This document shows, piece by piece, positions 1 through 64,000 of a stretch of DNA of 64,000 nucleotides. A program made the translations under genes and the position numbers. The notes beneath the pieces were generated by a model. It was not told where the DNA came from. It searched no databases and was given only the letters and a program-made list of their open reading frames with translations. Within the stretch, counting starts at the first letter, position 1. The number at the start of each line of letters is the position of its first letter. Origin of the DNA: a virus. The DNA lies in the IMG/VR virus record IMGVR_UViG_3300025012_000029, positions 1 to 64,000 of that record; one strand, written 5' to 3'.

Positions 1-153
1 TGGTATGTTGAAGGAAAGCGATGTCATGCTGTCCTTTGCTTTCGCAAAGGACAAACAATAACAAAGAAACCTATTGAATCTAAAACAGAAGCATATAAAA
101 TGATGTGCGATAACCTATCAAAAGGAATTTGTTCGTGGGTTGAACCATTGTGA
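1..153 (+). CDS. C-terminal end of a hypothetical protein (5' end outside window)
   Basis: An open frame runs from the first base of the window to a TGA at 151-153, giving the last 50 residues of a protein whose start lies upstream. The fragment has two Cys, is basic, and ends in WVEPL. I do not recognise a family. It is co-oriented with the small + strand genes that follow. The next 87 bases (154-240) hold no gene that I can support. Confidence 0.5.
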   Translation, partial: WYVEGKRCHAVLCFRKGQTITKKPIESKTEAYKMMCDNLSKGICSWVEPL

Positions 154-240
154 AATGAAAAACTATCGATAACGAGACGTTGGTTCTAAAAACACAATCC
201 TGTTAGTTAAAGTAACTCAAAATAAGGACATAATTCAACC

Positions 241-432
241 ATGACAATCAATCATAATAAAATGAAGAAAGATATAGAAACCATCAATGTGGCATATGCT
301 ACTTTGGCAAAGCTTGAAGACATTAGAAAAGAAATTAAATTTCATAAAGAAAAGATTGCTCTCCTGGATAAGGAACTTGATGAAGTTTTTCTTTCTTTGT
401 GTTCATTGACGAATACAAAGTTTGTTGAATGA
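241..432 (+). CDS. Small hypothetical coiled-coil protein
   Basis: This is a 63-residue, Lys/Glu-rich protein predicted to be almost entirely helical, with heptad-like spacing of Leu/Ile over residues 18-52. An AAGGA purine stretch lies about 10 bases upstream of the ATG. No family is recognised. It is probably an early accessory gene, because it sits in a run of short co-directional genes. The 120 bases after it (433-552) hold no gene I can support. Confidence 0.5.
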   Translation: MTINHNKMKKDIETINVAYATLAKLEDIRKEIKFHKEKIALLDKELDEVFLSLCSLTNTKFVE

Positions 433-552
433 TTATTTTTTTGTTCCCGCTTATGTCTCTCTCATAATGAAACATAAGGATTTTCACATAAATCGACATA
501 TGTAGGGTTTCTCACAATTGTTTATATTTCTTGTCTGTGAGATGATTGAAAC

Positions 553-765
553 ATGAAGAAGCAGACACGAAGTAAACTGGAACAATTGATGAAAAGCCAC
601 GACTGGTTCTATGAATGGTCGGATGACCATGGTGTGCGGGAACGTGGAAAACAAAGCTTCTCCATTATCAAAGGTGCGCTTGCTACATTGCCTCACGAGG
701 AAGCCAAGGAATTGTGTGGGATATGTATGGCCCCTATCGGTCTTTCTTTTCCTCGATCTCGTTGA
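553..765 (+). CDS. Hypothetical protein
   Basis: This 70-residue protein has an aromatic/acidic stretch near residues 17-26 and a CGIC motif near residue 55. A frame on the opposite strand overlaps it, but that frame has Cys/Ser-rich, shadow-like composition, so I prefer this strand, which matches its neighbours. The region from about 553 to 1107 looks visibly GC-richer than the surrounding AT-rich DNA, which may mean recent acquisition. Function unknown. Confidence 0.4.
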   Translation: MKKQTRSKLEQLMKSHDWFYEWSDDHGVRERGKQSFSIIKGALATLPHEEAKELCGICMAPIGLSFPRSR

Positions 766-780
766 AAGCTGGTTAAAGCA

Positions 781-1107
781 ATGACAACAACTCAACACGT
801 TGCCACAACTCCTAGCTGCGTTCCCAAGCGCCTCAGGCGCCCTATGCCGATGTCAACATCATCGAAGAAACAAGAAGCCAAGGGAAGCGTAAGTGCTCTC
901 TCGTCAGAGAACGTTGCTGATTTGACATCGGCATTGATAAATCTTGGTGTAGGCAAAAGAGACGCAAAGAGTAGAGTGGACGACATTATCCTACATTATC
1001 CCCAAACTGGTGTTAAATTTGAATTGCTTTTGCGTGAGTTGCTGCGTGGACTCAAGAAACCTACACAATCGCAAAAACTTGGGGATTTAAACCTTCATGC
1101 TTATTGA
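781..1107 (+). CDS. RuvA C-terminal (domain III)-like small protein
   Basis: Residues about 43-92 resemble domain III of RuvA, the small helical domain that contacts RuvB. They show the pattern DLTSALINLGVGKRDA, then a second helix, then LLLRELLRGLKK, like the family's 'ALxxLGYxxxEAxxAV ... ELLRxALRxL'. RuvA is about 200 residues with an OB fold and a helix-hairpin-helix domain before domain III; both are missing in this 108-residue protein. Residues 1-40 are low-complexity and Thr/Ser/Pro rich, and an internal Met at residue 23 could be the true start. Base composition is GC-richer than the neighbours. By inference, the protein could bind host RuvB. An unrelated three-helix (UBA-like) domain is the main alternative. 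Confidence 0.45.
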   Translation: MTTTQHVATTPSCVPKRLRRPMPMSTSSKKQEAKGSVSALSSENVADLTSALINLGVGKRDAKSRVDDIILHYPQTGVKFELLLRELLRGLKKPTQSQKLGDLNLHAY

Positions 1108-1203
1108 CTTGTTTAAGTGGAGACTTACCTAGAATCGAACTGTTTGCCCGACAAAGATTCGATGGTTGGGGATGTTTGGGGAAATGAAGCATATGATTCA
1201 TTG

Positions 1204-1223
1204 TGCCCCTAATTACTAGGGCA
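1204..1223 (+). promoter_or_regulatory. Hairpin covering the ribosome-binding site of the next gene
   Basis: TGCCCCTAATTACTAGGGCA can fold into a seven-base-pair stem (TGCCC-TA with TAGGGCA, one bulged C, loop ATTAC). The 3' arm contains AGGG, the best ribosome-binding sequence for the ATG at 1226. The rest of the 118-base gap (1108-1225) holds only a weak ATCGAA/TTCGAT inverted repeat. Confidence 0.3.
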
Positions 1224-1225
1224 TC

Positions 1226-1831
1226 ATGACGATGAAAACTTTATTGGAAAGGTGGAAGAAATCTATCACTGAAGCTTCGGAAGAAATTGGGATAGAGGAT
1301 ATCGAAGGTATCTCAGACAGTCCACCAGAAGGATCAAGAATTCTCCGGAGAGATGTAATAGATTTTCTTGTTGATGCTTATGCCAAAAACCCGTCTGGTC
1401 CGGTTCAACTCGCTGTTAAATATGCCAACTTCGAATCGTTCTACGACAAGAGAATGCATGATGCTGCAGCAAGCTATGACGCAAAATATAGAGCATTGTT
1501 TCTCAATTCTGACATAAAAGACTTTGATCCTAGGGATTGGATTATGGTAACGTTACATGAAATATTTCACTACAATCAACATATGTTGTGGAATAAAGAT
1601 ATGAACTATCGAAAAAGAATTGTTGGTTCTTCCAAACTGCCACCAGGGTTTACAAAGGATAATCTAAACAAATTAGATTTTGTTACACTATCTTTGTTCT
1701 GGAATAAAGAATATCCAAGCGAAAACGACGATCCAATGGAAATAGACGCATGGAATCAAACTGATAAAAACATAAATACTGCTATGCAAAAAGCTCTTCG
1801 CTACGTAAAATCTATTAAAAGAAAACGATGA
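1226..1831 (+). CDS. Putative zinc metallopeptidase-like protein (HExxH) with capsid-targeting-like N-terminus
   Basis: The protein has 201 residues. A classic zincin motif, LHEIFHYNQH, lies near residue 113, and a downstream acidic segment (PMEIDAW, near residue 173) could give the third ligand. The N-terminus (KTLLERWKKSITE followed by Ala) is a short amphipathic helix ending in I-T-E|A. This fits the L/I-x-E|A/G specificity of T4-type prohead protease gp21 and resembles the T4 capsid-targeting sequence of internal proteins. By inference, it may be packaged in the head and delivered to the host. The start may be the first or third codon (both Met). It lies 10 bases upstream of the next gene. 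Peptidase activity is unproven. Confidence 0.55.
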   Translation: MTMKTLLERWKKSITEASEEIGIEDIEGISDSPPEGSRILRRDVIDFLVDAYAKNPSGPVQLAVKYANFESFYDKRMHDAAASYDAKYRALFLNSDIKDFDPRDWIMVTLHEIFHYNQHMLWNKDMNYRKRIVGSSKLPPGFTKDNLNKLDFVTLSLFWNKEYPSENDDPMEIDAWNQTDKNINTAMQKALRYVKSIKRKR

Positions 1832-1841
1832 TGGATAACTT

Positions 1842-2162
1842 ATGACGCCCGAAGAGTTTGATAAAATTTTTGAAGAAGCTGAAATTGGAGACTTGCTGGT
1901 TGATAAGAGTCTTAATTTAACTCAAAACGAAATAGATGAAGGTATAAAAGAATCCTATTTATATCTTTTTCTCTCAAAACCTGAATTTCGAACTGAAGAG
2001 TTCCCCGGTGTAGGCATGCCCAGATCCAGTTACCACAGTTATTGGGCTGCTAACTTTAAAGAACTAAATTATCCTAATTTGCGAGTAATCCAATTCTCCA
2101 AGGAAGACTCACACAAGAACAGTGAAATGAAGTTGATTAAAAGAAGGAAAAATAGGTTATAA
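1842..2162 (+). CDS. Hypothetical protein, member of a local paralogue array
   Basis: This 106-residue protein shares a layout with the gene at 2349-2687 and the broken copy at 2168-2327: an N-terminal F(D/Y)xxxxxAxxGDLL segment and a C-terminal KLIKxxKN tail, with a middle strand ending in a KP turn. The pattern suggests a small beta-rich domain duplicated in tandem. Function unknown. It follows the metallopeptidase-like gene with a 10-base gap. Confidence 0.55.
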   Translation: MTPEEFDKIFEEAEIGDLLVDKSLNLTQNEIDEGIKESYLYLFLSKPEFRTEEFPGVGMPRSSYHSYWAANFKELNYPNLRVIQFSKEDSHKNSEMKLIKRRKNRL

Positions 2163-2167
2163 ATGAT

Positions 2168-2327
2168 ATGGACCATATATCCGCAATAGAATTCTATAAA
2201 TTATTTTCTTCTCTTTGTCCTGGAGATTTACTCATTGAGGAACGTCCGCATTGGTGGACAAATAATGTTCCTAATGTTATTGGATGAAAAATATACAGCG
2301 CTCGGATCCGAAAATTCTGATCAATAG
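2168..2327 (+). pseudogene. Frameshifted third copy of the small paralogue family
   Basis: ATG at 2168 opens a 39-codon frame (EFYKLFSSLCPGDLLIEE and onward) that matches the start of the flanking paralogues but stops at 2285-2287. In the +1 frame the sequence continues as LMLLDEKYTALGSENSDQ up to a TAG at 2325, resembling the middle strand of the intact copies. The C-terminal KLIK tail is missing. I read it as a decayed copy, though a very short real gene cannot be excluded. Confidence 0.45.
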
Positions 2328-2348
2328 TGTCGATTGAACTAAAATGTA

Positions 2349-2687
2349 TTGACGTACGCAACAATACGAGATATAATAGAAGATTCAATGATGAGAAATG
2401 ATGAATTTTATAGGGTCATTTCTTCTGCCGATGTTGGGGATTTAATATCTTACAAAATTCCTTACATCGACGAAACGACTAATGGCAAATTAGGTATCTA
2501 TAAAAACGTCATTCTCGTATTACGTAAACCCAGTCCTTTTGTTCACTCAAAAAGGTTTAAAACTCACTACTTCAAACTCGAAGCGATACCAATAGATGAA
2601 ATATCTTGCGGACTCAACAAGAGAGAAATGGTATTATATAATGAAGGAGAATTTAAGCTGATTAAGTGCCAGAAGAATAAGAAATAA
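2349..2687 (+). CDS. Hypothetical protein, member of a local paralogue array
   Basis: A 112-residue protein with the same layout as the gene at 1842-2162: FYRVISSADVGDLI near the N-terminus, NVILVLRKP in the middle, FKLIKCQKNKK at the end. It ends five bases from the convergent - strand gene, so the transcription units of the two arms meet here. I see no clear hairpin terminator in the junction. Confidence 0.55.
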   Translation: MTYATIRDIIEDSMMRNDEFYRVISSADVGDLISYKIPYIDETTNGKLGIYKNVILVLRKPSPFVHSKRFKTHYFKLEAIPIDEISCGLNKREMVLYNEGEFKLIKCQKNKK

Positions 2688-2692
2688 TTTGT

Positions 2693-3028
2693 CTACTTTC
2701 CTTCTCTTTTGATTCTCGCTCGCTCAACAGCTTTGAGATATTTTGCTTTGATTGTTTGTTCGTCATAATCAGTTCTTTCCTTTTCTGACTTGAGCTCTAT
2801 GCCTTTGATTTTTCCCGCTGTCATGGGCAGTCCGGCATGCTTTGATATATCAACAGCAATCTCTGACTGTGCTTTTAATATATCACTGGCAGTTACTTTT
2901 TTTACATATTCTTTTGTTAAAGAGTCTTGATGTTTCTTATTTGAGAAGAGATAACATTCATATAAAATGATTATTGCGCAGATCGATAGAACACCAATTA
3001 TAGCATATTCCAACATGATTTTTTCCAC
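2693..3028 (-). CDS. Hypothetical membrane-anchored protein
   Basis: This 111-residue protein has an N-terminal hydrophobic segment (residues about 7-27) followed by a charged, helical, Lys/Glu-rich body, so it is probably single-pass. No Sec cleavage site is obvious. It is the most distal gene of the long - strand arm at this end. Function unknown. Confidence 0.55.
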   Translation of the reverse strand: MEKIMLEYAIIGVLSICAIIILYECYLFSNKKHQDSLTKEYVKKVTASDILKAQSEIAVDISKHAGLPMTAGKIKGIELKSEKERTDYDEQTIKAKYLKAVERARIKREGK

Positions 3029-3038
3029 ACCTCAAAAA

Positions 3039-3320
3039 CTACGGACTCTCATAGTCCAACCAAGCTTGTTCGTCATCATTCCATAGTGAATCCAGTTCTT
3101 CACTGCGGGTTAGATCGTTTCCAAAAAATATATCGAGATCTTTATCGTCGTCTTCATTATTACCAAAAAAAGAAGCTTCTGCCTCCAGTGATTTATTTAA
3201 CATTTCCAGCACCTCATCATAGTGTTCTTCTGGAATGGATTCTTCCATTTCTGACAAATTTTGATATGCCTCATCGATGGTCAATTTATTTCGTTTAAAA
3301 TCAAGACAGATAATACACAC
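3039..3320 (-). CDS. Hypothetical acidic protein with CxxC motif
   Basis: The 93-residue product starts with MCIICLDFKRNKLTIDEAY, a pattern I associate with small phage proteins of unknown function, and continues into a very acidic half (runs of D/E around residues 55-75). The single CxxC could bind metal as a dimer. Function unknown. Confidence 0.55.
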   Translation of the reverse strand: MCIICLDFKRNKLTIDEAYQNLSEMEESIPEEHYDEVLEMLNKSLEAEASFFGNNEDDDKDLDIFFGNDLTRSEELDSLWNDDEQAWLDYESP

Positions 3321-3355
3321 TTGTTAATCCTCCAATGTTTTCTTCCAAAGAGTTT

Positions 3356-3550
3356 TCAACTCTTTGTCTCTTCTAATTTTATTTTTACCAATTCTTCATC
3401 TTTGGTATGTTCTGCTTCAGCAAAGAGATGACGCCGGAACTCCTCGCGAAGCGCGTCAACGTTGTTCAACAACTTCTCCTGGTCCTCCCACTTTTCGTCA
3501 AAAGATTGTTCGCGGAGAAGTATGTGTTGCCATGCTCTAAATATATTCAC
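3356..3550 (-). CDS. Small hypothetical helical protein
   Basis: A 64-residue, highly charged helical protein. Its first residues (NIFRAWQHILLRE) form an amphipathic helix somewhat like the capsid-targeting-like N-termini elsewhere in this window, but L-R-E is followed by Gln, so the cleavage consensus is poor. It overlaps the upstream Nudix gene by 14 bases. Function unknown. Confidence 0.5.
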   Translation of the reverse strand: MNIFRAWQHILLREQSFDEKWEDQEKLLNNVDALREEFRRHLFAEAEHTKDEELVKIKLEETKS

Positions 3551-3938
3551 TTACAATTCTCCTAGTGATATCTTTCAATTCCGGAACACAATCATAAAAT
3601 TTAATCTCTTGAATTGTCACCCAAACATAACTAATATGCTCATCGCTAATTAGGACGTTTGAATCAGCAAAAAAATGAAATTTCTTTGCAAGGAAATAAG
3701 ACACGTCGACATCTAAATCTTTCATTGGCGATCTGTAAACCAACACTAATTCATCAGCTACTATATTTGTCTCTTCCAACAATTCCCTTTTGGCGCCTTC
3801 CAGAATAGATTCATTTTTATCAATTCTACCACCAGGAAGGCACCATTGACTTGGACACCAATAGTCATCCAATGCTCTTTGTAAAATAAGAAATTTATTA
3901 TCAGGATTGATAACCCAAACGACTGTAGCTAATCTCAT
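3537..3938 (-). CDS. Nudix hydrolase
   Basis: The 133-residue protein contains a full Nudix box, GX5EX7REUXEEXGU, at residues about 37-59 (GGRIDKNESILEGAKRELLE, then ETN). Nudix enzymes hydrolyse nucleoside diphosphates linked to another moiety; in phages they are often linked to sanitising (d)NTPs or to RNA cap and alarmone metabolism. The length is that of a single minimal Nudix domain. The substrate cannot be told from sequence. Translation is probably coupled to the upstream zinc-ribbon gene, since the two overlap by four bases (ATGA). Confidence 0.9.
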   Translation of the reverse strand: MRLATVVWVINPDNKFLILQRALDDYWCPSQWCLPGGRIDKNESILEGAKRELLEETNIVADELVLVYRSPMKDLDVDVSYFLAKKFHFFADSNVLISDEHISYVWVTIQEIKFYDCVPELKDITRRIVSEYI

Positions 3939-4177
3939 CGATTCTTATTCTTTATCTCATTGATCGAGGTTTTGAGTGTATCAATTATTTCTAACTTATC
4001 CTCAGTGGTTCTTTTTGTCAACTGTTCCTTAATGAACTTAAAATGTGCTTCGATGTAATGCTTTGCTGTTTCGTCGCAATATGGACACGTTCTGCCGTTA
4101 TGATTTGATTTAGTTCCTAGACAAATACCGCACCTAACTCTTATATAAAGACGTTCATCCGCTAGATCGTCACTCAT
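3935..4177 (-). CDS. Small zinc-ribbon protein
   Basis: An 80-residue protein with two CxxC knuckles 15 residues apart (CGIC and CPYC, residues about 16-34), typical of a zinc ribbon, followed by a helical tail. It has an ATGA overlap with the Nudix gene. A TATAAT hexamer lies only three bases before the ATG, too close to serve this start unless transcription begins inside the gene. Function unknown. Confidence 0.6.
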   Translation of the reverse strand: MSDDLADERLYIRVRCGICLGTKSNHNGRTCPYCDETAKHYIEAHFKFIKEQLTKRTTEDKLEIIDTLKTSINEIKNKNR

Positions 4178-4221
4178 TGTATTATAATTATGATTTTAAA
4201 ATAAAAGAAATGTAGTCTTAA

Positions 4222-4512
4222 TTAACCTTTTAAGAGTTTCTTATTGTTTCTTATTTTTTCTTCTATTTGTCCAAGAGATCCAACAACAATAGCAAACATA
4301 TTATTCCCTAAGATGATTCTTGTGAATTCTTGATCCGGATGTAGTCCCTTTAAAGCATCGGGCATATTGGTTTTACAAAGACATTTCATATTCTCGTCGG
4401 GAGACATTTTGATAATGAATTCAGGATTGATAACTATTTCACGTAATTTCCAGTCTGGCAGAACATCAAGTGAATTATCCCCCCGAAGGAATATCTCTAC
4501 AAGTTTTATCAT
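4222..4512 (-). CDS. Hypothetical protein
   Basis: A 96-residue protein with one CLC motif and a hydrophobic strand near the C-terminus (MFAIVVGSL). Its start overlaps the end of the upstream coiled-coil gene by 38 bases. No family recognised. Confidence 0.5.
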   Translation of the reverse strand: MIKLVEIFLRGDNSLDVLPDWKLREIVINPEFIIKMSPDENMKCLCKTNMPDALKGLHPDQEFTRIILGNNMFAIVVGSLGQIEEKIRNNKKLLKG

Positions 4513-4885
4513 AATTTTCTTTTTCTTTCTCCAATTCTTTTTGGAGTTGTTGCTGTACTTCTTCGTTAATCACAGAAGACTCTTTTATTTCTTTCTTAGC
4601 TAGAAAGATCTCCGATTCTGTTTTTTGTGCTTGTGCCAGTATGTAACAATAGTCTTCCAAACTGGAGTCAATTTCTGAAAGTTGCTCCCTATACTGAGAA
4701 ATGTCATCAATAATTTGAGATATATTTTCACCGTCTCTCAAACGCCGAGCCAGTGAGGATAGGCTTTGCGTATTCGAGCCAAAAGATGTGTTCCAATTAA
4801 TCGAGTTACATATTTTATCAATTAGATCCGCAATTGTGTTTGGAACATCCCTTAAATTAATTTGATAGTTTATTCGCACTTTCAC
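4475..4885 (-). CDS. Hypothetical coiled-coil protein
   Basis: A 136-residue protein whose residues about 60-130 form a long charged coiled coil (Gln/Glu/Lys-rich heptads). It overlaps both neighbours, which suggests coupled translation. No family recognised; it could be an oligomerising accessory protein. Confidence 0.5.
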   Translation of the reverse strand: MKVRINYQINLRDVPNTIADLIDKICNSINWNTSFGSNTQSLSSLARRLRDGENISQIIDDISQYREQLSEIDSSLEDYCYILAQAQKTESEIFLAKKEIKESSVINEEVQQQLQKELEKEKENYDKTCRDIPSGG

Positions 4886-5534
4886 TTACATTTTCTTCCT
4901 TTCGTTTGGGTTGTTTCTTTTTCAGAAACCGTTCTTCAACTTCGATAATACGTGTAGTCCCGAATGGGAGAACTTTGTACTTTTTCCCACCTTTCACAGC
5001 GCTGGTAACTGGAGATGAATCAGTTTGAATCACATATGCTGGTTTAAAAGCTCTAGGAACGTCTCTATCAAGCTTGTTCGTTATGTAGACGAGAGATTTT
5101 ACAGGGAACTTTGGAGTGCTCAGAGTAGCTTCTAGCACCGCTCTAGCATACTTGTTTCCCGTCATGGCATCGAACTGTTTCTCAGTTGGAATAAATGTAG
5201 GATCTTGTAGAATTTTGAGTGCATTTTGATGAAAATAAGTTGTTCCCGAGTAGTATCTTGCTGCGATGGTAAGCATTTCTCTCATGTGTAGGTCTTTAAC
5301 GTACTTATCCTGCCACTCTTTTGCTTGTTCCTTTTTTTGTGGGGAAAAGGCGGATTCAATCCTCTCAAATGCGCGTAACTGCCTCTTTGTAAGACCGTTA
5401 TGTATACTAACAAATTCCTTTAAGGATTTAAGGAAATCCCTACTGCTAGTGTTCAGTGTAGGTTCTTTCAGAATCGATTCGATCCTGTCTTTGAATGATG
5501 AATTGATAACAATTGTATTCTGCGCATACATCAT
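4857..5534 (-). CDS. Hypothetical protein, possibly leaderless
   Basis: The frame is open from 5597 (GTG) but I choose the ATG at 5534. A consensus sigma70-like promoter (TTGACA, 17 bases, TATAGT) lies inside the longer frame and ends six bases before this ATG, and no ribosome-binding sequence precedes the GTG. The product of about 225 residues is basic, with a helical N-terminal half and a beta-rich C-terminal part ending in a Lys/Arg tail. No family is recognised. With this start the transcript would have essentially no leader. Confidence 0.5.
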   Translation of the reverse strand: MMYAQNTIVINSSFKDRIESILKEPTLNTSSRDFLKSLKEFVSIHNGLTKRQLRAFERIESAFSPQKKEQAKEWQDKYVKDLHMREMLTIAARYYSGTTYFHQNALKILQDPTFIPTEKQFDAMTGNKYARAVLEATLSTPKFPVKSLVYITNKLDRDVPRAFKPAYVIQTDSSPVTSAVKGGKKYKVLPFGTTRIIEVEERFLKKKQPKRKEENVSESANKLSN

Positions 5535-5540
5535 AGTATT

Positions 5541-5569
5541 ACTATACGCTGACTGAATATAAATGTCAA
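5541..5569 (-). promoter_or_regulatory. Sigma70-like promoter
   Basis: On the - strand: TTGACA (5569-5564, perfect -35), a 17-base spacer, TATAGT (5546-5541, five of six for -10). The predicted start of transcription falls at or next to the ATG at 5534. Confidence 0.55.
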
Positions 5570-5611
5570 TAGAGAATTTATGAGACAGAAAAGACACAGG
5601 GGGGTTAACTC

Positions 5612-5932
5612 TTATCTGTTGTTGGTGCGCAAGTTGTCAAGTTTGCCCTCAATCTTACCTAACCCCATTAGCAATTGACTTTGTTGTTGTTGTAGGACAT
5701 CCAACTTCATTGATTGATCTCTGAGGTTCTCTTCTACAGTCTCGATTTTTGTTTCTAAAACTTGCCCATTGCCGCGATCATAATATTTTTCGTTTGCTCT
5801 TCCGTCGAGGTATGTTGTCACGGTAACGACCGAAACAACACCAGCAATAAATATGCCTACAACTGCTATGATAAATGTTTTAATATTAAGGAAATTTCGA
5901 ACTGTCTTGACATCAACTTCGCCGTTTGACAT
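5612..5932 (-). CDS. Single-pass membrane protein with C-terminal coiled coil
   Basis: About 106 residues from the ATG at 5932, which has a good GGAGG eight bases upstream; the longer TTG-started frame would place that GGAGG inside the gene. One strong membrane segment (residues about 19-42 of the chosen product) is followed by a coiled coil (EENLRDQSMKLDVLQQQQSQ and onward). This topology, a short N-terminus, one membrane helix and an outside coiled coil, is that of inner-membrane spanins and some holin-like proteins. The endolysin gene is 3.5 kb away, so a lysis role is only an inference. Confidence 0.55.
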   Translation of the reverse strand: MSNGEVDVKTVRNFLNIKTFIIAVVGIFIAGVVSVVTVTTYLDGRANEKYYDRGNGQVLETKIETVEENLRDQSMKLDVLQQQQSQLLMGLGKIEGKLDNLRTNNR

Positions 5933-6009
5933 TAATAGACCCTCCAAGGAATGAGATGATTTAAAGTAACTAGGAAGAATAAAACTATTATGTCTCTGAA
6001 ATTAATTTA

Positions 6010-7593
6010 TCATACTTCAACTATCGCGACAGACGTTGAGAGTAGAGTTCCAGCAGCACTTGCGGCATTTTGTAACGAACATCGAACAACTTTAAAAGGA
6101 TCAATAATGCCCTTTTCCATCATATTACATTCTTCATTTTTTGATATATCATATCCAAAATTCCAATCATTTGGCGTATTTAATATATTTTGAAGAAGAA
6201 CGTCAGCGCTCAGTCCGGCATTGCTAGCAATTTTCATAAATGGTTCTTTGACAGCGCGGCGAATTATATCAACACCATGACGCTGAGATTCATTTTCAAT
6301 TTCTATATTATCTAAAGCTAACGAAGCACGTACTAACGCACATCCGCCACCAGAAACAATTCCTTCTTGTTGAGCCGCATTTACTGCTTCTAGCGCATCT
6401 TCAACTCTGTGCTTCTTTTCAATCATTTCAACTTCGGTAGCTCCACCAACTTTTATGACAGCTATTCCGCTCGACAACCGTGTAACTCTATCTTGTATGC
6501 GTTCACACGCTGATATGTCGCTTGTAATTTCTATTTGATGCTTTAAAGAATCGATTCTTTCTTGTATTTTATCTTCTCTCCCGGACGCTGAAGAAACAAT
6601 TGTGGTAGCAAATTTGCTGGACTCCACAATTTGTGCCGTTCCTAAATCAGCCAATTTTATTTGCTTGAGATTAATACCAGAATCTCTACTAATAAATTTT
6701 GCTCCAGTTGTTAAAGCGATATCATCTAAAATATTTCGTCTTTCTTCTCCATACCTCGGAGCTTTGATAGCGCATACTTTTATATTGCCCTTCAGCGTAT
6801 TCATAATGAGAGCGGCCAATGCCTGTCCTTCTACTTGTTCAGCAATTATCACAAAAGATTTTTCAGCTCTCGAAACAAGTTCAAGTGCTGGTAAAATCTC
6901 CTCGATTGTACTAATATTTTTGTCCGTCACCATCACGAGACAATCTTCATATCGCATTACTCCTCGGCGCTCATCAGTTATGAACGCATTGGCAATTAAA
7001 CCAGAATCAAAAGAAAAACCCTCCGACACATCTAAAATAGTTTCTGACGTTCTTCCTTCTTGAATGGTTATTGACCCGTCTTTGCCGATTTTATCAACAG
7101 CAATGCCAATCAATTCCCCTATTGCTTTGTCTCCATTTGCACTAATGGTTGCTATTTGTACTATTTGTTCAATAGATGATATTGGTTTTGAGTGTTTTTC
7201 AACTTCCTTTACAATCAATTCAACTGCTTTATCTATTCCATTTTTAAGGTCTATTGAAGAATCGCCCGCTGTGATGTAGGATTGAGCCTTCTGAAAAATA
7301 GCATTGGCAATAATAATAGAAGTTGTGGTGCCATCACCTGCTTGCGCTACCGTCGATTCGGCCGCTTGTTTGATAATTTGGACACCCAGGTTTTCAAATG
7401 GATCCTCTAATTCAATTGCCTTAGCACAAGTAACGCCATCTTTTGTTATTAACGGTTTAAAATTTTTTCCCTTGATTATGACTGTTCTACCTTTCGGACC
7501 TAAAGTGCTACCAACTGCATCAGCGAGAATATTAACCCCTCTTAAAATCTTATCGTTCAGGGTTTTATTTGAATCTATCAACTTCACAAACAT
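6010..7593 (-). CDS. groEL: Phage-encoded GroEL-type chaperonin
   Basis: A full-length group I chaperonin of about 527 residues with the ATP-binding signatures STLGPKGRTV and GDGTTT (near residue 88), and the conserved catalytic Asp in RVEDALEAV. The C-terminus ends in VAIVEV without the Gly-Gly-Met tail of bacterial GroEL. It folds proteins inside a ring and normally needs a GroES-like lid; a candidate lid is encoded at 30388-30663. I chose the second in-frame ATG (7593), which has AAAGG eight bases upstream; two codons more are possible. Its start overlaps the end of the methyltransferase gene. Chaperonins are known in several jumbo phages. Confidence 0.95.
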   Translation of the reverse strand: MFVKLIDSNKTLNDKILRGVNILADAVGSTLGPKGRTVIIKGKNFKPLITKDGVTCAKAIELEDPFENLGVQIIKQAAESTVAQAGDGTTTSIIIANAIFQKAQSYITAGDSSIDLKNGIDKAVELIVKEVEKHSKPISSIEQIVQIATISANGDKAIGELIGIAVDKIGKDGSITIQEGRTSETILDVSEGFSFDSGLIANAFITDERRGVMRYEDCLVMVTDKNISTIEEILPALELVSRAEKSFVIIAEQVEGQALAALIMNTLKGNIKVCAIKAPRYGEERRNILDDIALTTGAKFISRDSGINLKQIKLADLGTAQIVESSKFATTIVSSASGREDKIQERIDSLKHQIEITSDISACERIQDRVTRLSSGIAVIKVGGATEVEMIEKKHRVEDALEAVNAAQQEGIVSGGGCALVRASLALDNIEIENESQRHGVDIIRRAVKEPFMKIASNAGLSADVLLQNILNTPNDWNFGYDISKNEECNMMEKGIIDPFKVVRCSLQNAASAAGTLLSTSVAIVEV

Positions 7594-8369
7594 CTCCATT
7601 GCCTTTCAGGCATAATAAGAACTTCTTTAGAAGTTTTATTTTTAGACATACCATATTTCCACTCTGGTGTCAAGATTTTACATGATCCGTACATATCTCT
7701 AACAAATTCACAATCATTATAGGATAATATCCAATTGTCGCGCGTCAACAATAATTGATTCAATTTTTGATGATCAAAATCTTTGTGTAAATTTCCTTTA
7801 ATTCCGTACAAATTTGATTTTTTTAGCGCATACGGAGGATCACAATACAGCCATTTGTCGCCATGTAATGGTATTGAATCAACAAAATCCATTTTCTCCA
7901 CTGAAACGTTTCTCATATCAAAACTTCTTATTTTCTCAATAGAATTTCTCGTGAACCTTGGGTGTCCCGTCGAGGCGCCACCAGATAATGTTGTGCCCGA
8001 AAAACTACAACGATTTAATATAAAAAATAAAGCAGCAGTCGTGATGGCATGATTTTGTTTTTCTTCAAACTCAATCAACTTTTTTTGAAATGAATAGAAA
8101 TCTTCTGGACCAGAAAGTGGATAAAACATTTCAATTGTTCTAACAAGCATTTCGGGTTCATTTTTCACAGTTTTCCAAAACAAAACTAAACAGTGGAAAT
8201 TGTCATAACCCCATATTTTTACACCCCGAGAAGCTAATTCGAATTCAACGCCTCCACCGCCGAAAAATGGAGAACATAACTCTTTTAGATGAAATGGAAA
8301 ATAATCTGCTATTATTCTGGATGCGCGCGATTTACCGCCACAATATCTTAATAATGTTTTTTGCGGCAC
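7584..8369 (-). CDS. dam: DNA adenine N6-methyltransferase, D12 (Dam) class
   Basis: A 261-residue protein with the D12-class AdoMet motif FFGGGGVE (near residue 35), the catalytic DPPY (residues 177-180), and the N-terminal KTLLRYCGGKSR typical of Dam/T4 Dam. It methylates adenine at N6 in double-stranded DNA, most likely GATC-type sites, though the target is not proven. The length equals that of T4 Dam. The start codon is GTG; no ATG lies upstream before a stop. It probably protects phage DNA from host nucleases or acts in regulation. A second, unrelated adenine methyltransferase is at 16100-16633. Confidence 0.9.
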   Translation of the reverse strand: MPQKTLLRYCGGKSRASRIIADYFPFHLKELCSPFFGGGGVEFELASRGVKIWGYDNFHCLVLFWKTVKNEPEMLVRTIEMFYPLSGPEDFYSFQKKLIEFEEKQNHAITTAALFFILNRCSFSGTTLSGGASTGHPRFTRNSIEKIRSFDMRNVSVEKMDFVDSIPLHGDKWLYCDPPYALKKSNLYGIKGNLHKDFDHQKLNQLLLTRDNWILSYNDCEFVRDMYGSCKILTPEWKYGMSKNKTSKEVLIMPERQWRCL

Positions 8370-8417
8370 AGTCTCTATCGTATCATTTATCTACAACTCT
8401 AGCAAGTGTTTTTCTGT

Positions 8418-9392
8418 CTATGTCTCACCTGACATTTTTATATTTGAAGCTAGTTTTTCTGACTCGAATTTAAATCTTGCCTTCATTAATCTATGTCCAT
8501 CTGCCATAAATCCAATCGAATTCGTGCCTACAGCAACAGCTTCGATTTTACCGTTGGAAATCAATTTAAATTTATCATCTTTGACCAGATCGAATACCTC
8601 AGCGTTATACAAACCGCCAACACCACGTCCAGTCACTTTAATGTAATATGGATTTATTGCTTCGGCATCGAACCATGCTGTCAAGATGTGCTTCCTCATT
8701 TCTGATTGGCTCATGGATTGATATTTTTTGAGCAATGCGTCCCGCAAAATCATTAACATTTGAGCGCCAGCTTCAGCAGTTTTGGCTTGAACTTTTGGAT
8801 TACTTCTAATAAATGATTTTCTCAATTTTATTCCAGCCGGGAGTTTATATTTCTTTATCATTTCGTTTTCTATATTTTTTACAAGAGAGCCAAAATCAAT
8901 TCCCAAAGTTTTAGATATTGTTCCAAGTCCTGGATTCTTAAATGCTATTTCGTTCGAAGCTTTAGTTGATTTCGCAGATATTCCCAAAAAAGAACCTTCA
9001 GAGAACTTAATCAAAATATCAGTTGGATTTTTTCTGGAATCTATGGGATAGCCTACGGCTGCAGCTAACGTTCCTGGCCTTGCCGTCCACCAAACATTAA
9101 CAACGTCCCCATCATATCCATTCATAGATGCCCATTCTAAAGCTTTTGATGCCATTGTTTTTGCGCGCCCATCTTGATCCTTGTATACTGCCGTACCAAC
9201 TTGTTTTTTTCTTGCTAACAGTCCAGCTTTTGCTTCTCTAGCATTACCAAATTTGCTCCAATCCCCTCCAGCAAGATACAGTCCTAGCAAAATTTCGTTG
9301 ATATCGGACGCAAAAGTGTTGGAAGCGGCAACTAAACCAGCTTCCATTAATTCATTTATTATTTTCTTAATTTTATTAATACAGTCAACCAT
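8418..9392 (-). CDS. Hypothetical protein, possible PD-(D/E)XK-type nuclease fold
   Basis: A 324-residue protein. Around residues 125-145 it reads PTDILIKF, a turn, then GISAKSTK: an Asp, about 15 residues, then S-x-K, which resembles the PD-(D/E)XK core with the second acidic residue replaced. The rest is helical and lacks a known domain. Its N-terminus contains E-L-M-E|A-G near residue 17, a match to the prohead-protease consensus. The nuclease assignment is an inference from one motif. It overlaps the endolysin gene by eight bases. Confidence 0.45.
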   Translation of the reverse strand: MVDCINKIKKIINELMEAGLVAASNTFASDINEILLGLYLAGGDWSKFGNAREAKAGLLARKKQVGTAVYKDQDGRAKTMASKALEWASMNGYDGDVVNVWWTARPGTLAAAVGYPIDSRKNPTDILIKFSEGSFLGISAKSTKASNEIAFKNPGLGTISKTLGIDFGSLVKNIENEMIKKYKLPAGIKLRKSFIRSNPKVQAKTAEAGAQMLMILRDALLKKYQSMSQSEMRKHILTAWFDAEAINPYYIKVTGRGVGGLYNAEVFDLVKDDKFKLISNGKIEAVAVGTNSIGFMADGHRLMKARFKFESEKLASNIKMSGET

Positions 9393-10248
9393 TTTTAATT
9401 TCTTCCATTAATTTCGTTAAGTCTAGTCCAGTGGAATCTATTTTATTTTTCGTCACTTGATAATGATGAATAATTCCTTGATACGATCCATCAACAACTT
9501 CCGCAACAACTGTTGTACTTTCAGGGGATTGAAGTTTGACACCTAATCCTCGATTTAAAGCTTTACATAATGCTTTGAGTGCTTGTATTTGGATGTCATA
9601 AAATCCCAAATGTGGATCTAATTTTTGTCCGTGAACGATAGAGTCAGATATGACTGGGCGGGGAATCAGTCCCATTTTTTCATACGAATTCTGAAATTTG
9701 GTATAAAATGCGTTGCTTATTTCAACTCCGACCGAGTTTGTGTTAACTCCAGCAGCATGCCAGGCAATATGTTGAGTGTCAAGTGTCTGATATATTGAAC
9801 CGTCATTATCGATTAAGAATGGGACAGATATTTTTCTTTGCTTAAGGACATCGAAACAGCTTTTTGAGCTTAAACAGACATCAAAATGTACCACTAACAT
9901 ATTAATATTCGTTCTGTTTGCTTTCTTATACGTCCCTTCGGGAGCAACAAAACCATTTTTATCTCTAAATGTTATTACTTTGTTCCATTCAATCGGCACT
10001 TCTTTTCCAGAACATATAATGTATTTTTGTGACGCAATTGTTTTTGCTTCTTTTTCTGTCATCAAGCGTCTATATGTGGCAGGACCAACAATACCGTCAG
10101 GTTCTAACCCATATTGTTGTTGGAATTGTTTAATTTTTGTTATTAACTCGTTATTGAAGTCTGAAGCACCAAAATCAATTGAATTCCAGCCTTCTGTTTT
10201 AGCAAACTTTCTATTCAAAGTAATTTTTTTATCTTCAAACATTGGCAT
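9385..10248 (-). CDS. Endolysin: peptidoglycan-binding domain plus N-acetylmuramoyl-L-alanine amidase
   Basis: N-terminal PG_binding_1-like domain (KIKQFQQQYGLEPDGIVGPA) followed by an Amidase_2 domain. The zinc ligands are visible as His in VVHFD, His in IIHHYQVT, and an acidic residue in KIDSTGLDL. The family cleaves the amide bond between MurNAc and L-Ala, releasing progeny at lysis. There is no signal peptide, so a holin or similar is needed. I chose the ATG at 10248, which has GAGG eight bases upstream; the frame is open eight codons further to 10272. N-terminal cell-wall binding is more usual in large-phage endolysins of Gram-negative hosts. Confidence 0.9.
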   Translation of the reverse strand: MPMFEDKKITLNRKFAKTEGWNSIDFGASDFNNELITKIKQFQQQYGLEPDGIVGPATYRRLMTEKEAKTIASQKYIICSGKEVPIEWNKVITFRDKNGFVAPEGTYKKANRTNINMLVVHFDVCLSSKSCFDVLKQRKISVPFLIDNDGSIYQTLDTQHIAWHAAGVNTNSVGVEISNAFYTKFQNSYEKMGLIPRPVISDSIVHGQKLDPHLGFYDIQIQALKALCKALNRGLGVKLQSPESTTVVAEVVDGSYQGIIHHYQVTKNKIDSTGLDLTKLMEEIKNG

Positions 10249-10290
10249 ACAAAAATCCTCAAATAATCTCATTCAATAATTATCCAACAA

Positions 10291-10953
10291 CTACACAATC
10301 TCATCCACTATACCGAACTTTACAGCCTCTACCGCACTGAAATAGTAGTCAATTTTCTTTTTGAAAATCGATTCTATCTTTCTTTTTGTTAGTTTTGTTA
10401 GTCCACACAGTTCCTCTATGTAGCGTTCTTGAATCCATCGCGTTTCTGATAAACTATTTTCCTGATCCTCGACATGTCCATAATTTCCACTTGTTATCTG
10501 ATGCATCATTAAACGGCAGTTTTTTCCAATTCTTCTTTTTCCTTTTGTTCCAGCGGCTAAAAGTAAAACCCCAGCACTCATAACCTTCCCCAATCCAAAT
10601 GTATGAACCTCACAGTCCTTTTGGACATCTCGCATGGCATCATACACAGCAAACATATCCATCACCAATCCACCCTCTGTAGAAATAAGGAATTTAATTG
10701 GTTCATATGAAGTTACCGACTCTTCATCTTCTTCTGTGGGTTCTTGAGTTTTTCCCAATTCCTTTAGATAATATAAGCCACTTACAACATCTTTACATTT
10801 CTCTTCATCAATGACACCATATATTCCTATGATGCGTGTATCGACACTCTCATTACCGTTCGGAGGAGGCAACATGATAATGCTGTGCGATTGTTCTTCG
10901 TTGTCGCTCTCGTCTACTGGAGTATCATCTTCGTTTATATTTTTTTTATTCAT
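10291..10953 (-). CDS. clpP: ClpP-like serine protease
   Basis: A 220-residue protein with a ClpP fold. The nucleophile Ser126 lies in GKVMSAGVLLL, His151 in RLMMHQ, and an Asp near 202 in KKIDYYFSAVEA; GGLVMDMFAVYDAM matches the family's strand-helix before the Ser. The N-terminus (first 35 residues) is an acidic extension and there is an acidic insert near residues 70-82. Host ClpP works with ClpA/X; phage copies may act in head maturation or redirect host proteolysis. No ATPase partner is seen nearby. It shares an ATGA overlap with the next gene upstream. Confidence 0.85.
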   Translation of the reverse strand: MNKKNINEDDTPVDESDNEEQSHSIIMLPPPNGNESVDTRIIGIYGVIDEEKCKDVVSGLYYLKELGKTQEPTEEDEESVTSYEPIKFLISTEGGLVMDMFAVYDAMRDVQKDCEVHTFGLGKVMSAGVLLLAAGTKGKRRIGKNCRLMMHQITSGNYGHVEDQENSLSETRWIQERYIEELCGLTKLTKRKIESIFKKKIDYYFSAVEAVKFGIVDEIV

Positions 10954-11255
10954 GCCGGTTTCTCTCCTACTAGTTTTTTAGCCTTGACGATACCCTCATG
11001 CCACAATAACTCAATATTACCCTGTTCGAATTCGTATAAGGCTTTGAAATATGCTGTTATATGTTTTTCATTTATTTTGCCTTTTATTTTTTCGTTGTGG
11101 CAGAAACGAAGAACAGAAGCGATTATAAATGCTTTATCACAATAAACAACATTTTCTTCATGTTCTAATAATTTTCTCGACTTGAGAAACTTTATGATGA
11201 ATTTTGCTATTTCGGTACGGTCGACTGGTAATACGGGCTGCATTTTACCGACCAC
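10950..11255 (-). CDS. Hypothetical protein
   Basis: A 101-residue, mainly helical protein with two Cys-containing helices. The frame overlaps clpP by four bases (translational coupling) and the gene upstream by 11. No family recognised. Confidence 0.55.
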   Translation of the reverse strand: MVGKMQPVLPVDRTEIAKFIIKFLKSRKLLEHEENVVYCDKAFIIASVLRFCHNEKIKGKINEKHITAYFKALYEFEQGNIELLWHEGIVKAKKLVGEKPA

Positions 11256-11364
11256 ACTTTGTCATGAGAAGAAAAATACTTAAAGTTGTAAAAACACCGA
11301 TGTAGAAACCAATAGAAAATACCGACAGGTTAAATGTTTTATCTTTAAGATTCTGCCACTTCAT
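11245..11364 (-). CDS. Small single-pass membrane protein
   Basis: About 39 residues with a single membrane helix (VFSIGFYIGVFTTLSIFLLM). I take the ATG at 11364, preceded by AGAGGA at five bases. The longer frame to 11445 lies largely inside the upstream gene and lacks such a signal. Function unknown; a regulatory or holin-like peptide is possible. Confidence 0.45.
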   Translation of the reverse strand: MKWQNLKDKTFNLSVFSIGFYIGVFTTLSIFLLMTKCGR

Positions 11365-11527
11365 CACTATCCTCTTCTTTTGTAAATAGTATTGGCAGTT
11401 CAAGTTGAAGTGGTGGTCGCGGACAATATGTAATTTGTAGTCCAATGTTTTTTGTGTATATCAAACCGCTTGATATCAAACGTCGTACATATTCAATATC
11501 AGAAAGTTCTTCTATTGGAGTTGTCAT
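11345..11527 (-). CDS. Small hypothetical protein
   Basis: A 60-residue acidic protein with a central PRPPLQLELPI stretch. It is packed between overlapping small genes of the same strand. No family recognised. Confidence 0.45.
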   Translation of the reverse strand: MTTPIEELSDIEYVRRLISSGLIYTKNIGLQITYCPRPPLQLELPILFTKEEDSDEVAES

Positions 11528-11530
11528 GAT

Positions 11531-11749
11531 TTATTTTCCAAAATCAAAATCTATTTGTATTGGTTTATTTTCGACCCCTAATGGCTTCCACACTCCCTCA
11601 GTCATTATGTACATACATTCAAATGCCTGGTTATAATATGCGTCATTTTCGTTGGCATTAGAAGGATGCGAACTTTGTGAACGAAGCCAGTTCAGACCAT
11701 TAGCGGCAACACTTTCAACGTACTCTTTTAATAAATAATCACTAGACAT
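11531..11749 (-). CDS. Small hypothetical protein
   Basis: A 72-residue protein with no recognised domain. Its start overlaps the end of the HExxH gene upstream by eight bases, suggesting coupled translation. Confidence 0.5.
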   Translation of the reverse strand: MSSDYLLKEYVESVAANGLNWLRSQSSHPSNANENDAYYNQAFECMYIMTEGVWKPLGVENKPIQIDFDFGK

Positions 11750-12227
11750 TTTCAGAAACTTCTTTCAAAAACCATTCACGAATCCATTTCTTTGGCCAAG
11801 TCCAAAAATATTCTGAACCACCAAGAGAATCAATAATTCTTTCTAATCTTTCATCAAATGAACTAGAAGGCAAATAATACAATTCGATTAATTCTGGAAG
11901 GTATGCTTTACGTTCCCAATACCAACGTCCATAAGCAAGAATAGCAGGTGGAAAGATATAACTCAAGGTAAAAATAATTCCCCATTTCTTTTGATCTTGG
12001 ATGTGAATAGATTCGTGATTGAGAATAGTACGAAGACGAGGATAATAAGATTCATCATCAATATGTTCATCAAGATACAGTGGAGCATAAACAACACCCA
12101 TGAATGTCGTCCAATAATTTGTCATGAATCTCTTATTGAATGGTTTGATGAAAAAGTTTATTATCTTCATCAAAGAAGATTCACTTTTTAGTCTTACTGG
12201 AACATTAAAGATAATGCGAGTTTTCAC
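11742..12227 (-). CDS. HExxH metallopeptidase-like protein
   Basis: A 161-residue protein with NHESIHIQDQ near residue 80 (HExxH plus IxxQ). About 30 residues downstream, after a hydrophobic stretch, a WERKAYLPEL segment could supply the third (Glu) ligand of a gluzincin. The hydrophobic region between them may be a membrane segment or the packed core. The start is GTG at 12227; another possible start is the Met at residue 20. Metal-dependent peptidase activity is inferred from the motif alone. This is the second HExxH protein in the window and is unlike the one at 1226 outside the motif. Confidence 0.5.
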   Translation of the reverse strand: MKTRIIFNVPVRLKSESSLMKIINFFIKPFNKRFMTNYWTTFMGVVYAPLYLDEHIDDESYYPRLRTILNHESIHIQDQKKWGIIFTLSYIFPPAILAYGRWYWERKAYLPELIELYYLPSSSFDERLERIIDSLGGSEYFWTWPKKWIREWFLKEVSENV

Positions 12228-12265
12228 CCTACTAATAATTAGGATGAAAAAATGAATGAGATGTG

Positions 12266-12775
12266 TTAAATCTCTTCTTGATATTGATTGAGAAGTTCCC
12301 GGCCGACTGCCATCATTGTAGATCCAACCGTTCCTCTGGGCAAGTTAACTGGACCAAATTCTTTATTATATTTCTTTAGTCCATCTTGTGCTGCGTAGGC
12401 AAATGCTTTAACCGCTAGCTCAGGATCAAAAGCGCCCCTTGCTTTTTTGTGTTTCATGTTTTTGATTATTGGTTGGATGCGTTGGCGATAGATATCGCCA
12501 TCATTAACTGTGTAGAGAACCAATTCATCAACAAGATTTTGGTCTAGTTGAGGAGCTTCTGAAAGTTGGGAACCAGATTGATTATCGCGGACAACTTGTC
12601 CTGTACTGTTATCGATAATTTGAACTATGTAACGAGGAGCTTTATATTTTTGTATAAAGCGATTAAATCTACCCTCGGCATCTTGGTCTCCACGAACACG
12701 CTGAACGACGTTGTTATTATTGATTGTATCAATAACTTCTATGGAAGTAGAAACTTGTTCACTTATTTTTTTTTT
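12266..12775 (-). CDS. Frame -1 extension of the upstream acidic head-type protein (candidate frameshift product)
   Basis: This 169-codon frame has no ATG, and its only usable start is an internal TTG at 12523. It opens inside the A10 run where the upstream gene ends and is in the -1 frame relative to it. The C-terminal 85 residues (VNDGDIYRQRIQPIIKNM and on) look like a real conserved domain, and the part before it (NRFIQKYKAPRYIVQIID) also looks coding. Either A-AAA-AAA slippage makes a fusion protein, or an indel has split one gene, or a non-ATG start is used. Confidence 0.55.
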   Translation of the reverse strand, partial: KKKISEQVSTSIEVIDTINNNNVVQRVRGDQDAEGRFNRFIQKYKAPRYIVQIIDNSTGQVVRDNQSGSQLSEAPQLDQNLVDELVLYTVNDGDIYRQRIQPIIKNMKHKKARGAFDPELAVKAFAYAAQDGLKKYNKEFGPVNLPRGTVGSTMMAVGRELLNQYQEEI

Positions 12776-13686
12776 ACTGTTTTATTCTCAGCAACTGGCA
12801 TGGTTGTTGGCTTAGCTACTACTGGTCTTGGAGCAACTCTCGTAGTAATTGCTGGTTTCACAACTCTCCGAGCAGGAACATTTGCTGGCGATGCAGCAGG
12901 AACAATTGCTTCTTTCTTCAGTTTTGCCGCTTTTACTTCTTGAAACAAACGAGCAACAAATTTCTTGTATAGTTGCTCTTCTAAGGGCTTATATTTATGA
13001 TCTGGATGTGCGCCTTCAACTTGTTTAGGTTTTTCGGCACCCTTGACGCGAACTTCGCCCTTCATTGGATCTTTGACCTTCCCTATGTCGCCTTGTGATG
13101 TCTTTTTCGGAGAAGGAGGATTATTCATGCTCGAAGAAGTTGTCTTAGCTCCAACAGGAGAAGCTTCTTCATTGAGTTGTTCATCTTTATCATTGACTTC
13201 TTCGAGATCTTCATCGGCAACTTCCATCATTTCTTCTTCACCACCCGTCTCAGGCTCTTCAGGAGCCATTTCATCGCTGCCCATATCCATCTCTTCTCCA
13301 CCTTCATCGCCCTCAGCCCCTTCAACTTCAACAGCAACACCAGTAACGTCAGTCATTGTGCTAGCAAGTGCAGCAATTAAATCTTTAACAGTAGCTTCAG
13401 TCGCAGGTTCATCACCACTTGGCGCCATTTCTGGCTCTCCCGCAGGATCCATTTCGCTACCACCCATATCATCCCCTGCCATTTCAGCATCCATTGGATT
13501 CTCATCCAAACGGTCTGGCGCTCCACCAGAACGAGATTGTTCTTTTGTTTTGACTTCATCAACTTCTTCATCGGCGTGAAATGTTTCTTTGACAAAATTC
13601 TCCGCCAAAGGACTAATACCTGCTAGTTTTCCCCATCTAAGAACTCTGGATTCCTCAAGAAGTTTCTTGTTCTGCATTTTGGTCAT
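12763..13686 (-). CDS. Acidic, Pro/Glu-rich virion or scaffold-type protein
   Basis: I start at the ATG at 13686, which has AGGAG ten bases upstream. The N-terminus KKLLEESRVLRWGKLAGISP resembles the first helix seen in head-associated proteins of marine myoviruses. The middle is extremely acidic (Glu/Asp/Met/Pro repeats, residues about 40-190), and the C-terminus is basic and Ala/Val/Pro rich. Low complexity and the charge split suit an internal head or scaffold protein, but that is inference. It ends VKKK-stop inside an A10 run, where a -1 shift would add 169 residues. Confidence 0.55.
   Translation of the reverse strand: MTKMQNKKLLEESRVLRWGKLAGISPLAENFVKETFHADEEVDEVKTKEQSRSGGAPDRLDENPMDAEMAGDDMGGSEMDPAGEPEMAPSGDEPATEATVKDLIAALASTMTDVTGVAVEVEGAEGDEGGEEMDMGSDEMAPEEPETGGEEEMMEVADEDLEEVNDKDEQLNEEASPVGAKTTSSSMNNPPSPKKTSQGDIGKVKDPMKGEVRVKGAEKPKQVEGAHPDHKYKPLEEQLYKKFVARLFQEVKAAKLKKEAIVPAASPANVPARRVVKPAITTRVAPRPVVAKPTTMPVAENKTVKKK
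12766..12775 (-). other. A10 slippery run (candidate -1 frameshift or slippage site)
   Basis: Ten consecutive A on the - strand include the A-AAA-AAA heptamer in the right phase, directly followed by the zero-frame TAA. The -1 frame continues 169 codons without a start codon. Confidence 0.5.
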
Positions 13687-13745
13687 TGTTGATAGTCTCC
13701 TGCTAAAATAAAGTTTGCTAAATGTAAATAGTACATTGTTCGACA

Positions 13746-14006
13746 TTATTCCTTGAATCTAGTAATTGCTTTGTTTTTCGAAATCTTTTTCAAAGTTTCC
13801 TGCTCAATTTGTTTGATGCGTGCTGCTGATAAATATAATCTATTGCCAATTTCTTGTAGTTTTAAGGCTCCGTGTTTTCTTATACATATGTGTGTACAGT
13901 TCAAATCTTCTTTGAAATTTATCCAATGCCTACATTCACTTTCTCCGCATGGCAAATTATTATCTAAAACTTTTAATATACATTTAAAATCAGATTTCAA
14001 ATTCAT
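13746..14006 (-). CDS. Sigma region 4-like small DNA-binding protein
   Basis: An 86-residue protein. Residues about 45-80 (LQEIGNRLYLSAARIKQIEQ and on) match the helix-turn-helix of sigma70 region 4, which recognises the -35 element; compare the family's 'LxEIGxxLxLSxxRVRQIExxAL'. The N-terminal half has five Cys (CGESEC ... CTHICI) that might bind zinc. Regions 1-3 are absent. By inference, it is a minimal transcription regulator. Its downstream end abuts the acidic head-type gene. Confidence 0.65.
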   Translation of the reverse strand: MNLKSDFKCILKVLDNNLPCGESECRHWINFKEDLNCTHICIRKHGALKLQEIGNRLYLSAARIKQIEQETLKKISKNKAITRFKE

Positions 14007-14319
14007 CTAAATCCTCTTCTGTTTTCTCTCCCAATGGCAGCAATTCATAAGAGCAAATCTTAATGTCTTTGATGAAAAGATATTCTTTTCTAGGATGTAT
14101 CGATTTTTTGTCGGCGAGATGATATGAAAAAAATTCATCCCATCTTCTTTTTGCTCGCATTGATTCTGTGTTTTTACGTTCATGGACTGCCTTAAAGCTC
14201 TTATACATTTTAGCAGATCTGAGTTTAGAAGTCCAGTAATATCCTTGCCAGTACATGATAGTGCCAAGATGTCCGGTACCGGCAAGCACAAATACAATCT
14301 CATTTATTGAAGATGTCAT
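13990..14319 (-). CDS. Hypothetical protein
   Basis: A 109-residue protein, basic in the middle and acidic at the C-terminus, overlapping the sigma-like gene by 17 bases and the upstream gene by four (ATGA). An alternative reading frame covers the same span but shows poorer composition and no ribosome-binding site. No family recognised. Confidence 0.5.
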   Translation of the reverse strand: MTSSINEIVFVLAGTGHLGTIMYWQGYYWTSKLRSAKMYKSFKAVHERKNTESMRAKRRWDEFFSYHLADKKSIHPRKEYLFIKDIKICSYELLPLGEKTEEDLDEFEI

Positions 14320-14669
14320 ATATCGGGATGCTCTTCCTCAATTAAATCAAAGATATTTTCTACTTCATTTTCATCCAGAGCAAAAGCAACTTCAACAGCT
14401 TTTTCTTCTTTTCTCTCTTGACGAACGGTATTGATATCCCTTTTACTAATTGGAGGTTTAGTAATACCTTTCATTTTATCTATTAACACCATCATGTCAG
14501 GATCTTTACTCAAAAAAAGAGATACACATTCGCGAAGGAACTTTGACATTTTAAGTCCCTCGTACTGAAGTTGGATTTTTAACTCAGCGTGACGTTTAGG
14601 AGTTTCTCTGAATATGATTTCTTTTTTCTCTAGTCCATACTCTTCATTGTTGCGTGTTTCTTCTGTCAT
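14316..14669 (-). CDS. Hypothetical protein with possible ribbon-helix-helix domain
   Basis: A 117-residue protein. A strand (KEIIFRET) followed by two helices (AELKIQLQYEGLKMSKFLRE) resembles the MetJ/Arc ribbon-helix-helix layout, then a charged tail follows. If correct it is a DNA-binding regulator. It overlaps the IMPDH-family gene by four bases. Confidence 0.4.
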   Translation of the reverse strand: MTEETRNNEEYGLEKKEIIFRETPKRHAELKIQLQYEGLKMSKFLRECVSLFLSKDPDMMVLIDKMKGITKPPISKRDINTVRQERKEEKAVEVAFALDENEVENIFDLIEEEHPDI

Positions 14670-15733
14670 TTTATTCTCCCACCAGCATGGACGATATGTG
14701 TTGAACTCTCTATTTGTCCGGCATGAGTTTGTTTAACAAACATTGCTTTCCTTTGGAATTCGGCAATTGTTCTCGCCCCAGAGTAGGACAAAGCTGATGC
14801 TAAATTTGTTTTAATATTATCTAAAACATCAACAACTGAACCCTTATGTGGAATCATGGCAGAAACTCCTTCTCTTGATGACACACGTCCACGCCAAGCT
14901 ATTTGGGATTCCTCTGAAGCCATACCTCTATATGTTTTATATATTTTATTATCCACTTCAATATCCTCACCAGGGGATTGTGATGTTCCTGCCAACATGC
15001 TCCCGAGCATAACAAAATCAGCACCAATAGCAATACTTTTAGCGATATCCCCAGATGTTCTAAATCCTCCATCTGCTACCAATATTATATTTTCAAATTC
15101 ATTTTTTATATCTACACAATCCATTATGGATTGGAATGTAGCTATGCCGTGTCCTGTTTGAATTTTCGTTGAGCAAATTGATCCTCCTCCAATTCCTATT
15201 CTGATAGAATCAGCGCCCCAGCGTGCTAATGCCAACGCTCCTTCATAAGTCGCAACGTTACCTACCATTATATGAACTCGCTTGTCAAATTCTAATTTGA
15301 GTTTATCAATTGCTTTTTCAACAAGTTTATGATGTCCGTGAGCAACGTCAACACATAGTAATTGGCACTCGAAACCATAAACAAGCTCTTTCGCTCTCTC
15401 AAAGAAATCCCCAGTTGTTCCAATGGCTGCGCTCTTCCTCATAAGGTGAGCGTTACCTTGAGCATTCAGTCGGCCAAAAAGATGTCGAAGTTGATTACAC
15501 TGTTCTTCAATAGAATTATATCTATGTATTATCCCGATTCCGCCATTCTCGCACATAGCTGCAGCCATTTGCCATTCAGTAACTGTATCCATTGGAGAAG
15601 AAATAATAGGAAGAGTTAAATGTAATTCATCGCTTAGGCGAGATGACAAGTTTACTTCTTTTCGAGTTTCAATATCTGAATATTGTGGAACTAACAAAAC
15701 GTCATCAAAACTTAAACATTCACGTATTTTCAT
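14666..15733 (-). CDS. IMP dehydrogenase / GMP reductase family enzyme
   Basis: A 355-residue TIM-barrel enzyme with the nucleotide loop and catalytic Cys187 in GIGGGSICSTK, N-terminal LSFDDVLLVPQYSD, and SSPMDTVTE. There are no CBS domains, so it is shorter than bacterial IMPDH (about 490) and close to GMP reductase (about 350). The flap lacks the Arg-Tyr pair that marks IMPDH, and the EGVSAMIPHKG segment is equally reminiscent of GuaC, so either reaction (IMP to XMP, or GMP to IMP) is possible. It belongs to a nucleotide cluster with dUTPase and others. The gene end overlaps the small downstream gene by four bases. Confidence 0.85.
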   Translation of the reverse strand: MKIRECLSFDDVLLVPQYSDIETRKEVNLSSRLSDELHLTLPIISSPMDTVTEWQMAAAMCENGGIGIIHRYNSIEEQCNQLRHLFGRLNAQGNAHLMRKSAAIGTTGDFFERAKELVYGFECQLLCVDVAHGHHKLVEKAIDKLKLEFDKRVHIMVGNVATYEGALALARWGADSIRIGIGGGSICSTKIQTGHGIATFQSIMDCVDIKNEFENIILVADGGFRTSGDIAKSIAIGADFVMLGSMLAGTSQSPGEDIEVDNKIYKTYRGMASEESQIAWRGRVSSREGVSAMIPHKGSVVDVLDNIKTNLASALSYSGARTIAEFQRKAMFVKQTHAGQIESSTHIVHAGGRIK

Positions 15734-16103
15734 TCATGCCCTCTGCTTCTGAATTTATTATGATAACTTTTTCATTTCCTAAATGTTTTTTGGACAGTTG
15801 AATCATATTCTCTGTTCCACGACCTCCAGGAAAAGCAATCACAAAATCTAATTCATCCTTCTCTTTTGTGATCATTTCATAATTTCTTATTGGTCCAGCA
15901 CCCTTACCAAATTTATCCCATCTGGCTGGATATGCTCTTTGTGCTTTATGATTTTTGTATGCCCAAATACTAGCTAGAGTATCGGTACCTCTAGCAAATC
16001 CATGTATTACTATTTCTGGATTGTAAAAATCTAAAATGCTAAATAATACTTTCTCGTCGTTATAATTTCTGCCACCACATACTAGAATTTTATAAGTTTT
16101 CAT
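15720..16103 (-). CDS. SLOG-domain (DUF2493-like) nucleotide-binding protein
   Basis: A 127-residue Rossmann-type protein with ILVCGGRNYND at the N-terminus, GFARGTDTLA, and AFPGGRGTENM, the hallmarks of DUF2493/SLOG proteins related to DprA and LOG. These bind nucleotides or nucleotide-derived signals; the precise role is unknown. It overlaps both neighbours (14 bases with the IMPDH-family gene, four with the methyltransferase). Confidence 0.75.
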   Translation of the reverse strand: MKTYKILVCGGRNYNDEKVLFSILDFYNPEIVIHGFARGTDTLASIWAYKNHKAQRAYPARWDKFGKGAGPIRNYEMITKEKDELDFVIAFPGGRGTENMIQLSKKHLGNEKVIIINSEAEGMNENT

Positions 16104-16633
16104 GGTTTATTGTCCATTGTGCTTATTGGTGAAAAGGGAAGCGCCCAGTCATCCGGATGGAAAACAACGATAATGCTTGGGAAAGGAGGAGAATTTGTGC
16201 CCCTTTTCTTAATTTGAGTTTCACATCCCAAGTCACTTTGTTCCGTTAATTCAAATTTTATTCTACCTTTGATAAAAATTAATCTTTGAGCTTTAAGGCA
16301 ATAATCATGGAAATATTTCGTTTCTACCCGCGCGGGAATCAAAAGAACAATTAAGGTATTTTCTTTTTGTCCTTCTTCAAAACATTTTTTGGCCCATTCT
16401 TTTGCTTGCGAATAAGGAGGATTAACAAAAACATTATGTCCACCCCAATTTTGAACTAGACCATTATCCTGCTCTGTGAAATATTTTTGACATTTGGTAT
16501 TTCCATAGGAGGCACACGGATCTAAATTGAATTCAACCGCTAGTATCTTTTCTAGCTTTTTGACAAACCACTGCGGAGTTGCCCAGTTATCACTTTTATG
16601 AGACATCATTGTTTTTATTGTCTTCTTATCCAT
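16100..16633 (-). CDS. Phage N6-adenine DNA methyltransferase (Dam, PF05869 type)
   Basis: A 177-residue protein with NWATPQWFVKKL at the N-terminus, FNLDPCAS, the catalytic NPPYS in VFVNPPYSQAKEW, and GRIKFE, the pattern of the short phage Dam family. It uses AdoMet to methylate adenine. It is a different family from the D12 enzyme at 7584-8369, so the phage has two adenine methyltransferases. It lies immediately downstream of dut with a five-base gap. Confidence 0.85.
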   Translation of the reverse strand: MDKKTIKTMMSHKSDNWATPQWFVKKLEKILAVEFNLDPCASYGNTKCQKYFTEQDNGLVQNWGGHNVFVNPPYSQAKEWAKKCFEEGQKENTLIVLLIPARVETKYFHDYCLKAQRLIFIKGRIKFELTEQSDLGCETQIKKRGTNSPPFPSIIVVFHPDDWALPFSPISTMDNKP

Positions 16634-16638
16634 TTTAT

Positions 16639-17109
16639 CTACTGTCCTGTACTGCCGAAGCCGCCTGTGCCGCGATCAGTTATAGTTAATTTTTTAACCT
16701 CTACGAATATTGCTCTGTTCACGGAGATTTCACCACGTCCTGAGGGATAAGTTCTATATCCCAACGCAACCATCTGAGCGATACGATCTCCAACATTTAT
16801 CTTAAATGTTTCATTCCCATGATTGATCAATATCACTTTAACTTCTCCAGTGAAATCAGAATCTATTGTCGCAGGAGAATTCAAAACAGTTATTCCATGT
16901 TTTGCTGCCAATCCAGAACGTGGACGAATTTGAATATCACAAAATTCTTGCGGCTGTACAGAAATTCCAGTTCCAACTAAGACGTGACATTTAGATGGTA
17001 TTTCAAGATCTTCTGTAGAAAATAAATCAGCTCCAGTTGATTTTGAAGTTGCGTAAAATGGTAATTTAGCATCTTCATTTAGTTTTTTTACATTTACAAT
17101 AAGACTCAT
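16639..17109 (-). CDS. dut: dUTPase
   Basis: A 156-residue trimeric-type dUTP diphosphatase with all five motifs: STGADLFS, RPRSGLAAKHGI, the substrate loop ATIDSDFTGEV, GDRIAQMV, and the C-terminal RGTGGFGSTG. It converts dUTP to dUMP and PPi, keeping uracil out of DNA and supplying the substrate of the ThyX encoded 10 kb away. Length is standard. ATGA overlap with the DUF1643 gene. Confidence 0.95.
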   Translation of the reverse strand: MSLIVNVKKLNEDAKLPFYATSKSTGADLFSTEDLEIPSKCHVLVGTGISVQPQEFCDIQIRPRSGLAAKHGITVLNSPATIDSDFTGEVKVILINHGNETFKINVGDRIAQMVALGYRTYPSGRGEISVNRAIFVEVKKLTITDRGTGGFGSTGQ

Positions 17110-17690
17110 TTTTCCTCCAATAATTTTATTAATTCAACGTCATTTCGTTGATAAAGTGGATGAACAGGTCGTCCATCTTTTGTTTTACGGAGACAGTATA
17201 GCTTATCTGGGTGCCACATTGTCAAGAACTTTAATACCTTTGTTTCTCTTTCTTTTGACCATTTCATTGCTCCCCATGCACAAATTATTTTGTCCGCTTC
17301 GGATGATAATTTCGTTATCCATAAATCATTTTCCGGAAGTCCAATTATATCAATACCTATTTTCTCAGCATTTAACATATCTTTTGGATTTGTTGCTCTA
17401 TACGCATAAATGTTGGCAACCTTCACGACATTAAATCCCCAACGAACGGCATAACCAAAACATCTTCTCACAGTTGGATCAAAAACGTTTTCGTCAGCGG
17501 TACTAGGATTGAGCATTATGAATAATACAGTCTTCTTTTCCTCATCAGGAAGACTCCAGTCCCTCGATAACACATAACGATATGTTTTATTTGGGCTAAA
17601 TTCAGCAGTTCCCTTCATATGAGGAGGAATAATATTATTTTTTTCGCCAGATAACTGGATATTCAAATTCGAGGTACTGTCTGTTTCCAT
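17106..17690 (-). CDS. DUF1643 family protein
   Basis: About 194 residues from the ATG at 17690 (the frame is open to a TTG at 17735, which lies inside the neighbouring gene). It matches DUF1643 by TYRYVLSRDW, FIMLNPSTADENVFDPTVRR, ANIYAYRATNP, CAWG, and GRPVHPLY. The family is common in phages and bacteria; the function is not known. It overlaps the upstream small gene and dut. Confidence 0.75.
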   Translation of the reverse strand: METDSTSNLNIQLSGEKNNIIPPHMKGTAEFSPNKTYRYVLSRDWSLPDEEKKTVLFIMLNPSTADENVFDPTVRRCFGYAVRWGFNVVKVANIYAYRATNPKDMLNAEKIGIDIIGLPENDLWITKLSSEADKIICAWGAMKWSKERETKVLKFLTMWHPDKLYCLRKTKDGRPVHPLYQRNDVELIKLLEEK

Positions 17691-17895
17691 GAATAAACCA
17701 CCACACTTTCCATTTATTTTTCCTATATCCTTCAATAATGTTTGGCATTTGCTCTATCCATTCTGGGAAAATATCTATTAGTTTTCCATTGGACATTTCT
17801 TTCGAAGACCATTTTAATGGTGTAGAAATAGAATCGTTTATCAACTTATAAATTTCTCCATCATTCATGACATAAGATTTTATATTATTTTCCAT
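17635..17895 (-). CDS. Small hypothetical protein
   Basis: An 86-residue protein rich in Trp and aromatic residues in its C-terminal half. It begins just after the last polymerase fragment gene, and its end overlaps the DUF1643 frame. No family recognised. Confidence 0.45.
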   Translation of the reverse strand: MENNIKSYVMNDGEIYKLINDSISTPLKWSSKEMSNGKLIDIFPEWIEQMPNIIEGYRKNKWKVWWFIHGNRQYLEFEYPVIWRKK

Positions 17896-17899
17896 ATCT

Positions 17900-18895
17900 T
17901 CATCCTATTAGTTGTAGATTTTTATTTGGCCAATTTACAGAAAAACCATATTTCTCATCGAATTCAAGACGAGAAACGTACGGCCTGTTAAATAAAACAG
18001 TATCATTTTCTCTCGGACTCCAACATTTAATTTTAATATCTTTTGATGAAGCTCCATCGGTTACAAATAATTCCCAGTACATTCGATTTGTTTTAGTCAT
18101 TTTTTTGTCAATTCGCCTAGGAACAAACCAAACCAATGGACGTTCTGGATTAAATTCAGAAATAGGAGGAATGTTCTTGGCTTCTAATTTAGTCATCACC
18201 TTCTCATCGATAAATAATGAGATTGGAAACATGCTGGTAAGTTCAGCCATAATTAAAACTTTTTCTTCGTCTGTGAAATCTGGTTCATTCTTATATTGTT
18301 CTATCTTCGCATACATTTCTAGTCTGGATTTAGGTCTGTCAAAGACAGTGCTCATCCAAAAATGGCGAAGATGATTGAAGTTGTTGTTCATTAATTTGTT
18401 ACAGGCTCCACTACGAATCAGAACGTCCAAACATTTTTTGTTCAATTTTTGATATTTGACTTTAGGATTGAATAACAAATCTTCAACTGTTTTGAAAGGA
18501 CGATTTTCAATTATCTGTTCTGTTGCCTTAGAACCAAAACCCTTAATTGATGTCAATGGCTGGATGAGCGTTTTACCAGTTTTGGCCGGAAGCCATTCTG
18601 TTCCAGAAGTATTTACATCTACATCGGCAATCTTATATCCTATATTCTTAACCATACTCATAGCAGCGGCTCTTGTTTTTTCTGGTTCTTCGTTGAGATA
18701 AGAACATAACCACTCAGAGGGATGATAAGTTAAAAGATGGGCACATTGGAAAGAAATGATGCTGTAAGAGATAGCATGACTATTCGAAACAGAAATGTCG
18801 TTGGCAAAAAACGAATGTTCTTCGTGTTCTACTTCAATGTCATAAGTCTCATCTTCTCCAACAGGTATTACTTCAATAATGTCTTCTTCTCGCAT
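17900..18895 (-). CDS. dnaE: DNA polymerase III alpha, C-terminal fragment, with IntC of a split intein
   Basis: Residues 1-38 are an intein C-part: block F-like YDIEVEHEEHSFFANDI, ending SVSN. Residue +1 is Ser39, followed by the DnaE sequence HAISYSIISFQCAHLLTYHP, which in intact DnaE follows FNK (family 'FNKSHAxAYxxxSYQTAYLK'). The remainder carries the helix-hairpin-helix region (IKGFGSKATEQI) and ends early; tau- and clamp-binding regions of bacterial DnaE appear to be missing. It should be joined in trans to the product of 19893-21440. The start overlaps the intervening homing endonuclease gene by 28 bases. Confidence 0.9.
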   Translation of the reverse strand: MREEDIIEVIPVGEDETYDIEVEHEEHSFFANDISVSNSHAISYSIISFQCAHLLTYHPSEWLCSYLNEEPEKTRAAAMSMVKNIGYKIADVDVNTSGTEWLPAKTGKTLIQPLTSIKGFGSKATEQIIENRPFKTVEDLLFNPKVKYQKLNKKCLDVLIRSGACNKLMNNNFNHLRHFWMSTVFDRPKSRLEMYAKIEQYKNEPDFTDEEKVLIMAELTSMFPISLFIDEKVMTKLEAKNIPPISEFNPERPLVWFVPRRIDKKMTKTNRMYWELFVTDGASSKDIKIKCWSPRENDTVLFNRPYVSRLEFDEKYGFSVNWPNKNLQLIG

Positions 18896-19860
18896 AAATG
18901 TTCTTTTACTTTCTCAATGACTTTCTCAATGTCTCTTTCTATTTCAGAAACCCAAATACGTAAATAACTCCAACCATTTTTCAATAAAAATACATTTTTA
19001 TTTTTATCATTTACAGCATTCCTTTTCTGGCAGGGGAACTTTAGAGAAAAACCTTCCTCTTTGTTAGAATGCCAGAAATCTCCATCAACCTCAACAGCAA
19101 TCTTCCATTCTGGAAAGGTAATGTCTATTGTATAAAAACCAAATAAAAACTGACTAACTATTTCTTCTTCTGGAAAATGTTGTTGTAATAAAGAAAACAA
19201 CAATAGTTCTGGTTTAGAAGTTTTACATCTATTATTTGCTATGTGTTCGGCAGTTTTTCTACGCAACAAGTTTTTTGTTTCTTCTGTGTGGTTGTGTCCT
19301 TTGTGCGGTTTTCCTGTTTTACACCACTGTGAGTTTATTTCTTTTATTTCTTTTGCCTTTTCTTCTCCATAAAGTTCAACAAGAGTTTTTCCACGACATC
19401 GCAAAGCATTTTTTTCCCATGCTCCACTTTTTTCAACATTATCTAACCACTTCTTTTTCTTCTCTGGATCATTTAGAACTTTATGAATGGGGTTATTTTT
19501 TCCTATTCTTCCGTCTGCTATTCGTTTCATAGACTCGCTAGTATTTTTTGTAAGTCCCTTGTTCCAAATGGCAGGGAAACATTTATTTGAACAAAACTTT
19601 TTATCACACCTAGTTTTTACTTTTATTCCAACTATTTCAAATAGGATGGCGTTTATCAGTCTCCTAGAATCTATTTTCATCTCCTTACCACAAGTAACAC
19701 AATTAGTATTCAAGTTATTTATAAATACTTTTTTTCTATTTTCCACTTCATCAATAAGTTCTTGATGTTTGGCATAGTCATAAACATGTCTTTTGAAAAC
19801 AGACGCAGAATATTCATTACTACAAATAGGACACAAAACTTTTGTTCTACATTTGGGCAT
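18868..19860 (-). CDS. Free-standing homing endonuclease, Vsr/EDxHD-like with zinc fingers
   Basis: A 330-residue protein. The N-terminus has zinc-binding CPIC...H...H and CVTC ... CSNKC clusters (residues about 9-95). The middle has DNA-binding NUMOD-like segments (GKNNPIHK, HTEETKNLLRRK). The C-terminal nuclease domain reads IDITFPEWKIAVEVDGDFWH and ends with NGWSYLRIWVSEIE, the Vsr-like fold described for endonucleases in fractured genes. It sits exactly between the IntN-bearing and IntC-bearing polymerase genes, so it probably cuts intein-less alleles of this dnaE site and spreads the element. Confidence 0.85.
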   Translation of the reverse strand: MPKCRTKVLCPICSNEYSASVFKRHVYDYAKHQELIDEVENRKKVFINNLNTNCVTCGKEMKIDSRRLINAILFEIVGIKVKTRCDKKFCSNKCFPAIWNKGLTKNTSESMKRIADGRIGKNNPIHKVLNDPEKKKKWLDNVEKSGAWEKNALRCRGKTLVELYGEEKAKEIKEINSQWCKTGKPHKGHNHTEETKNLLRRKTAEHIANNRCKTSKPELLLFSLLQQHFPEEEIVSQFLFGFYTIDITFPEWKIAVEVDGDFWHSNKEEGFSLKFPCQKRNAVNDKNKNVFLLKNGWSYLRIWVSEIERDIEKVIEKVKEHLCEKKTLLK

Positions 19861-19892
19861 ACAATAAATAGTTCTGTGTGATAGAATAAAAC

Positions 19893-21440
19893 CTAGTTTT
19901 TTACCACAACTTTCAACTTTCTGCTTATTATCTCTTCCAAAGTTTTCATTCCTTCACAAGTTTGTAGTTTGTGATCAAGCGTGCAAGTCAAGGTTTTCCC
20001 AGAAGCAGTTTTTATTTTGTAAAGTTTTTTCTTGCCATTTTGGTAGACGCTCTTTATTTTCACAAAACCATTTACACTATTGACTTCTTCTCCAATTTTT
20101 ACATCTTTTATTTCTTTTTTACCCTCTCTGGTTTCTACTAAACTGCTTCCGTGAATACACTTGTTAAACGCGTAGCCGTTAAATGCCACCATATCTTGCC
20201 ACCATTTTTCGGCGTCATCCTTTGTCATCCCTTTTTCTGCACATCCATCAATAAATTTATTATGCAATCTATTTTTTACTTCTGCTTCTTTACCAGTTCC
20301 TTTTTTTGTCAACACTTTTCTCAACAAATTGGCATCATTTAGAGAAATATCTTTTCCAAGACTGTGCACCAAAGATGCTAACTGTTCTTGGAAAATAAGC
20401 AATCCGTAAGTTTTCTTTAAACATTTTTCCAAAATATCATTTTCAAACACTATTTTTTCAGGAAATTCCTTAAGAGAAAGATATCTTTTATCGACTTGCG
20501 CGCTCAAACAACCAGGTCTCCACACACTGGTTAAAACAGACAAATCGATCAAGCTCCTAGGTTTTGCCTGCTTTGTAAAATGCTGCATGCCTTTTGATGC
20601 GTCAAATTGAAAAATTCCTGCCCATTTTCCCTTATGAAAGACATTTTCATATACTTTTTGATCGTCAAAATCGATAACATTCGGGTGAAGCTTTGTATTA
20701 TAGAATTCTTTGATGTCAACGAAAGTAGGATTATCTTTTCCTTCTTTTTTCAAAATGAGTTTGATACAGTTTTCAAACATCCTTAAGGTTCCGAGTCCTA
20801 AAATATCAAATTTAATAAAACCCATTGGCTCTAAGTGTCTTACGTTTTGTCCTTCCGACCAAGGAGACTGTCTCACTCCTCCACTATAAATAAGAGGCAT
20901 ATGAGAAGGAAGATCTTCGCCTACAAGCAAACCTCCAGCATGTCTGCCACATGATCTAACTTGTCTGAAAAGATTCGCAACATGCTCTTCTATTTGTGGG
21001 TATTTTCCTAGAAATTTCCTAAATGACTCACTATATTTTAACACTTGCTCAAATGTTGGAGAAGTTGGAAGTACGCCAGATTTAATCCCCAACTCTTTTT
21101 TAATTTCTGGAACTGATTCCAAAAACATTATTGTTGTAATATCGTTAACTTCCTTGTATGGAATACCATAAAACTTTGAAATATCTTTAATGAGAGATTT
21201 CAATTGTAATGTATTCCAATTGGAAATGGAAACAACATTATCTTCTCCCCACATTTCAACAATGGTTCTCTTTACTTCATCGTTGTTGCCAACGTCAAAG
21301 TCAATATCTGGCATATCAGCAGATTTATCATTTCTAACATAGAAAGAAATGTTTTTATTTCTTACGATAGTTTGGGTTTGCGTAGGGATTGTTTGAATGA
21401 CAAACTTTCCTTCAATAGTTTCAACTTTTTTTATTAGCAT
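19893..21440 (-). CDS. dnaE: DNA polymerase III alpha, middle fragment, flanked by an atypical IntC-like head and a canonical IntN tail
   Basis: A 515-residue protein. Residues 1-38 (MLIKKVETIEGKFVIQTIPT ... FYVRND) occupy the place of an intein C-part but lack the His-Asn end and a Cys/Ser/Thr at +1. Then come the polymerase active-site motif MPDIDFD (residues 43-49), the palm and fingers (GILGLG-type LGLGTLRMFE, WRPGCL, FQEQL), to GYAFNK. At Cys428 a canonical IntN begins (CIHGSSLVETREG; block B GKTLTCTLDHKLQT), 88 residues to the stop. This part should trans-splice with the protein at 17900. It carries the catalytic Asp pair, so activity depends on its joining to the N-terminal fragment. 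Confidence 0.9.
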   Translation of the reverse strand: MLIKKVETIEGKFVIQTIPTQTQTIVRNKNISFYVRNDKSADMPDIDFDVGNNDEVKRTIVEMWGEDNVVSISNWNTLQLKSLIKDISKFYGIPYKEVNDITTIMFLESVPEIKKELGIKSGVLPTSPTFEQVLKYSESFRKFLGKYPQIEEHVANLFRQVRSCGRHAGGLLVGEDLPSHMPLIYSGGVRQSPWSEGQNVRHLEPMGFIKFDILGLGTLRMFENCIKLILKKEGKDNPTFVDIKEFYNTKLHPNVIDFDDQKVYENVFHKGKWAGIFQFDASKGMQHFTKQAKPRSLIDLSVLTSVWRPGCLSAQVDKRYLSLKEFPEKIVFENDILEKCLKKTYGLLIFQEQLASLVHSLGKDISLNDANLLRKVLTKKGTGKEAEVKNRLHNKFIDGCAEKGMTKDDAEKWWQDMVAFNGYAFNKCIHGSSLVETREGKKEIKDVKIGEEVNSVNGFVKIKSVYQNGKKKLYKIKTASGKTLTCTLDHKLQTCEGMKTLEEIISRKLKVVVKN

Positions 21441-22368
21441 TCTCTTCTCTTATTTTTGTTGTTCTATTTTTTACAGATGAAAATGTCCTGTAAGGAAAAA
21501 GCGTCTCTTGTATTTGTCTTACGGACATTTTACCATAATAAGTTCTCAATAGCAAGTCTTCTTCTTTTTCCCATTTTACTTCAAAATGCTTTTTCAGTCC
21601 TAATAAGTGTATTCTTTTTTCTATTCCTTCGTAAGTTCTGTAAGGTAAAAAAGTTTCCATTATTTTTCTACAAGACATTTTACTATGATTTTGTTTTAGA
21701 ATGTCTAGTTCTTCTGGAGTCCATTCCAAATAAGTTCCATAATCTTGTCTTATGGTTTTTACTTTATCCCATTTTCTATTCAGTTTTGGAACTTCTATTT
21801 TATTCAAGTGTTCTAATAACAAAAATGCTTTTCTTTTATTACAATAAAAAGTATAAACTGATTTTGTTTTTCTTAGATGTCCTATTTTTTCATTTAGTAT
21901 TTCTTCAAACCTTTTTATTATCCACTCAAGAAAAACTTTTGTTCCAACAATAGACAAATCAATGGAGTTTGTTTTTTTGTTAGAATAAAGACATCCATCA
22001 CCATCTATGTATCCCACAATAAAGGCATCAATAAAATCTCTATTTGTTATTGGCGGGAAAGCACAAAGAAATGTTTTGTTCGGAATAATGTTGTACTTCT
22101 GTTCAAGATCAAAACATACTTCTTTTGAAGAAAATGAAACAGACGAATAAAGGTACCCATCTTTATTCTCAAATATCCTAACAGGACAAGATAGTTCCAC
22201 AAACTTGGCAAATGATTCTAAGTGAGAATGGTCTTTTCGAGATAGACTCATAGAGAAACCACCCTTTCCAGAAACAGACCCATCAGCAGTAATAAAACCA
22301 GCCCAATAACAAGATACAATGTCAACTTCCGAAAAACAGTTTTCGTTCACAAAATACTTTTTTACCAT
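21421..22368 (-). CDS. Free-standing LAGLIDADG homing endonuclease with Myb-like repeats
   Basis: A 315-residue protein with two LAGLIDADG motifs, AGFITADGS (near residue 24) and VGYIDGDGC (near 119), so it acts as a monomer. The C-terminus has two SANT/Myb-like helix repeats (WTPEELDILKQNHSKMSCRK and WEKEEDLLLRTYYGKMSVRQ) that likely add DNA contacts. It lies between the N-terminal and middle polymerase genes, overlapping the latter by 20 bases. It is a different endonuclease class from the one in the second break, so the two breaks arose independently. Confidence 0.9.
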   Translation of the reverse strand: MVKKYFVNENCFSEVDIVSCYWAGFITADGSVSGKGGFSMSLSRKDHSHLESFAKFVELSCPVRIFENKDGYLYSSVSFSSKEVCFDLEQKYNIIPNKTFLCAFPPITNRDFIDAFIVGYIDGDGCLYSNKKTNSIDLSIVGTKVFLEWIIKRFEEILNEKIGHLRKTKSVYTFYCNKRKAFLLLEHLNKIEVPKLNRKWDKVKTIRQDYGTYLEWTPEELDILKQNHSKMSCRKIMETFLPYRTYEGIEKRIHLLGLKKHFEVKWEKEEDLLLRTYYGKMSVRQIQETLFPYRTFSSVKNRTTKIREENANKKS

Positions 22369-22375
22369 AACATAA

Positions 22376-23974
22376 CTAGTCTTTGTCTGGAGAAACTATT
22401 TCATCGTTTTCTAAAACGTTTGACGCTTTTTCCCACTGTTTTGTTCCATTTCTGCGTATTTTACATTGCGTATTGGGAGTTAGTAAAATCACTTTGCCAT
22501 CAGTGGTTTCTATTTTTATCATTTTACTTATTTTCGAAAAACTATTTGATTCTCCTAACGAATATCCTACATCATCTTCGGCATCGGAACGAAGGAATCT
22601 CTCAAACATCAAACCCCATTTTATTGGATTGACTTGGGTGATTCCAAGAACATAACTGACAAGGGAACCGGCGCCCGAACCTCTCCCACAGCCGGTAATC
22701 TGTAATGAATTTGCTTTATCAGCGATGGACTTCATTGTCAAAAAGTATCTGCTGAATCCTCTTCCTTGAATGACTTTGAGTTCTGTTTGAAGTTTCTTCT
22801 CGTATTCAGGTCTCTCTGTTGGGGACAAAGATAGTTTTTTTAGTCCCTCTTCTGCCATTTGTGTTAGAGCACTGTCATCAGTCATTCCATCAGGAACAAC
22901 AAAAGAAGGAAGACGAATAGTATTATCAGGCATAAAATCTTCAATCATGTTAAAAGCGATATGGTGTGCATTTGTAATAGATTTTAGGATCAAGTCAGAG
23001 TCATATTTTATACCATTCATAGAAGAATATTTTTCATATGCCTCCATCATTTGATCGCCATTCTTGGGATAAAGTTCATATCCAACTTCATCGATCGAAT
23101 CGGGCAAACTCTTTTGTTCTTTTTTGTTGAATCCTGGACGGAGGTTCTTATATAAGATTCTGTCTTTCCAAAGTTCAGGACGCGGATAATGACTATCTGC
23201 TGTTGATATTAATGGTAAATCATATTCTTTGGATAGTTGAATGATGTATTGATTGATATCGTGTTGTGCTGGAATATTATTCCATTGTAGTTCTCCAAAC
23301 CATCTGTCATTAAAGATCTTTTGCATTCGTTCTGTGGTATTGCGCATCGCATTAAGAATGATATCAGAGCCTTTTTCTAGATTTTCCCAATAATCTTGGG
23401 CATAAACTCCACCAAGGCAAGCACTGCTAGCAATTACTCCTTCATTATGTTTCTGTAAAAGTTCGTAATCAATTCGTGGAAACTTATAGAAACATGAAGG
23501 TTTAAAACTTTCAGAAATAAGACTGAAAATATTATTTAGCCCTATTTGGTTTTGGGCAAGAAGAATCAAATGTGCGCGAGCATTAAGAGGATTTTTCTTT
23601 TTCTTCGATGCTTCTTCGTCTTCAACAACTGTACCACCTTGTTCATCTTCTTCTTTTACTTTATCTTTGTTTTGTTTTTCTAGAGCTTTTGCTGATTTAA
23701 GCTCGCGCCAGTCTGCAAGAGATGGAATGAAGTATGCTTCAACTCCATATATAGGCTTAAAATTCTTGCCATCTGCTTTTAGTTTCTTAGAGTACAGGAT
23801 CTGATAAGCCGTGCCGTTCATATTCCCATGATCACTTAATGCCAGAGAATTCATTCCGTTATCTATTGCATAATCAATTGATTCGTTTGGATATCCAATA
23901 GCATCGAATGGACTTCCACATGTGGAATGAGCGTGAAGTCCGACAAAAGGAATTTTACTTTCTTTTTTTGACAT
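22376..23974 (-). CDS. dnaE: DNA polymerase III alpha, N-terminal fragment, with intein-like C-terminal tail
   Basis: A 532-residue protein. The PHP domain opens with GLHAHSTCGSPFD and continues through DHGNMNG, ADSHYPRPELWKD. The first palm motif is GCGRGSGAGSLVSYVLGITQ (residues 428-447), followed by FERFLRSD (residues 457-464). After that a 64-residue tail replaces the expected PDIDFD motif. It contains an intein block B-like stretch (TTDGKVILLTPNTQCKI then WEKAS and ENDEIV) but no Cys/Ser that clearly starts an intein block A. An acidic KE-rich insert is near residue 105-125. The catalytic Asp motif is on the next gene, so this product alone cannot polymerise. Confidence 0.9.
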   Translation of the reverse strand: MSKKESKIPFVGLHAHSTCGSPFDAIGYPNESIDYAIDNGMNSLALSDHGNMNGTAYQILYSKKLKADGKNFKPIYGVEAYFIPSLADWRELKSAKALEKQNKDKVKEEDEQGGTVVEDEEASKKKKNPLNARAHLILLAQNQIGLNNIFSLISESFKPSCFYKFPRIDYELLQKHNEGVIASSACLGGVYAQDYWENLEKGSDIILNAMRNTTERMQKIFNDRWFGELQWNNIPAQHDINQYIIQLSKEYDLPLISTADSHYPRPELWKDRILYKNLRPGFNKKEQKSLPDSIDEVGYELYPKNGDQMMEAYEKYSSMNGIKYDSDLILKSITNAHHIAFNMIEDFMPDNTIRLPSFVVPDGMTDDSALTQMAEEGLKKLSLSPTERPEYEKKLQTELKVIQGRGFSRYFLTMKSIADKANSLQITGCGRGSGAGSLVSYVLGITQVNPIKWGLMFERFLRSDAEDDVGYSLGESNSFSKISKMIKIETTDGKVILLTPNTQCKIRRNGTKQWEKASNVLENDEIVSPDKD

Positions 23975-24224
23975 TAATGTTCTTTGCTTTCTTATCTCCC
24001 TCTAAGATAGAGGGCTCAATTGTTTGAAGAGTCTTCGAATTGGAGAAACCAGGTATGGAGTAAATTTGTGAATCCCAGAAATAATCACAGCTAAATTGTT
24101 TTAATACTAAACAATAGGGCGGATCGACAAAAAATGATTGAAGTCTTCCGGGTTTCGCTATATGTCTATAGCATATATCTTTTTTGGGACAATTATTGCC
24201 AGGGCACATGGTAATATCAGGCAC
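23955..24224 (-). CDS. Hypothetical Cys-rich protein
   Basis: An 89-residue protein with the pattern MCPGNNCPKKDICYRH near the N-terminus and a later CDYFWD, which together could hold zinc or an Fe-S cluster; the C-terminus is basic. It starts with GTG at 24224, or with ATG five codons in. It overlaps the start of the polymerase N-terminal gene by 20 bases, so the two are probably co-translated. A candidate promoter lies just upstream. Confidence 0.5.
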   Translation of the reverse strand: MPDITMCPGNNCPKKDICYRHIAKPGRLQSFFVDPPYCLVLKQFSCDYFWDSQIYSIPGFSNSKTLQTIEPSILEGDKKAKNINVKKRK

Positions 24225-24230
24225 AAGACA

Positions 24231-24259
24231 ACACTACATTAAGAACGGACAATTGTCAA
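24231..24259 (-). promoter_or_regulatory. Candidate sigma70-like promoter for the dnaE cluster
   Basis: TTGACA (24259-24254), a 17-base spacer, TAGTGT (24236-24231, weak -10). The -35 overlaps the perfect palindrome GACAATTGTC, a possible operator. The -10 ends only about seven bases before the GTG start of the downstream gene. Confidence 0.35.
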
Positions 24260-24261
24260 AA

Positions 24262-24519
24262 TTAAACGTCCATTTCTTTGCTAAAATATCGCTCCAGTGT
24301 TCGTAAGCGCTGTATACATACAAACGTACTATAAGCAGACACCAATCCAATCGATAATGATAAAAATCCCAAGGAAATATCAATAATTGGCATCATTGTC
24401 CACGGAACCAACCTAGATTTTTCTATAATTGAACCCACCTCATATCCACACAGCCACAATACAATTGAAGATGTTAGTAAATTATCGATAAATATAAATA
24501 AATTTTTCATCTGCTTCAC
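24262..24519 (-). CDS. Hypothetical two-pass membrane protein
   Basis: An 85-residue protein with two hydrophobic segments (residues about 7-28 and 44-66) and a charged C-terminal tail. ATGA overlap with the upstream gene. Function unknown. Confidence 0.5.
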   Translation of the reverse strand: MKQMKNLFIFIDNLLTSSIVLWLCGYEVGSIIEKSRLVPWTMMPIIDISLGFLSLSIGLVSAYSTFVCIQRLRTLERYFSKEMDV

Positions 24520-24764
24520 GATTTCAAATATAAATTCAAATGTCTGACTGCGTTTTGTAAGGCTGCTCTTTCGTAATATTTGTCATAATCCTCACGTAAT
24601 TTCTCCAAAATTTCAATACAATCTTGAATTGTTCTAAAATTTGTTTCTTCTGTGTATTCGAGCCATTCACGAGTGAGCTTATCGTGAGTAGTGTATTCTG
24701 CTTGCCTTCGCGCTCTATATCGCTTTCGATCTCCCAGCAATATACTATTCGATTGTTTCGTCAT
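24516..24764 (-). CDS. Small hypothetical helical protein
   Basis: An 82-residue protein, basic at the N-terminus (GDRKRYRARRQ) and helical after that. It overlaps the genes on both sides by four and 20 bases. No family recognised. Confidence 0.5.
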   Translation of the reverse strand: MTKQSNSILLGDRKRYRARRQAEYTTHDKLTREWLEYTEETNFRTIQDCIEILEKLREDYDKYYERAALQNAVRHLNLYLKS

Positions 24765-25698
24765 TGCCGTAGGCTCCTATTCCGTTCCAATAACTTTCCG
24801 GTCTCAGTCTCAATAAAGCTGTCTTTGGACGATGCATTTTATGTCTGTCCTCTGAACCTAAATATTCGCACAATCCATTCCAAGATGAAATATTGTGATA
24901 CCATGGAACGCTCATACAATAACTTTCGTCCATATTGAGTTTACTAAAAATATCACCAACGGTTAAAAATCTCCCTGAATATCTTTCTTCAAATGGTAAA
25001 TTTTTTAGTTTGATAGCATGAGTCGACTTTGGATCTATACCGTCTTCAAGTGGCGCTCGAATTCCTGTTGCTTGCTGTCTGAATTCTTTTCTAAGAATTT
25101 TAATATCTTCTTCTCCAAGAGAGCAGGAAAGAAATTCTCCGTCGCGAATTGTTTTTCCATTAAACGAAACAAAAAAACGTTTCTCGTATGCTACTTTATG
25201 CCTGTATTTTACAAGATACTGTGATGGAAAAACCCCATATGGAAACGCAATATAATATTTGGCAGGCACCATCCATTTACTCAATCGAACGCTTATATTT
25301 CTAGCAATTTTGGCGCCATATAATATACTCCAAACTAAAGAATCTCTTTTATCTTTGTCTTTGGGATGGGCAGGAACATAGTAAATGGGAACATATTTTC
25401 TTCCTTCAACCTTATACTTTTTAATTCTCAACGATCGACCATAAAAATATGGATCCAAAACATATTCGCCAATTCTATGTTTTAGTAGAGGTTGAATATT
25501 GGCTGGACAGATTATCCATATAGTTTTACATCCAGCAGTAGCGCATTCTAAAACTGCCCGTTCGACTGCTAAAAAATCCTGGGCAATTGGCTGCATGGAA
25601 TCATGCCAGGGAAATTCAAAATCCAATGGAATTCCAGCAATGGGAATAATGCCAGGAATATGGATAGAATTTATGAGCTTACTTATTGGTCTTTTCAT
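24745..25698 (-). CDS. Hypothetical protein with nucleotidyltransferase-like N-terminus
   Basis: A 317-residue protein beginning with GIIPIAGIPLDFEFPWHDS, a pattern like the first strand and loop of nucleoside-diphosphate-sugar transferases (GT-A/MobA type), then AVLECATAGCKTIWIICP. The usual catalytic GxGxR loop is not present, so enzymatic function is uncertain. The remainder is basic and aromatic with no known domain. It overlaps the next upstream gene by 20 bases. Confidence 0.45.
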   Translation of the reverse strand: MKRPISKLINSIHIPGIIPIAGIPLDFEFPWHDSMQPIAQDFLAVERAVLECATAGCKTIWIICPANIQPLLKHRIGEYVLDPYFYGRSLRIKKYKVEGRKYVPIYYVPAHPKDKDKRDSLVWSILYGAKIARNISVRLSKWMVPAKYYIAFPYGVFPSQYLVKYRHKVAYEKRFFVSFNGKTIRDGEFLSCSLGEEDIKILRKEFRQQATGIRAPLEDGIDPKSTHAIKLKNLPFEERYSGRFLTVGDIFSKLNMDESYCMSVPWYHNISSWNGLCEYLGSEDRHKMHRPKTALLRLRPESYWNGIGAYGNDETIE

Positions 25699-26590
25699 CT
25701 AAGAATTTTCTATGAAGTTTTGAAACACTTGTTTCTTTTACATCTAGCTCTTTAATTAAATTCTCTTCTTTATCATATCTTATTTCAACATTCCCTGCAA
25801 CAAGAAAATTGCCTTCACGTATTTCTATAAATTCTCTCTTCATGTGTTCGAGTTTAATGGCATAATATTTAAAACGGGTTGGACACAAGGTGTCCCTTCC
25901 ATTTCTTGTTCCACGAATCCCGGATGCCCTCATGAGATTTTTTGTTTGGAATGTAATGCCGGTATCTGAAAAATCAAACTGCTGTAATTGTTCTGCTGAA
26001 ATTGTGGAAACAGACACAATATCTCTAAAACTTCCATTCAAAAATCTTCCAGAACTGTAGAAATAAATTATTTGTTGAACAAATTGATCCACTGATTCAA
26101 TGATGTCAAGTTGGTGGTTCATTCCAGAATGTACATTAATCCAATCAAATACTTTAAATTGTTTAGTCGATTGAGATTGTATTCCCAATATTTCTTCTTC
26201 ACCAAAGACAACGAGTTTATCAAATGAAAATACACTCAATGTTGCGTTGGGAGTTATTGTTTTAATAATATTATCCTCTACCGTAATAGAGGCAGGACGA
26301 ACAGGCATTAAATTCTTTGAAGAAATTGTCAAAAGAAAATGTAGCTTGTGCCAAAGGATTGGCTTACTCATCCCCAGTTTAATAATACCGTTGAGCGATC
26401 TTAGGCTGTTTACTTTATTCCTAGTAAGGAATTTAGATAGATCGAGATTTACGTCAAAATATTCAAAACGATGAGGAATTACGGTTTTAGAGCAAATAAA
26501 CGGATATCCATTACAGTAAGCATATATCAATGCCGGAAGTGAAGATCCAAGAACAATTACGTCTTCATGAATTGGAGTAATCGGCATCAA
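25679..26590 (-). CDS. Hypothetical protein with Rossmann-like N-terminus
   Basis: A 303-residue protein. Residues about 9-32 (HEDVIVLGSSLPALIYAYCN) resemble the first strand and dinucleotide loop of FAD/NAD enzymes (GxSxxA). A charged beta-rich body follows without further FAD motifs. By inference, it may be a flavin-dependent or sugar-modifying enzyme working with its neighbour; I cannot name it. Confidence 0.45.
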   Translation of the reverse strand: MMPITPIHEDVIVLGSSLPALIYAYCNGYPFICSKTVIPHRFEYFDVNLDLSKFLTRNKVNSLRSLNGIIKLGMSKPILWHKLHFLLTISSKNLMPVRPASITVEDNIIKTITPNATLSVFSFDKLVVFGEEEILGIQSQSTKQFKVFDWINVHSGMNHQLDIIESVDQFVQQIIYFYSSGRFLNGSFRDIVSVSTISAEQLQQFDFSDTGITFQTKNLMRASGIRGTRNGRDTLCPTRFKYYAIKLEHMKREFIEIREGNFLVAGNVEIRYDKEENLIKELDVKETSVSKLHRKFLDEKTNK

Positions 26591-26916
26591 ATCTTAACAT
26601 ACTTCATGGTTTTTGTATTAACAACTGTGAGAGAAGTTGGTTGATCGACAACCGGCTCATAAAAAGAAATACAATCAAACTTTTCCAATTGAACTGTAAA
26701 ATTCTCTTCTAAGCGTGAAAGATAACTTTGAACCACTTCTGGTTTATTTTCAAGACCGCGAACATTTATTTTCCAATATAGAATATAATTTATATCTGTA
26801 CCTGTTTGCGCTTGTGGATTGTCTTTTATGTGTTCCAAAAGTTCCTTGGCTAATTCCTCTTGAGAAGGATACCCTTCAGGAATATTTTCTTCTGTTAATT
26901 TTTCATCAAATGTCAT
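26587..26916 (-). CDS. Hypothetical protein
   Basis: A 109-residue protein with an acidic N-terminal helix region and a beta-rich C-terminal half. Four-base overlap with the downstream gene and eleven with thyX suggests one operon. No family recognised. Confidence 0.5.
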   Translation of the reverse strand: MTFDEKLTEENIPEGYPSQEELAKELLEHIKDNPQAQTGTDINYILYWKINVRGLENKPEVVQSYLSRLEENFTVQLEKFDCISFYEPVVDQPTSLTVVNTKTMKYVKI

Positions 26917-27640
26917 TGTTTTCTCCTTGTTTTACAATTTCATTGAAAGCTGTTATCGCTTCTGGAAATAAATCTTTGGCTATTTCCTTACACGCCTGAG
27001 CAACAACTTGAATTTCCCATTGAGCATGTTTGCTATCGCGAAGTACAATAAATTTCATTAAGTTGTTTAAATTGACCGTCCCGTAGTAGTTTGTGTACAT
27101 GCTTTGTGGCAATACCATTCTCGCTTGTTCGCGACAAATACCTGCGCCAAGCAAATCGTGATAAAGATTAAACATATCTGAATTTGCTTCTACAATAGCC
27201 AATGAAACATTTCTTTCCTGCCCACAATAAATTACTGTAGGATTTATTTTATCGTTATTGCTTGCTTGATGGTTTTTTATATGTTGCGTGCGAAATGTTT
27301 TTGGTTCATAAAATTGAATATTTTTTTCCGTAAATCTGCGGCTTTCCTCGTTAAAACTCCAAACGCGGTGTCTGTGATGTTGTCCTCGTACAAACAAGGG
27401 TACAGTAAATTTAAACGTTATTCCACAACATTCAAAAACACTTGTATGTTTATTTTTTAACAGATATTTTATTAATTTGACATCACGTTCGTCAAGTGGT
27501 GAAACATTATCTCTACCATAAGATACACGTGCAGAGTTGACAATCATTTTGTCATTGCCGTAATGTTGAATGTATTGAACTTTGCCAATGCCATCGTCGT
27601 ACAAATCGATTGTTTTTTCATAATTCATATTCAAAACCAT
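26906..27640 (-). CDS. thyX: Flavin-dependent thymidylate synthase ThyX
   Basis: A 244-residue protein with the ThyX signature RHRxxSxNEESxR at residues 90-102 (RHRVWSFNEESRR), the N-terminal ARVSYGRD, and C-terminal RDSKHAQWEIQ. It methylates dUMP to dTMP using methylenetetrahydrofolate and reduced FAD/NADPH, producing tetrahydrofolate rather than dihydrofolate, so no dihydrofolate reductase is needed. It works with dut and nrdJ to supply dNTPs. Confidence 0.97.
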   Translation of the reverse strand: MVLNMNYEKTIDLYDDGIGKVQYIQHYGNDKMIVNSARVSYGRDNVSPLDERDVKLIKYLLKNKHTSVFECCGITFKFTVPLFVRGQHHRHRVWSFNEESRRFTEKNIQFYEPKTFRTQHIKNHQASNNDKINPTVIYCGQERNVSLAIVEANSDMFNLYHDLLGAGICREQARMVLPQSMYTNYYGTVNLNNLMKFIVLRDSKHAQWEIQVVAQACKEIAKDLFPEAITAFNEIVKQGENNDI

Positions 27641-27650
27641 CCTCTAGAAG

Positions 27651-28184
27651 TTATGGTTTTCCTTTTGCGCAACCATCACATTGGGTCACATACCACGTAT
27701 CACCTCTAAGCTTACCAGGCGCGCCACAACCTTCGCAAATATGAGCAGATTTGTTTTCATACTCGCGAATTAAATCATACATTTCATCAGTTGCTGATGT
27801 CATATAAAATCTAAGCAACCCAAATTTTTCTTTCACTTGCGAAGCGCAAGGATAATCAGCTTCATAACCATTTGGACTATGGCATACGTAATGCTTTGAT
27901 ATACCATCGTCTTCCCATTTTGCTTCGCTCCACCATCCTTGTTCGTGAGTGTCTTTTTCAACAGAACACCACCTACAAGGCAAATTTGGATTGTCGTTGA
28001 TATATTTTTGAATTAAAATTTCAAGTTTGGACGAAAGCTCTTCGACGAGTTGAGTCCAGCCTTGATTAATATCAAAACCCCAACACATGCAAGTTGCTTG
28101 CATGCTTGCATTTCTATCTCTATAAAGAAGTGGGTAATTTTTACACATTTTTTCATCAAACTCTTCTTTGCTCATGTTTTCCAT
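27651..28184 (-). CDS. Hypothetical protein with C-terminal zinc-binding motif
   Basis: A 177-residue protein. The C-terminus has CEGCGAPGKLRG ... CDGC, a CxxC-CxxC zinc-binding pair; the middle reads VKEKFGLLRFYM, and Cys are frequent throughout (CMCW, CRWC). I have the impression that similar proteins of unknown function occur in phages and bacteria. Preceded by AAAGGA, a good ribosome-binding site. Confidence 0.55.
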   Translation of the reverse strand: MENMSKEEFDEKMCKNYPLLYRDRNASMQATCMCWGFDINQGWTQLVEELSSKLEILIQKYINDNPNLPCRWCSVEKDTHEQGWWSEAKWEDDGISKHYVCHSPNGYEADYPCASQVKEKFGLLRFYMTSATDEMYDLIREYENKSAHICEGCGAPGKLRGDTWYVTQCDGCAKGKP

Positions 28185-28185
28185 A

Positions 28186-28254
28186 TTAATTTCCTTTAAT
28201 TATTGTCACAACACTAAGCACAAAAACATAAACCATTGCAAACGGGAACGGCAT
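28186..28254 (-). CDS. Possible 22-residue hydrophobic peptide
   Basis: ATG at 28254 opens a 22-codon frame (MPFPFAMVYVFVLSVVTIIK and two more) that ends one base from the next start. It would be a membrane peptide. No good ribosome-binding site precedes it, so this is tentative. Confidence 0.25.
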   Translation of the reverse strand: MPFPFAMVYVFVLSVVTIIKGN

Positions 28255-28270
28255 TACATTTATGACATTT

Positions 28271-28531
28271 TCACTTAGAATTTGCTTTATCATATTTCTT
28301 TTCAAGAAGTTTTAGTCCATTTTCCAACCTGGATAAAATCCACTTTTCAAATCGCTTTGGGCTCCAGCGCTTGAGTTTTTCTCGTTTTGCAAATTTTATC
28401 TTAAAATCGCTATCGATATCAAAATTCATCAATAAATTTCCATTTGTATCTTCTTCAACAGATGCTAAAAACAATCCTTCTTCTATTCTTGAATTCATAA
28501 CGTCTGTTTTTATTATTTTAGCCATTCTCAT
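28271..28531 (-). CDS. Small hypothetical protein
   Basis: An 86-residue basic protein with a beta-rich N-terminal half and a helical C-terminal half. GAGG lies five bases before the ATG at 28531. No family recognised. Confidence 0.5.
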   Translation of the reverse strand: MRMAKIIKTDVMNSRIEEGLFLASVEEDTNGNLLMNFDIDSDFKIKFAKREKLKRWSPKRFEKWILSRLENGLKLLEKKYDKANSK

Positions 28532-28554
28532 TGTTTCCTCTTAATCTTCTTCTT

Positions 28555-29118
28555 TCATTTCTTTATAAACTCCCAATCATTTTCTTTTGCTCTGACACGA
28601 GGCCAAATGTTTTCAAATTTGTTTGTGTGAGTCTCATATAAAAGACCATAACATTTATGAGGCGTCCATCGTCTTTTCCACTCTAGCACATTTGAAGGCT
28701 TATCGTCAATAAAAAGATCTCCATAGATAACATCTTTTCTAGCAGTGATAATAATGTCTTCTCTCCCCTTGGCGCCAAAATGTTTTATGAGCCACTCTCG
28801 GCGAGCTAGATCCCATTCTTTACATCCTGTCCATGGGGCTGTACAAAATATTACTTCATTATCATCTTCTCTCATTACATTAACAATTTTTTGAGAAAGA
28901 TCGCGTGGCTTCAGATTGTACCAGAACTGAACGTCTTCCAAAATATTATGAGTTTCTATTAACTGTTCTTCATTTAATATCTTGAATACGTCCCAATCCC
29001 TCAAATCTTCAAGTTCTTGGAACGTTGTACCAGGACGAACAAGTTCCAATATTTGTTCATCAAATGCTGTTAAAGGTCCATCTACATCTAAAACTATTAT
29101 TTTATTTTTATTAATCAT
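28555..29118 (-). CDS. HAD-family 5'(3')-deoxyribonucleotidase
   Basis: A 187-residue HAD phosphatase: nucleophile motif IIVLDVDGPL (Asp-x-Asp), motif II in IFCTAPW, motif III Lys region ARKDVIYGD, motif IV LFIDDKPSNV. The pattern fits the deoxyribonucleotidase (NT5C) branch, which dephosphorylates dNMPs; phage members may tune dNTP pools. Overlaps the next gene by four bases. Confidence 0.8.
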   Translation of the reverse strand: MINKNKIIVLDVDGPLTAFDEQILELVRPGTTFQELEDLRDWDVFKILNEEQLIETHNILEDVQFWYNLKPRDLSQKIVNVMREDDNEVIFCTAPWTGCKEWDLARREWLIKHFGAKGREDIIITARKDVIYGDLFIDDKPSNVLEWKRRWTPHKCYGLLYETHTNKFENIWPRVRAKENDWEFIKK

Positions 29119-29660
29119 TTATTCTTTTCTGCAAGTTTACTAAAACTCATCCATCCGTTCGTTCCCATAAAACCAAAATCACGCTTTTTCGGACCCACAA
29201 AATATAAAGCCCATGTTGGATTAAATCCTTCTTCACAAATTCTACGCAATTGTTCTGCTTTTGTGTGATGAAAAGAAAATGGTTTCCATATTTTTTTAAC
29301 TGTTTCATCACCATGCATCCACAAATTAATTGTTTTTCCATTTGATTCAATAGAAGAAAGTCCTTCAATTCCAGCAGTTATTGGAATTTCCTCAGTGTAC
29401 CCTCCAGTTAATATAAGAACTTTAAAATCGCACGGGAAGTCGTGAAGATACTCATAACCATGTGGAATTCTAATATGCTGTAAGGAAATTCCTTCTATTT
29501 TGCCTTTGGTAAGTTTTCTAAGCAAATAACTACGATTGACAAAAGTTATTACTCTAGACGAAAGCACTTCTTTACCAGCAATTGTTCGAACGATATCGGT
29601 TTTCCGAAACAAAGTTATCAAAATATGTTCAAACAATCCCAATATACGATTCAAAATCAT
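29115..29660 (-). CDS. Hypothetical cupin-like protein
   Basis: A 181-residue protein with IPHGYEYLHDFPCDFKVLIL then GGYTEE, an arrangement of His and beta strands like a cupin barrel. No further motif identifies a substrate. Overlaps both neighbours by four bases. Confidence 0.4.
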   Translation of the reverse strand: MILNRILGLFEHILITLFRKTDIVRTIAGKEVLSSRVITFVNRSYLLRKLTKGKIEGISLQHIRIPHGYEYLHDFPCDFKVLILTGGYTEEIPITAGIEGLSSIESNGKTINLWMHGDETVKKIWKPFSFHHTKAEQLRRICEEGFNPTWALYFVGPKKRDFGFMGTNGWMSFSKLAEKNK

Positions 29661-30388
29661 TTATCCATCCTTATGAATATTTCGCCATAACGAGATTGGG
29701 CTTCCTGTAATCCACTTGGTGGTTTTGGAATCCAAATCGAATTCAATCCATCTTCTGTGAACGTAAAACGTTTACTTTTGTGTTTGCGAAGTTGAGTAAA
29801 ATACGTCTGAGCCAAATCATTTAACTTTACAGCTCCAGTGAAGGTATGTGTGATATTCCCTTTTCCGTCCACGTAATAGGCATTTTTATCTTCTGCTTGA
29901 GGAGGTTTATACAAAAAACTTTCTTGTTTGTATTTTTGTGCCAACGTCATCCCAAGCTGTCTAAGTTTTTCTGGTTCTATTTGTCTGTTTCCACTATCTC
30001 TCGCAACAACGATATATGCTCTTTCAGGAGATGGTGCGTCGACTTTTATCTTTTTTCCTGTTTCTGGGTCTTTTATCTCTTCTTTATATCCTCCAAGAAC
30101 TGGAATATATCCAAAACCAAAATGCTTTAGATCTTGTTTCAATTCTTTATCATGGAGGTTATTTTGTTTTAGTTGTTCTAATTCTTCATGGGTATCACAG
30201 TCAATGCCTTTTTCTGCAGCGCAAGTTCTAAAAGCAGAAATTATTATGAAACCAAAATTTCTATAGTCTTTTAAAAACCTATGCAGGCCAACTTCAGAGA
30301 TCCTTTGATGGGTTCTTTCAAAATGAGATCTTGTTATTGAACGCTCCAATAGAAGCCGAAGCATATCATTATCAATCAACTCGTCCAT
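29657..30388 (-). CDS. Hypothetical protein, possibly DUF3293-like
   Basis: A 243-residue protein with FGFIIISAFR near residue 45, then FGFGYIPVLGGYKE (near 91) and QESFLYKPP. The layout (a gated statement of strand, Asn/Lys helix, 'GY..V.GGY.E', 'QESFL') resembles DUF3293 proteins of unknown function. Moderately uncertain. Ends in the start of the GroES-like gene direction with a one-base junction. Confidence 0.4.
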   Translation of the reverse strand: MDELIDNDMLRLLLERSITRSHFERTHQRISEVGLHRFLKDYRNFGFIIISAFRTCAAEKGIDCDTHEELEQLKQNNLHDKELKQDLKHFGFGYIPVLGGYKEEIKDPETGKKIKVDAPSPERAYIVVARDSGNRQIEPEKLRQLGMTLAQKYKQESFLYKPPQAEDKNAYYVDGKGNITHTFTGAVKLNDLAQTYFTQLRKHKSKRFTFTEDGLNSIWIPKPPSGLQEAQSRYGEIFIRMDK

Positions 30389-30663
30389 TAGTCCTCCAAG
30401 ATACCAACAACAAAATTTTCTGATACGATATGAAATGTATCCCTAAACATTTTAACTTGCTCAATACCGTTCGTTTGAACAACTAATCGAATACCATGAG
30501 GATCTCCTTGAGGGGAAATCTTTTCACAATCATCTGCTATATCTAGAATTTTAACGACCGTAAATGGACTCAAATTGTCCCTAAATTCTTCAGGGACAAG
30601 ATGTGACACTTGATCTTCTTGTTTTTCTACAAGAAGATGTTTATTAACTGGTATGAATTTCAT
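30388..30663 (-). CDS. GroES/gp31-like co-chaperonin (candidate)
   Basis: A 91-residue beta-rich protein beginning FIPVNKHLLVEKQED, as Cpn10 proteins begin with 'xxPLxDRVLVxxxE', with a variable loop (residues about 17-30) where the GroEL-binding mobile loop would be, and ending FHIVSENFVVGILED, like the last strands of co-chaperonins. T4 gp31 is 111 residues and bacterial GroES about 95. Sequence identity is low, so this rests on layout. It could be the lid for the phage GroEL encoded 23 kb away, or redirect host GroEL as gp31 does. Confidence 0.5.
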   Translation of the reverse strand: MKFIPVNKHLLVEKQEDQVSHLVPEEFRDNLSPFTVVKILDIADDCEKISPQGDPHGIRLVVQTNGIEQVKMFRDTFHIVSENFVVGILED

Positions 30664-30914
30664 TCTGATACTTCCTTTTTAACAATGTCGTATATTGTAG
30701 TTAAATCATCCATATCTGTCTTCCGTTTCAAAAGATTAAAAGATTTCTTTACCAAATCAAATTCTTCTTTCGAGAGCCATCCTTGTTCAATATAGCTTGT
30801 CCGAAGTTCCTTCCGTTGTTCTTGATATGGAAGAATACATGATTCAAGTTCTTTGAGACTTTTAATCAATTTTTCAATTCTTTCTGTTTTTTCCTTATTA
30901 ATTTCTATAGCCAC
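30660..30914 (-). CDS. Small coiled-coil protein
   Basis: An 84-residue helical protein with Leu/Ile heptads (RIEKLIKSLKELE). ATGA overlap with the GroES-like gene. Function unknown. Confidence 0.5.
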   Translation of the reverse strand: MAIEINKEKTERIEKLIKSLKELESCILPYQEQRKELRTSYIEQGWLSKEEFDLVKKSFNLLKRKTDMDDLTTIYDIVKKEVSE

Positions 30915-30916
30915 GT

Positions 30917-31111
30917 TTATTCTTCTTTCTTAGAATTTGTATTTAATTTCATTGAACCATCCATGATTGCACACGTAAAAGAACAATATTGTTTCTTTTC
31001 GAATGGATAATCGTCTGGAACCTCAACATATTGAATTCCCCTAGCTGTGTCTTGGCGCTCGTAATGAGCGCGGCGAAAACTACATTCTTTATAACTGCAT
31101 GGGCGTTTCAT
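30917..31111 (-). CDS. Small Cys-containing protein, probably leaderless
   Basis: About 64 residues from the ATG at 31111. The longer GTG-started frame to 31138 runs through a strong promoter, so I reject that start. The protein has CSYKEC and CSFTC, four Cys that may bind zinc. The -10 element ends 11 bases before the ATG, leaving a leader of only about four to five bases. Confidence 0.5.
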   Translation of the reverse strand: MKRPCSYKECSFRRAHYERQDTARGIQYVEVPDDYPFEKKQYCSFTCAIMDGSMKLNTNSKKEE

Positions 31112-31122
31112 TGATTTTAGTA

Positions 31123-31151
31123 ATTGTAGCAGATTCACTGAATGCGGTCAA
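31123..31151 (-). promoter_or_regulatory. Sigma70-like promoter
   Basis: TTGACC (31151-31146), a 17-base spacer, TACAAT (31128-31123): five of six matches in each box. It reads toward the small Cys protein and the GroES-like operon, and starts just after the end of the RNA ligase gene. Confidence 0.6.
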
Positions 31152-31162
31152 ATGATTTTCGT

Positions 31163-32071
31163 TTACTTGCTACTGGAAAATTGTTTATTTAACAATTGTT
31201 CTTTATAATACTCCGGTAACCCTCTGATAGATCCTCTCAAAATGTGAGATTTTGCCCAAAGCCAGAGTTTTTGCTTAATTTCTTGTTCACATTCTTCTTC
31301 TATATCCTTTTGAACTTCTTTGATGAGAATACCAATATCTCCTGGACTATCTGTAATCTGTCCTTTTTCTTGAAGATGAATTATAGATTTTTGCCATCTT
31401 GCCTTATTTCTGTATTCTTCCATAAGCGCTGAAAGAACGTCTTTATTGGATGGATTCTCTTTCTTCCATTCGACCTTATTTACTTCCTTGAAGCTCTCCG
31501 AAACATATTTGCCCATCATTGCTTTGCCATCGGGCGTAAATCGTTGATAATTCTTAACAACAAATCCTTCGATTTTAGCACCACCAAGAACTGATATTCT
31601 ATCCATCATGTCTTTTAGTTTCTCCGCAGACATTTGACTGCCGTCTCCATGATAAATCAAAGGAACAACTTCTAATCCGAGTCTTGCTGCTTCTGTTGTT
31701 TTATCTTCATAAGACATGTATTGTTCTTGTCCAATATTGATATCATAAAGCATTATGTGATTATTAGGAATTCTGTCATAAGCAAGCGCATTATGCTTTG
31801 GTTTTCTAAGATATTCAGCTCGATATATCCATCCAGGATGCAAATTAGGCGCTAACTCCTTAATAACCTCTATTGCTTCATTAAACATCTTTTGGGGTGC
31901 GTCAATAATGAGCTGTGCTCCCTTGCTGCGAGCCATTAATTCTCCGTCCCGAATTGAGACGGAAAACTGGCTACCGTCAATCTTTTCCTCGATTGTTATT
32001 TCACCATCAAATAGTTGAGCAATTTGTGCATGCCCAATCGAAAATATTTTAGGATAAGAACCTATTGTCAT
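31163..32071 (-). CDS. RNA ligase (Rnl2-type nucleotidyltransferase fold)
   Basis: A 302-residue protein. The adenylated lysine is Lys30 in IEEKIDGSQFS (motif I, KxDG), followed by ELMARSKG (motif Ia/III region), YDINIG, EGFVVKNY (motif IV) and MGKYVSESFKEV (motif V: K-x-x-S..F). It seals RNA nicks by ligase-AMP and RNA-adenylate intermediates; phages use such enzymes to repair tRNAs cut by host defence. No polynucleotide kinase gene is in the window. A DNA ligase role cannot be entirely excluded, but the OB domain is missing. Confidence 0.85.
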   Translation of the reverse strand: MTIGSYPKIFSIGHAQIAQLFDGEITIEEKIDGSQFSVSIRDGELMARSKGAQLIIDAPQKMFNEAIEVIKELAPNLHPGWIYRAEYLRKPKHNALAYDRIPNNHIMLYDINIGQEQYMSYEDKTTEAARLGLEVVPLIYHGDGSQMSAEKLKDMMDRISVLGGAKIEGFVVKNYQRFTPDGKAMMGKYVSESFKEVNKVEWKKENPSNKDVLSALMEEYRNKARWQKSIIHLQEKGQITDSPGDIGILIKEVQKDIEEECEQEIKQKLWLWAKSHILRGSIRGLPEYYKEQLLNKQFSSSK

Positions 32072-32081
32072 CGATCACCTC

Positions 32082-32372
32082 CTAGAATCCCTTAGATGAA
32101 ATTCTAGCATTAATAGAAAGAGCTTCCTCACAGTCTTTCGGACGCACCGAAACAACTACCTGCCATGCTACATTACCTTCACGAAGAATGTCAAGTTTTA
32201 TTTCATATCTTTCCTTTTCATAATCGAGACGACTAATAGTCGTCTCAAGCATTAATTTTGCTCTACTAATATTTTCAAACAATACCATTTTGTCTATATC
32301 TTTTGATATAACATTAAGAATATTTCTTCGAATATATTCTTTTTCTGATTCATCCATAAACTCTCTAATCAT
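32082..32372 (-). CDS. Small hypothetical protein
   Basis: A 96-residue protein, helical N-terminus and a beta-hairpin near residues 70-85. Sits between nrdJ and the RNA ligase with gaps of 48 and 10 bases. No family recognised. Confidence 0.5.
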   Translation of the reverse strand: MIREFMDESEKEYIRRNILNVISKDIDKMVLFENISRAKLMLETTISRLDYEKERYEIKLDILREGNVAWQVVVSVRPKDCEEALSINARISSKGF

Positions 32373-32420
32373 ATAATATTCCTTTCATTTTAACTCATTT
32401 GTGTCTCTTATTCATATAAT

Positions 32421-35400
32421 TTAAGATCCACATGAACCTCCTTTATTCATAGCGCATGCGTCTCCATATTCTAAATATGTTTCTCCAACATGCTTCATAG
32501 CAAGAGAATATTTTACTGGGGTAAGAGGCTGTCCACCACGAGCACCATCTGGGTAACAGGTAATTCCTCTCAATTTTGGAAGATAATTTATTAAAATATC
32601 TCCAAATTTTCTAACAGTATCTTCATTGTTATCAGCAGAACCCCATGGAGGAAGGTTGATAGTGGAACTGATCCCATGGTCAACAAATCGTTGTACCCAA
32701 GCTTGGAATTCTATTCTTCGTTCAACGTTCTTTGCTAAATCATACGCATCTTCTATTGAATCTGGATCGAGGTTATTTTTTTCTATTAGACGTTTTGCAG
32801 TAGGATCCAACACATATTGATATTCAATCAATTCTGGTCCTTTTTTATAACGTCTTTTATAACTAACGCAGAAAATTGGCTCAATGCCCGTTGTAGTTTC
32901 CGACACAATTCCTATAGTTCCATTTGGAGCAATTGCTCTAGTTTTAATCGGACTAGTTAATTCCCACTTTTCAGCATATTCATGAGCAATTTCTGTACTA
33001 GTGCTGTAAATTTTCAAATACTGTTCTAGTTCTGGGTCGGGTCCGTACTTTTTTCCTCTCATAAGCAACCATTCATGAATGCCCATTAATCCGAGTCCTA
33101 GGCGCCTATTCTTCGAACGAACTTGATCTACTTTGGCATAAGGAACGTCTGAATAGACAGTGCCAGCCAACAAAAAACAAGTCCCTAATTCTACTAGGTC
33201 TTTCATTTCTTCTAGCGAAGATACTCTGGCAAGATTAATACTGCCAAGATTGCAAATATCTGAATCATCGCGCGATGTTACCTCAGTGCATTGACCAGTC
33301 AAAACACCATCAAAAACTCCAGTATGATTTTTAGGTTCATTAAAACAATAAACATTTTCTTCTATACCTCCTTCAGAAACTGATACTACAAAAACAAATT
33401 GACTAGCGTCTCTGTTTGGAGATTTGTCAAACGACAAACGTTCACATTTTAAACCCAATTCTTTCAAATTTTGTATTTGTTGCGCGCCGATTAGCAATCT
33501 ATAAAGATCTTTACAATAATATTCTTTTAGTCCTCCTTCCGCATCGGGAAGCATTCTAAATCCAGCTTTGTGTCCTAATGTTACTTTACTATTTATTCCT
33601 ATCGTAGAAAGCATCTTCTGAGCATCTAAAAGAAAATTTTTATCAACGGAGCCTATTTGGCATCCGCCTTCTTTTAATTCAGTTCCATCTCCATCTATCA
33701 ATCCAGCCAACCAATTTAATTTTCCATTCAAGTTCCACTCAAGTGGAACAAAAGATTTCAAATATTTTTCAAAATCTGGTCTAACAGTCGTTTTACTATT
33801 GCTGCTGTGAAAATTTTTATTTTCTTTTATCGAAAGGCGACTCAAACAGCAATATTTTGTGTCGTACACTGAAAAGAAATTGTAATCGTCCATTCCTTCG
33901 GCAGAAAGGAAGCCTTGTGTGTACGCTTCTTTTGCATCAACATCCTCTCCTTCTTTTATTATTGGAAATGTCCCTTTAATCAATTTCATTCCTGGCTGAA
34001 GATTGTAGGCTTCCACTTTTTCAGAAGCTCCATGATAATCTTTTGAAATAATAAATTTATGATATTCAGTGCATCTCAACACCCTTCCGTCACTTAATAC
34101 AACATCAACCATTGGTTGCATTCGTCCAGTTAGTTTTATTTCAACATTTGACCATTCGAACCCGTTCCATACGTCAATTGACTGGTTAACCAATGATGAA
34201 ATTGGTCGATAACCATTTTTAGTTAGAATTTCCGTTTCGCCCGAAACACATGCATTCCTCAGGGTTTCACCGGAATTATCACCAATATCTACTGAAAATC
34301 CTGGCTCACCAGTTTCTAGCATATTTCTGACGACCAACCAATAAATTGCTTGAGAATGGGAATGTTGTGGATGTTTCTCGTCATAGAAGGCTTTAAAAAA
34401 AACATCATCTAATAGAACAGAAATATTCGTCATATCCAATGGAGCGGGAAAATTAAAATCCTTCTTTTTTAAAGATTTGACATCCTCAGTCCAATCTTTG
34501 AGTTTAACAAATTTATATATGTCGGCATGGCTCCAATTTAGTCCAGACCAAATTGCCGAGTTATGCACAAGATATCCATTGCAGAAAAATTGATTTTTGT
34601 TTTCTACTTCAATATCATATGTTTCAACGATTCTTCCTTCCTCGATTCCTAAAATTTTAATAGGGGTAAAATTTAAATCTTTTTTAATAACACGTTCTAT
34701 CATTTCAATACTAACGGCAACATTTTTGTCATGATGAAGATTTCTAGGTCTTTTTTCAAATGATGCATTAATCAAACTGCCATCAAAAGAATAAGAAAAT
34801 TGTTCTTTCGTTCCAGAATTTTCATAAATGTCCCCTTTCAAAATAAAAGATCCAATTAGTTTTTTAAGTTTTAGAAGTTGCTTGGTATTACAAACATTTA
34901 ATTGATATAAAGATTTCCATTTTCCAATTTCTTTTCTTACAAGTTTAATTCTGGAAACAATTCCCAATGACGCCAATAGTGATTGTAATTGATTTAAGAA
35001 TTCTGGATAAATCGACGATGCAATATTTATTGGGCGAGACGATAAACTTCCATCTGAATCAACAATTCCAGCAATGTATGCACACCTAATTTCTGGCCTC
35101 GCACACATTATACATTCTGGTACGTCAATTGAAACATTTGGTTTTTTAAACCACGATTGCAAATAAGTAGCCAACTGCACAGACGAGCATTTAACATTCC
35201 ATAGTTTTCCATCACCTGGTGATGATATAACGTTTACTCCAAATCTTTCCAATTGTTTTATAGCTTTATCTTTAATTTCTGGGTAATCAAAAGAACAAGC
35301 AATACTCACTCGGCCGTGAAGTTTGTTTTGTTTATCTTTGCCCAAATAAGCATAGCCATCTCCGTGAATCAACCCCAACAACCAAGCTATACCAGAGTCT

Positions 35401-36248
35401 AGTTCGGGAATTTTTATATCTATTATAGACGTGCAATGAATTGATTTTTCATACGAAAAATTTGGTAATTTTGTAGGACCGAATTCCAGCAATTTTCCAT
35501 TAAAAATCAATCTATCTTGGTTCGAAAGGTCTTTGGCTTTTTTCCACTCAAATTCTCCGAAACAATTAGTCAACACAGCCACTCTGTGATTTTCAGTGCA
35601 TTCAAAAAATCCAGTTTGAGTTTTAATTTTTATAGTTTTTTGCTGTCCTTGATCAAATATGTTCAACACTTTTTCAAATCCATCAAATGTTTGAACCAAA
35701 TCTTCAGTTGTTATATCTTCTATCTTTTTTAACCCATACAAAGTATGAACTAGAGAGCCTTTCGGGAGACACCTTCTCGATCCTCCCTGCATAACTCCTC
35801 TACCAACTTCATTAATCATCTGCATAAGTGCCGTTGGTCCGGTTGCCTTGCCTCCGGTTTTTCTAATTGGTTTCCCTTCCGGTCTTATTTTTGAATAATC
35901 AACTCCAATTCCTGCCCCTGTCATTAAAGCCATCGACGACTTATGTAATAAATCCGACCAACCTTCACGAGAATCTTCTACACTCAGCATAAGACAATTT
36001 TGAGTTTGGTGATATGGGCGCCCAGAGGCATATAGGTATCGTCCTCCAGGAATGAATTTTCTATCTCTTATTGCTATATGAACTCTTTCAGATAGAGACT
36101 TTGAAGCGTTAACTGACTTCATAACATGTTTTGCCACTCTGTAGGATATGTTATCCCAATTTTCCAAAGTTCCATCTTTTAATGGATGTGCATATCGCTG
36201 CTCTGTTATTGTTTTCGCAAAAACACTCATATCGTTTTCAAAATTCAT
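32421..36248 (-). CDS. nrdJ: Class II (adenosylcobalamin-dependent) ribonucleotide reductase with two inteins
   Basis: A 1275-residue precursor. Exteins: residues 1-159, 564-666 and 987-1275, together about 551 residues. Visible motifs are PGGRYLYASG, Cys85 in QTQNCLML, CTEVTSRDDSDICNLGSINL, APNGTIGIVSE, and a Cys-rich end (CAMNKGGSCGS), the redox pair of class II enzymes. It reduces ribonucleotides with a B12 radical and works with or without oxygen. Intein 1 spans residues 160-563 and intein 2 residues 667-986; both carry LAGLIDADG endonuclease domains. The gene is bounded by the helicase C-part (one-base overlap) and a small unknown gene. Confidence 0.93.
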   Translation of the reverse strand: MNFENDMSVFAKTITEQRYAHPLKDGTLENWDNISYRVAKHVMKSVNASKSLSERVHIAIRDRKFIPGGRYLYASGRPYHQTQNCLMLSVEDSREGWSDLLHKSSMALMTGAGIGVDYSKIRPEGKPIRKTGGKATGPTALMQMINEVGRGVMQGGSRRCLPKGSLVHTLYGLKKIEDITTEDLVQTFDGFEKVLNIFDQGQQKTIKIKTQTGFFECTENHRVAVLTNCFGEFEWKKAKDLSNQDRLIFNGKLLEFGPTKLPNFSYEKSIHCTSIIDIKIPELDSGIAWLLGLIHGDGYAYLGKDKQNKLHGRVSIACSFDYPEIKDKAIKQLERFGVNVISSPGDGKLWNVKCSSVQLATYLQSWFKKPNVSIDVPECIMCARPEIRCAYIAGIVDSDGSLSSRPINIASSIYPEFLNQLQSLLASLGIVSRIKLVRKEIGKWKSLYQLNVCNTKQLLKLKKLIGSFILKGDIYENSGTKEQFSYSFDGSLINASFEKRPRNLHHDKNVAVSIEMIERVIKKDLNFTPIKILGIEEGRIVETYDIEVENKNQFFCNGYLVHNSAIWSGLNWSHADIYKFVKLKDWTEDVKSLKKKDFNFPAPLDMTNISVLLDDVFFKAFYDEKHPQHSHSQAIYWLVVRNMLETGEPGFSVDIGDNSGETLRNACVSGETEILTKNGYRPISSLVNQSIDVWNGFEWSNVEIKLTGRMQPMVDVVLSDGRVLRCTEYHKFIISKDYHGASEKVEAYNLQPGMKLIKGTFPIIKEGEDVDAKEAYTQGFLSAEGMDDYNFFSVYDTKYCCLSRLSIKENKNFHSSNSKTTVRPDFEKYLKSFVPLEWNLNGKLNWLAGLIDGDGTELKEGGCQIGSVDKNFLLDAQKMLSTIGINSKVTLGHKAGFRMLPDAEGGLKEYYCKDLYRLLIGAQQIQNLKELGLKCERLSFDKSPNRDASQFVFVVSVSEGGIEENVYCFNEPKNHTGVFDGVLTGQCTEVTSRDDSDICNLGSINLARVSSLEEMKDLVELGTCFLLAGTVYSDVPYAKVDQVRSKNRRLGLGLMGIHEWLLMRGKKYGPDPELEQYLKIYSTSTEIAHEYAEKWELTSPIKTRAIAPNGTIGIVSETTTGIEPIFCVSYKRRYKKGPELIEYQYVLDPTAKRLIEKNNLDPDSIEDAYDLAKNVERRIEFQAWVQRFVDHGISSTINLPPWGSADNNEDTVRKFGDILINYLPKLRGITCYPDGARGGQPLTPVKYSLAMKHVGETYLEYGDACAMNKGGSCGS
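33291..34250 (-). other. NrdJ intein 2 (320 residues, ends in Gln)
   Basis: It starts at Cys667 (CVSGETEILTKNGYRP) after LRNA and ends VFDGVLTGQ before Cys987 (CTEVTSRDD). The last residue is Gln instead of Asn and the penultimate is Gly instead of His. LAGLIDADG motifs: LAGLIDGDGT (clear) and GFLSAEGM (degenerate). The insertion point is the conserved N-(P/A)-C-T-E motif, where other NrdJ inteins are known. Confidence 0.88.
34560..35771 (-). other. NrdJ intein 1 (404 residues, LAGLIDADG)
   Basis: It starts at Cys160 (CLPKGSLVHTLYG) after GGSRR and ends LVHN before Ser564 (SAIWSG). Block B is TGFFECTENHRVAV; endonuclease motifs are LLGLIHGDGY and IAGIVDSDGS; block F is YDIEVENKNQFFCNGYLVHN. 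All splice residues are canonical, so it is probably active. Confidence 0.9.
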
Positions 36249-36709
36249 TAAACAATTCCTCCATTATTTTCTTTATATTTCTTGTATTTTGCTCTCATGC
36301 GGCGTTTTTGCTCTTCCACGTCCACTAACGATGAAATATCTTTACGAGGATCAAAATCTCCCAAAATACGTATATCTACATTTGATGGATCCATAAAAAT
36401 ATTAAATGTCATTCCATCTGGACCATTTCTATTTTTGCAGACAGACAATCTTCCTGTATTTTTGTTTTTATCTTCTTGCGTTCTCGCAAGTCCAAGAGTA
36501 AGGTATGAGCCAAAATTTTTATTTAGTGCTTCTGATGTTTGTTCCATTTGTACGGTATTTGAACTCAAACCTGAATTATGGGAATATATATCATTTGCAA
36601 AAAAATAGTGATGCTTTTCCAAACATATATCGATTGTATCTTCTTCGTCACATTCTTCAATGTTTGTTATTTCCATCAAATCAAAATCGTTTAAATTAAG
36701 TTTATCCAT
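36248..36709 (-). CDS. Replicative helicase (gp41/DnaB), C-terminal fragment with IntC
   Basis: Residues 1-45 form the intein C-part (IDICLEKHHYFFANDIYSHN), with canonical His-Asn end. Ser46 starts the C-extein, SGLSSNTVQMEQTSEALNKN, followed by GLARTQEDKNKNTGRLSVCK, the C-terminal RecA-fold region of gp41/DnaB helicases (sensor and arginine-finger area). It should be trans-spliced to the product of 37727-39058. The first residues overlap the homing endonuclease gene by eight bases; the last overlaps nrdJ by one. Confidence 0.92.
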   Translation of the reverse strand: MDKLNLNDFDLMEITNIEECDEEDTIDICLEKHHYFFANDIYSHNSGLSSNTVQMEQTSEALNKNFGSYLTLGLARTQEDKNKNTGRLSVCKNRNGPDGMTFNIFMDPSNVDIRILGDFDPRKDISSLVDVEEQKRRMRAKYKKYKENNGGIV

Positions 36710-37727
36710 TTAAAAACTCTACTATCTTATCAATTGTACCGTAAGGATCTTTTTTGTAATTTTTATCGTTAATCCTTAGTGTTGAAAATCCTCTTTTTGT
36801 TAATATTTCATCTCTTTCCTTATCCTTGTCTTCGTTGTTTTTATGCCAATAATTTCCGTCAAATTCAATAATTTTATTTTCATATAAAAAATCTAATGAA
36901 TAAAACTTAATATATTTTCCATCTTTATATATTTTAATTATTTTTTCCCCGTTACATTCTTTAAAAAATGTCATCTCTTTCTTCAAATCTAACCTTTGCA
37001 CAACGTCCCAAAATAATTTCTGAGAAATTTTCGAAAACCCAACACTATCTCGATTAGATGCTGCCTTCTCAGAAAGAGTACGCATTTTGTCTTTGTACTG
37101 ATCCCATTTTTCCTTTCCTAATGTCTCGCCAAAATCTTTCACAAATTTTTCAAGGGAAAAAGCATATTTTTGTTTTTCTGATTTTTTATTCCATCTAATT
37201 AAAGCTTCTTCTTTGCCGTGCTTTATAAACAAACTTTCATGAGAAAGTCCATTATCCCATTTTCTGTCAAGTTTTCTTTTTTCAATAGAACTTTTCCATT
37301 TTTCTAAATAAGAAGAATGTTTTTCTTTTGCCGCATCCTCTCCTATTCTTTCTGAAAGATTCTGCAAATTGTGCCAATTTTTTTGTTTTATTAAATTTTC
37401 ATAATATTCGATACCGTGTTTTTTAATAATAATTTCTTTATTATTCTTACGCTTGTTTGTCTGCGAATTCAAGATTTCTTCCCATCTGTCGCCATAACGT
37501 ATTTTGTATACTTCTTCTGTCATACAATTTCTTCCAAATTTTCTAGATGCTTCAATTCTCTCTAGCCAATCCCCATCGACATCATATTTTGTAAAATTTA
37601 ATATCAAGAATTTCTTATTTTTAAAATCTTTTCTTGACAAATTTTCATAGATTTTTTTTATTTGAAAAATTTGCTCATCGCTTAATGACAAATCTCGCAA
37701 CCATAAATAATTTTTTATAAAGTTCAT
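36702..37727 (-). CDS. Free-standing Vsr-like homing endonuclease between helicase halves
   Basis: A 341-residue, Lys-rich protein. The C-terminal nuclease reads KFYSLDFLYENKIIEFDGNY then WHKN, and ends RGFSTLRINDKNYK, like the Vsr/EDxHD endonucleases found in fractured genes. The middle holds repeated helix segments with KHG(K/I)E and ExWDxYK patterns, possibly DNA-binding repeats. It overlaps both helicase pieces by a few bases, which is typical for a gene inserted as a unit into a former intein. Confidence 0.85.
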   Translation of the reverse strand: MNFIKNYLWLRDLSLSDEQIFQIKKIYENLSRKDFKNKKFLILNFTKYDVDGDWLERIEASRKFGRNCMTEEVYKIRYGDRWEEILNSQTNKRKNNKEIIIKKHGIEYYENLIKQKNWHNLQNLSERIGEDAAKEKHSSYLEKWKSSIEKRKLDRKWDNGLSHESLFIKHGKEEALIRWNKKSEKQKYAFSLEKFVKDFGETLGKEKWDQYKDKMRTLSEKAASNRDSVGFSKISQKLFWDVVQRLDLKKEMTFFKECNGEKIIKIYKDGKYIKFYSLDFLYENKIIEFDGNYWHKNNEDKDKERDEILTKRGFSTLRINDKNYKKDPYGTIDKIVEFLNG

Positions 37728-39058
37728 TATTTTTTTATCAAAAATTTATCCCCAATTTTTAATCCAGACTCTAAAGACTTATCCCCACTATCCGTTGGAA
37801 AAATATGTTTTTTAGAAACTTTCACAGACAATCCGTTTTTTAGCGTTATTTTATAGACTTTTTGGCGAGAGGAAAAAATATCAATAATTTTTTCGTAACC
37901 ATAAACAGTTTTTGTCATCATGCCTATCTTAGATTGTCCGATTTCAATTGTATGTTCTTTTTGATCTTCTCCTAATATATAAATAGGAGTATCAACAGAA
38001 AAACACCTATTTGTTTGCGAAGCGGTCCAGCCAACTATTTGATCTTCTTGACAAACTGCTTCAAACTCATCATAAGTTTCACCTATTTCATAACGTAATT
38101 CTTTTCTTATAGAAGAAGATTTGAGGAGATCGAGATAGTCTAGTTCGATCATATCCGGGATAAATCCTTGACTTTTAAGACGAGAAAGATGATTTTTTAC
38201 TGTCATCATCGATGCGCTCTTTTTTGGATACTGTTTGATTATTAATTGACCAGTGATTTTAGTCAACTCTTCTAAAACTTTTTCTTTGTGGTTGCGCAAT
38301 TCATCGATAGGTATTCCAGTCAAACAAGAATCAAATCTAAGTCCAATTACTTCTGCCGATAATTCAAGGGTGTAATAAACAACATTTTGTCCTCGTTTTA
38401 GTGCTTGTACGCCCAAATGAACGAGGCATAAACTTTTACCTGCGCCTGTCGGCGCTAAAATCAAACCATATTCGCCTCGACCTAAGCCACCGCTTGTAAG
38501 TTCATCAAGTCGATCCCACCCCGTCGGAATGGGATTACGAACATTTTCAACGTAACGTTTTTCGAAATCTTTGATAAAATCATGCCCAGTGTCAATTTCT
38601 CCTCCAGCTTTTAGAGCAGTATTGATAACTTTGCTAATTTCGTCAAACGAATTCGTTTTGAGGAGAGAAGCAGATTTAATCATAGCTTCGTGCAACTTTT
38701 GTTTTCTGCAGAAATCTAACGCTTCATTCTGAATGAAATTTCCATCCTCAATATGATCGGAAGCTAACATGCGGGCATAAAAGTCTCTTACTTGTTTTTG
38801 AAGAATTTCATTCTCTTTTTCTAAGGATGTCCGAAGAATTATCTCCATTGTATCTCTACTAGGATGAACTTTATATTGTTTTTTATAATCAAAAATTCTT
38901 GAAACAAATCCTTGGAGATATCTTGATTCAAAATATTCAACATTTAATACTTCAATCATTCTATCGGCAAAGACTCTATCATCCAATATTAAAAAAGCAA
39001 GTCTCTCTTGAAATGAGCGGCCGAAGGTTGAAAAAGTCGGAGCATCAACTATATTCAT
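37727..39058 (-). CDS. Replicative helicase (gp41/DnaB), N-terminal fragment with IntN
   Basis: A 443-residue protein. It has an N-terminal helical domain, a Walker A motif LAPTGAGKS (residues 201-209), Walker B-like MIELDYLDLL, and ASQTNR. Cys352 then starts an intein N-part of 92 residues (CFSVDTPIYILGE; block B GLSVKVSKKHIFPT), like the gp41-type split inteins. The helicase moves 5'-3' on the lagging strand as a hexameric ring. A promoter (39080-39108) lies upstream. Neither half alone has a full ATPase motor domain, so splicing should be essential. Confidence 0.93.
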   Translation of the reverse strand: MNIVDAPTFSTFGRSFQERLAFLILDDRVFADRMIEVLNVEYFESRYLQGFVSRIFDYKKQYKVHPSRDTMEIILRTSLEKENEILQKQVRDFYARMLASDHIEDGNFIQNEALDFCRKQKLHEAMIKSASLLKTNSFDEISKVINTALKAGGEIDTGHDFIKDFEKRYVENVRNPIPTGWDRLDELTSGGLGRGEYGLILAPTGAGKSLCLVHLGVQALKRGQNVVYYTLELSAEVIGLRFDSCLTGIPIDELRNHKEKVLEELTKITGQLIIKQYPKKSASMMTVKNHLSRLKSQGFIPDMIELDYLDLLKSSSIRKELRYEIGETYDEFEAVCQEDQIVGWTASQTNRCFSVDTPIYILGEDQKEHTIEIGQSKIGMMTKTVYGYEKIIDIFSSRQKVYKITLKNGLSVKVSKKHIFPTDSGDKSLESGLKIGDKFLIKK

Positions 39059-39079
39059 TATTTTCTCGATGGACGTAAA

Positions 39080-39108
39080 ATACTACCCTAAGTGAGAATT
39101 GAAGTCAA
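39080..39108 (-). promoter_or_regulatory. Candidate sigma70-like promoter upstream of the helicase
   Basis: TTGACT (39108-39103), a 17-base spacer, TAGTAT (39085-39080). The spacer end repeats a pattern found 27 bases upstream: ACTYAGGGTARTA occurs twice (ACTCAGGGTAAATA and ACTTAGGGTAGTATT), a possible operator pair. The ATG follows 21 bases after the -10. Confidence 0.45.
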
Positions 39109-39132
39109 TTATTTACCCTGAGTAGAAAGTAA

Positions 39133-40122
39133 TTAGTTCTCAACTCTTTTGGACTCTGCAACTATAAATCTAAAAGTTTGGAAAAGAGAGTCCCAGTTAT
39201 AATCAGTAAAGCCGTCGATGACCATCTTGTGAGTAATCTGGGTTTGACTAAACATTGGTTCAAAATTTTGTATTGTTTCTTTGATTGCCTTTGAAACAGT
39301 TGGTGACATATTGGGGACATAAAGTTGCATCAATTTATAATTCATTTTAATAATTTCCTTAGACGCAACAATGTCGTTATATATTTTGAGTTCCCCTTTG
39401 TGCTCTTCACAATGAGAAATAACATCGTCAATTGTAAATGATTTACTATCTTGCAGGAATGGAATTCTTTTAGCTATTGTGGCTAAACCTACGCCACGTA
39501 CGCCTTCTAAATTATCTGATTTATCTCCTGCAATGGCTCTTGCTAAAGCAAAATTTTGTGGATGGATGCCATATTCTTTTACAATTCTACTTTCATTTAA
39601 GATTTCTTTCTGAACTGGACGCAATAATATTGTTTCTTTGTTGCACAATTGAATGAAATCTTTATCACTTGAAACTATTATTTTGATATTGTTTTTGAGA
39701 GATTGAAGATTACATATTCGCGCGATAACATCATCAGCCTCTACATTTTCGAAAACAAACTGTATCAGTGGCATTAAGTTCAAATAATCTGCTAAACGAA
39801 CAAATTGATTTATCTTATTTAATTTTTCTTCTTCCTCCGAAAGATTATGAACACTTCTATTCAATTTGATGGGAGCGCGACCTTCTTTATATTCGGAATT
39901 TATTTTTCTCTTTCTTAATGAACCTCCAGATCCATCCCAAACAACAATTATTTTATGAATTGGACCAGACTCTCTGCTAACCTTCTGCAAGGATTTTAAA
40001 AATCCTTTATTGCCGCCACATGGATTCCCATCTGCACAAATACTGGGGTCTGCTACATAATTTCTTATAAATAAATTATAAGCGTCAACAATTAGAATCC
40101 TATTCTTTTTTATAGACATCAA
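39133..40122 (-). CDS. 5'-3' exonuclease / flap endonuclease (T4 RNase H-like)
   Basis: A 329-residue FEN-type nuclease with metal-binding motifs ILIVDAYNLF (N-terminus), VEADDVIA (residues 127-134), SSDKDFIQL (151-159) and GDKSDNLEGVRGVG (199-212, helix-hairpin-helix). It removes RNA primers and 5' flaps from Okazaki fragments, fitting its place between helicase and RecA. Length is close to T4 RNase H. Confidence 0.92.
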   Translation of the reverse strand: MMSIKKNRILIVDAYNLFIRNYVADPSICADGNPCGGNKGFLKSLQKVSRESGPIHKIIVVWDGSGGSLRKRKINSEYKEGRAPIKLNRSVHNLSEEEEKLNKINQFVRLADYLNLMPLIQFVFENVEADDVIARICNLQSLKNNIKIIVSSDKDFIQLCNKETILLRPVQKEILNESRIVKEYGIHPQNFALARAIAGDKSDNLEGVRGVGLATIAKRIPFLQDSKSFTIDDVISHCEEHKGELKIYNDIVASKEIIKMNYKLMQLYVPNMSPTVSKAIKETIQNFEPMFSQTQITHKMVIDGFTDYNWDSLFQTFRFIVAESKRVEN

Positions 40123-40128
40123 AACACT

Positions 40129-41253
40129 CTATGAATCTATTGAATAGTGCGCATCGGCATTACCAGTTTTATCATTAAATTTTTGATGTCTATCCACATC
40201 CATCACATTAAGGACAGTTTCCCTAAACATCGGATCCTTCATTTTTTCCATCCAAGAAGTTCCTTGAAACTTCATAATAGTTCCATCTTTAGCAGTAATA
40301 GATTTCCATGCTCCTGCGGTTTGGATTGCTCCTGTTAATTCCAATGCTTCTTGCCAACTTTCTTCATCCCTAATTCCAATTGGATCCTCGCCCCAAACTA
40401 TTTTAAAACCCGCTTCGCGACCCTCAGTTCCAAACCTAGATTTCTTGAGTTTAGCTTTTAACTCGGAACCGATTCTATATCCTTTGTCGTTATTTAAATA
40501 ACTGTCTTTAGCTTTTCGTCCCGTCAGCCAAATGCGTAAACTGTAAGCGTATATAAGGGCCTTCCCACCAGGAGTCATCCAGGGATCTATTTTCATAGAT
40601 GATGGATCACTGGTGTTGAGATTTGTTCTCAATTGATTTAAAACTAAAAATGTAGAATTCGCATTTGCGATTGGAAGAGTGAGTTTCTGCATTGCCAACG
40701 AAGCGATTCGTGCTTTTCGTGCCATAGAAGAACTCGGATCAAAATTAGGATCTTCCATGTCTGCTTTACATGGCGTATTAGCAAAAGAATCTAAAATATA
40801 AAGAACATTCTGTTGAGATAGCAGTGTTTCAATAGTTTCAAATACAAATTCAACAGATTGAGCCTGTACGTATGTAAATGTTCCAGAATCTAAATTTATA
40901 CCCAGTTTTTCAATAAACTCCGGATCAACAGCAGATTCAGAATCGAACCAAACAACGGACATTCCCATTTTCTGAGCGTTAGCGGCAATAAGGGCAGCAA
41001 GATAAGATTTTCCGCTGGCCTCTAAACCAGCAATTTCTACAATTTTACCTACAGGAATTCCAGCGGGCTTGCCTTTACAAATAATAGAATCCAACCATCG
41101 TGATCCAGTTGGAATCCAGGATTTAACTTCAGAAGGGTTTTCATCCTTTAAGGAAAAGGCAATATCAAATCCAGCCTTTTTATTCAAAATGCCTCTAATA
41201 TCTTCGCCAGATAAATGTCCTGTAATTTTTTCTTTTTTTGATTTAGGTATCAT
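40129..41253 (-). CDS. RecA/UvsX-type recombinase
   Basis: A 374-residue protein with Walker A GLEASGKS (residues 76-83), the L2 and Walker B regions (VLYILDSFAN; FLVLNQLRTN), and TPGGKALIYAY, all RecA-family hallmarks. It coats ssDNA and exchanges strands for recombination-dependent replication and repair. There is a gap of six bases to the FEN gene and a terminator hairpin just upstream, so it may need its own promoter. Confidence 0.92.
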   Translation of the reverse strand: MIPKSKKEKITGHLSGEDIRGILNKKAGFDIAFSLKDENPSEVKSWIPTGSRWLDSIICKGKPAGIPVGKIVEIAGLEASGKSYLAALIAANAQKMGMSVVWFDSESAVDPEFIEKLGINLDSGTFTYVQAQSVEFVFETIETLLSQQNVLYILDSFANTPCKADMEDPNFDPSSSMARKARIASLAMQKLTLPIANANSTFLVLNQLRTNLNTSDPSSMKIDPWMTPGGKALIYAYSLRIWLTGRKAKDSYLNNDKGYRIGSELKAKLKKSRFGTEGREAGFKIVWGEDPIGIRDEESWQEALELTGAIQTAGAWKSITAKDGTIMKFQGTSWMEKMKDPMFRETVLNVMDVDRHQKFNDKTGNADAHYSIDS

Positions 41254-41267
41254 AATTTACTTTCTAT

Positions 41268-41310
41268 AAAAAACAGTAGGAGAGATCCCAACATAGAACC
41301 TCTCCTACTG
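41268..41310 (-). terminator. Rho-independent terminator after the SSB gene
   Basis: CAGTAGGAGAG pairs perfectly with CTCTCCTACTG (11 bp, 15-base loop), followed on the - strand by six T. It lies between the end of the SSB gene (41329) and the start of recA (41253). It may uncouple high SSB expression from recA. Confidence 0.8.
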
Positions 41311-41328
41311 CTATTCTCATTTTGTTTC

Positions 41329-42117
41329 TTAGTCGTCAGTACCAGTACCATCAATTTCGAGTTCATCGATAGCGGCATCAACATCTTTAATGACAGTGGA
41401 AGACGAACTTTCCTTTGTGGAATTGCTGGAATTGTTACCATACTTTTTTTGTCCATCATTATCGAATGGATCAGCTAAAAAGTGTTCGAGAATTAATGCC
41501 ACTTCTGGAGGCGTCTTTCGCTCGAAGAAAGAATCTACTGGTCTAACCTTGTCGAGAATTTCTTTGATTTCCTTTTTAGTCTTGGCAAGCGGCTTTGTTA
41601 CTGGTTTAACCGTAATATCGGAAGACGGAAATGATGCTCCTCCGCCCTTTTCATACATAAGCTTTACATCGCGCCCATTATCAATATCCGTAATATCGCC
41701 ATAATCTGGGTCAATAACTACCTTGATTAACTTTTTATAAAGTTCTTTACCATACCCGTAAGGTTTAGGACCTTCAGATTCTTTACCTCTAACAACAACA
41801 TTAGAAAAGAATCGTTGACGCGCAAATAAATCCTTTGCCATTTTCTTCCCCTCATCTGTACCTTCTTGCCACAAAGAAGAAGCGTAATCACAAATTGGAC
41901 ACTTCTCTCCAAAGTTTCGCTTCGGACACATAACACTAGTACCTACATTATAGTGGAACCAATATTCCTTGAATGGATCTCCATCGTCGGATGGAAGAAA
42001 ACGAATTTCCTGTTCGCCAATTTCTGGCTTGAAAAAATCATTATTTTTTGAACTCTTTTTTCCTCTGTTATCTATATTCTCTAGTTTTTCTCTCATTTTA
42101 TCTACATTAATAACCAT
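41329..42117 (-). CDS. gp32-like single-stranded DNA-binding protein
   Basis: A 262-residue protein with a zinc knuckle: His55, Cys64, Cys73, Cys76 (MCPKRNFGEKCPIC) as in T4 gp32 (one His and three Cys). The N-terminal basic segment (KLENIDNRGKKSSKN) corresponds to the cooperativity region, and the C-terminus is Ser/Asn-rich then acidic (DELEIDGTGTDD), the tail that recruits partners. It coats ssDNA at the fork. It has a 12-base palindrome before its ribosome-binding site and a terminator after it. Confidence 0.88.
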   Translation of the reverse strand: MVINVDKMREKLENIDNRGKKSSKNNDFFKPEIGEQEIRFLPSDDGDPFKEYWFHYNVGTSVMCPKRNFGEKCPICDYASSLWQEGTDEGKKMAKDLFARQRFFSNVVVRGKESEGPKPYGYGKELYKKLIKVVIDPDYGDITDIDNGRDVKLMYEKGGGASFPSSDITVKPVTKPLAKTKKEIKEILDKVRPVDSFFERKTPPEVALILEHFLADPFDNDGQKKYGNNSSNSTKESSSSTVIKDVDAAIDELEIDGTGTDD

Positions 42118-42132
42118 TTTATTTCTCCTTTT

Positions 42133-42144
42133 GGACTATAGTCC
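42133..42144 (-). promoter_or_regulatory. 12-base perfect palindrome at the SSB ribosome-binding site
   Basis: GGACTATAGTCC is perfectly self-complementary and is followed by AAAAGGAG, the ribosome-binding site of the SSB gene. A TTGTCA box lies 15-16 bases before TATAGT within the palindrome, so it may be a promoter-operator or an mRNA element; T4 gp32 controls its own translation by an upstream structure. Confidence 0.4.
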
Positions 42145-42171
42145 TTATAGTTGTATGACAAATCTCTCATA

Positions 42172-43035
42172 CTACTGATCTTTATTGATTTGAATTTCAG
42201 ATGTGTATTTTAGACAATACACGATGTCGTACTCGTAATTAGTTGCGTATATGCCGTACGAAATACGGTTTATTTCACTTGGCATTTTACTCTTAACTAT
42301 ATTCTTTACGCTACTCAAAATACTTGGATCATTCTTCAAACTTTTTTCAGAGTACCCAAAATAATACACGGCATCGGTGCTTCTGTCAAGATCAAAAAAC
42401 ATTTTTTCTTCATTTTCTTTTGGATCAAGAATGCCAAATGTAGCGATGCGCGCTGCAATGGGTGGAACATGAAATGTATTAAAAACTGGCTTAATTTCTT
42501 GTAACTTACATATTGTGTTGAATGTAGATGCGATTGTATCATTAATTTTTTCATTGTAAGAAAGTAATGGCAAACGTCCAAGACACTTATCAATTTCTTC
42601 ATTAGAAGCTAAATACAACATTTCAAATAAACCAGATCTGGCAGATTCTTGAAAAACACCAAACACCGTTCGTTGTTTGATCGCATTAACTCCAACTATC
42701 ATATCTAATGCTGGCTGAATATATAAAACATATATTTTAAAATTGTTTTGAAGTTGACCTAGTAGGTTGAGCGAACAAAAAGAAAGATTACCTCCCCCTG
42801 AAGTTATTAGCAATAAATTTCCTTTGAGTCCTTTGAAATGTTTTTTAACTGATGGGAACTTTTCATCATAATCTTCAAGATGTTCAAATTTAGGAACTTG
42901 AATGTGTTTGAAATTGTCATAGGAACATTTTTCACAGTCTATCGAAAAAAATTTAGATTTCATTTTCAGTAGCGAAAGAAGATGAGCAATGCGATGCCCC
43001 GTGCCTCCAAGTCCTATGGCAACATCAAAAATCAT
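42172..43035 (-). CDS. Divergent tubulin/FtsZ-like protein (candidate)
   Basis: A 287-residue protein starting DVAIGLGGTGHRIAHLL, like the first loop of tubulin-like GTPases (G-G-x-G), with LLLITSGGGNLSFCSLNLLG (near residue 76), which sits where the tubulin G-box GGGTG(S/T)G would be but is altered. After it come FGVFQESARSGLF and FNTFHVPPIAARIATFG. I have the impression that marine T4-like phages carry related proteins. Nucleotide binding is uncertain because the G-box is atypical. It overlaps the family A polymerase gene by 11 bases. Confidence 0.5.
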   Translation of the reverse strand: MIFDVAIGLGGTGHRIAHLLSLLKMKSKFFSIDCEKCSYDNFKHIQVPKFEHLEDYDEKFPSVKKHFKGLKGNLLLITSGGGNLSFCSLNLLGQLQNNFKIYVLYIQPALDMIVGVNAIKQRTVFGVFQESARSGLFEMLYLASNEEIDKCLGRLPLLSYNEKINDTIASTFNTICKLQEIKPVFNTFHVPPIAARIATFGILDPKENEEKMFFDLDRSTDAVYYFGYSEKSLKNDPSILSSVKNIVKSKMPSEINRISYGIYATNYEYDIVYCLKYTSEIQINKDQ

Positions 43036-44224
43036 ATTTGATATAATCCTCCATTTCGCCTAAGTTTCTTCCTATTTTACATGTCACTCTAAAGATTCCA
43101 AATTCTGTATTTCCAAACATTTTAGCAATTGTGTTAACCATTTCTTTCTCTGGAGCGTATAAATCAATAATGACGCTATCATGAAGCAAAGCAACAATTT
43201 TAGATTTATACTTATTGCGGGACATAAACTGATCAATTTCTATGACTTTCCGCGAAAATATATCCCATGTGGTGCTCTGAATTAAATAACTCAAAGCATG
43301 TCGTTCGTCACTTTCAATTTCTCTTCCATATGGATTATGAATTTTATGTCCATCCCAATATTCTGATAAAACATTCTTTTTATTGTATGCTACATCTATT
43401 TTTGGAACTCCAGAAGAAAGATTATTGTCTCCATTATAAAACCACGCAAAAAATTTCTTCTTGACATCTTCTCTACTCAATCCTTGTTCAAAAAATGTCG
43501 AATGCCAATCATGTAAATCAATTTCAGGCTGCTCTTGTTTATTCAAACTAAGGAATGTACGAACTTCGGCTGCGTTGTAATCTATTTCAACAAATAAATG
43601 ATTATTTGGAACCAAATATTTACGCATTTTCTTATCGAGAGTCAGAATAGGAAAAGAATTCTTTTTAGTGGAAAGCCTGCCCGTGATTGTACCAAAATTT
43701 TTGTATTTAATTGTTTTTAAACCATTTTTGAGTTTATTCCTAAATCTTCTAACTCTGTCGTCAAATATATTTTTATCCATTTCAACAAAATCAACATTAA
43801 CAGTTTGTTTAGCTATTTTGGCAATTAATGTCTCCAAATCAACCAGATAATCATAATTTTTTGGACGCTCATAGGAAGAAATAACGTGAGATGTTATTTC
43901 GTTTTTAACGTTGAAGAAATTATGAATAAAATATTCCGGAAGTAAATTATAAAAATTATCTCCTATGTCGGACATTTTTGCTTCTTTGAAAGATTTCTGA
44001 AATGAATGATGTAATTTCTTCAGTCCAATCCATTTGGAATTCAAAAATTCTGGGCAAATATCATCTAATGTTTTACCGCCACAATATAATTGTGCGTACT
44101 CAATATTCAATCCATCAAGCATTGGATTATATGCCCAAGTATGAGTAAGCAAAGAACCATTGGCAGTAGGTTTCAATTGTCCGTCAATGTAAATATTTTT
44201 ACCACCAGCAACTTGAAATAACAT
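43025..44224 (-). CDS. Short family A DNA polymerase (palm/fingers only)
   Basis: A 399-residue protein with family A motifs: TGRLSTKKNSFPIL (residues 181-194), motif A EIDYNAAEVR with catalytic Asp215, motif B-like REDVKKKFFAWFYNG (near 251), the PIQG-like ALSYLIQSTTWDIF, and motif C LLHDSVIIDL with Asp349, where the usual His-Asp-Glu is His-Asp-Ser. No 3'-5' exonuclease or 5' nuclease domain is present, so it is much shorter than PolA (about 930) or T7 polymerase (about 700). It may serve repair, translesion or primer removal alongside the split DnaE. Confidence 0.85.
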   Translation of the reverse strand: MLFQVAGGKNIYIDGQLKPTANGSLLTHTWAYNPMLDGLNIEYAQLYCGGKTLDDICPEFLNSKWIGLKKLHHSFQKSFKEAKMSDIGDNFYNLLPEYFIHNFFNVKNEITSHVISSYERPKNYDYLVDLETLIAKIAKQTVNVDFVEMDKNIFDDRVRRFRNKLKNGLKTIKYKNFGTITGRLSTKKNSFPILTLDKKMRKYLVPNNHLFVEIDYNAAEVRTFLSLNKQEQPEIDLHDWHSTFFEQGLSREDVKKKFFAWFYNGDNNLSSGVPKIDVAYNKKNVLSEYWDGHKIHNPYGREIESDERHALSYLIQSTTWDIFSRKVIEIDQFMSRNKYKSKIVALLHDSVIIDLYAPEKEMVNTIAKMFGNTEFGIFRVTCKIGRNLGEMEDYIKYDF

Positions 44225-44232
44225 TCAAACCC

Positions 44233-45438
44233 CTAGAATGAAAAATCAGTATGTTTTGATATAGTACCAGATATCTTTTCGCGTGAAAATTCTATTTTTT
44301 CATCAACGCTAAAAAGATGGGATTTGTTCAGATGTCTTTCAACATATTCTAATGCTTTTACTTTGTCAAGATTTTTTAAGATTTCTTGCGCATTTAACAC
44401 TAATCTATCAAAATTTCCTTGAGACAAAGACGTTCCGGTTTCACGACATCTAATATAACAATGCAGTTTTATCCAAAATAAATCATCAAATTGATCAGGC
44501 TTGATTGTTTTTCTTTCTAATCGTTCTGTTATTATTCTAGTTGTGGCAGATTGTTTAGTAATTTCAACAAATGGTTCTGCCGATACGAAAGAATTATAAA
44601 ACTCCGAAACATAGACTTTCAAAACATCAAGTTCTGTTCTTTGGGATTCATAATAAAAATTTCCAAACAAGTTCTTTGCAGAAATGCCATATTTTTCCAT
44701 ATAAGGAACCATGGCAGGCGATGCGATATCAGCAACTAATCTCCATGGAGCGTTTTTATCTATCATAAAGCCGTGTTGTCTAGCAACCTTTGTATAGAAT
44801 TCAAAATTCTTATCTAATATGAAATTTTCATATTTCTTTTGATCAATCGCGTGATTAGTATTCCGTAACTGTATCACTAATCCGGTGCTTTCCATAGAAC
44901 AAAATTTTGTAGTAATAAATGCCGTTCTAGTGAACGGATAGGCAGGATTTAAAATATCGATATATTCTAAAAAGACTTTGAGAAAACTATTGAAATCTAA
45001 TATCTTTATATCTCTACTAAATTCTTTAACAAAAGTATCTCTAAAAACTTCAAAAAGAACTGCGACGTGAGATTGATAAATGGAATGAACGCTTTCCCAG
45101 GCCACTTTTGGTTCCACATCTTCAAATTCGCTTTCATTAACATCTATTTTTGCTTGTTTTTTTGATCTTTCGAAAAAAGTTCTAAAATCACTAAAGGCAT
45201 CAACAACAAAATTTAATGCCATTAATATCTTTTTTTCTTTTACTTTTATTTGTTTTAGAGCAGCTTCTGATACAAATACAGCTCTATCAAGAGAGTTGAG
45301 TTTCCCATACAAAGGTTTCCCATACCACAGATCTATTGGAATCGGTAATGAATCGGGATATATTTTATCTTTGTATAAGGTTCGTTGTGTAAAGATGCCC
45401 AAGGAGTTGAGGACATTGTTTCCTCTTGGAATTGACAT
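44233..45438 (-). CDS. Hypothetical, probable virion/baseplate-associated protein
   Basis: A 401-residue protein beginning at the edge of the structural block. NAPWRLVADIASPAMVPYME near residue 240 is the most distinctive stretch; similar segments occur in large-phage virion proteins by my recollection, with unknown function. It follows the large baseplate-type gene by 10 bases, so it is likely in that operon. Confidence 0.45.
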   Translation of the reverse strand: MSIPRGNNVLNSLGIFTQRTLYKDKIYPDSLPIPIDLWYGKPLYGKLNSLDRAVFVSEAALKQIKVKEKKILMALNFVVDAFSDFRTFFERSKKQAKIDVNESEFEDVEPKVAWESVHSIYQSHVAVLFEVFRDTFVKEFSRDIKILDFNSFLKVFLEYIDILNPAYPFTRTAFITTKFCSMESTGLVIQLRNTNHAIDQKKYENFILDKNFEFYTKVARQHGFMIDKNAPWRLVADIASPAMVPYMEKYGISAKNLFGNFYYESQRTELDVLKVYVSEFYNSFVSAEPFVEITKQSATTRIITERLERKTIKPDQFDDLFWIKLHCYIRCRETGTSLSQGNFDRLVLNAQEILKNLDKVKALEYVERHLNKSHLFSVDEKIEFSREKISGTISKHTDFSF

Positions 45439-45448
45439 ATTCTAACTA

Positions 45449-47914
45449 TCATGGTAAAACATTATTAGAGTCTATTGGCACTGACTCGTCTGGGGATGTT
45501 CCTGCTACAGTTGTATGTCCGGACGTATCCAATTCAGCATCTCCAAATGCCTCAAAATTAGCATCTACATTTGTTTCAAATTTTCCTGCCTCTATCTTTG
45601 AAAAAACTTTAGTGATAGTATAGTATCCTCCAATTGGAATTGCTTCCCTCTTCGGAATTCCTTCAGGGAATCCAACCGAAGCAGGATCAACATATATCAT
45701 CATTCCCGGTTTAAAATGAGGAGTTCCTATTAAATTCAACTTAGCATTATACGGTTCACTAAAAAACGCATCACCCTTCTTAACTTGATCTGAATTTACA
45801 ATTCTACTTTCCGCAATATACTGCATATTGACTTTTTCAAACTCTATATTTTTTACCAATCCTCTATCGGCACCAATATAAAAATGAGGAATACCATAAT
45901 TCTTTAGATCATCTTCTCTATTCCCTCTTAGCCGACGAGAAGGAAGTCCACTAATATACAGCATCAAATACTGAAACGTGTTTTCTGGTTTAATATGGAA
46001 TGACTTTAAATTGTTCTGTTCGATTTTTTCAATATCTACTCTATTGTTACCTCTTATTTCCTGTGATCTATGAAGAGGATTGGCTCCATCTTTTCTCAAA
46101 CTAAAAACGGAGAAACTTACTTTATTACGTTTTGCTTTAGAAAATGTTCCCATTCCGGAAGGAGATAGGGCTTTAACAATTAACTCCGAACATATATCAC
46201 GAAGAAAATCTCTTAGGAGATATTTTTCCTTTGCCGGTTCTATAACTTTTTTGAGAAACCATATATTAAATAAATTAAGAGAAATTGGAATATCACATAA
46301 AGAAACTGTAGCAGGTTCATCTTTATCAAAATCGTGTATTTCTGCTGTTCCAAGTAAAAATCTAAAATTCTCAATACTAGCTCTTTTATATGCTGTAATT
46401 GCGGGATCGATATTGTGTTGTGGTTCGTCAACTAATCTATAAAGAGACTGTAAAGCAGCATCCACTAAATCTCCAAAATAAACAAAATTTATTCTATGTG
46501 TCTTAGATGACTGAGGTACTGATGCTTCAGAAAATTTCTTTTTCGGTTCTTCCAAAGCTTTGGCATTATCTTCCTTACTTTTTCCAACAACACCACCCGC
46601 AATATCATCAGATTTAAGAAAAGCTGAATCAATTGTGCTCTGGTTTGCGCCAAGTGCAGACGCTTTAACGGCTTTAAATTGTTGCCTATAGTTTTTGTAT
46701 GTTTCAATTTTTTCTCTTTGAAGTTCGGCTGGTTCCAGATCTGGATCAAATTCTTTACTTTTCAACTCATTAAATCTTTGAACATCTGCTTCATCAACAT
46801 CAATAGCAAATAATCTAGAACGACTTTGAATGAGTCGTAATAAATTACTGTAGCTTTGAAGTTTATTTTCTCTTACGATAGAATCTCTCGATTCGGTATC
46901 TTCAGCAACCTGTTTTTCAACTCTTTCTTGTTGTTCTTGTAATTCTTTAACGTCGTGTGAGTCAGTCAATCGATTTTTTTGTTCACGTTCCAAGCGATTT
47001 TTTGTGTATTTGAGTAATGATTTCTTTCTTTTTAGTGAATTTTTGATATTATTTAATCGAGTTTCAAAATCACTACCAACATACAAAATGTCAGTTTCTG
47101 GTGAAAGCATTTTACCCTCAATAGCGCCAATGTAGTTAGCAGTAATAACAACCGTACCTTCCTGGCTTATTTTGATATTATGGCTAACTAACGTAAGCGA
47201 AAGAGTAATGAATGAATTTTCTAATGCTTCTAGCATTTCTTTATTTATAATAGGATTGCTTCCATTTTCTTTTGGCACCTGCCATCCTATCTGCGCTTTT
47301 ATTCTAAAAGAAGCATCATTAAATAAAGTTTGAATACTTCCATTTGAGGCATTATCTTCTCGACTGCTTGGAGAAAATCTGATTAAATCAGCATACGATG
47401 CGTCTGGATCAAATTTTCTGTAAATATCTCTTATTGAAGCAAACACCATTACTAAAGTTGTTGAAAAAGCCTTGCCAGTTTCGCCGGGGTTTTGTCCAGT
47501 ATCCTCCCACTCACAACTTTTTAAACCAATTCCAGCACCTTTTCCTTTGTTGGATTTAAGAACATTTTCAAGCTCCCTATTATCTAATGTTTCATTGAAA
47601 GGAATTTCAACATCAGTTTCTTTCCCGCTTTTATTTATAATTGTCTTAAACAATCTCAATCTGGGATGTAATAAAGAAAGTTGCGCAGGAGTTATAGAAA
47701 AAAAAGCATCAACTCCGGTCCCTAAGAGCTTACTCAATAAGATGGAAGGATGTCCAATTAGCTGGACAAAGTTTTTATAATTCTTATTTAAGTTGGATTT
47801 AATGAGTGATTCATGTTGATAAAGAAGATATGCTTGCTCATTAAATTTTTCTTCCGTAACAGCATCTTTATTGGAGCTTTCAACTGTCGCATTATCATTC
47901 TTTGTGTCAGACAT
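45449..47914 (-). CDS. Large baseplate (hub-type) structural protein
   Basis: An 821-residue protein. The middle (residues about 285-420) is a long Arg/Gln/Glu coiled coil. The C-terminal part reads FKPGMMIYVDPASVGFPEGI and IGGYYTITKVFSKIEAGKFE, an arrangement common to tail hub proteins ('pGxxIYxDP ... IGGYYxVxxVxHxIxxGxFxT'). It lies in the tape-measure-to-baseplate part of the operon. By inference it is a gp27-like hub or a similar baseplate component. Confidence 0.5.
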   Translation of the reverse strand: MSDTKNDNATVESSNKDAVTEEKFNEQAYLLYQHESLIKSNLNKNYKNFVQLIGHPSILLSKLLGTGVDAFFSITPAQLSLLHPRLRLFKTIINKSGKETDVEIPFNETLDNRELENVLKSNKGKGAGIGLKSCEWEDTGQNPGETGKAFSTTLVMVFASIRDIYRKFDPDASYADLIRFSPSSREDNASNGSIQTLFNDASFRIKAQIGWQVPKENGSNPIINKEMLEALENSFITLSLTLVSHNIKISQEGTVVITANYIGAIEGKMLSPETDILYVGSDFETRLNNIKNSLKRKKSLLKYTKNRLEREQKNRLTDSHDVKELQEQQERVEKQVAEDTESRDSIVRENKLQSYSNLLRLIQSRSRLFAIDVDEADVQRFNELKSKEFDPDLEPAELQREKIETYKNYRQQFKAVKASALGANQSTIDSAFLKSDDIAGGVVGKSKEDNAKALEEPKKKFSEASVPQSSKTHRINFVYFGDLVDAALQSLYRLVDEPQHNIDPAITAYKRASIENFRFLLGTAEIHDFDKDEPATVSLCDIPISLNLFNIWFLKKVIEPAKEKYLLRDFLRDICSELIVKALSPSGMGTFSKAKRNKVSFSVFSLRKDGANPLHRSQEIRGNNRVDIEKIEQNNLKSFHIKPENTFQYLMLYISGLPSRRLRGNREDDLKNYGIPHFYIGADRGLVKNIEFEKVNMQYIAESRIVNSDQVKKGDAFFSEPYNAKLNLIGTPHFKPGMMIYVDPASVGFPEGIPKREAIPIGGYYTITKVFSKIEAGKFETNVDANFEAFGDAELDTSGHTTVAGTSPDESVPIDSNNVLP

Positions 47915-47917
47915 ATA

Positions 47918-48256
47918 TTAAATGTTTAGAAATTTTAGAACCAGTTCCAAAGGCAAGGGAATATCTATTACATTTCCTATTTCCAGATGCGCATCGGTTG
48001 GCTTTTGATTATAGTGGGCAATTATCCACCAGAGTTTTGAATCATTATAGTATCGACTTGCCAATTTAAAATATCTATCACCAACTCTCCATTCGTGTCG
48101 TATTATTTGAAGCTGCGCAATTTCCTCATTTGTTGGATGTCTCAAATTTGGTGTGAAATATTGTCGTATTTGCTTAATAGCGCGAGCGTCAAACAGCTCT
48201 TCGTACTGAGTTGTTTGATTAATGCCAATTTTTCTGCCATCATATCGAGAAACCAT
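47918..48256 (-). CDS. Baseplate protein with LysM-like fold (gp53-like)
   Basis: A 112-residue protein whose C-terminal half reads WRVGDRYFKLASRYYNDSKL then WWIIAHYNQ and IGNVIDIPLP, a LysM-type pattern ('yxVxxGDTLxxIAxxyygdxxlWwxIAxxN ... l..Gxxl.iP'). It is found in tail X/gp53-type baseplate proteins. The tail probably uses it to connect tube or wedge parts. Confidence 0.65.
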   Translation of the reverse strand: MVSRYDGRKIGINQTTQYEELFDARAIKQIRQYFTPNLRHPTNEEIAQLQIIRHEWRVGDRYFKLASRYYNDSKLWWIIAHYNQKPTDAHLEIGNVIDIPLPLELVLKFLNI

Positions 48257-48268
48257 TTATTAACTTCC

Positions 48269-49069
48269 TTATATCAAAGTACCTTTGTTTTTTAGTATCA
48301 CATTTTCAATTGACTTACTTGTTCGTTCTTCAGGCATGGACGAATCCGTAATTGCGTCATTTTCAGAAATATTTCTTCTAGTCTGAATAACTGTTGGTGC
48401 AGGTGTAGGAATTTCTGTGTTAACGTCCGTCGAATATGGAAATTTATTAAAATCCGTTCTATGATTTCCATCTTCATCCCATCCCAAAGCATTTTGATGA
48501 AGCACTTTAAAATTACAAGAGAATTTAACAAGCTTAGGAAACAATGCCAGAGGACTAGCAACATCAAAAACACCCACTTCAAAGTCAGGCTCATAATTAA
48601 ATCCATCAACATATCCCAATAAACCCGAATCTGCTGCCAGTGAACCAGCGCTTATATGGTTAGCTGCTAAATTCATAAATTTCATCTTAAAAACAGGTGC
48701 TGAGTTGATTAAATTAACATTTGTACCAACACCAATACTTTTATATGATGGATAAAGCATAGACATTAATAAAGAACTTTTTCTCAAATTTTCTTGAGCT
48801 TCTTCAAATGATGCCGCTGGAACATCCCACGCAATCGCAATCGTTCTTCTGGTTCGCTTGAATGTTGGAATTGGATCCATACGTCCATACGCATCCTCTT
48901 CGTTCCACTCAGATTGATATCCGTCAGAAAATTTAGTTATGAATGCTTTAAATAAAACAGATTTGCCAGAAGGAAGATGAAAAAATTCCAAATGTTGAAC
49001 ATTGGCTAGTCCATCAGTATAGTCACTAATGCCGCCATACCTGAATTGATTTTCTGTCTCTCTTGGCAT
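48269..49069 (-). CDS. Tail-tube-end or baseplate structural protein
   Basis: A 266-residue protein with FITKFSDGYQSEWNEEDAYG and a TIAIAWDVPAAS strand, typical of proteins that cap or initiate the tail tube (gp48/gp54 type) by my reading. It lies between tape measure and the LysM protein, as baseplate genes do. The C-terminal 60 residues are low complexity. Specific role inferred from position. Confidence 0.5.
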   Translation of the reverse strand: MPRETENQFRYGGISDYTDGLANVQHLEFFHLPSGKSVLFKAFITKFSDGYQSEWNEEDAYGRMDPIPTFKRTRRTIAIAWDVPAASFEEAQENLRKSSLLMSMLYPSYKSIGVGTNVNLINSAPVFKMKFMNLAANHISAGSLAADSGLLGYVDGFNYEPDFEVGVFDVASPLALFPKLVKFSCNFKVLHQNALGWDEDGNHRTDFNKFPYSTDVNTEIPTPAPTVIQTRRNISENDAITDSSMPEERTSKSIENVILKNKGTLI

Positions 49070-49073
49070 AAAT

Positions 49074-49169
49074 CTATATCCCTACCCAAATTTTATTTCT
49101 TATTATGGCACTAATATTTACTTGGCACACTCCATACATATTAGCCAATTCTGTTTGTGTAATGTTCAT
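49074..49169 (-). pseudogene. Helix-turn-helix remnant of a homing endonuclease
   Basis: A 31-codon frame (MNITQTELANMYGVCQVNIS and ten more, then stop) encodes a helix-turn-helix like the C-terminal one of phage HNH/GIY-YIG endonucleases ('ELAxxYGVxxxxISxIxxxKxW'; here IIRNKIW). It lies in the gap between tape measure and the next gene, with no catalytic domain beside it. I read it as the tail end of an endonuclease gene that has otherwise been deleted. Confidence 0.45.
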
Positions 49170-49174
49170 GTCAT

Positions 49175-52132
49175 TTAAACCATATTCAATTTCATGTTTC
49201 TGTCAAAAACATTAATTACGGCACGACCAAATTCTCTACCATCTATTTGTAATATGACTGGAACCTGTGAAAAGGAGCCTTGTTTATTGCTACCAACCAT
49301 TTCAGATTGTTTTGTTTCAGAAATCTTTTTAACTATCTCTTCTTGTCTTGATAAATGTTCTACTCTGGCAGTTTGCAAACCAGATGCTGTTGCAGCAAGA
49401 CTACGAGCTGGCTCATTGACCATTGCAGCACCAATTGGTGCAGCAAGACTACGAGCTGGCTCATTGACCATTGCAGCACCAACTGCAGTTGTTTTTTGGA
49501 TGACATTTATTGTCTTATCTATTTCTTCATTTGAAAGAGCACCAATAGATTTTATAGAAGCACCTAGAGTTTTAAATGCTTCTGCAACACTCAAAATATT
49601 ATCTCCATTCATTCTTTCTATTGATGCTGTCATGCTAGCCAATGCTTGCAAGTCTGATGTTTTTACCAAAAGCAGAGCACCACTTAAAGCAAGAATTCCG
49701 AGCGTAAGAGCACCAAATGCCATTGCAATAAATGGAAATCCAATTGAAGACATAGCAAGTGCACCCATAGCAAACGATAGACTCGTTATTCCCAAAGCAA
49801 CGGAAGGAATTGCATCAATGTTATCAACAATTGTCTGGATGAGAAAAGTAAATGCTTTTACAAACAAAGCCATTCCACTTGCTGCAAGTGCCACACCAGC
49901 ACCAATCATTAAAAATGATAAACCAAATGCTAGCAACGGAATAGCTGCTGCTGCACCAGCACTTACCATAATTGCAGCTAGTGCTATTAATGTTAATGAA
50001 AATACACCCAACGCAGCAACTACACCCCAGATTTGTTCTGGTTTGAGTTCAACGAAAGCACCAACAAATTGTGCCATACCTAATGCTGCAATTGCAATAC
50101 CAGCCCCAACCATAAGAAACGCAAAACCAAATGCTAAAATAACTGGAACTGCAGCTTTACCTTTTTTACCTATATCTGCTAAAGCATTTGCTATTCCACC
50201 AGAACTTTTTGCTGATGTTGCTGCAGCTACAGAATGTGCTTTTTCAGCAGCGGCTAGTGAATTTGTTGCAACCGTTTCTGCTACTTTTTTCCCTGTCACA
50301 AAAGTTGTTATGGCAGCATATGCAGCCTTGAGATTTGTGCCGGCTGCCATAATTACATTCCATGCAAGTTTAGCTTTGGATAAAGCATATATTGCTCCAG
50401 TAATTCCAATCAGCGCGGGTCCTAAAACACCACGAGCCATATCATTTAATTTTAGAAACTTTTCTATTACCCATGTTATCGCATTTAATAGCGGCATAGC
50501 AGCTCCAGACAAACTTTCTATTATTTTTGTTAGTTTTTCTTGAGCACTTGTCGCGCTTTGAGCATATTTTGTAATTGTTTGAGTAGACAAAGCATAAGCG
50601 TCAGCAGATTCTTTAGCTTCTTCAAAAGATTCAGCCGAAGTTCCGAAAAGTCTGCTAGCTTCGTCCATATCTTTGATACCGGCAGCAGAAGCAATTGCCA
50701 TTCTTTCAAATTTGCCCAACTCATTAAAATTTCTTCCAGAAAGAGAGATTGAGTCCCTGAGCATATCAATTCTTTCAGACTCTGATGCGCTCAATAAATC
50801 TACAGAGTTCAATAAATTTCCACCTAGCATGGCATTTAATTTTCCAGCGGCAGTGGCGGCGCCTTCAAAAGTGTCAAATTGTTGAGAAATTCCTATTAAG
50901 CTTTGAACAGAAATGCCTGTAGCTTTAGATTGAGCTGCCAATTCTTTGAATATTTGAATAGATTGTTTTCCATATTGCGCTAATTGAGGTATTGAAGACG
51001 TAAATTGATCCGCCAACATACCAGGGCTCAATCCCAATTCAGTGGCAGTAGCAGCAATTTCTTTTTGAGCATTAACAGCTTCATCAATATTCATTCCTAA
51101 TGATTTTGTGGATATATCTAAATTTTTTGCTGTGCTTTGTGACGATATACCCATTCGGTCTAACATTGCTGTTGTTTTTGAAAGTTCAATTTGAGATTCT
51201 TTGCTCATTTGGTTGAAGCTTGATAGATTCGTAAATAATGCTTCAACTGCTTCTGCTGATTCTTGAAGTCCAACGCCAGCAGACAATGAACCAAAGCGAA
51301 CATCATCTATGACATCATTAAATTTACCACCTGCCCCTGTAGTCTTGTTGAATGAAGCTAAAGTTGAATCCATTTGAAAAGCTACATCACGAGTAGCAGT
51401 CCAAACATGATCGAAAGCATTAGAAAACAAATTTGTTGGATTAACAAAATCTTTAATTGTTTTTCCAACATTTGAAAGAGTTAAACCTATGCTTTGAAAA
51501 GATGATAAAGTCTGTTCTGCTTGGCCAAGCCAGGTTTCATTTTTATCTGCTGTTAATCCTAGAGATTGAATTATTCCTTTAAAAGAATCTAACTGAAGAT
51601 CAGTTATATTGGCTTCTTTTTCTCTTGTCTCTAGTTCTTCTTCACGAGCAACAGATATTTCTTCAGTTAATTTTAAAAGTCTAGTAAGGTTGCCATGTTC
51701 CCTTGCGTCTAAAACTTCCTGCTTTTCAAGTTCCTTAATTCTATCTTTGATAGAATCTCTTAATTTTAAAGCACTTTTTAATTCAGCAGCCGATTGTTCA
51801 ACAAGGGCTTTTTTTTTAACTCTTTGCTCTTCTGTAGCGGTTGCACTTAATCTTTCAAATTTAGCTGTTTTTTTCTGTATATCTTCTAAGTCTTCTTCAA
51901 TAGCTATTTGATCACGCAGTTCCTTAGTTTTACCTCTAAGTGATTCTAAGTGTTCTTTGGCATTTTTAACTTGAGACTCGCCAAAGTCAACGGCTTTTTC
52001 TCCTAAATCATTTGTTTCTTTTAAATGTTGCTTAATGAGTTTGAGAATTTCTTCTCTGGCTTGTTCATCGGATAAAACCTGTTTGAGAATATTTTGATAT
52101 TCTTTTAATTGTTCTGGAGTTAAATTAGCCAT
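49175..52132 (-). CDS. Tape measure protein
   Basis: A 985-residue protein. Residues about 1-190 form a long coiled coil, the middle is Ala/Ser/Gln-rich helical (typical of tape measures), and residues about 545-840 carry several hydrophobic segments that would insert into the host membrane on DNA injection; two of them are repeats (GFAFLMVGAGIAIAALGMAQ and GLSFLMIGAGVALAASGMAL). It sets tail length. A 48-base tandem duplication near the 3' end repeats a 16-residue unit. Its place after the chaperone-like genes at 52.5-53.5 kb agrees. Confidence 0.85.
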   Translation of the reverse strand: MANLTPEQLKEYQNILKQVLSDEQAREEILKLIKQHLKETNDLGEKAVDFGESQVKNAKEHLESLRGKTKELRDQIAIEEDLEDIQKKTAKFERLSATATEEQRVKKKALVEQSAAELKSALKLRDSIKDRIKELEKQEVLDAREHGNLTRLLKLTEEISVAREEELETREKEANITDLQLDSFKGIIQSLGLTADKNETWLGQAEQTLSSFQSIGLTLSNVGKTIKDFVNPTNLFSNAFDHVWTATRDVAFQMDSTLASFNKTTGAGGKFNDVIDDVRFGSLSAGVGLQESAEAVEALFTNLSSFNQMSKESQIELSKTTAMLDRMGISSQSTAKNLDISTKSLGMNIDEAVNAQKEIAATATELGLSPGMLADQFTSSIPQLAQYGKQSIQIFKELAAQSKATGISVQSLIGISQQFDTFEGAATAAGKLNAMLGGNLLNSVDLLSASESERIDMLRDSISLSGRNFNELGKFERMAIASAAGIKDMDEASRLFGTSAESFEEAKESADAYALSTQTITKYAQSATSAQEKLTKIIESLSGAAMPLLNAITWVIEKFLKLNDMARGVLGPALIGITGAIYALSKAKLAWNVIMAAGTNLKAAYAAITTFVTGKKVAETVATNSLAAAEKAHSVAAATSAKSSGGIANALADIGKKGKAAVPVILAFGFAFLMVGAGIAIAALGMAQFVGAFVELKPEQIWGVVAALGVFSLTLIALAAIMVSAGAAAAIPLLAFGLSFLMIGAGVALAASGMALFVKAFTFLIQTIVDNIDAIPSVALGITSLSFAMGALAMSSIGFPFIAMAFGALTLGILALSGALLLVKTSDLQALASMTASIERMNGDNILSVAEAFKTLGASIKSIGALSNEEIDKTINVIQKTTAVGAAMVNEPARSLAAPIGAAMVNEPARSLAATASGLQTARVEHLSRQEEIVKKISETKQSEMVGSNKQGSFSQVPVILQIDGREFGRAVINVFDRNMKLNMV
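49392..49487 (-). repeat. 48-base tandem duplication in the tape measure gene
   Basis: Two adjoining copies (49392-49439 and 49440-49487), identical except for a few bases at the junction, encode MVNEPARSLAAP-type repeats of 16 residues in frame. Near-identity indicates a recent event. Confidence 0.85.
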
Positions 52133-52136
52133 TCAA

Positions 52137-52454
52137 TTACCTCAGTGGCCACTTTATACCTGTTGCTCTCTCGAATTCTGAAATAGATTTATTTAGTTTT
52201 AATTTATTTCTATATGTTGATGGGTTATTTAACCCTAATTCTCTAAAAGAGTCCATATATCGCTTTTCTTTGCCAAGAACATCAGCAAAAGATGCTATTT
52301 GACTTTTATTTCCTTTGACAGAAAGGGGAATATTATAATTTCCAAACATTGCTTTTAGAATGCTTTGAATATAATTTCCAAACATTCTATACCAAAAAAC
52401 TTCATTCAGAGTTTTTTTTTGAGAAGATAAATCAATTACAATAGACTTTTCCAT
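52137..52454 (-). CDS. Hypothetical tail-assembly-region protein
   Basis: About 105 residues from the second ATG (52454); the first ATG (52463) is only two bases from the GAGG ribosome-binding site. The protein is basic with YRMFGNYIQSILKAMFGNYN and GLNNPSTYRNKLKLNKSI. It lies between the chaperone-like genes and the tape measure. No family recognised. Confidence 0.5.
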   Translation of the reverse strand: MEKSIVIDLSSQKKTLNEVFWYRMFGNYIQSILKAMFGNYNIPLSVKGNKSQIASFADVLGKEKRYMDSFRELGLNNPSTYRNKLKLNKSISEFERATGIKWPLR

Positions 52455-52494
52455 TAGACACATGCCCTCTGTGAATAAGTAGTGTTTTTATGAA

Positions 52495-52692
52495 TTACTT
52501 TCTGTTTTTGCTTTTAGCTTTTTCCATTGCCTCTTTTTCTTTTTCAAGCTTCTTTACAACTTCCCCAGTCCAATAGTTGCGAAGCCCAATGGGCAAATTC
52601 CAGCTTTCAAAAACAGAAAAACCGGCATGATACTTCAAATCTAAAACTTGATCGTATACTGATTTTATATATTTGTCATTGAGGCCAAAAAA
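52495..52692 (-). CDS. Downstream half of a candidate +1 frameshift pair (tail assembly chaperone/gp51-like)
   Basis: From the T7 run the +1 frame reads FFGLNDKYIKSVYDQVLDLK and on to a Lys/Glu-rich helix, about 65 residues. The only start is a TTG at 52749 buried in the upstream gene with no good ribosome-binding site, and the part after the T7 run looks conserved ('FYGLNxxY...LPxxxRxWxxxxxxKE'). This resembles how lambda gpGT is made as an extension of gpG. Expression is therefore probably by frameshift from the gene at 52676. Confidence 0.55.
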   Translation of the reverse strand, partial: FFGLNDKYIKSVYDQVLDLKYHAGFSVFESWNLPIGLRNYWTGEVVKKLEKEKEAMEKAKSKNRK

Positions 52693-53524
52693 ACTCGGCT
52701 CTAAAGGGAATCGCAACGCGAGAAAACGTGCCGCAAGCTTCACACTCAAAATCTTGTCTTAAATCAAGATTCGGTATTATTCTTGCGTATTCCTCCCTAA
52801 CGAATTTTGAATGCTTTGCCAGCATCTCTTTATCAACATATTTTTCTATTGTTTCTCTATTTTTATCACCATCGATAGAGACAATGATAGCCTTGAGCTG
52901 ATCCCTCAAGGGAGATTCTGGTAAATTATGTTTTTTCTTATTCTCTGCTCTCATCTGAAGAGAGCGTTCGTCATTGCCAGTAAGCATTTTCAATTCGAGT
53001 TTAATGTCAGTATTTGGTAAAGTTATTTCAAATGTTCCATCACCTGAAATTAAAATATCTTCAGCTACCTCTTTTGGCTTAACTTCTCTGAGATCAAATT
53101 CGTGAGGTGCTCTTGTTCCGCACGCAGGACAGACTACATTTGTTTTATAAATTGGATCATATCCAATCATTCTAGCTGACATGACGACGGCATTTTTATC
53201 GCCAACAAACATTTCATCTACTTTAATTCTTTTATCAATAAGAAGACCTTGAATCATTCGTTCTAAAGCAATGCCCTTTTGAAGCAACGTTTTTGATGTT
53301 AAAATTTCCTCATCAGCGGCCGTCATGTGGCGAATTTCAACAAATTCAATATTATGAAGAGGATGATCTAATGAGTAAAATTTACCTTTCGTCGGCAGAT
53401 CTACTGCTTCTATGGGACTTGGAAATGATAAATTTGAGTTTATTTTTGGATCAATTTCTGGATCTGAAATTATTTTTTTGTTTTCATTTAATTCTTGACC
53501 CATACGATCAGTGTTACGTGACAT
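52676..53524 (-). CDS. T4 baseplate-hub-assembly/tail chaperone-like protein with zinc finger
   Basis: A 282-residue protein. SFPSPIEAVDLPTKGKFYSL followed by VEIRHMTAADEEILTSK is the pattern of the T4 gp26-like family ('LPSxGxxY... xxxxMTxxEExxLxs'). CPACG near residue 132 and CEACG near 265 form a CxxC pair likely to bind zinc. It lies directly upstream of the frameshift partner and then the tape measure, the usual place of tail assembly chaperones. It probably binds the tape measure during tail assembly. Confidence 0.65.
   Translation of the reverse strand: MSRNTDRMGQELNENKKIISDPEIDPKINSNLSFPSPIEAVDLPTKGKFYSLDHPLHNIEFVEIRHMTAADEEILTSKTLLQKGIALERMIQGLLIDKRIKVDEMFVGDKNAVVMSARMIGYDPIYKTNVVCPACGTRAPHEFDLREVKPKEVAEDILISGDGTFEITLPNTDIKLELKMLTGNDERSLQMRAENKKKHNLPESPLRDQLKAIIVSIDGDKNRETIEKYVDKEMLAKHSKFVREEYARIIPNLDLRQDFECEACGTFSRVAIPFRAEFFWPQ
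52687..52693 (-). other. T7 slippery run (candidate +1 frameshift site)
   Basis: The zero frame reads GAG TTT TTT TGG CCT CAA TGA. Slipping one base forward on TTT TTT keeps perfect Phe pairing and continues as GGC CTC AAT GAC, the downstream frame. The zero-frame stop is three codons beyond the run. Confidence 0.5.
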
Positions 53525-53580
53525 TCAATATACCTCTTTTGGTATTGTAGAACAAAAGAAGAAAATTTTTAAGAAAAAAA

Positions 53581-54174
53581 TTAAATGTTGCCTTCTGGCA
53601 AGGTTACGCCACCTTCTTGTTTAAAGGTACAGTCAGCAAAATCATATACCAAAGTAACATCCAATGCCATCATATCTTCGGAATCATAATCAAGTTCACC
53701 GAATTCTATATCTTTTATCCAGCATCCATGTAATCGCCATGTTTCTACTGAATCTCCATTATGATCGAGTTGATGAATTCTAGGTGTTCCCAATGCTCTA
53801 ACAGACGCACTTTTTGACATTGTTCGTGCTGTTCCATCCGATGAATCGATTGGACCAGTTGGCAACTGATATCCACTTTCTTGTAAGATCTTCAAGAAAA
53901 TGTTTGTAGTGTTGGGAGAAATAACATCTGCTACAGAAAAAGTAACTTCCTTCCATTTAATTTTTCCTGGGTAACTGAAAGTATGGTTTAAAAACTTATG
54001 CTCGGTCACCGACACTTCAAATCCTGGCTTTTTGACTTTTTTGATGAGATATTCTTGTATATCGAGAGCGGCCGTTTCGTCATCATTATCGACTTCTCCA
54101 CCAATAGAGAGAATAAATGTAAATTTCCTCTTGGGTTCCAACCCACCTTCTGAATAGTCTGACCAAAAAGCCAT
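53581..54174 (-). CDS. Tail tube protein (gp19-like)
   Basis: A 197-residue beta-rich protein with KRKFTFILSIGG, KKVKKPGFEVSVTEHKFLNH and FSYPGKIKWKEVTFSVADV, matching the gp19-type tube subunit ('KxPxxxxxxxxHxFlNHxFxyPGrixWxxvxxtlxDp'). It forms stacked hexameric rings inside the sheath. The position after the sheath gene is as in T4 (18 then 19). Confidence 0.88.
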   Translation of the reverse strand: MAFWSDYSEGGLEPKRKFTFILSIGGEVDNDDETAALDIQEYLIKKVKKPGFEVSVTEHKFLNHTFSYPGKIKWKEVTFSVADVISPNTTNIFLKILQESGYQLPTGPIDSSDGTARTMSKSASVRALGTPRIHQLDHNGDSVETWRLHGCWIKDIEFGELDYDSEDMMALDVTLVYDFADCTFKQEGGVTLPEGNI

Positions 54175-54217
54175 AATTGTTATCTCCTATAATTTAGATA
54201 GTTACTAACTGTATTTT

Positions 54218-57067
54218 CTAGTCCTCAAAAGCACTTCCAGCACTAGTAATTACAAAATCCATCGCAATAAACTCAATTGCTCTAGCAGGCTTCAAATAAA
54301 TCTTGGCATACAAAATATTTCTATCTCTCAAATCTGCTGTAGTCGTAGTCTCATCAAGTATCACTTTATACTCTTCTAATCCAAATCGTGCCTTGACTCC
54401 ATCAAGGAACGGCTCAACTCGATTCAAGAATCTATCCCAAGTCGACTGAACATTTTGATCAAACAAAATAGTTGCTGCCATCCTAGAAATTTCAACCTTC
54501 AAATGGTTCATCAATAAACGAACATTAATCCTGTCTACTGCTGATGGAACAACTTGAAGTGTCTTTTGTCCAAATACAACAATTCCTTCTGCTGGGAAAG
54601 CAGCAATTGGATTAATATTAACTTCATAAAGTTTATCTCTCTCGCGAGAAGAAAGACGTTGCTTAATTCCTGTAACTGAAATTCCAGCAGCTCCCTGAGT
54701 TAGACCGCCACGAGTGAATCCAGCCGGAGCAAACCATAATTCTGATTTATTTTCAGTATTTGAAAGAACACCAAGGGCAATGACTGAAGGTGGCACCCAA
54801 ATACCAGCACCTGTTTCAGTATCTCTAATTTGAACCCATGGATAATAAGCAGAACCATAGCTATTATTTATAGCCCTATTTTTGAGATTAGATACCGTTG
54901 TATCAACATCTCCACGATTTGCTGTTGAGGCATCGCCACTGATATTCTCTGTTGTTGGAACATACCCGCCTTCAAGATCAATGATAGCCATAGCATCTCT
55001 ACGGTTTTCAGCGACGTTGAGAATGTGATCTGTAATCCCCGTATTTGTAATTCCAGGAGCAACAATCTTATTACATTCTACAACCTCTGGATCTGCTACT
55101 GTATCGATAGCGCGTTTTACGCTATTGAACTCATAGCTGGTTGTCTGTGTTTGTCCGGACATAACTCTATTATTGAATGGTTCTTTTTCAACAACATCAA
55201 CGCCATCAAAACCTCCAACAAGAGGCATTGTAAATCTATCAAATCCAGCGTCGAGCACAGCAACATAAGAACCAGTTTCAGCCGTGAATGATGTTCCAGC
55301 TCCACGGGAACCGGATGTCCATTGCGCATCTACAGTTCCAAGACGTTTTACATCATCAAGAGTAAAAACAAATGCGTGTTCTAGGCTTGAATTGGAATCT
55401 GGATCGTCTTCGAGTCCTTCTGGTAATTTACGAAGCACATCTCCATAACTATTTTCAAATCTAATGCTATTCTTTCGTCCTGAATCAATTCCGAAATACG
55501 CTTCTCTCGGAGTTGAAACTGTTCCTTCTCTCGTTGTAGAGCGAAGGGGAAGGGTTGGAAATACGAACGAACCAGTGAATGGAACACTGCCAACATTCAT
55601 AAATACAGAGGCATTGGCTTTTGAATTTACAACATCAGCATTTCCTGCCGCAAAGACACCAGTGAAATCATTTCCAGAAGTGGTTGAACCAAATGTTTGA
55701 GCTTCGGAAGCACCAGATACAATTGTATATCCTTTAAAACGAACTGGTCCCAAGAAACCAAATGGAAGAAGTTCTTTATGTGTTGCGCCAGCATTTACAT
55801 CTGGATTTACATCAACATAAACATATCGAGATTGATTTGGATAATCTCCAAATTCTCTAAATCTTCTTTCTACATCATCCCACTGCATAAATTTATCGCC
55901 AATCTTTTTGGCAATATATCCCGGAGAGAATGGATTGAGATTACATCCTGTAAACCTCTCAACAACTTGAGGAGCATTATCATTATCTTTAGCTGTTCTA
56001 ATGACAACTGTAAACGTTCCATATGGATCTTCTTGATTCAAAGAAGATTTAATGTCTGCGATAGAAATCTTTAGATTTTTATGTTCCCACTCTCCTGAAT
56101 CGTGCGATTTGAGTCGAAAGAGTTTGGTCATATTCAGAGGATTAAAAGAAGGTCCTGCGGCATTCAAATCTTGAGAAATAACCCAACCAGTTTTGGCAGG
56201 AGACATATCCATCTCTTGATCATTTTGATTTATTGTTCCACTTTGAAGTGAAAGAATCACACCATATTGTCCGCCCGAAGAACTTCCAGATATAAGATCG
56301 GCAATTGAACGATCAAATGTTTCGCCCAAGAAATATTTCTTTCTTTGACTTGTTTGTGTAATAGATGAGTTGAGAAGTGTTGGATTTGTATTAAACACGC
56401 TTCTAATATATTTCTTTGAACTTGTATTGAAGTTAAAAGAAACTGTATCAGTTGTTGTGCCAGAAGAATTTTTAACCAATGCCTTGAGTTCTTTATCTGT
56501 TCCTTGGCTCGCAATCAAAACGGCTGTCCCTGTTACAGCTTGATTATTGCGATTACTTCCTGAAAGTTCAATTGAACCTTCAGAAAGATAAAAAATAGCA
56601 GCTAATGAACCAGTATTGGCAGACGTAGCAGATCCAGAATCAATTAAGAATAAACCAAATGCGCCACCTGTCCCAAGCGTAGCGTCATGAGATGAACCAA
56701 CTGCCCAACCAGCAGCACCAGCGGCAGTGGCATCAGGATGTTCAGCACCTAACAAACGGATAAATGTTAAAACATTGCTATTTTTCAAATGTGCTTGTGC
56801 AGCATATGCAGCATAAGTTGGAGCTAAACGATTTCCATCTCTCCATACATCTCCACCATTACCACCAGCAATAGGATTACCAAATATTTCAACAAATTCT
56901 GAAAATGAACCCACCGTTACTGGTCGAAGCGCTGGTCCTCTTTCAGTACGTCCAATGACAACAGGTCCTATACCTTTTCGGACACCTGGAAGGCGCGAAT
57001 TGTCTACTTCTGCTATTTGAATTCCTGGTGAAACGAATTTAAACTTTGTAAAGTTGCTGCCGGCCAT
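54218..57067 (-). CDS. Tail sheath protein (gp18-like)
   Basis: A 949-residue protein starting with SPGIQIAEVDNSR and VVIGRTERGPALRPVTVGSF, the standard N-terminus of contractile sheath proteins. The C-terminal region (LMNHLKVEISRMAATILFDQ, then FLNRVEPFLDGV, and the IYLKPARAIEFIAMDFVI strand) is the conserved interlocking domain. T4 gp18 is 659 residues, so this one carries large variable insertions in the middle (residues about 150-560), exposed on the tail surface. It contracts to drive the tube into the host. Confidence 0.93.
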   Translation of the reverse strand: MAGSNFTKFKFVSPGIQIAEVDNSRLPGVRKGIGPVVIGRTERGPALRPVTVGSFSEFVEIFGNPIAGGNGGDVWRDGNRLAPTYAAYAAQAHLKNSNVLTFIRLLGAEHPDATAAGAAGWAVGSSHDATLGTGGAFGLFLIDSGSATSANTGSLAAIFYLSEGSIELSGSNRNNQAVTGTAVLIASQGTDKELKALVKNSSGTTTDTVSFNFNTSSKKYIRSVFNTNPTLLNSSITQTSQRKKYFLGETFDRSIADLISGSSSGGQYGVILSLQSGTINQNDQEMDMSPAKTGWVISQDLNAAGPSFNPLNMTKLFRLKSHDSGEWEHKNLKISIADIKSSLNQEDPYGTFTVVIRTAKDNDNAPQVVERFTGCNLNPFSPGYIAKKIGDKFMQWDDVERRFREFGDYPNQSRYVYVDVNPDVNAGATHKELLPFGFLGPVRFKGYTIVSGASEAQTFGSTTSGNDFTGVFAAGNADVVNSKANASVFMNVGSVPFTGSFVFPTLPLRSTTREGTVSTPREAYFGIDSGRKNSIRFENSYGDVLRKLPEGLEDDPDSNSSLEHAFVFTLDDVKRLGTVDAQWTSGSRGAGTSFTAETGSYVAVLDAGFDRFTMPLVGGFDGVDVVEKEPFNNRVMSGQTQTTSYEFNSVKRAIDTVADPEVVECNKIVAPGITNTGITDHILNVAENRRDAMAIIDLEGGYVPTTENISGDASTANRGDVDTTVSNLKNRAINNSYGSAYYPWVQIRDTETGAGIWVPPSVIALGVLSNTENKSELWFAPAGFTRGGLTQGAAGISVTGIKQRLSSRERDKLYEVNINPIAAFPAEGIVVFGQKTLQVVPSAVDRINVRLLMNHLKVEISRMAATILFDQNVQSTWDRFLNRVEPFLDGVKARFGLEEYKVILDETTTTADLRDRNILYAKIYLKPARAIEFIAMDFVITSAGSAFED

Positions 57068-57118
57068 TGTTGAATTCTCCTTCAGTAAGATAAAATAATG
57101 CTAATTATTAAAATCTTC

Positions 57119-57169
57119 TTATTTAAATAGTACAAAAAACAACGAACGGAACGCTTTCTATTAAAATAG
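57119..57169 (-). promoter_or_regulatory. AT-rich CTATTTWAATA repeats upstream of the sheath gene
   Basis: The - strand has CTATTTTAATAG (57169-57158) and CTATTTAAATAAG further downstream, 5' of the sheath gene. They resemble T4 late -10 elements (TATAAATA) loosely. Tentative. Confidence 0.25.
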
Positions 57170-57198
57170 ACCTAATGGTATGTTATGATTAAAAAATA

Positions 57199-57362
57199 AT
57201 GAAAAAATGCTCTAAATGTAAAGTTGAAAAAATCTGAATGAATTCCACAACAGAAACGATAGAAAAAGTGGCAAATGTTCAAAATGCAAAAAATGTGCTT
57301 TGAAATATAGAAAAGAGTATTACAGTAAACCCGAAAAAAGAAAACATAAGAAAGGGCAATAG
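57199..57362 (+). pseudogene. Frameshifted zinc-finger/HNH endonuclease remnant, antisense to the tail operon
   Basis: On the + strand ATG at 57199 reads MKKCSKCKVEKI then stops. In the second frame the sequence resumes as EFHNRNDRKSGKCSKCKKCA and on for 20 more residues, ending KHKKGQ-stop at 57360. A one-base deletion between them explains both. The intact form (MKKCSKCKVEK-xx-EFHNRN... CxxC ... KYRKEYYSKPEKR) matches the N-terminal zinc finger of phage HNH endonucleases. It is the only + strand gene trace in this arm. Confidence 0.55.
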
Positions 57363-57367
57363 GATAA

Positions 57368-58195
57368 TCACGGTTTATATTTTCCATAACCTGGAAAAAT
57401 AGGATTATCTCCCAATATTACTTTTTCTCTTGGAAATTTTATTTCTACAGCATTTTCTCTTACTGTTACATATGGATATTTTTCATTATCCCCAGCAGAT
57501 ATTAAATAACCAAAAACTTTAATCGAAATAGTCGTTTCAAATTTTCGTGACTCTTCAGTCATATCATCTAAATTATTTTCTTGTTTAAATTCTTCCTGAA
57601 TAAATGCTTCGTATTTATGTCCGTCTCTTTCCAACATAACTCTATGAACAGAACCAGGCATAGTGATAAATGGCTGTAAAATAGTATTCATTTGTTGTTG
57701 ATATTCTGTTATTATTTTAACTTCATACATAATTTCGTTGTATACTGGCTGTGGAATGCTATAAATTTCGTAAACTATTTTTTCATTTTTCTTCGAAGAC
57801 GGAAAGTTTATTTTCCCCACTTTTCTGAACGCGTCAGCATTCGCAAAATTAGCTGTTTTATCCTGCTTGATTCTTTTGGCAATTGTTATAGAACCACCTT
57901 TGTAGTCGTTGATTTTGGGAATATTGGCAAAAAATTTGCCCTTACTTTCGTTATTCTTTGTAATAGATTCTCGTTTGATACTAATAATTGGATATAATAA
58001 AGTTCCTGCTAGATCACGCTCAGTTGCGTTATCTTTGGATTGCTTATATCTCTCATTTCCTGCCCAAACAACAGGAACCTTTTCCCATCCTTTATGAGTT
58101 TCACAAAAAGAATTCATTTTATCATTTATGAAATCATAAACAGAGAAATCTATAGTTTCTAATGTAGATGGCAGTATTTGTATACGTTTTTCCAT
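57368..58195 (-). CDS. Tail completion/sheath-stabiliser-type protein
   Basis: A 275-residue protein with GWEKVPVVWAGNERYKQSKD, YPIISIKRESITK, and a C-terminal VIQPF-like stretch (QMNTILQPFITMPGSVHRVM). Such proteins lie between neck and sheath genes in large myoviruses; in T4 this place is gp15, which is also about 272 residues. Assignment to tail terminator/sheath stabiliser is inferred from place, size and general style. Confidence 0.5.
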   Translation of the reverse strand: MEKRIQILPSTLETIDFSVYDFINDKMNSFCETHKGWEKVPVVWAGNERYKQSKDNATERDLAGTLLYPIISIKRESITKNNESKGKFFANIPKINDYKGGSITIAKRIKQDKTANFANADAFRKVGKINFPSSKKNEKIVYEIYSIPQPVYNEIMYEVKIITEYQQQMNTILQPFITMPGSVHRVMLERDGHKYEAFIQEEFKQENNLDDMTEESRKFETTISIKVFGYLISAGDNEKYPYVTVRENAVEIKFPREKVILGDNPIFPGYGKYKP

Positions 58196-58198
58196 TTA

Positions 58199-58915
58199 TT
58201 ATACAAACTCCGCATTGTGCATCTGATCAAATAGATGTCCACTTACTTTTGTCAAAAACTGTTCAAAATCTGCTCTCCCGTCAAATCCTGCTTGTAATGT
58301 TTTATCTTCTATTGCCGCTGATAAATCTTTATGATTTTTTGTAAGTTTTTCCATCAATGATTTCATCTTGCTAATTTCATCTGGGTTTAAATAATATGCT
58401 TTATTTATTGTATTTTTACTTACATAACAATCATCTTCTTCTGGTGGTGTTTTTGGACTCCCAATATCGTCAAAATCTTTAGACGTTGCTGGCAATCTGT
58501 CATATACTTTTTGTGCTAATTTACTTGTTCCGCCTCTATCTCCTGTCGTAGGTTGTGGAGCAGAATATGCCATTATCATTTTATAAAGTAGAGTTCCATA
58601 TCCTTTATTTCGATACATTTTATTTACTGCTGAAAGTCCTATCTCTTTTGCTCCATAGCAATTACCTTTGTCTGAAAAAATAGGTTCACTCTTTATCATT
58701 CCAATGGCAATACCTTCATTAACAAAGTGGTATACTGTATTTTGAACAGATTTGGTTATATACTCATCTATGCTATCAACAAGCATTTTTCCATCATACA
58801 ATAGAAAATAAACATATTTTCCGTCACCTTTAGCTCTAATTTGTAAACACCAACCCTGTGACTCAGATATGTCTTCTTTCAGATACTTTCGGAAGTTTTC
58901 GAATAATAGATACAT
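58199..58915 (-). CDS. GNAT-like acetyltransferase with capsid-targeting-like N-terminus
   Basis: A 238-residue protein. The N-terminus (LLFENFRKYLKE) is a short amphipathic helix ending L-K-E, resembling a T4 capsid-targeting sequence, though followed by Asp rather than Ala/Gly. Residues about 105-125 (GLSAVNKMYRNKGYGTLLYK) are motif A of GNAT acetyltransferases (R/Q-x-x-G-x-G/A). The C-terminal part is helical with no known motif. By inference an acetyltransferase carried in the head and injected, or one that modifies virion proteins. Preceded by a TATAAAATA element shared with the gene at 59477. Confidence 0.55.
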   Translation of the reverse strand: MYLLFENFRKYLKEDISESQGWCLQIRAKGDGKYVYFLLYDGKMLVDSIDEYITKSVQNTVYHFVNEGIAIGMIKSEPIFSDKGNCYGAKEIGLSAVNKMYRNKGYGTLLYKMIMAYSAPQPTTGDRGGTSKLAQKVYDRLPATSKDFDDIGSPKTPPEEDDCYVSKNTINKAYYLNPDEISKMKSLMEKLTKNHKDLSAAIEDKTLQAGFDGRADFEQFLTKVSGHLFDQMHNAEFV

Positions 58916-58960
58916 TATTGTTCACTCCAAGATTCGCCTCTGATAATTCTATAAATTAGG

Positions 58961-58982
58961 TTAGTTATTTTATATATTCCGC
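58961..58982 (-). promoter_or_regulatory. Shared TATAAAATA promoter-like element, copy 1
   Basis: The 22 bases read GCGGAATATATAAAATAACT then AA on the - strand, 18 of 22 identical to the element at 60218-60239. The core resembles the T4 late promoter TATAAATA. It sits about 45-50 bases before the ATG at 58915. Confidence 0.45.
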
Positions 58983-58984
58983 TT

Positions 58985-59473
58985 TTATTGTCCATTGAAA
59001 ATATCCTTCCTAGCTTGCAAACACTTCGCTGAAATCTCTACTTTATTATTTACTTGTCCAAACATTTCTCTTGGTTCTATGAGGTTCAAAATTTCATAAT
59101 AGTTACATCCATAGGCAATGAAGTCTCCTTCTCTCACAAAAAGATTTTGGTCCTCTGTCAATCTTCTTTTATGAAAATGAACAATGAGATTTGCTAAATG
59201 GTCTACTCCATAGTTTGTAGTTGTAGATGGATTATCTTTCCACTCAATTAGAACATGAACATGAACAGGAGGAAGAAATGTTTTTTTGATCGATTCTCCA
59301 TAGAGAGAATGATAATTTGTGTGTTCTAAAGAAATTGGATAATATAAGATTTGTTGTCCTATAATTTTCTCTAATAATTCATCATTGACTTGCTTTACGA
59401 AGTCTCTTTCTTTCTGTCCCACATAGAGAGGTGAAGGAGGAGCATCTAATACATCCCATTTATTTTCAGACAT
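58985..59473 (-). CDS. Probable neck or head-tail connector protein
   Basis: A 162-residue protein with LDAPPSPLYVGQKERDFVKQ at the N-terminus and a beta-rich core (FVREGDFIAYGCNYYEIL, typical of neck and connector proteins where a beta barrel holds an axis). It lies between the large neck-type gene and the tail genes. In T4 this place is occupied by gp14. Assignment inferred from position and the core's sequence style. Confidence 0.5.
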   Translation of the reverse strand: MSENKWDVLDAPPSPLYVGQKERDFVKQVNDELLEKIIGQQILYYPISLEHTNYHSLYGESIKKTFLPPVHVHVLIEWKDNPSTTTNYGVDHLANLIVHFHKRRLTEDQNLFVREGDFIAYGCNYYEILNLIEPREMFGQVNNKVEISAKCLQARKDIFNGQ

Positions 59474-59476
59474 AAG

Positions 59477-60196
59477 TTATTCTTCCTTAACATCCGAAGT
59501 GGATAATTTTTCTAAATATCTGGATATAATCTTTATTCCGTCTTTCGATAACGATACTTTATTTCCGGTAGATAGTTGTCCTAAATAATACATTTTAACC
59601 GGCTGCACTGACCATAATTCTTGTGTTTCTTTGGCATCTGGAACACATCCATAAAATTGATTTCTCCATTTAGGTGGAAGCAGTGATGGCGCGATGAAAT
59701 TATAATCGAAACTCCTAGCTAGGCTGGGTGGTTGTTCTTCTAACCAATCTCTAATATTAAAATTCCCTCCATATGGAGAAGCATTTGTTCGAGGGCATTT
59801 TTTAATGTGCGCTTTCAAAGAAATTGTTGGAATATCGTCATCTGATATCTCAACAAAATCTACTGCATAAACATACAATATGGTTTTTTGATGTGACGAC
59901 AACTGTAAAGCTTCTAGTGCTTTTTCTACAGAAGGAGCTAATGAAACTCTATTTGTAAAATCATCTTCAATAACATTTCCCTCAGCATCGGAATACGGAA
60001 TAGCAGGTGTCCTTGGAGTGAATCTAAAAGGTTTATTTCCGTTTAAACGCTCTGAAGATAAATGAAAATACTTAAAAATCTTTTTTAATGTCATAGAAGA
60101 GATAGTATTATCGCTTTTAGCGTCTTTTTTGATAACTGCTTCCATCAGTGGCTTGTCAAGATAGTTCCTAAAATTTTCAAATAATATATAAAGCAT
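59477..60196 (-). CDS. Hypothetical protein with capsid-targeting-like N-terminus
   Basis: About 239 residues from the ATG at 60196 (the longer frame uses a TTG at 60211). The N-terminus LYILFENFRNYLDKPLME then Ala is like that of the GNAT-like neighbour (LFENFRxYL), and L-M-E|A matches the prohead-protease consensus. The rest has no known domain (IISRYLEKL near the end). Preceded by a TATAAAATA element like that of the GNAT-like gene, so the two look like related insertion units. Confidence 0.5.
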   Translation of the reverse strand: MLYILFENFRNYLDKPLMEAVIKKDAKSDNTISSMTLKKIFKYFHLSSERLNGNKPFRFTPRTPAIPYSDAEGNVIEDDFTNRVSLAPSVEKALEALQLSSHQKTILYVYAVDFVEISDDDIPTISLKAHIKKCPRTNASPYGGNFNIRDWLEEQPPSLARSFDYNFIAPSLLPPKWRNQFYGCVPDAKETQELWSVQPVKMYYLGQLSTGNKVSLSKDGIKIISRYLEKLSTSDVKEE

Positions 60197-60217
60197 ATTT
60201 CTTATATCCAAATTTTA

Positions 60218-60239
60218 TTGATTATTTTATAAATTCCAC
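60218..60239 (-). promoter_or_regulatory. Shared TATAAAATA promoter-like element, copy 2
   Basis: GTGGAATTTATAAAATAATC then AA on the - strand, 18 of 22 identical to the element at 58961-58982. It ends about 20 bases before the ATG at 60196, so a late-type -10 would leave a short leader. Confidence 0.45.
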
Positions 60240-60254
60240 TTTTCATATCATTTC

Positions 60255-61556
60255 TTAACCAACAAATATTGAACGTGGGACATAAGTTTGAACTCTACCA
60301 GCCTGCTCAACAATGTTCGCTTCCTTTTCTGCCAACTTATCATAAGTTGTCTCTTCCAACTGAAGTTTTAATTCTTCTCTCAACGCTTCCATTTCTTCTT
60401 TTGCTTGTGCAGCAAGTTCGGCATAATTCAATGTTATATCATTTCCTGGAATTGGAATTGTTGTCATTTTTCCTCTGGCATGAGAAAGCATCTCTTTAGC
60501 AATTGCCAAAGAAAATCTCCTTATCCACTGTTTGCCCATGCTGTTAATAGAATCATATGGAATGTTTTCAAATGGAAGATTATTGAGATTATTGACTCCT
60601 CCGATGCCAGCACTACCTCCAAGAGAATTTCCCATTGAATCCACATACTCGGTTAATGGATTTGGATCAATTGAAAAATCAAACCAAATCTTTTTTGGAG
60701 ACAACCCGGACGGAACTGGGAAAAGTCTCAATTTGTTATTTTTGAGTTCATAAGTATAATGAGAAGCTCTTGTATAAAGATTCATTTCGTATGTCATTGC
60801 TTGTAGTTTATTTTGCCAAGCAGGAACAACATCAAATGTTGAATCATCGGCATATTGTCCGTATGTGTTGAGATTTCCTACGACTGTCAAACCACCATAA
60901 TATCCAAAGAATCTCCACATAGCGTGTGGCGATTTATACCAAACTTTATTTATTCTTATCCTTGCTCCATTGGCACTATTGACATAAGAAGTATAATCAA
61001 CGCTTCCTATTGCTGCCGATGATGATACAATAGCTTGTAAATCATAATCTTGTATTCCATCAATAATATCAATTGAAGCAGAAAAATAAGGAACAGTTCC
61101 TCCAATACCAGCTTCATAAGCTAATTCATCTCCAACCCTTCTAGCATATGCCACTGTAAATCGTGGAAATTTTAGAGCAGCATTTGAACCGCTCATTGCA
61201 GAACCAGAAACTATTTGTCCATCTGAGTTAAATGAGCCCGTGGGAGAACCCAAAAAGCTTGATAAAGAGCTTTTAGCTTGGTATAAATTAATAATATATG
61301 AATATTCTAATACAGCGCGCTCATAAGCAGCATAAATATTACAGTCCGTTAATTCTATATCAAGAATATCGCCAGCAAGCATCTTGAATGTGAAAGATAC
61401 TTGGTCGTAAGCTCCGGAAATGAAGTTGGAAGAATTAGCATAAATTCCAATTGGAAGGGAGTCTACGATATTATCATATGATCCGGTTCTTGGAAGTGTA
61501 ATCCTAGACGTTATTGAACGTGGAGTTAAATCTGGTGGAGTTTGACAAGTTGACAT
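60255..61556 (-). CDS. Probable neck/head completion structural protein
   Basis: A 433-residue protein (ATG at 61556). The N-terminus is Pro/Thr/Ser rich, then SFTFKMLAGDILDIELTDCN and AYERAVLEYSYIINLYQAKS. The C-terminus has an amphipathic helix with a run of Glu/Lys (AAQAKEEMEALREELKLQLE). Such proteins between capsid and tail genes form neck or head-tail adaptor parts; the precise T4 counterpart (gp13?) is not clear. It follows the capsid gene's terminator, so it needs its own promoter. Confidence 0.5.
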   Translation of the reverse strand: MSTCQTPPDLTPRSITSRITLPRTGSYDNIVDSLPIGIYANSSNFISGAYDQVSFTFKMLAGDILDIELTDCNIYAAYERAVLEYSYIINLYQAKSSLSSFLGSPTGSFNSDGQIVSGSAMSGSNAALKFPRFTVAYARRVGDELAYEAGIGGTVPYFSASIDIIDGIQDYDLQAIVSSSAAIGSVDYTSYVNSANGARIRINKVWYKSPHAMWRFFGYYGGLTVVGNLNTYGQYADDSTFDVVPAWQNKLQAMTYEMNLYTRASHYTYELKNNKLRLFPVPSGLSPKKIWFDFSIDPNPLTEYVDSMGNSLGGSAGIGGVNNLNNLPFENIPYDSINSMGKQWIRRFSLAIAKEMLSHARGKMTTIPIPGNDITLNYAELAAQAKEEMEALREELKLQLEETTYDKLAEKEANIVEQAGRVQTYVPRSIFVG

Positions 61557-61624
61557 CAATAATAAATAGTTTAAGTTATCTTATTGTGCTTTTTCTCATT
61601 GTCTTCTACTAATACAAAGGCAAT

Positions 61625-61656
61625 AAAAAAGGGATGGTAGGCCGCCCTACCATCCC
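61625..61656 (-). terminator. Rho-independent terminator after the major capsid gene
   Basis: GGGATGGTAGG pairs perfectly with CCTACCATCCC (11 bp, four-base loop), followed by six T on the - strand. It lies 26 bases after the major capsid gene, letting it be expressed separately from the genes below. Confidence 0.9.
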
Positions 61657-61681
61657 AATTAATTGAAAATTAAATTAACGA

Positions 61682-63367
61682 TCAGCCTACAAGGTCTTGT
61701 ACAACTACAAGGCCAAAGAAATCTGGTCTCACCATTTTGCGTCCAAATCGAGTCATGACAATCTTCCTTGGCACACCATCTTCTTGTCCGAACATGGTTG
61801 GTGTAACTTGAAGTGGAACATACGGAGCGAACACATACCCACTTTCTAAGAAACTATTACCATTTCTTCCCAAAAGAATCAAATTCCTAATGAAATATGG
61901 ATCCACGTAGATATCCCATTTCTTGTTTATAGTACCAAGCTTGACTGTTCCAGCTTCACCACGATCTTCATCATGGGTTACGCTAGCACGGAATCCAGCC
62001 GTAGCCTCAAGGATGTTGGCAACTTCTGGTCCACAAACCATAAAGTTGGCACCACCACGTAGAGTCTTGCGATGAATTTGTGCCGAAATTTCATTGACTG
62101 TTTCCATCAAGCTTTCATACCACTCAGAGATATTGCCAGTAAAGTCAGCACCAAGTAAATTCTCGTTGCTGCCATTGGTAATCGGAAGACCAGTGTATCG
62201 GTCAACAAATTTACCAGGGCGTCTGCTCCAGTATCCAACTCCACCTGTAGCACCCTTAATCAAATCTTCAAGAATTTCTTGATCGATTTCAAGAGCGATG
62301 TGCTCAGAAAGAAGTGAAGTCAATTCAACTTCGGCATCCAAGTTTTGATAAGCTTGAATGTCTTGTTGAAGTTCTGGAGTCCACTTTGCCTTGAGTTTCT
62401 TTGTTTCTGCTGTAATATTAATGGAATTAACTTTAATATCAATTTCAGGAATATTTGGATTATTCTCAAATCCCCAAACCGTAGTTCCAACAATCGAACC
62501 CAAAGCTCCACCAGCAACACGGTTGTCAGTGATTGGGAATGTTGTTGTAATTGCTGGTGCCCATGCTCCACCAAGAGCAACTGTTGATTCGGAAGCAGTT
62601 GCTGCCAAAACAAACATTAGATTTCCTGGATTGGTTGGATCAACAACTGTCAAACGTCGATGAACCCGCCCCGGTGCAGGAGTTGGAACTGCTGCAACAA
62701 GATTCTTCATGTCAATTTGAGTCAACGCAGAAATTGGCGTAGTTGCGATTGCGACGTTCGATCCAGAAAGATCGGCATCGTAACGAACAAGTCTGTCACC
62801 AAGCGTTGTATAAGCTGCTGTACCAGTGTAAAGTCCTGATCCGGCAGTTCCAGATGCTACAAGTGTAAATGTTGCTGAAACAGAACCTGTTGGAGACGAA
62901 TAGCCATTTGAAAGATTATAGAAACCTTTTTCAATGCTAGCTCCAGTAAGGCTAACGCCACCAGTCAATTGATTGGCAACAACGCCACCACCATAAACTG
63001 ATTCATTGGCAACATGTCCAAGTCGGGTTCTGTCGTGTTCAAAATCGAGGAAGAAGATAAGTCCTGTTGGTAGGTTCATTGGTTGAACCGAAACAAGATC
63101 GTTAGCAATCAATCCACCGAAAACACGTCGAACTAGTGGAAATGCTACAGCGGCAAAGCCTTCGACATCTCCACCTGACATTGTGGAAGCTTCTTTAAGA
63201 AGTTCCTTTGCTTGATTTTCAAGCAATAAAGCAATATTATTTACAGTGCGATCAGACTTGAGTCCTTCCAAAAGTCCTGTTTCGCGCCATTTGGCAACCA
63301 TCGCAGCACCTTCTTTTTGAAGATCACGTTGCGCGACGCCCTCTGTTAATCTTTGTACGATACTCAT
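61682..63367 (-). CDS. Major capsid protein (gp23-like)
   Basis: A 561-residue protein with VAFPLVRRVFGGLIANDLVS followed by VQPMNLPTGLIFFLDF, the gp23 pattern ('VRRaxPnLIAxDixxVQPMnxPTGqIFalr'). An N-terminal region of 59 residues is probably a cleaved propeptide, with the predicted cut at LLKE|ASTMSGG, matching the T4 gp21 rule (L/I-x-E|A) and the T4 gp23 position (65). The C-terminal half has the RKIVMTRFGRKMVRP and FFGLVVV strands. It forms the hexamers of the head shell. Flanked by scaffold upstream and a strong terminator downstream. Confidence 0.93.
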   Translation of the reverse strand: MSIVQRLTEGVAQRDLQKEGAAMVAKWRETGLLEGLKSDRTVNNIALLLENQAKELLKEASTMSGGDVEGFAAVAFPLVRRVFGGLIANDLVSVQPMNLPTGLIFFLDFEHDRTRLGHVANESVYGGGVVANQLTGGVSLTGASIEKGFYNLSNGYSSPTGSVSATFTLVASGTAGSGLYTGTAAYTTLGDRLVRYDADLSGSNVAIATTPISALTQIDMKNLVAAVPTPAPGRVHRRLTVVDPTNPGNLMFVLAATASESTVALGGAWAPAITTTFPITDNRVAGGALGSIVGTTVWGFENNPNIPEIDIKVNSINITAETKKLKAKWTPELQQDIQAYQNLDAEVELTSLLSEHIALEIDQEILEDLIKGATGGVGYWSRRPGKFVDRYTGLPITNGSNENLLGADFTGNISEWYESLMETVNEISAQIHRKTLRGGANFMVCGPEVANILEATAGFRASVTHDEDRGEAGTVKLGTINKKWDIYVDPYFIRNLILLGRNGNSFLESGYVFAPYVPLQVTPTMFGQEDGVPRKIVMTRFGRKMVRPDFFGLVVVQDLVG

Positions 63368-63388
63368 AAAATTATTCTCCTTGAATAG

Positions 63389-64000
63389 TTATTGTTTTTT
63401 TGAAATTCCAGCTAATATCTGCATTCTTTCCTTTTGTGGATTAATGCTTTCTGTAAGTGATTCCCTCGGTCTAATAGAATTGAAATTATTTTTACTAATT
63501 GCTTCATTTAGTGTTTTAGGCAATGGACGACCATCAACCTTAGACGTAAATGATTTAAACAATGTTTCAAAAACAACTTTCACTTCGTTAACAGAGTTAA
63601 TCTTTGAAATAGCTTCGACAATTTTTTGTTTTTGTCGCTCATTCAAGGAGACGCTTTCCAAAACACGATTTTTATACATTAATTGTGCATTTTGTATATT
63701 GAGTTCTTCGAGTTTCTTCGAAGCACCCATAGCAATACCTTTAATCTTATTATATTCAAGAATAATGGATTTTACTTGCTTTTTAAGAGATTGGTTTTGT
63801 TCCTGTAATGCCTCAACAGCTTTTTTTAGTTCGGCATTTTCTTCTGCAACTTCTGTATCTTGAACGTGAGCCAATTCAATTTCTCCAGATTGAATTCTTT
63901 CTGCATCAGTTGCGTGTCCTGGATGTCCATGAGGAACTGTATGAACATCTACTTGTAGCATTTCCATTAAATCATTTAATGATTCTTCTGAAAGTTCTTC
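63389..64000 (-). CDS. Prohead core scaffold protein (gp22-like), 5' end outside window
   Basis: The frame is open to the last base of the window; its start lies beyond. It has a coiled coil (AEENAELKKAVEALQEQNQS and onward), then YKNRVLESVSLNERQKQKIV and EVKVVFETLFKSF, as in gp22-like scaffolds, and a C-terminal basic tail. It lies directly upstream of the capsid gene (21-base gap) as in T4 (22 then 23). It builds the core inside which the prohead protease acts. Confidence 0.75.
   Translation of the reverse strand, partial: EELSEESLNDLMEMLQVDVHTVPHGHPGHATDAERIQSGEIELAHVQDTEVAEENAELKKAVEALQEQNQSLKKQVKSIILEYNKIKGIAMGASKKLEELNIQNAQLMYKNRVLESVSLNERQKQKIVEAISKINSVNEVKVVFETLFKSFTSKVDGRPLPKTLNEAISKNNFNSIRPRESLTESINPQKERMQILAGISKKQ

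What the first reader, a model, noticed from the sequence alone, without database searches (positions are those of the whole stretch)
17900..23974. DNA polymerase III alpha gene broken into three, with a different homing endonuclease in each break
Three consecutive genes carry the N-terminal (PHP and first palm), middle (catalytic PDIDFD) and C-terminal parts of one DnaE. A free-standing homing endonuclease gene sits in each break: LAGLIDADG with Myb repeats in the first, Vsr/EDxHD-like in the second. The second break is a canonical split intein (Cys428 IntN; Asn38|Ser39 IntC, restoring FNK-SHA). This extends the 'fractured gene' layout, known from environmental phage sequences, to a double break in a replicase.
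Basis: partly seen in the sequence, partly recalled or inferred. Interest (0 to 1): 0.85.

Follow-up and report, generated by a model that had tools for sequence, protein, structure and literature searches.

The report
Phage replicase in pieces, dead-intein joint
This phage makes its DNA-copying enzyme as three separate proteins: two are probably welded by a working split intein of a known kind, while the third appears to be held on by the two halves of an intein that has lost the ability to splice, a joint also found in gut and marine phages and in prophages of Bacteroides and its relatives.

Summary
In detail: three minus-strand genes carry one DnaE, with a LAGLIDADG/Myb nuclease gene in break 1 and a Vsr/DUF559-type nuclease gene in break 2. 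Break 2 is a typical gp41-1-like split intein (Cys428; Asn38|Ser39), a known "fractured gene" arrangement also present in related phages. The DnaE-N tail and DnaE-M head look like the two halves of a Hint (intein) fold without conserved splicing residues. The same split, just before the catalytic PDIDFD, occurs in three marine phage lineages and in 52 IMG/VR or phage records plus 12 bacterial genome contigs of Bacteroidales type, including the complete chromosome of Bacteroides fragilis Q1F2. One relative carries the domain unbroken inside a 1153-aa DnaE; its predicted structure matches only inteins and Hint domains among the top 50 PDB hits. Tail and head are under purifying selection (dN/dS about 0.11). 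One lineage lost the nuclease but kept the split. Most likely the dead split intein is a retained docking domain, making a two-chain replicase (N plus spliced M-C). Docking itself is inferred, not shown. Three- and four-piece DnaE genes occur in other phages.

The parts
22376..23974 (-). DnaE-N gene (532 aa): PHP domain, first part of palm up to FERFLRSDAED, then the N-half of the dead Hint domain
22379..22588 (-). Dead Hint N-half (tail, about residues 463-532: SDAEDDVGYSLGES...LTPNTQCKIRR...ENDEIVSPDKD)
   Evidence: HMM of marine tails E 7.8e-7, of Bacteroidales tails E 4.6e-4; profile A9 best PDB hits are inteins, E 2.4e-4; hhalign E 7e-10 between the tail families
21421..22368 (-). HEG1: free-standing LAGLIDADG nuclease with C-terminal Myb-like repeats, in break 1
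   Evidence: 33% identical homologues at the same break in L171 and L173, E 1e-47 to 5e-50
19893..21440 (-). DnaE-M gene (515 aa): Hint C-half, catalytic palm (PDIDFD), fingers, then active IntN
21312..21440 (-). Candidate dead Hint C-half (head, residues 1-43: MLIKKVETIEGKFVIQTIPTQTQTIVRNKNISFYVRN|DKSADM before PDIDFD)
   Evidence: position and length equal those of conserved heads in L171/L173/L207; too divergent for HMM detection on its own
19896..20159 (-). Active split intein IntN (88 aa, Cys428 = C1, TxxH block B)
   Evidence: TIGR01445 4.5e-7; best solved match gp41-1 intein E 1.3e-8
18868..19860 (-). HEG2: Vsr/DUF559-type nuclease (EDxHD-like), in break 2
   Evidence: similar gene at the same break in L029
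17900..18895 (-). DnaE-C gene (331 aa): active IntC, then C-terminal DnaE with HHH
18782..18895 (-). Active split intein IntC (38 aa ending VSN|S39HA)
   Evidence: TIGR01443 over cut-off

Best explanation
DnaE is made as three chains. M and C carry a normal gp41-1-like split intein and should be ligated by protein trans-splicing. N and M are not ligated: they carry the two halves of an intein-derived Hint fold that has lost its splicing residues. The halves should still find each other, as split intein halves do, and hold the palm together next to the catalytic PDIDFD motif as a permanent docking domain. The mature enzyme would be a two-chain replicase: N plus spliced M-C. HEG1 is a mobile gene that sits in the already tolerated gap and can be lost without closing the split. 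Shown by sequence: gene layout, homology of the N tails, their similarity to inteins, absence of catalytic residues, purifying selection in the Bacteroidales family, and loss of HEG1 with retention of the split in L207/L210. Inferred: association of the halves, lack of splicing, and activity of the assembled enzyme.
For: Same break with homologous N tails in three marine lineages and 52 viral/phage records plus 12 genome contigs of Bacteroidales type. Unbroken version in L148: AlphaFold pLDDT 74, pTM 0.64; all top 50 Foldseek PDB hits are inteins/Hint, best E 2.8e-4, prob 1.00. Sequence profile containing the window tail: best PDB hits are inteins, E 2.4e-4. Tail families match each other by hhalign E 7e-10. 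Block-B His replaced in all 37 unique Bacteroidales tails and all 4 marine/window tails; position 1 is A/C/S or A/K/S; no Asn near the end of the 27 unique Bacteroidales heads; +1 residues in the marine group are T/P/P/D. dN/dS about 0.11 in tail and head. L207 gap keeps only a relic of HEG1. Split genes with active products are known: NrdA of Aeh1, gp43A/B of phage 25 (PMC2988022).
Against: The window C-half is too divergent to be recognised by an HMM alone; its assignment rests on position, length and the conserved RN..(x)MPDID context. The window tail folded alone is only partly confident (pLDDT 64) and Foldseek gives no significant hit, though inteins are the hits with the highest probability. 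The window and its marine relatives keep Asn at the expected intein end, and the window has Ser at the expected first position, so residual chemistry cannot be excluded by sequence. No experiment shows docking.
Confidence: 0.66

Rival explanations
1. Break 1 is an active but unusual (cysteine-less, shortened) split intein that does splice N to M, giving one full-length DnaE.
For: Window has Ser at the length-preserving first position and Asn at the last; Asn is conserved in the three marine heads. Cysteine-less split inteins exist in phage polymerases (Aes123 PolB1, PMC11923092), and that intein is among the profile hits (9hth).
Against: The +1 residue is D, T, P or P, so a nucleophile is missing in three of four; position 1 is S, A, K or K; the block-B His is gone in all; the stretch between blocks A and B is about 25 aa shorter than in ordinary inteins; the homologous Bacteroidales family has none of the residues; flanking DnaE loop residues are kept on both sides, so no single clean junction is evident.
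Confidence: 0.13
2. Break 1 is simply a gene split by a homing endonuclease, and the pieces assemble through the native DnaE interface; the tails are leftovers without function.
For: Precedents without inteins: Aeh1 NrdA (PMC2988022). HEG1 lies exactly between the pieces.
Against: Tails and heads are conserved across distant phages and under purifying selection, even where no nuclease is present (adjacent genes in L146/L147/L152/L155; helicase gene in between in L111; fused in L148).
Confidence: 0.14
3. The pieces are joined at RNA level by a self-splicing intron, as reported for Bacillus phage G, or the gene is a decaying pseudogene with another polymerase in charge.
For: Phage G dnaE is interrupted near the same site (introns in its polymerase gene in PMC7824862). 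A family A polymerase fragment is encoded at 43025-44224.
Against: No Rfam match at E up to 1 in 17500-24300 (Rfam also missed the phage G interruption, so this is weak). Both tails are coding and homologous to protein domains elsewhere. All three pieces have open frames with catalytic motifs kept.
Confidence: 0.07

Closest known systems
Fractured genes with split inteins and free-standing homing endonucleases (Dassa et al. 2009; paper not held, known from memory and citations); gp41-1 split intein
   Same: Break 2 in full: essential replication gene, split intein, Vsr/EDxHD-like nuclease gene in the break; closest solved intein is gp41-1. The helicase gene in the same window is split the same way.
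   Different: Break 1 has a nuclease in the gap but the split intein is catalytically dead; a live and a dead split intein sit in one gene.
Genes-in-pieces NrdA of phage Aeh1; gp43A/43B of Aeromonas phage 25 (PMC2988022)
   Same: A homing endonuclease gene separates two parts of an essential enzyme; the parts work as separate chains.
   Different: Here the added tails are homologous to an intein (Hint) fold; in Aeh1 no intein is involved.
Split minimal Pol III alpha of group 2.2 jumbo phages (PMC7824862)
   Same: Pol III alpha catalytic core made as two proteins.
   Different: Those are distant minimal versions encoded far apart; no Hint halves or nuclease gene reported.
Npu/Ssp DnaE split intein of cyanobacteria
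   Same: Split intein in DnaE in the same region.
   Different: Window break 2 is at FNK|SHA, about 3 residues downstream of the Npu-type Y|CFNK site; L103 has the Npu-type site.

Membership tests
Split intein (break 2) | Nucleophile at position 1 and block-B TxxH in IntN | tested here: met
   C428 and TLDH; TIGR01445 4.5e-7
Split intein (break 2) | Block F/G with terminal Asn and +1 Cys/Ser/Thr | tested here: met
   ANDISVSN|S; TIGR01443 over cut-off; penultimate residue is Ser instead of His, also Ser in L029
Split intein (break 2) | Trans-splicing activity | not testable with these tools
   needs co-expression
Split intein (break 1) | Hint fold | tested here: met
   relative L148: Foldseek top 50 all inteins/Hint; profile with window tail hits inteins E 2.4e-4
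Split intein (break 1) | Conserved nucleophile at position 1 and block-B His | tested here: not met
   position 1 A/C/S (37 tails) or S/A/K/K (marine); His-equivalent A/S in 37 of 37, T/V/L/M in the marine group
Split intein (break 1) | Terminal Asn plus +1 nucleophile | tested here: not met
   Asn kept in the marine group but +1 is T/P/P/D; no Asn in the last 8 residues of 27 Bacteroidales heads
Fractured gene with free-standing homing endonuclease | Essential gene broken at an intein with a nuclease gene in the gap | tested here: met
   both breaks; at break 1 only if a dead intein is allowed
EDxHD homing endonuclease (HEG2) | Vsr-like nuclease fold with EDxHD motif | tested here: inconclusive
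   DUF559/Vsr matches; the motif itself was not verified against a family alignment
Group I intron | Conserved ribozyme core | tested here: not met
   no Rfam match at E up to 1, but the test missed phage G as well

The most novel reading that the evidence does not exclude
A splicing-dead split intein has been domesticated, across marine and Bacteroidales phages, as a permanent protein-protein docking module that holds the two halves of a replicative DNA polymerase together at its active site, and the homing endonuclease in the gap is a later, dispensable passenger.
Probability: 0.55. Interest if true: 0.85.

Novelty: new variant of a known kind. Interest (0 to 1): 0.72.

Why it matters
Inteins are normally seen as parasites that must splice out. 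A dead intein kept under selection as the joint of an essential enzyme would be a clear case of a selfish element becoming structural. It makes a testable question of how genes broken by homing endonucleases stay functional once splicing is lost, and it offers a natural, non-reacting split pair for protein engineering. It also means that many Bacteroides-type phages and prophages encode a two-chain Pol III alpha that annotation may miss: in BS-TP1 the second half carries no annotated CDS.

Tried and rejected
Close relatives of HEG1 and HEG2 searched directly in viral contigs: none; HEG1 homologues were found only through the M-head search. Tail-only search of viral contigs gave intact DnaE and other layouts, not the break. 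Rfam for introns in the window and in phage G: nothing. Phage G considered as a break-1 homologue and rejected: its tail (GKLPKQYWASKVNLAQGCAA) is unrelated and introns in its polymerase gene are reported. L092/L093 hits were chance or intact. The gut phage MT835494 has an apparent frameshift at the head (7-nt insertion TAAGGCG relative to BS-TP1); treated as an assembly problem because isolate genomes (L251-L253) are open there. Several MAFFT runs misaligned heads to tails (A3-A5) and were discarded. Foldseek of the window tail alone is not significant and is not used as support.

Full report
Observation. Together the three DnaE pieces cover the Pol III alpha profile without large gaps: TIGR00594 positions 1-392, 397-750 and 746-892. 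The window is part of a 201-kb viral record; no second dnaE was found in it. Related marine viral DnaE genes (55-59% identical) are nearly all single ORFs of about 1130-1170 aa, and they show what an unbroken gene looks like at both sites: FSRFLRSDAKD-YPDIDYD at break 1 and YGFNKSHAVSYS at break 2.

Break 2. IntN (88 aa, Cys428) and IntC (38 aa, ending SN|S) pass the NCBIfam intein cut-offs. The closest solved relative is the gp41-1 intein, E 1.3e-8. Viral locus L029 has the same break with a comparable nuclease gene in the gap; in L061 the C gene lies about 12 kb away. The site is about three residues downstream of the cyanobacterial DnaE intein site. This is a fractured gene of known type. 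The window's DnaB-like helicase gene is fractured the same way: 37727-39058, nuclease gene 36702-37727, 36248-36709.

Break 1. DnaE-N continues past FERFLRSDAED for some 60-70 residues, and DnaE-M starts about 43 residues before PDIDFD. Neither tail nor head matches Pfam on its own. Three marine lineages have the same layout: L171 and L172/L173 with a LAGLIDADG/Myb gene 33% identical to HEG1 (L172 shows only its M-C part), and L207/L210 with only a 132-bp gap that still encodes the C-terminal stub of that nuclease. Their N tails recognise the window tail (E 7.8e-7) and, through profiles, a second, much larger family.

The larger family. Starting from gut phage MT835494 and Bacteroides phage BS-TP1, 52 viral/phage loci and 12 genome contigs from Bacteroides, Palleniella, Prevotella, Dysgonomonas, Butyricimonas and other Bacteroidales carry DnaE with this tail; nearly all are broken at the same place, with a conserved head on the second piece. 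B. fragilis Q1F2 is a complete chromosome, so this is not an assembly artefact. What lies in the gap varies: a Dda-like helicase gene, a methylase gene, HNH genes, or nothing. In L148 the two halves are joined in one open frame.

What the domain is. The L148 domain was modelled (pLDDT 74, pTM 0.64). Every one of the top 50 PDB matches is an intein or Hint domain. By sequence alone, a profile containing the window tail has inteins as its best PDB matches, E 2.4e-4. The halves correspond to the usual split at the endonuclease position.

Why it is probably dead. The block-B His is replaced in all 37 unique Bacteroidales tails (Ala or Ser) and in the window and marine tails (T/V/L/M). Position 1 is not conserved as a nucleophile. 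The Bacteroidales heads have no Asn near the junction. The marine heads keep Asn, but the next residue is T, P or P, and D in the window. Yet tails and heads evolve under purifying selection, pooled dN/dS about 0.11 compared with 0.04-0.07 for the neighbouring DnaE parts (pooled pairs are not all independent). A useless remnant would not be kept like this, and its persistence where the nuclease is gone argues that the split itself is tolerated.

Mechanism. I infer that the two halves associate as split inteins do, and stay. In the window this gives a two-chain enzyme after M-C splicing. The weak points are the window C-half, which is recognised by position and not by profile, and the absence of any binding data.

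Relation to known systems. It works like the genes-in-pieces enzymes of T4-like phages (PMC2988022) but through an intein-derived domain. Break 1 is not counted as a functional split intein because the defining catalytic residues were tested and not met. I found no paper describing a non-splicing split intein used as an assembly domain, but the library holds only open-licence papers and the key fractured-gene paper (Dassa 2009) was not held.

Noticed in passing
36248-39058: The DnaB/gp41-like helicase is also a fractured gene: helicase-N with IntN (TNR|CFSV), a DUF559-type nuclease gene in the gap, and IntC (SHN|SGLSS) with helicase-C.
   Followed up: partly
32421-36248: B12-dependent-type ribonucleotide reductase gene (1275 aa) carries an intein with LAGLIDADG nuclease.
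   Followed up: no
43025-45438: A 399-aa protein with a C-terminal family A polymerase match next to a 401-aa protein without matches; the phage may also carry a (split?) PolA.
   Followed up: no
G000:C1:81090-81326, 93515-94054, 161249-161617: Elsewhere in the same 201-kb record: another intein-like stretch in a 1204-aa frame and two more relatives of HEG2.
   Followed up: no
L103:4093-10360 (also L104): A DnaE in four ORFs: an HNH gene between the second and third, and an Npu-site split intein with a LAGLIDADG domain fused to IntN.
   Followed up: partly
L207:2771-5779: A canonical split intein at another DnaE site (SA|CLGG) with a Vsr/EDxHD-like nuclease gene in the gap, in the same gene as a dead break-1 module.
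   Followed up: partly
L111:8549-10177 (BS-TP1 record): The second half of DnaE in Bacteroides phage BS-TP1 has no annotated CDS in the deposited record.
   Followed up: yes

Follow-up and report, generated by a model that had tools for sequence, protein, structure and literature searches.

An endonuclease cassette splits a phage dnaE gene and leaves a probable splice-dead Hint clamp at the new ends

We found that a phage dnaE gene is interrupted, just before the sequence for the catalytic motif PDIDFD, by a homing-endonuclease cassette, and that the first of the two resulting chains ends in a tail homologous to the Hint domain of inteins. Neither this tail nor the head of the second chain has the canonical splice residues. 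The explanation that we consider most likely is that an intein-derived, splice-dead Hint clamp holds the two DnaE chains together noncovalently.

The split dnaE locus and its relatives

The stretch studied (the window) covers 64 kb at the start of a virus record of 201 kb. Its dnaE gene lies on the minus strand in three pieces (positions 22376 to 23974, 19893 to 21440, and 17900 to 18895), with an endonuclease gene in both gaps, also on the minus strand. Piece 1 (532 amino acids [aa]) consists of an extein part (22589 to 23974), which contains the PHP domain and the start of the polymerase domain (Pfam PHP and DNA_pol3_alpha) and runs to FERFLR, and a tail of about 70 residues beyond it (SDAED to SPDKD; 22376 to 22588 with the stop codon). 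The C terminus thus reads FERFLR, then SDAEDDVGYSLGESNSFSKISKMIKIETTDGKVILLTPNTQCKIRRNGTKQWEKASNVLENDEIVSPDKD, then stop. Piece 2 begins with a head (MLIKK to FYVRN; 21330 to 21440) of 37 residues to its final Asn, followed by the extein (19893 to 21329) with the catalytic motif PDIDFD and the finger domain; its N terminus reads MLIKKVETIEGKFVIQTIPTQTQTIVRNKNISFYVRN up to the junction and DKSADMPDIDFD after it. The break therefore falls just before PDIDFD, where an earlier, sequence-only reading of this DNA had placed it.

Between the two pieces is the gene for a free-standing LAGLIDADG endonuclease of 315 aa with two C-terminal Myb/HTH-like repeats (21421 to 22368); this gene and the start of piece 2 share 20 nt. 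The first-break pieces are open frames throughout, their catalytic Asp motifs are intact, and at the same site intact dnaE relatives read FERFLRSDATDYPDIDYD or similar. With two open pieces of a gene separated by a free-standing homing endonuclease, and with intact alleles in relatives, the locus has the arrangement of the Aeh1 nrdA type. A group I or group II intron around the endonuclease was considered and rejected, there being no Rfam match up to an E value of 1 between positions 17500 and 24500. The LAGLIDADG gene that makes the break and the mobility of the cassette (see below) were both absent from the sequence-only reading.

The second dnaE break is an ordinary split intein, with Cys first and, at its end, SVSN followed by S. 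Its canonical N-half (CIHGSS...; about 19896 to 20159) forms the C-terminal end of piece 2, and its canonical C-half is joined to piece 3 (17900 to 18895; FFANDISVSN, then SHAISYS), which served as the positive control for an intact junction. The free-standing DUF559/Vsr-like endonuclease in this gap (18868 to 19860) lies outside the first break and is included for comparison only. The window virus also has a gene for a family A polymerase, so DnaE is possibly not its main replicase.

A homologue search, one of the checks proposed along with the sequence-only reading, showed that the first-break junction recurs, with homologous tail and head, in five other phage lineages: L166, L170 (also L169 and L239), L085 (also L242), L248, and L247. 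The L247 contig stops inside the endonuclease gene and lacks piece 1, and tail comparisons exclude it. When the tail, head, piece 1, and endonuclease of the window were each searched as single sequences, no close relatives appeared; the relatives surfaced only in alignment-based searches anchored in the neighboring extein. L085 was reached with an alignment that combined the window tail with the last conserved block of the extein (44% identity over 101 residues, including the tail). The converse search, with the head, led to L166 and L169/L170, and the endonuclease search led to L248 and L247. No further relative was found in phage records searched with the L248 tail, and none was found in bacterial and archaeal genomes searched with the tail alignment. 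A large alignment of intact and split dnaE genes was dropped because the tails were misplaced in it. Divergence is greatest for the tail and head of the window (25% to 36% identity).

L085 and L242, from two samples, are identical over 8.2 kb, and L170 and L239, likewise from two samples, are 99.95% identical. Independent assemblies in five other lineages, two of them with repeat samples, rule out a sequencing error at the junctions. A Shine-Dalgarno sequence is recognizable upstream of piece 2 in four of the five other lineages (GGAGG in L248 and L247).

Tail, head, and splice residues

By its sequence and its predicted fold, the tail is a truncated split Hint domain. Scored against a profile of seven canonical intein N-halves, the window tail gave 24.1 bits (best of 2,000 shuffles, 10.3), and all five tails outscored each of their own 2,000 shuffles. 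A profile of the five tails matched solved structures of the TvoVMA intein (1.2e-4), the MjaKlbA intein (0.011), Hedgehog (0.19), and the PabPolII intein (0.37) in the PDB, which upholds the earlier description of the tail as intein-like. The best of these matches covers intein residues 75 to 121; since the alignment begins at residue 75, the earlier part of the domain, block A included, is missing or replaced. Overall, the tail lacks roughly the first 40 to 58 residues of the Hint domain. Among the ORFs compared, the top nonmember for the tail profile was the N-half of a phage dnaE intein with Cys1 and TADH (L244; 3e-9). An AlphaFold2 model of the L170 tail (KGSLEGIISDNGKSKTKTKPVKIETDSGRSIFLTPGLEIKVKRSNKISYILAKNLEIGDEILVA, with relatives in L166, L085, and L248) has a five-stranded core with a pLDDT of 70 to 90, and its top 15 structural matches were all inteins or Hedgehog, although at low Z scores (best, 3.9).

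The head is a different matter. When scored against canonical intein C-halves, five of the six heads, that of the window included, were not recognizable by sequence alone in the shuffle test, so we do not claim an identity for the head from its own sequence. For the window head, 163 of 2,000 shuffles scored equally high. None of 2,000 shuffles reached the score of the L248 head, which ends in NGLLVHN and is recognizable as an intein C-half; the remaining heads are homologous to it. In the PDB, a head profile matched the DnaE extein motif but no intein. The L166 head reads MKITNITFLEEAERGIVPVPAGTSKTIEGIQVRN and the extein that follows it TKDTNMPDIDYD. The identity of the window head therefore rests on the homologous L248 head and on a structure model.

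That model was one AlphaFold2 run (11 rows; mean pLDDT, 57; pTM, 0.30) on an artificial single chain from L248, in which stops were read through and a one-base frame step was placed inside the endonuclease; the linker is partly nonsense and unrelated. The first head strand (pLDDT 88) is predicted to pair with the tail. The model matched inteins across both pieces, namely, the PhoPolII mini-intein (Z of 8.7, 2.4 Å over 65 residues, model residues 23 to 420), 7oec (Z of 8.4), MsmDnaB (Z of 8.1, 1.6 Å over 55 residues), and gp41-1 (Z of 7.5); a Z below 8 may reflect a common arrangement, and the best matches form one family that covers tail and head. Residues 23 to 422 of the model superpose on residues 43 to 102 of gp41-1. 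Confidence is low over the last 20 head residues, which are poorly modeled. Structure prediction, also proposed earlier, thus gave intein-like models for the L170 tail and for the L248 tail and head together, and a Hint fold common to both pieces is indicated in part: by sequence for the tail and by the model for the added head strand.

The sequence-only reading had noted no canonical splice residues at the first break. None had been misplaced, and the same absence was found in the five other lineages. The residue following FERFL(x) is S, K, A, K, and R in the five lineages with a tail. No tail has a Cys or Ser1 at an alignable position; the tails begin inside the Hint domain, at about residue 75 (43 in gp41-1). 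Block B reads TPNT (the window), TPGL, SPEV, TPDM, and SPNL, with TxxH in none. A terminal Asn is present in all six heads, preceded by R, R, R, N, H, and R (His in L248 only) and followed at +1 by D, T, P, P, R, and R (Thr in L166 only). For the window head, the earlier account had no His-Asn and Lys at +1; His is indeed absent, with Arg in its place, but the Asn is present, and +1 is Asp, with the Lys one residue further on. The class 1 set, i.e., Cys/Ser1 with block A, TxxH, a penultimate His, and a Cys, Ser, or Thr at +1, is not found here, and homologues in which this junction has Cys1 and Asn-Cys/Ser were sought but not found. Class 2 (Cys at +1) and class 3 (the Trp-Cys-Thr set with a block F Cys) were rejected because the six heads contain no Cys. 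No block F Asp could be aligned in the heads. Two origins are conceivable for the conserved Asn: it may survive from a chemistry that is still active, or it may equally belong natively to the DnaE motif LNPERTSMPDID.

Mobility and selection

In a 68-sequence tree (one FastTree run), the split dnaE members did not form one group but were scattered among intact genes. L101 is an empty allele of L085, with 95.6% nucleotide identity on both flanks, and reads FERFLRKDATDYPDIDYD. From the scattered split genes and this empty allele we conclude that the cassette is mobile. Differences between L101 and L085 cluster beside the insertion site, as co-conversion predicts. Orthologous endonucleases occupy the same dnaE site in L170, L166, L248, and L247, and identity between the endonucleases of L170 and L166 (73%) exceeds that between the corresponding DnaE proteins (64% to 67%). 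In L085, the endonuclease has been deleted down to its last 46 codons, which lie out of frame between tail and head. The gene is still split, and its tail and head remain open and conserved despite the loss.

Synonymous sites are saturated in most pairs, and selection was read from the closer ones. Between L170 and L166, pN versus pS was 0.32 versus 0.78 for the tail and 0.25 versus 0.87 for the head; for the L248 and L247 heads, dN/dS was 0.14. The weakest case is the window head compared with that of L170 (pN, 0.52; pS, 0.59). These substitution patterns show purifying selection on both tail and head; the module is being maintained and is not rotting.

Readings of the junction and known systems

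A clamp could have arisen as follows. The homing-endonuclease cassette would have inserted at one fixed dnaE site, in the loop that links FERFL to the catalytic MPDIDFD strand, so that two polymerase chains are produced. The cassette would have originated from a split intein, whose Hint remnant is shared by the C-terminal end of chain 1 (the tail) and the N-terminal end of chain 2 (the head); the remnant would have lost block A, nucleophile included, as well as the His of block B and the nucleophile at +1. Most likely, the halves still meet and, like those of split inteins, fold together, so that the palm is closed by a noncovalent heterodimer without ligation. We infer that the tail binds the head in vivo, that the two chains are not ligated, and that the assembled polymerase is active.

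Alternatively, dnaE could be an ordinary gene in pieces whose halves reassemble through their own palm interface, with tail and head as tolerated leftovers. The palm interface would be extensive, and Aeh1 nrdA, T4 gene 60/39, and phage 25 gene 43 behave in this way as far as is known. However, leftovers would be expected to decay or to be trimmed, whereas the Hint-like sequence persists over a divergence that saturates synonymous sites, and in L085 both tail and head have outlasted the endonuclease. We regard this reading as unlikely.

Still more doubtful is trans-splicing by an undescribed chemistry, in which the halves would co-fold and ligate without Cys/Ser1, TxxH, or a +1 nucleophile, perhaps via the conserved Asn. 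That Asn is in all six heads, the module is under purifying selection, and joining FERFL(x) at the Asn to xxxxxMPD would give a 6-residue loop, as in intact relatives and as at a working splice junction. But neither junction has a conserved nucleophile, the block that forms the N-side active site (block A) is absent, and in two lineages the Asn is followed by Pro. Furthermore, only 2 of the last 9 head residues (block G) are identical between L248 and L247 (AVNGLLVHN versus VIRGITFRN), whereas the first 27 are 89% identical; such divergence beside a conserved head is unlike the evolution of a working splice junction. Of the three options that the sequence-only reading had offered, a decayed intein whose halves associate and an undescribed split Hint module fit best when taken together, and atypical splicing gained no positive support.

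The Hint remnant might, with low probability, perform C-terminal cleavage only, cyclizing the conserved Asn and trimming the head to leave a clean piece 2. The Asn in six of six heads and the VHN retained in L248 would suit this, but five of the six lack the penultimate His, block G is variable, and the heads have no alignable block F Asp. A sequencing or assembly artifact, or a dead polymerase gene, is very improbable, since, although the window itself is a single metagenomic assembly, the same architecture is found in five other lineages and in repeated samples, with open frames and intact catalytic Asp motifs.

If the clamp reading is true, this is a natural example of a mobile intein that no longer splices but persists as a molecular glue, an element that both interrupts an essential gene at the catalytic center and provides the clamp by which the break is tolerated. 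Such a clamp would explain the persistence and spread of endonuclease-split genes, and the small, naturally selected, nonsplicing split-Hint pair would be usable as a heterodimer tag. If, instead, the halves were ligated, protein splicing would have a fourth route, disseminated by a homing endonuclease, and the accepted requirement for a nucleophile at each splice junction would no longer hold. The literature searched, with most subscription papers outside it, held no description of such a splice-dead split-Hint module, and its novelty is provisional.

Canonical fractured genes with split inteins and a free-standing endonuclease are of the gp41-1, NrdJ, and IMPDH type, to which the second dnaE break and dnaB belong here. 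The first break resembles this type in that the gene is in two, an endonuclease ORF lies between the parts, and Hint halves are at the new ends. Inteins of this type have Cys1, a TxxH-like block B, His or Ser before the Asn, and Ser, Cys, or Thr at +1; unlike them, the first break is missing block A and lacks Cys1, TxxH, and the +1 Ser, Cys, or Thr, and it has His-Asn only in L248.

Noncovalent reassembly of endonuclease-split phage genes is described for Aeh1 nrdA with mobE, T4 gene 60/39 with mobA, and phage 25 gene 43A/43B, and Aeh1 NrdA and the phage 25 polymerase gp43A/gp43B are active two-chain enzymes after endonuclease insertion (PMC2988022). As in these cases, a free-standing homing endonuclease splits an essential replication gene at a critical place, and no splice chemistry is needed. 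The text consulted describes no Hint-derived tails for these splits (PMC2988022), whereas the ends at the first break are intein-homologous and conserved across lineages. In its probable loss of splicing, the first break is like decayed inteins, of which Arthrobacter FB24 Arth_1007, a pseudogene intein, is an example (PMC3196547). Decayed inteins of this kind are single remnants; in contrast, the probably dead form described here recurs in six lineages, is mobile, and is under purifying selection.

Two polymorphic insertions in one dnaE gene

The dnaE gene of L085, a phage of another lineage that shares the first dnaE junction of the window, carries a second, canonical split intein near the PHP domain, with its own endonuclease (L085 2865-4267; the junctions read ASA followed by CLTGDS... 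at the start and ...NGLLVHN followed by C at the end). Comparison of L085 with L101, the 95.6% identical allele that is empty at the first junction, revealed that this intein is likewise missing from L101. Thus, L085 and L101 dnaE are one gene with two polymorphic insertions.

Other inteins of the window virus

A canonical split intein interrupts the DnaB-like helicase gene (36248-39082, minus strand; N-half CFSVDT..., C-half ...FFANDIYSHN followed by S), and a free-standing endonuclease (36702-37745) lies within the broken gene. NrdA has two contiguous LAGLIDADG inteins inside a single 1280-aa ORF (32421-36263, minus strand); the second ends in GVLTGQ followed by C, with Gln replacing the terminal Asn. 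The portal-like protein, encoded beyond the window (G000:C1 around 81090), has two inteins. When dnaE, dnaB, and nrdA are counted as well, the examined parts of this virus contain seven or more insertions that are inteins or resemble them.

Polymerase context and a splicing-competent comparison

Alongside the split dnaE, the virus has an ORF with a family A DNA polymerase-like palm (PHROG DNA polymerase; 43025-44224, minus strand), and therefore the phage may not rely on DnaE alone. Another phage dnaE, L244 (2297-8126), has a canonical split intein at GYGRG followed by C, and more inteins farther downstream within that gene; it is a helpful splicing-competent comparison.
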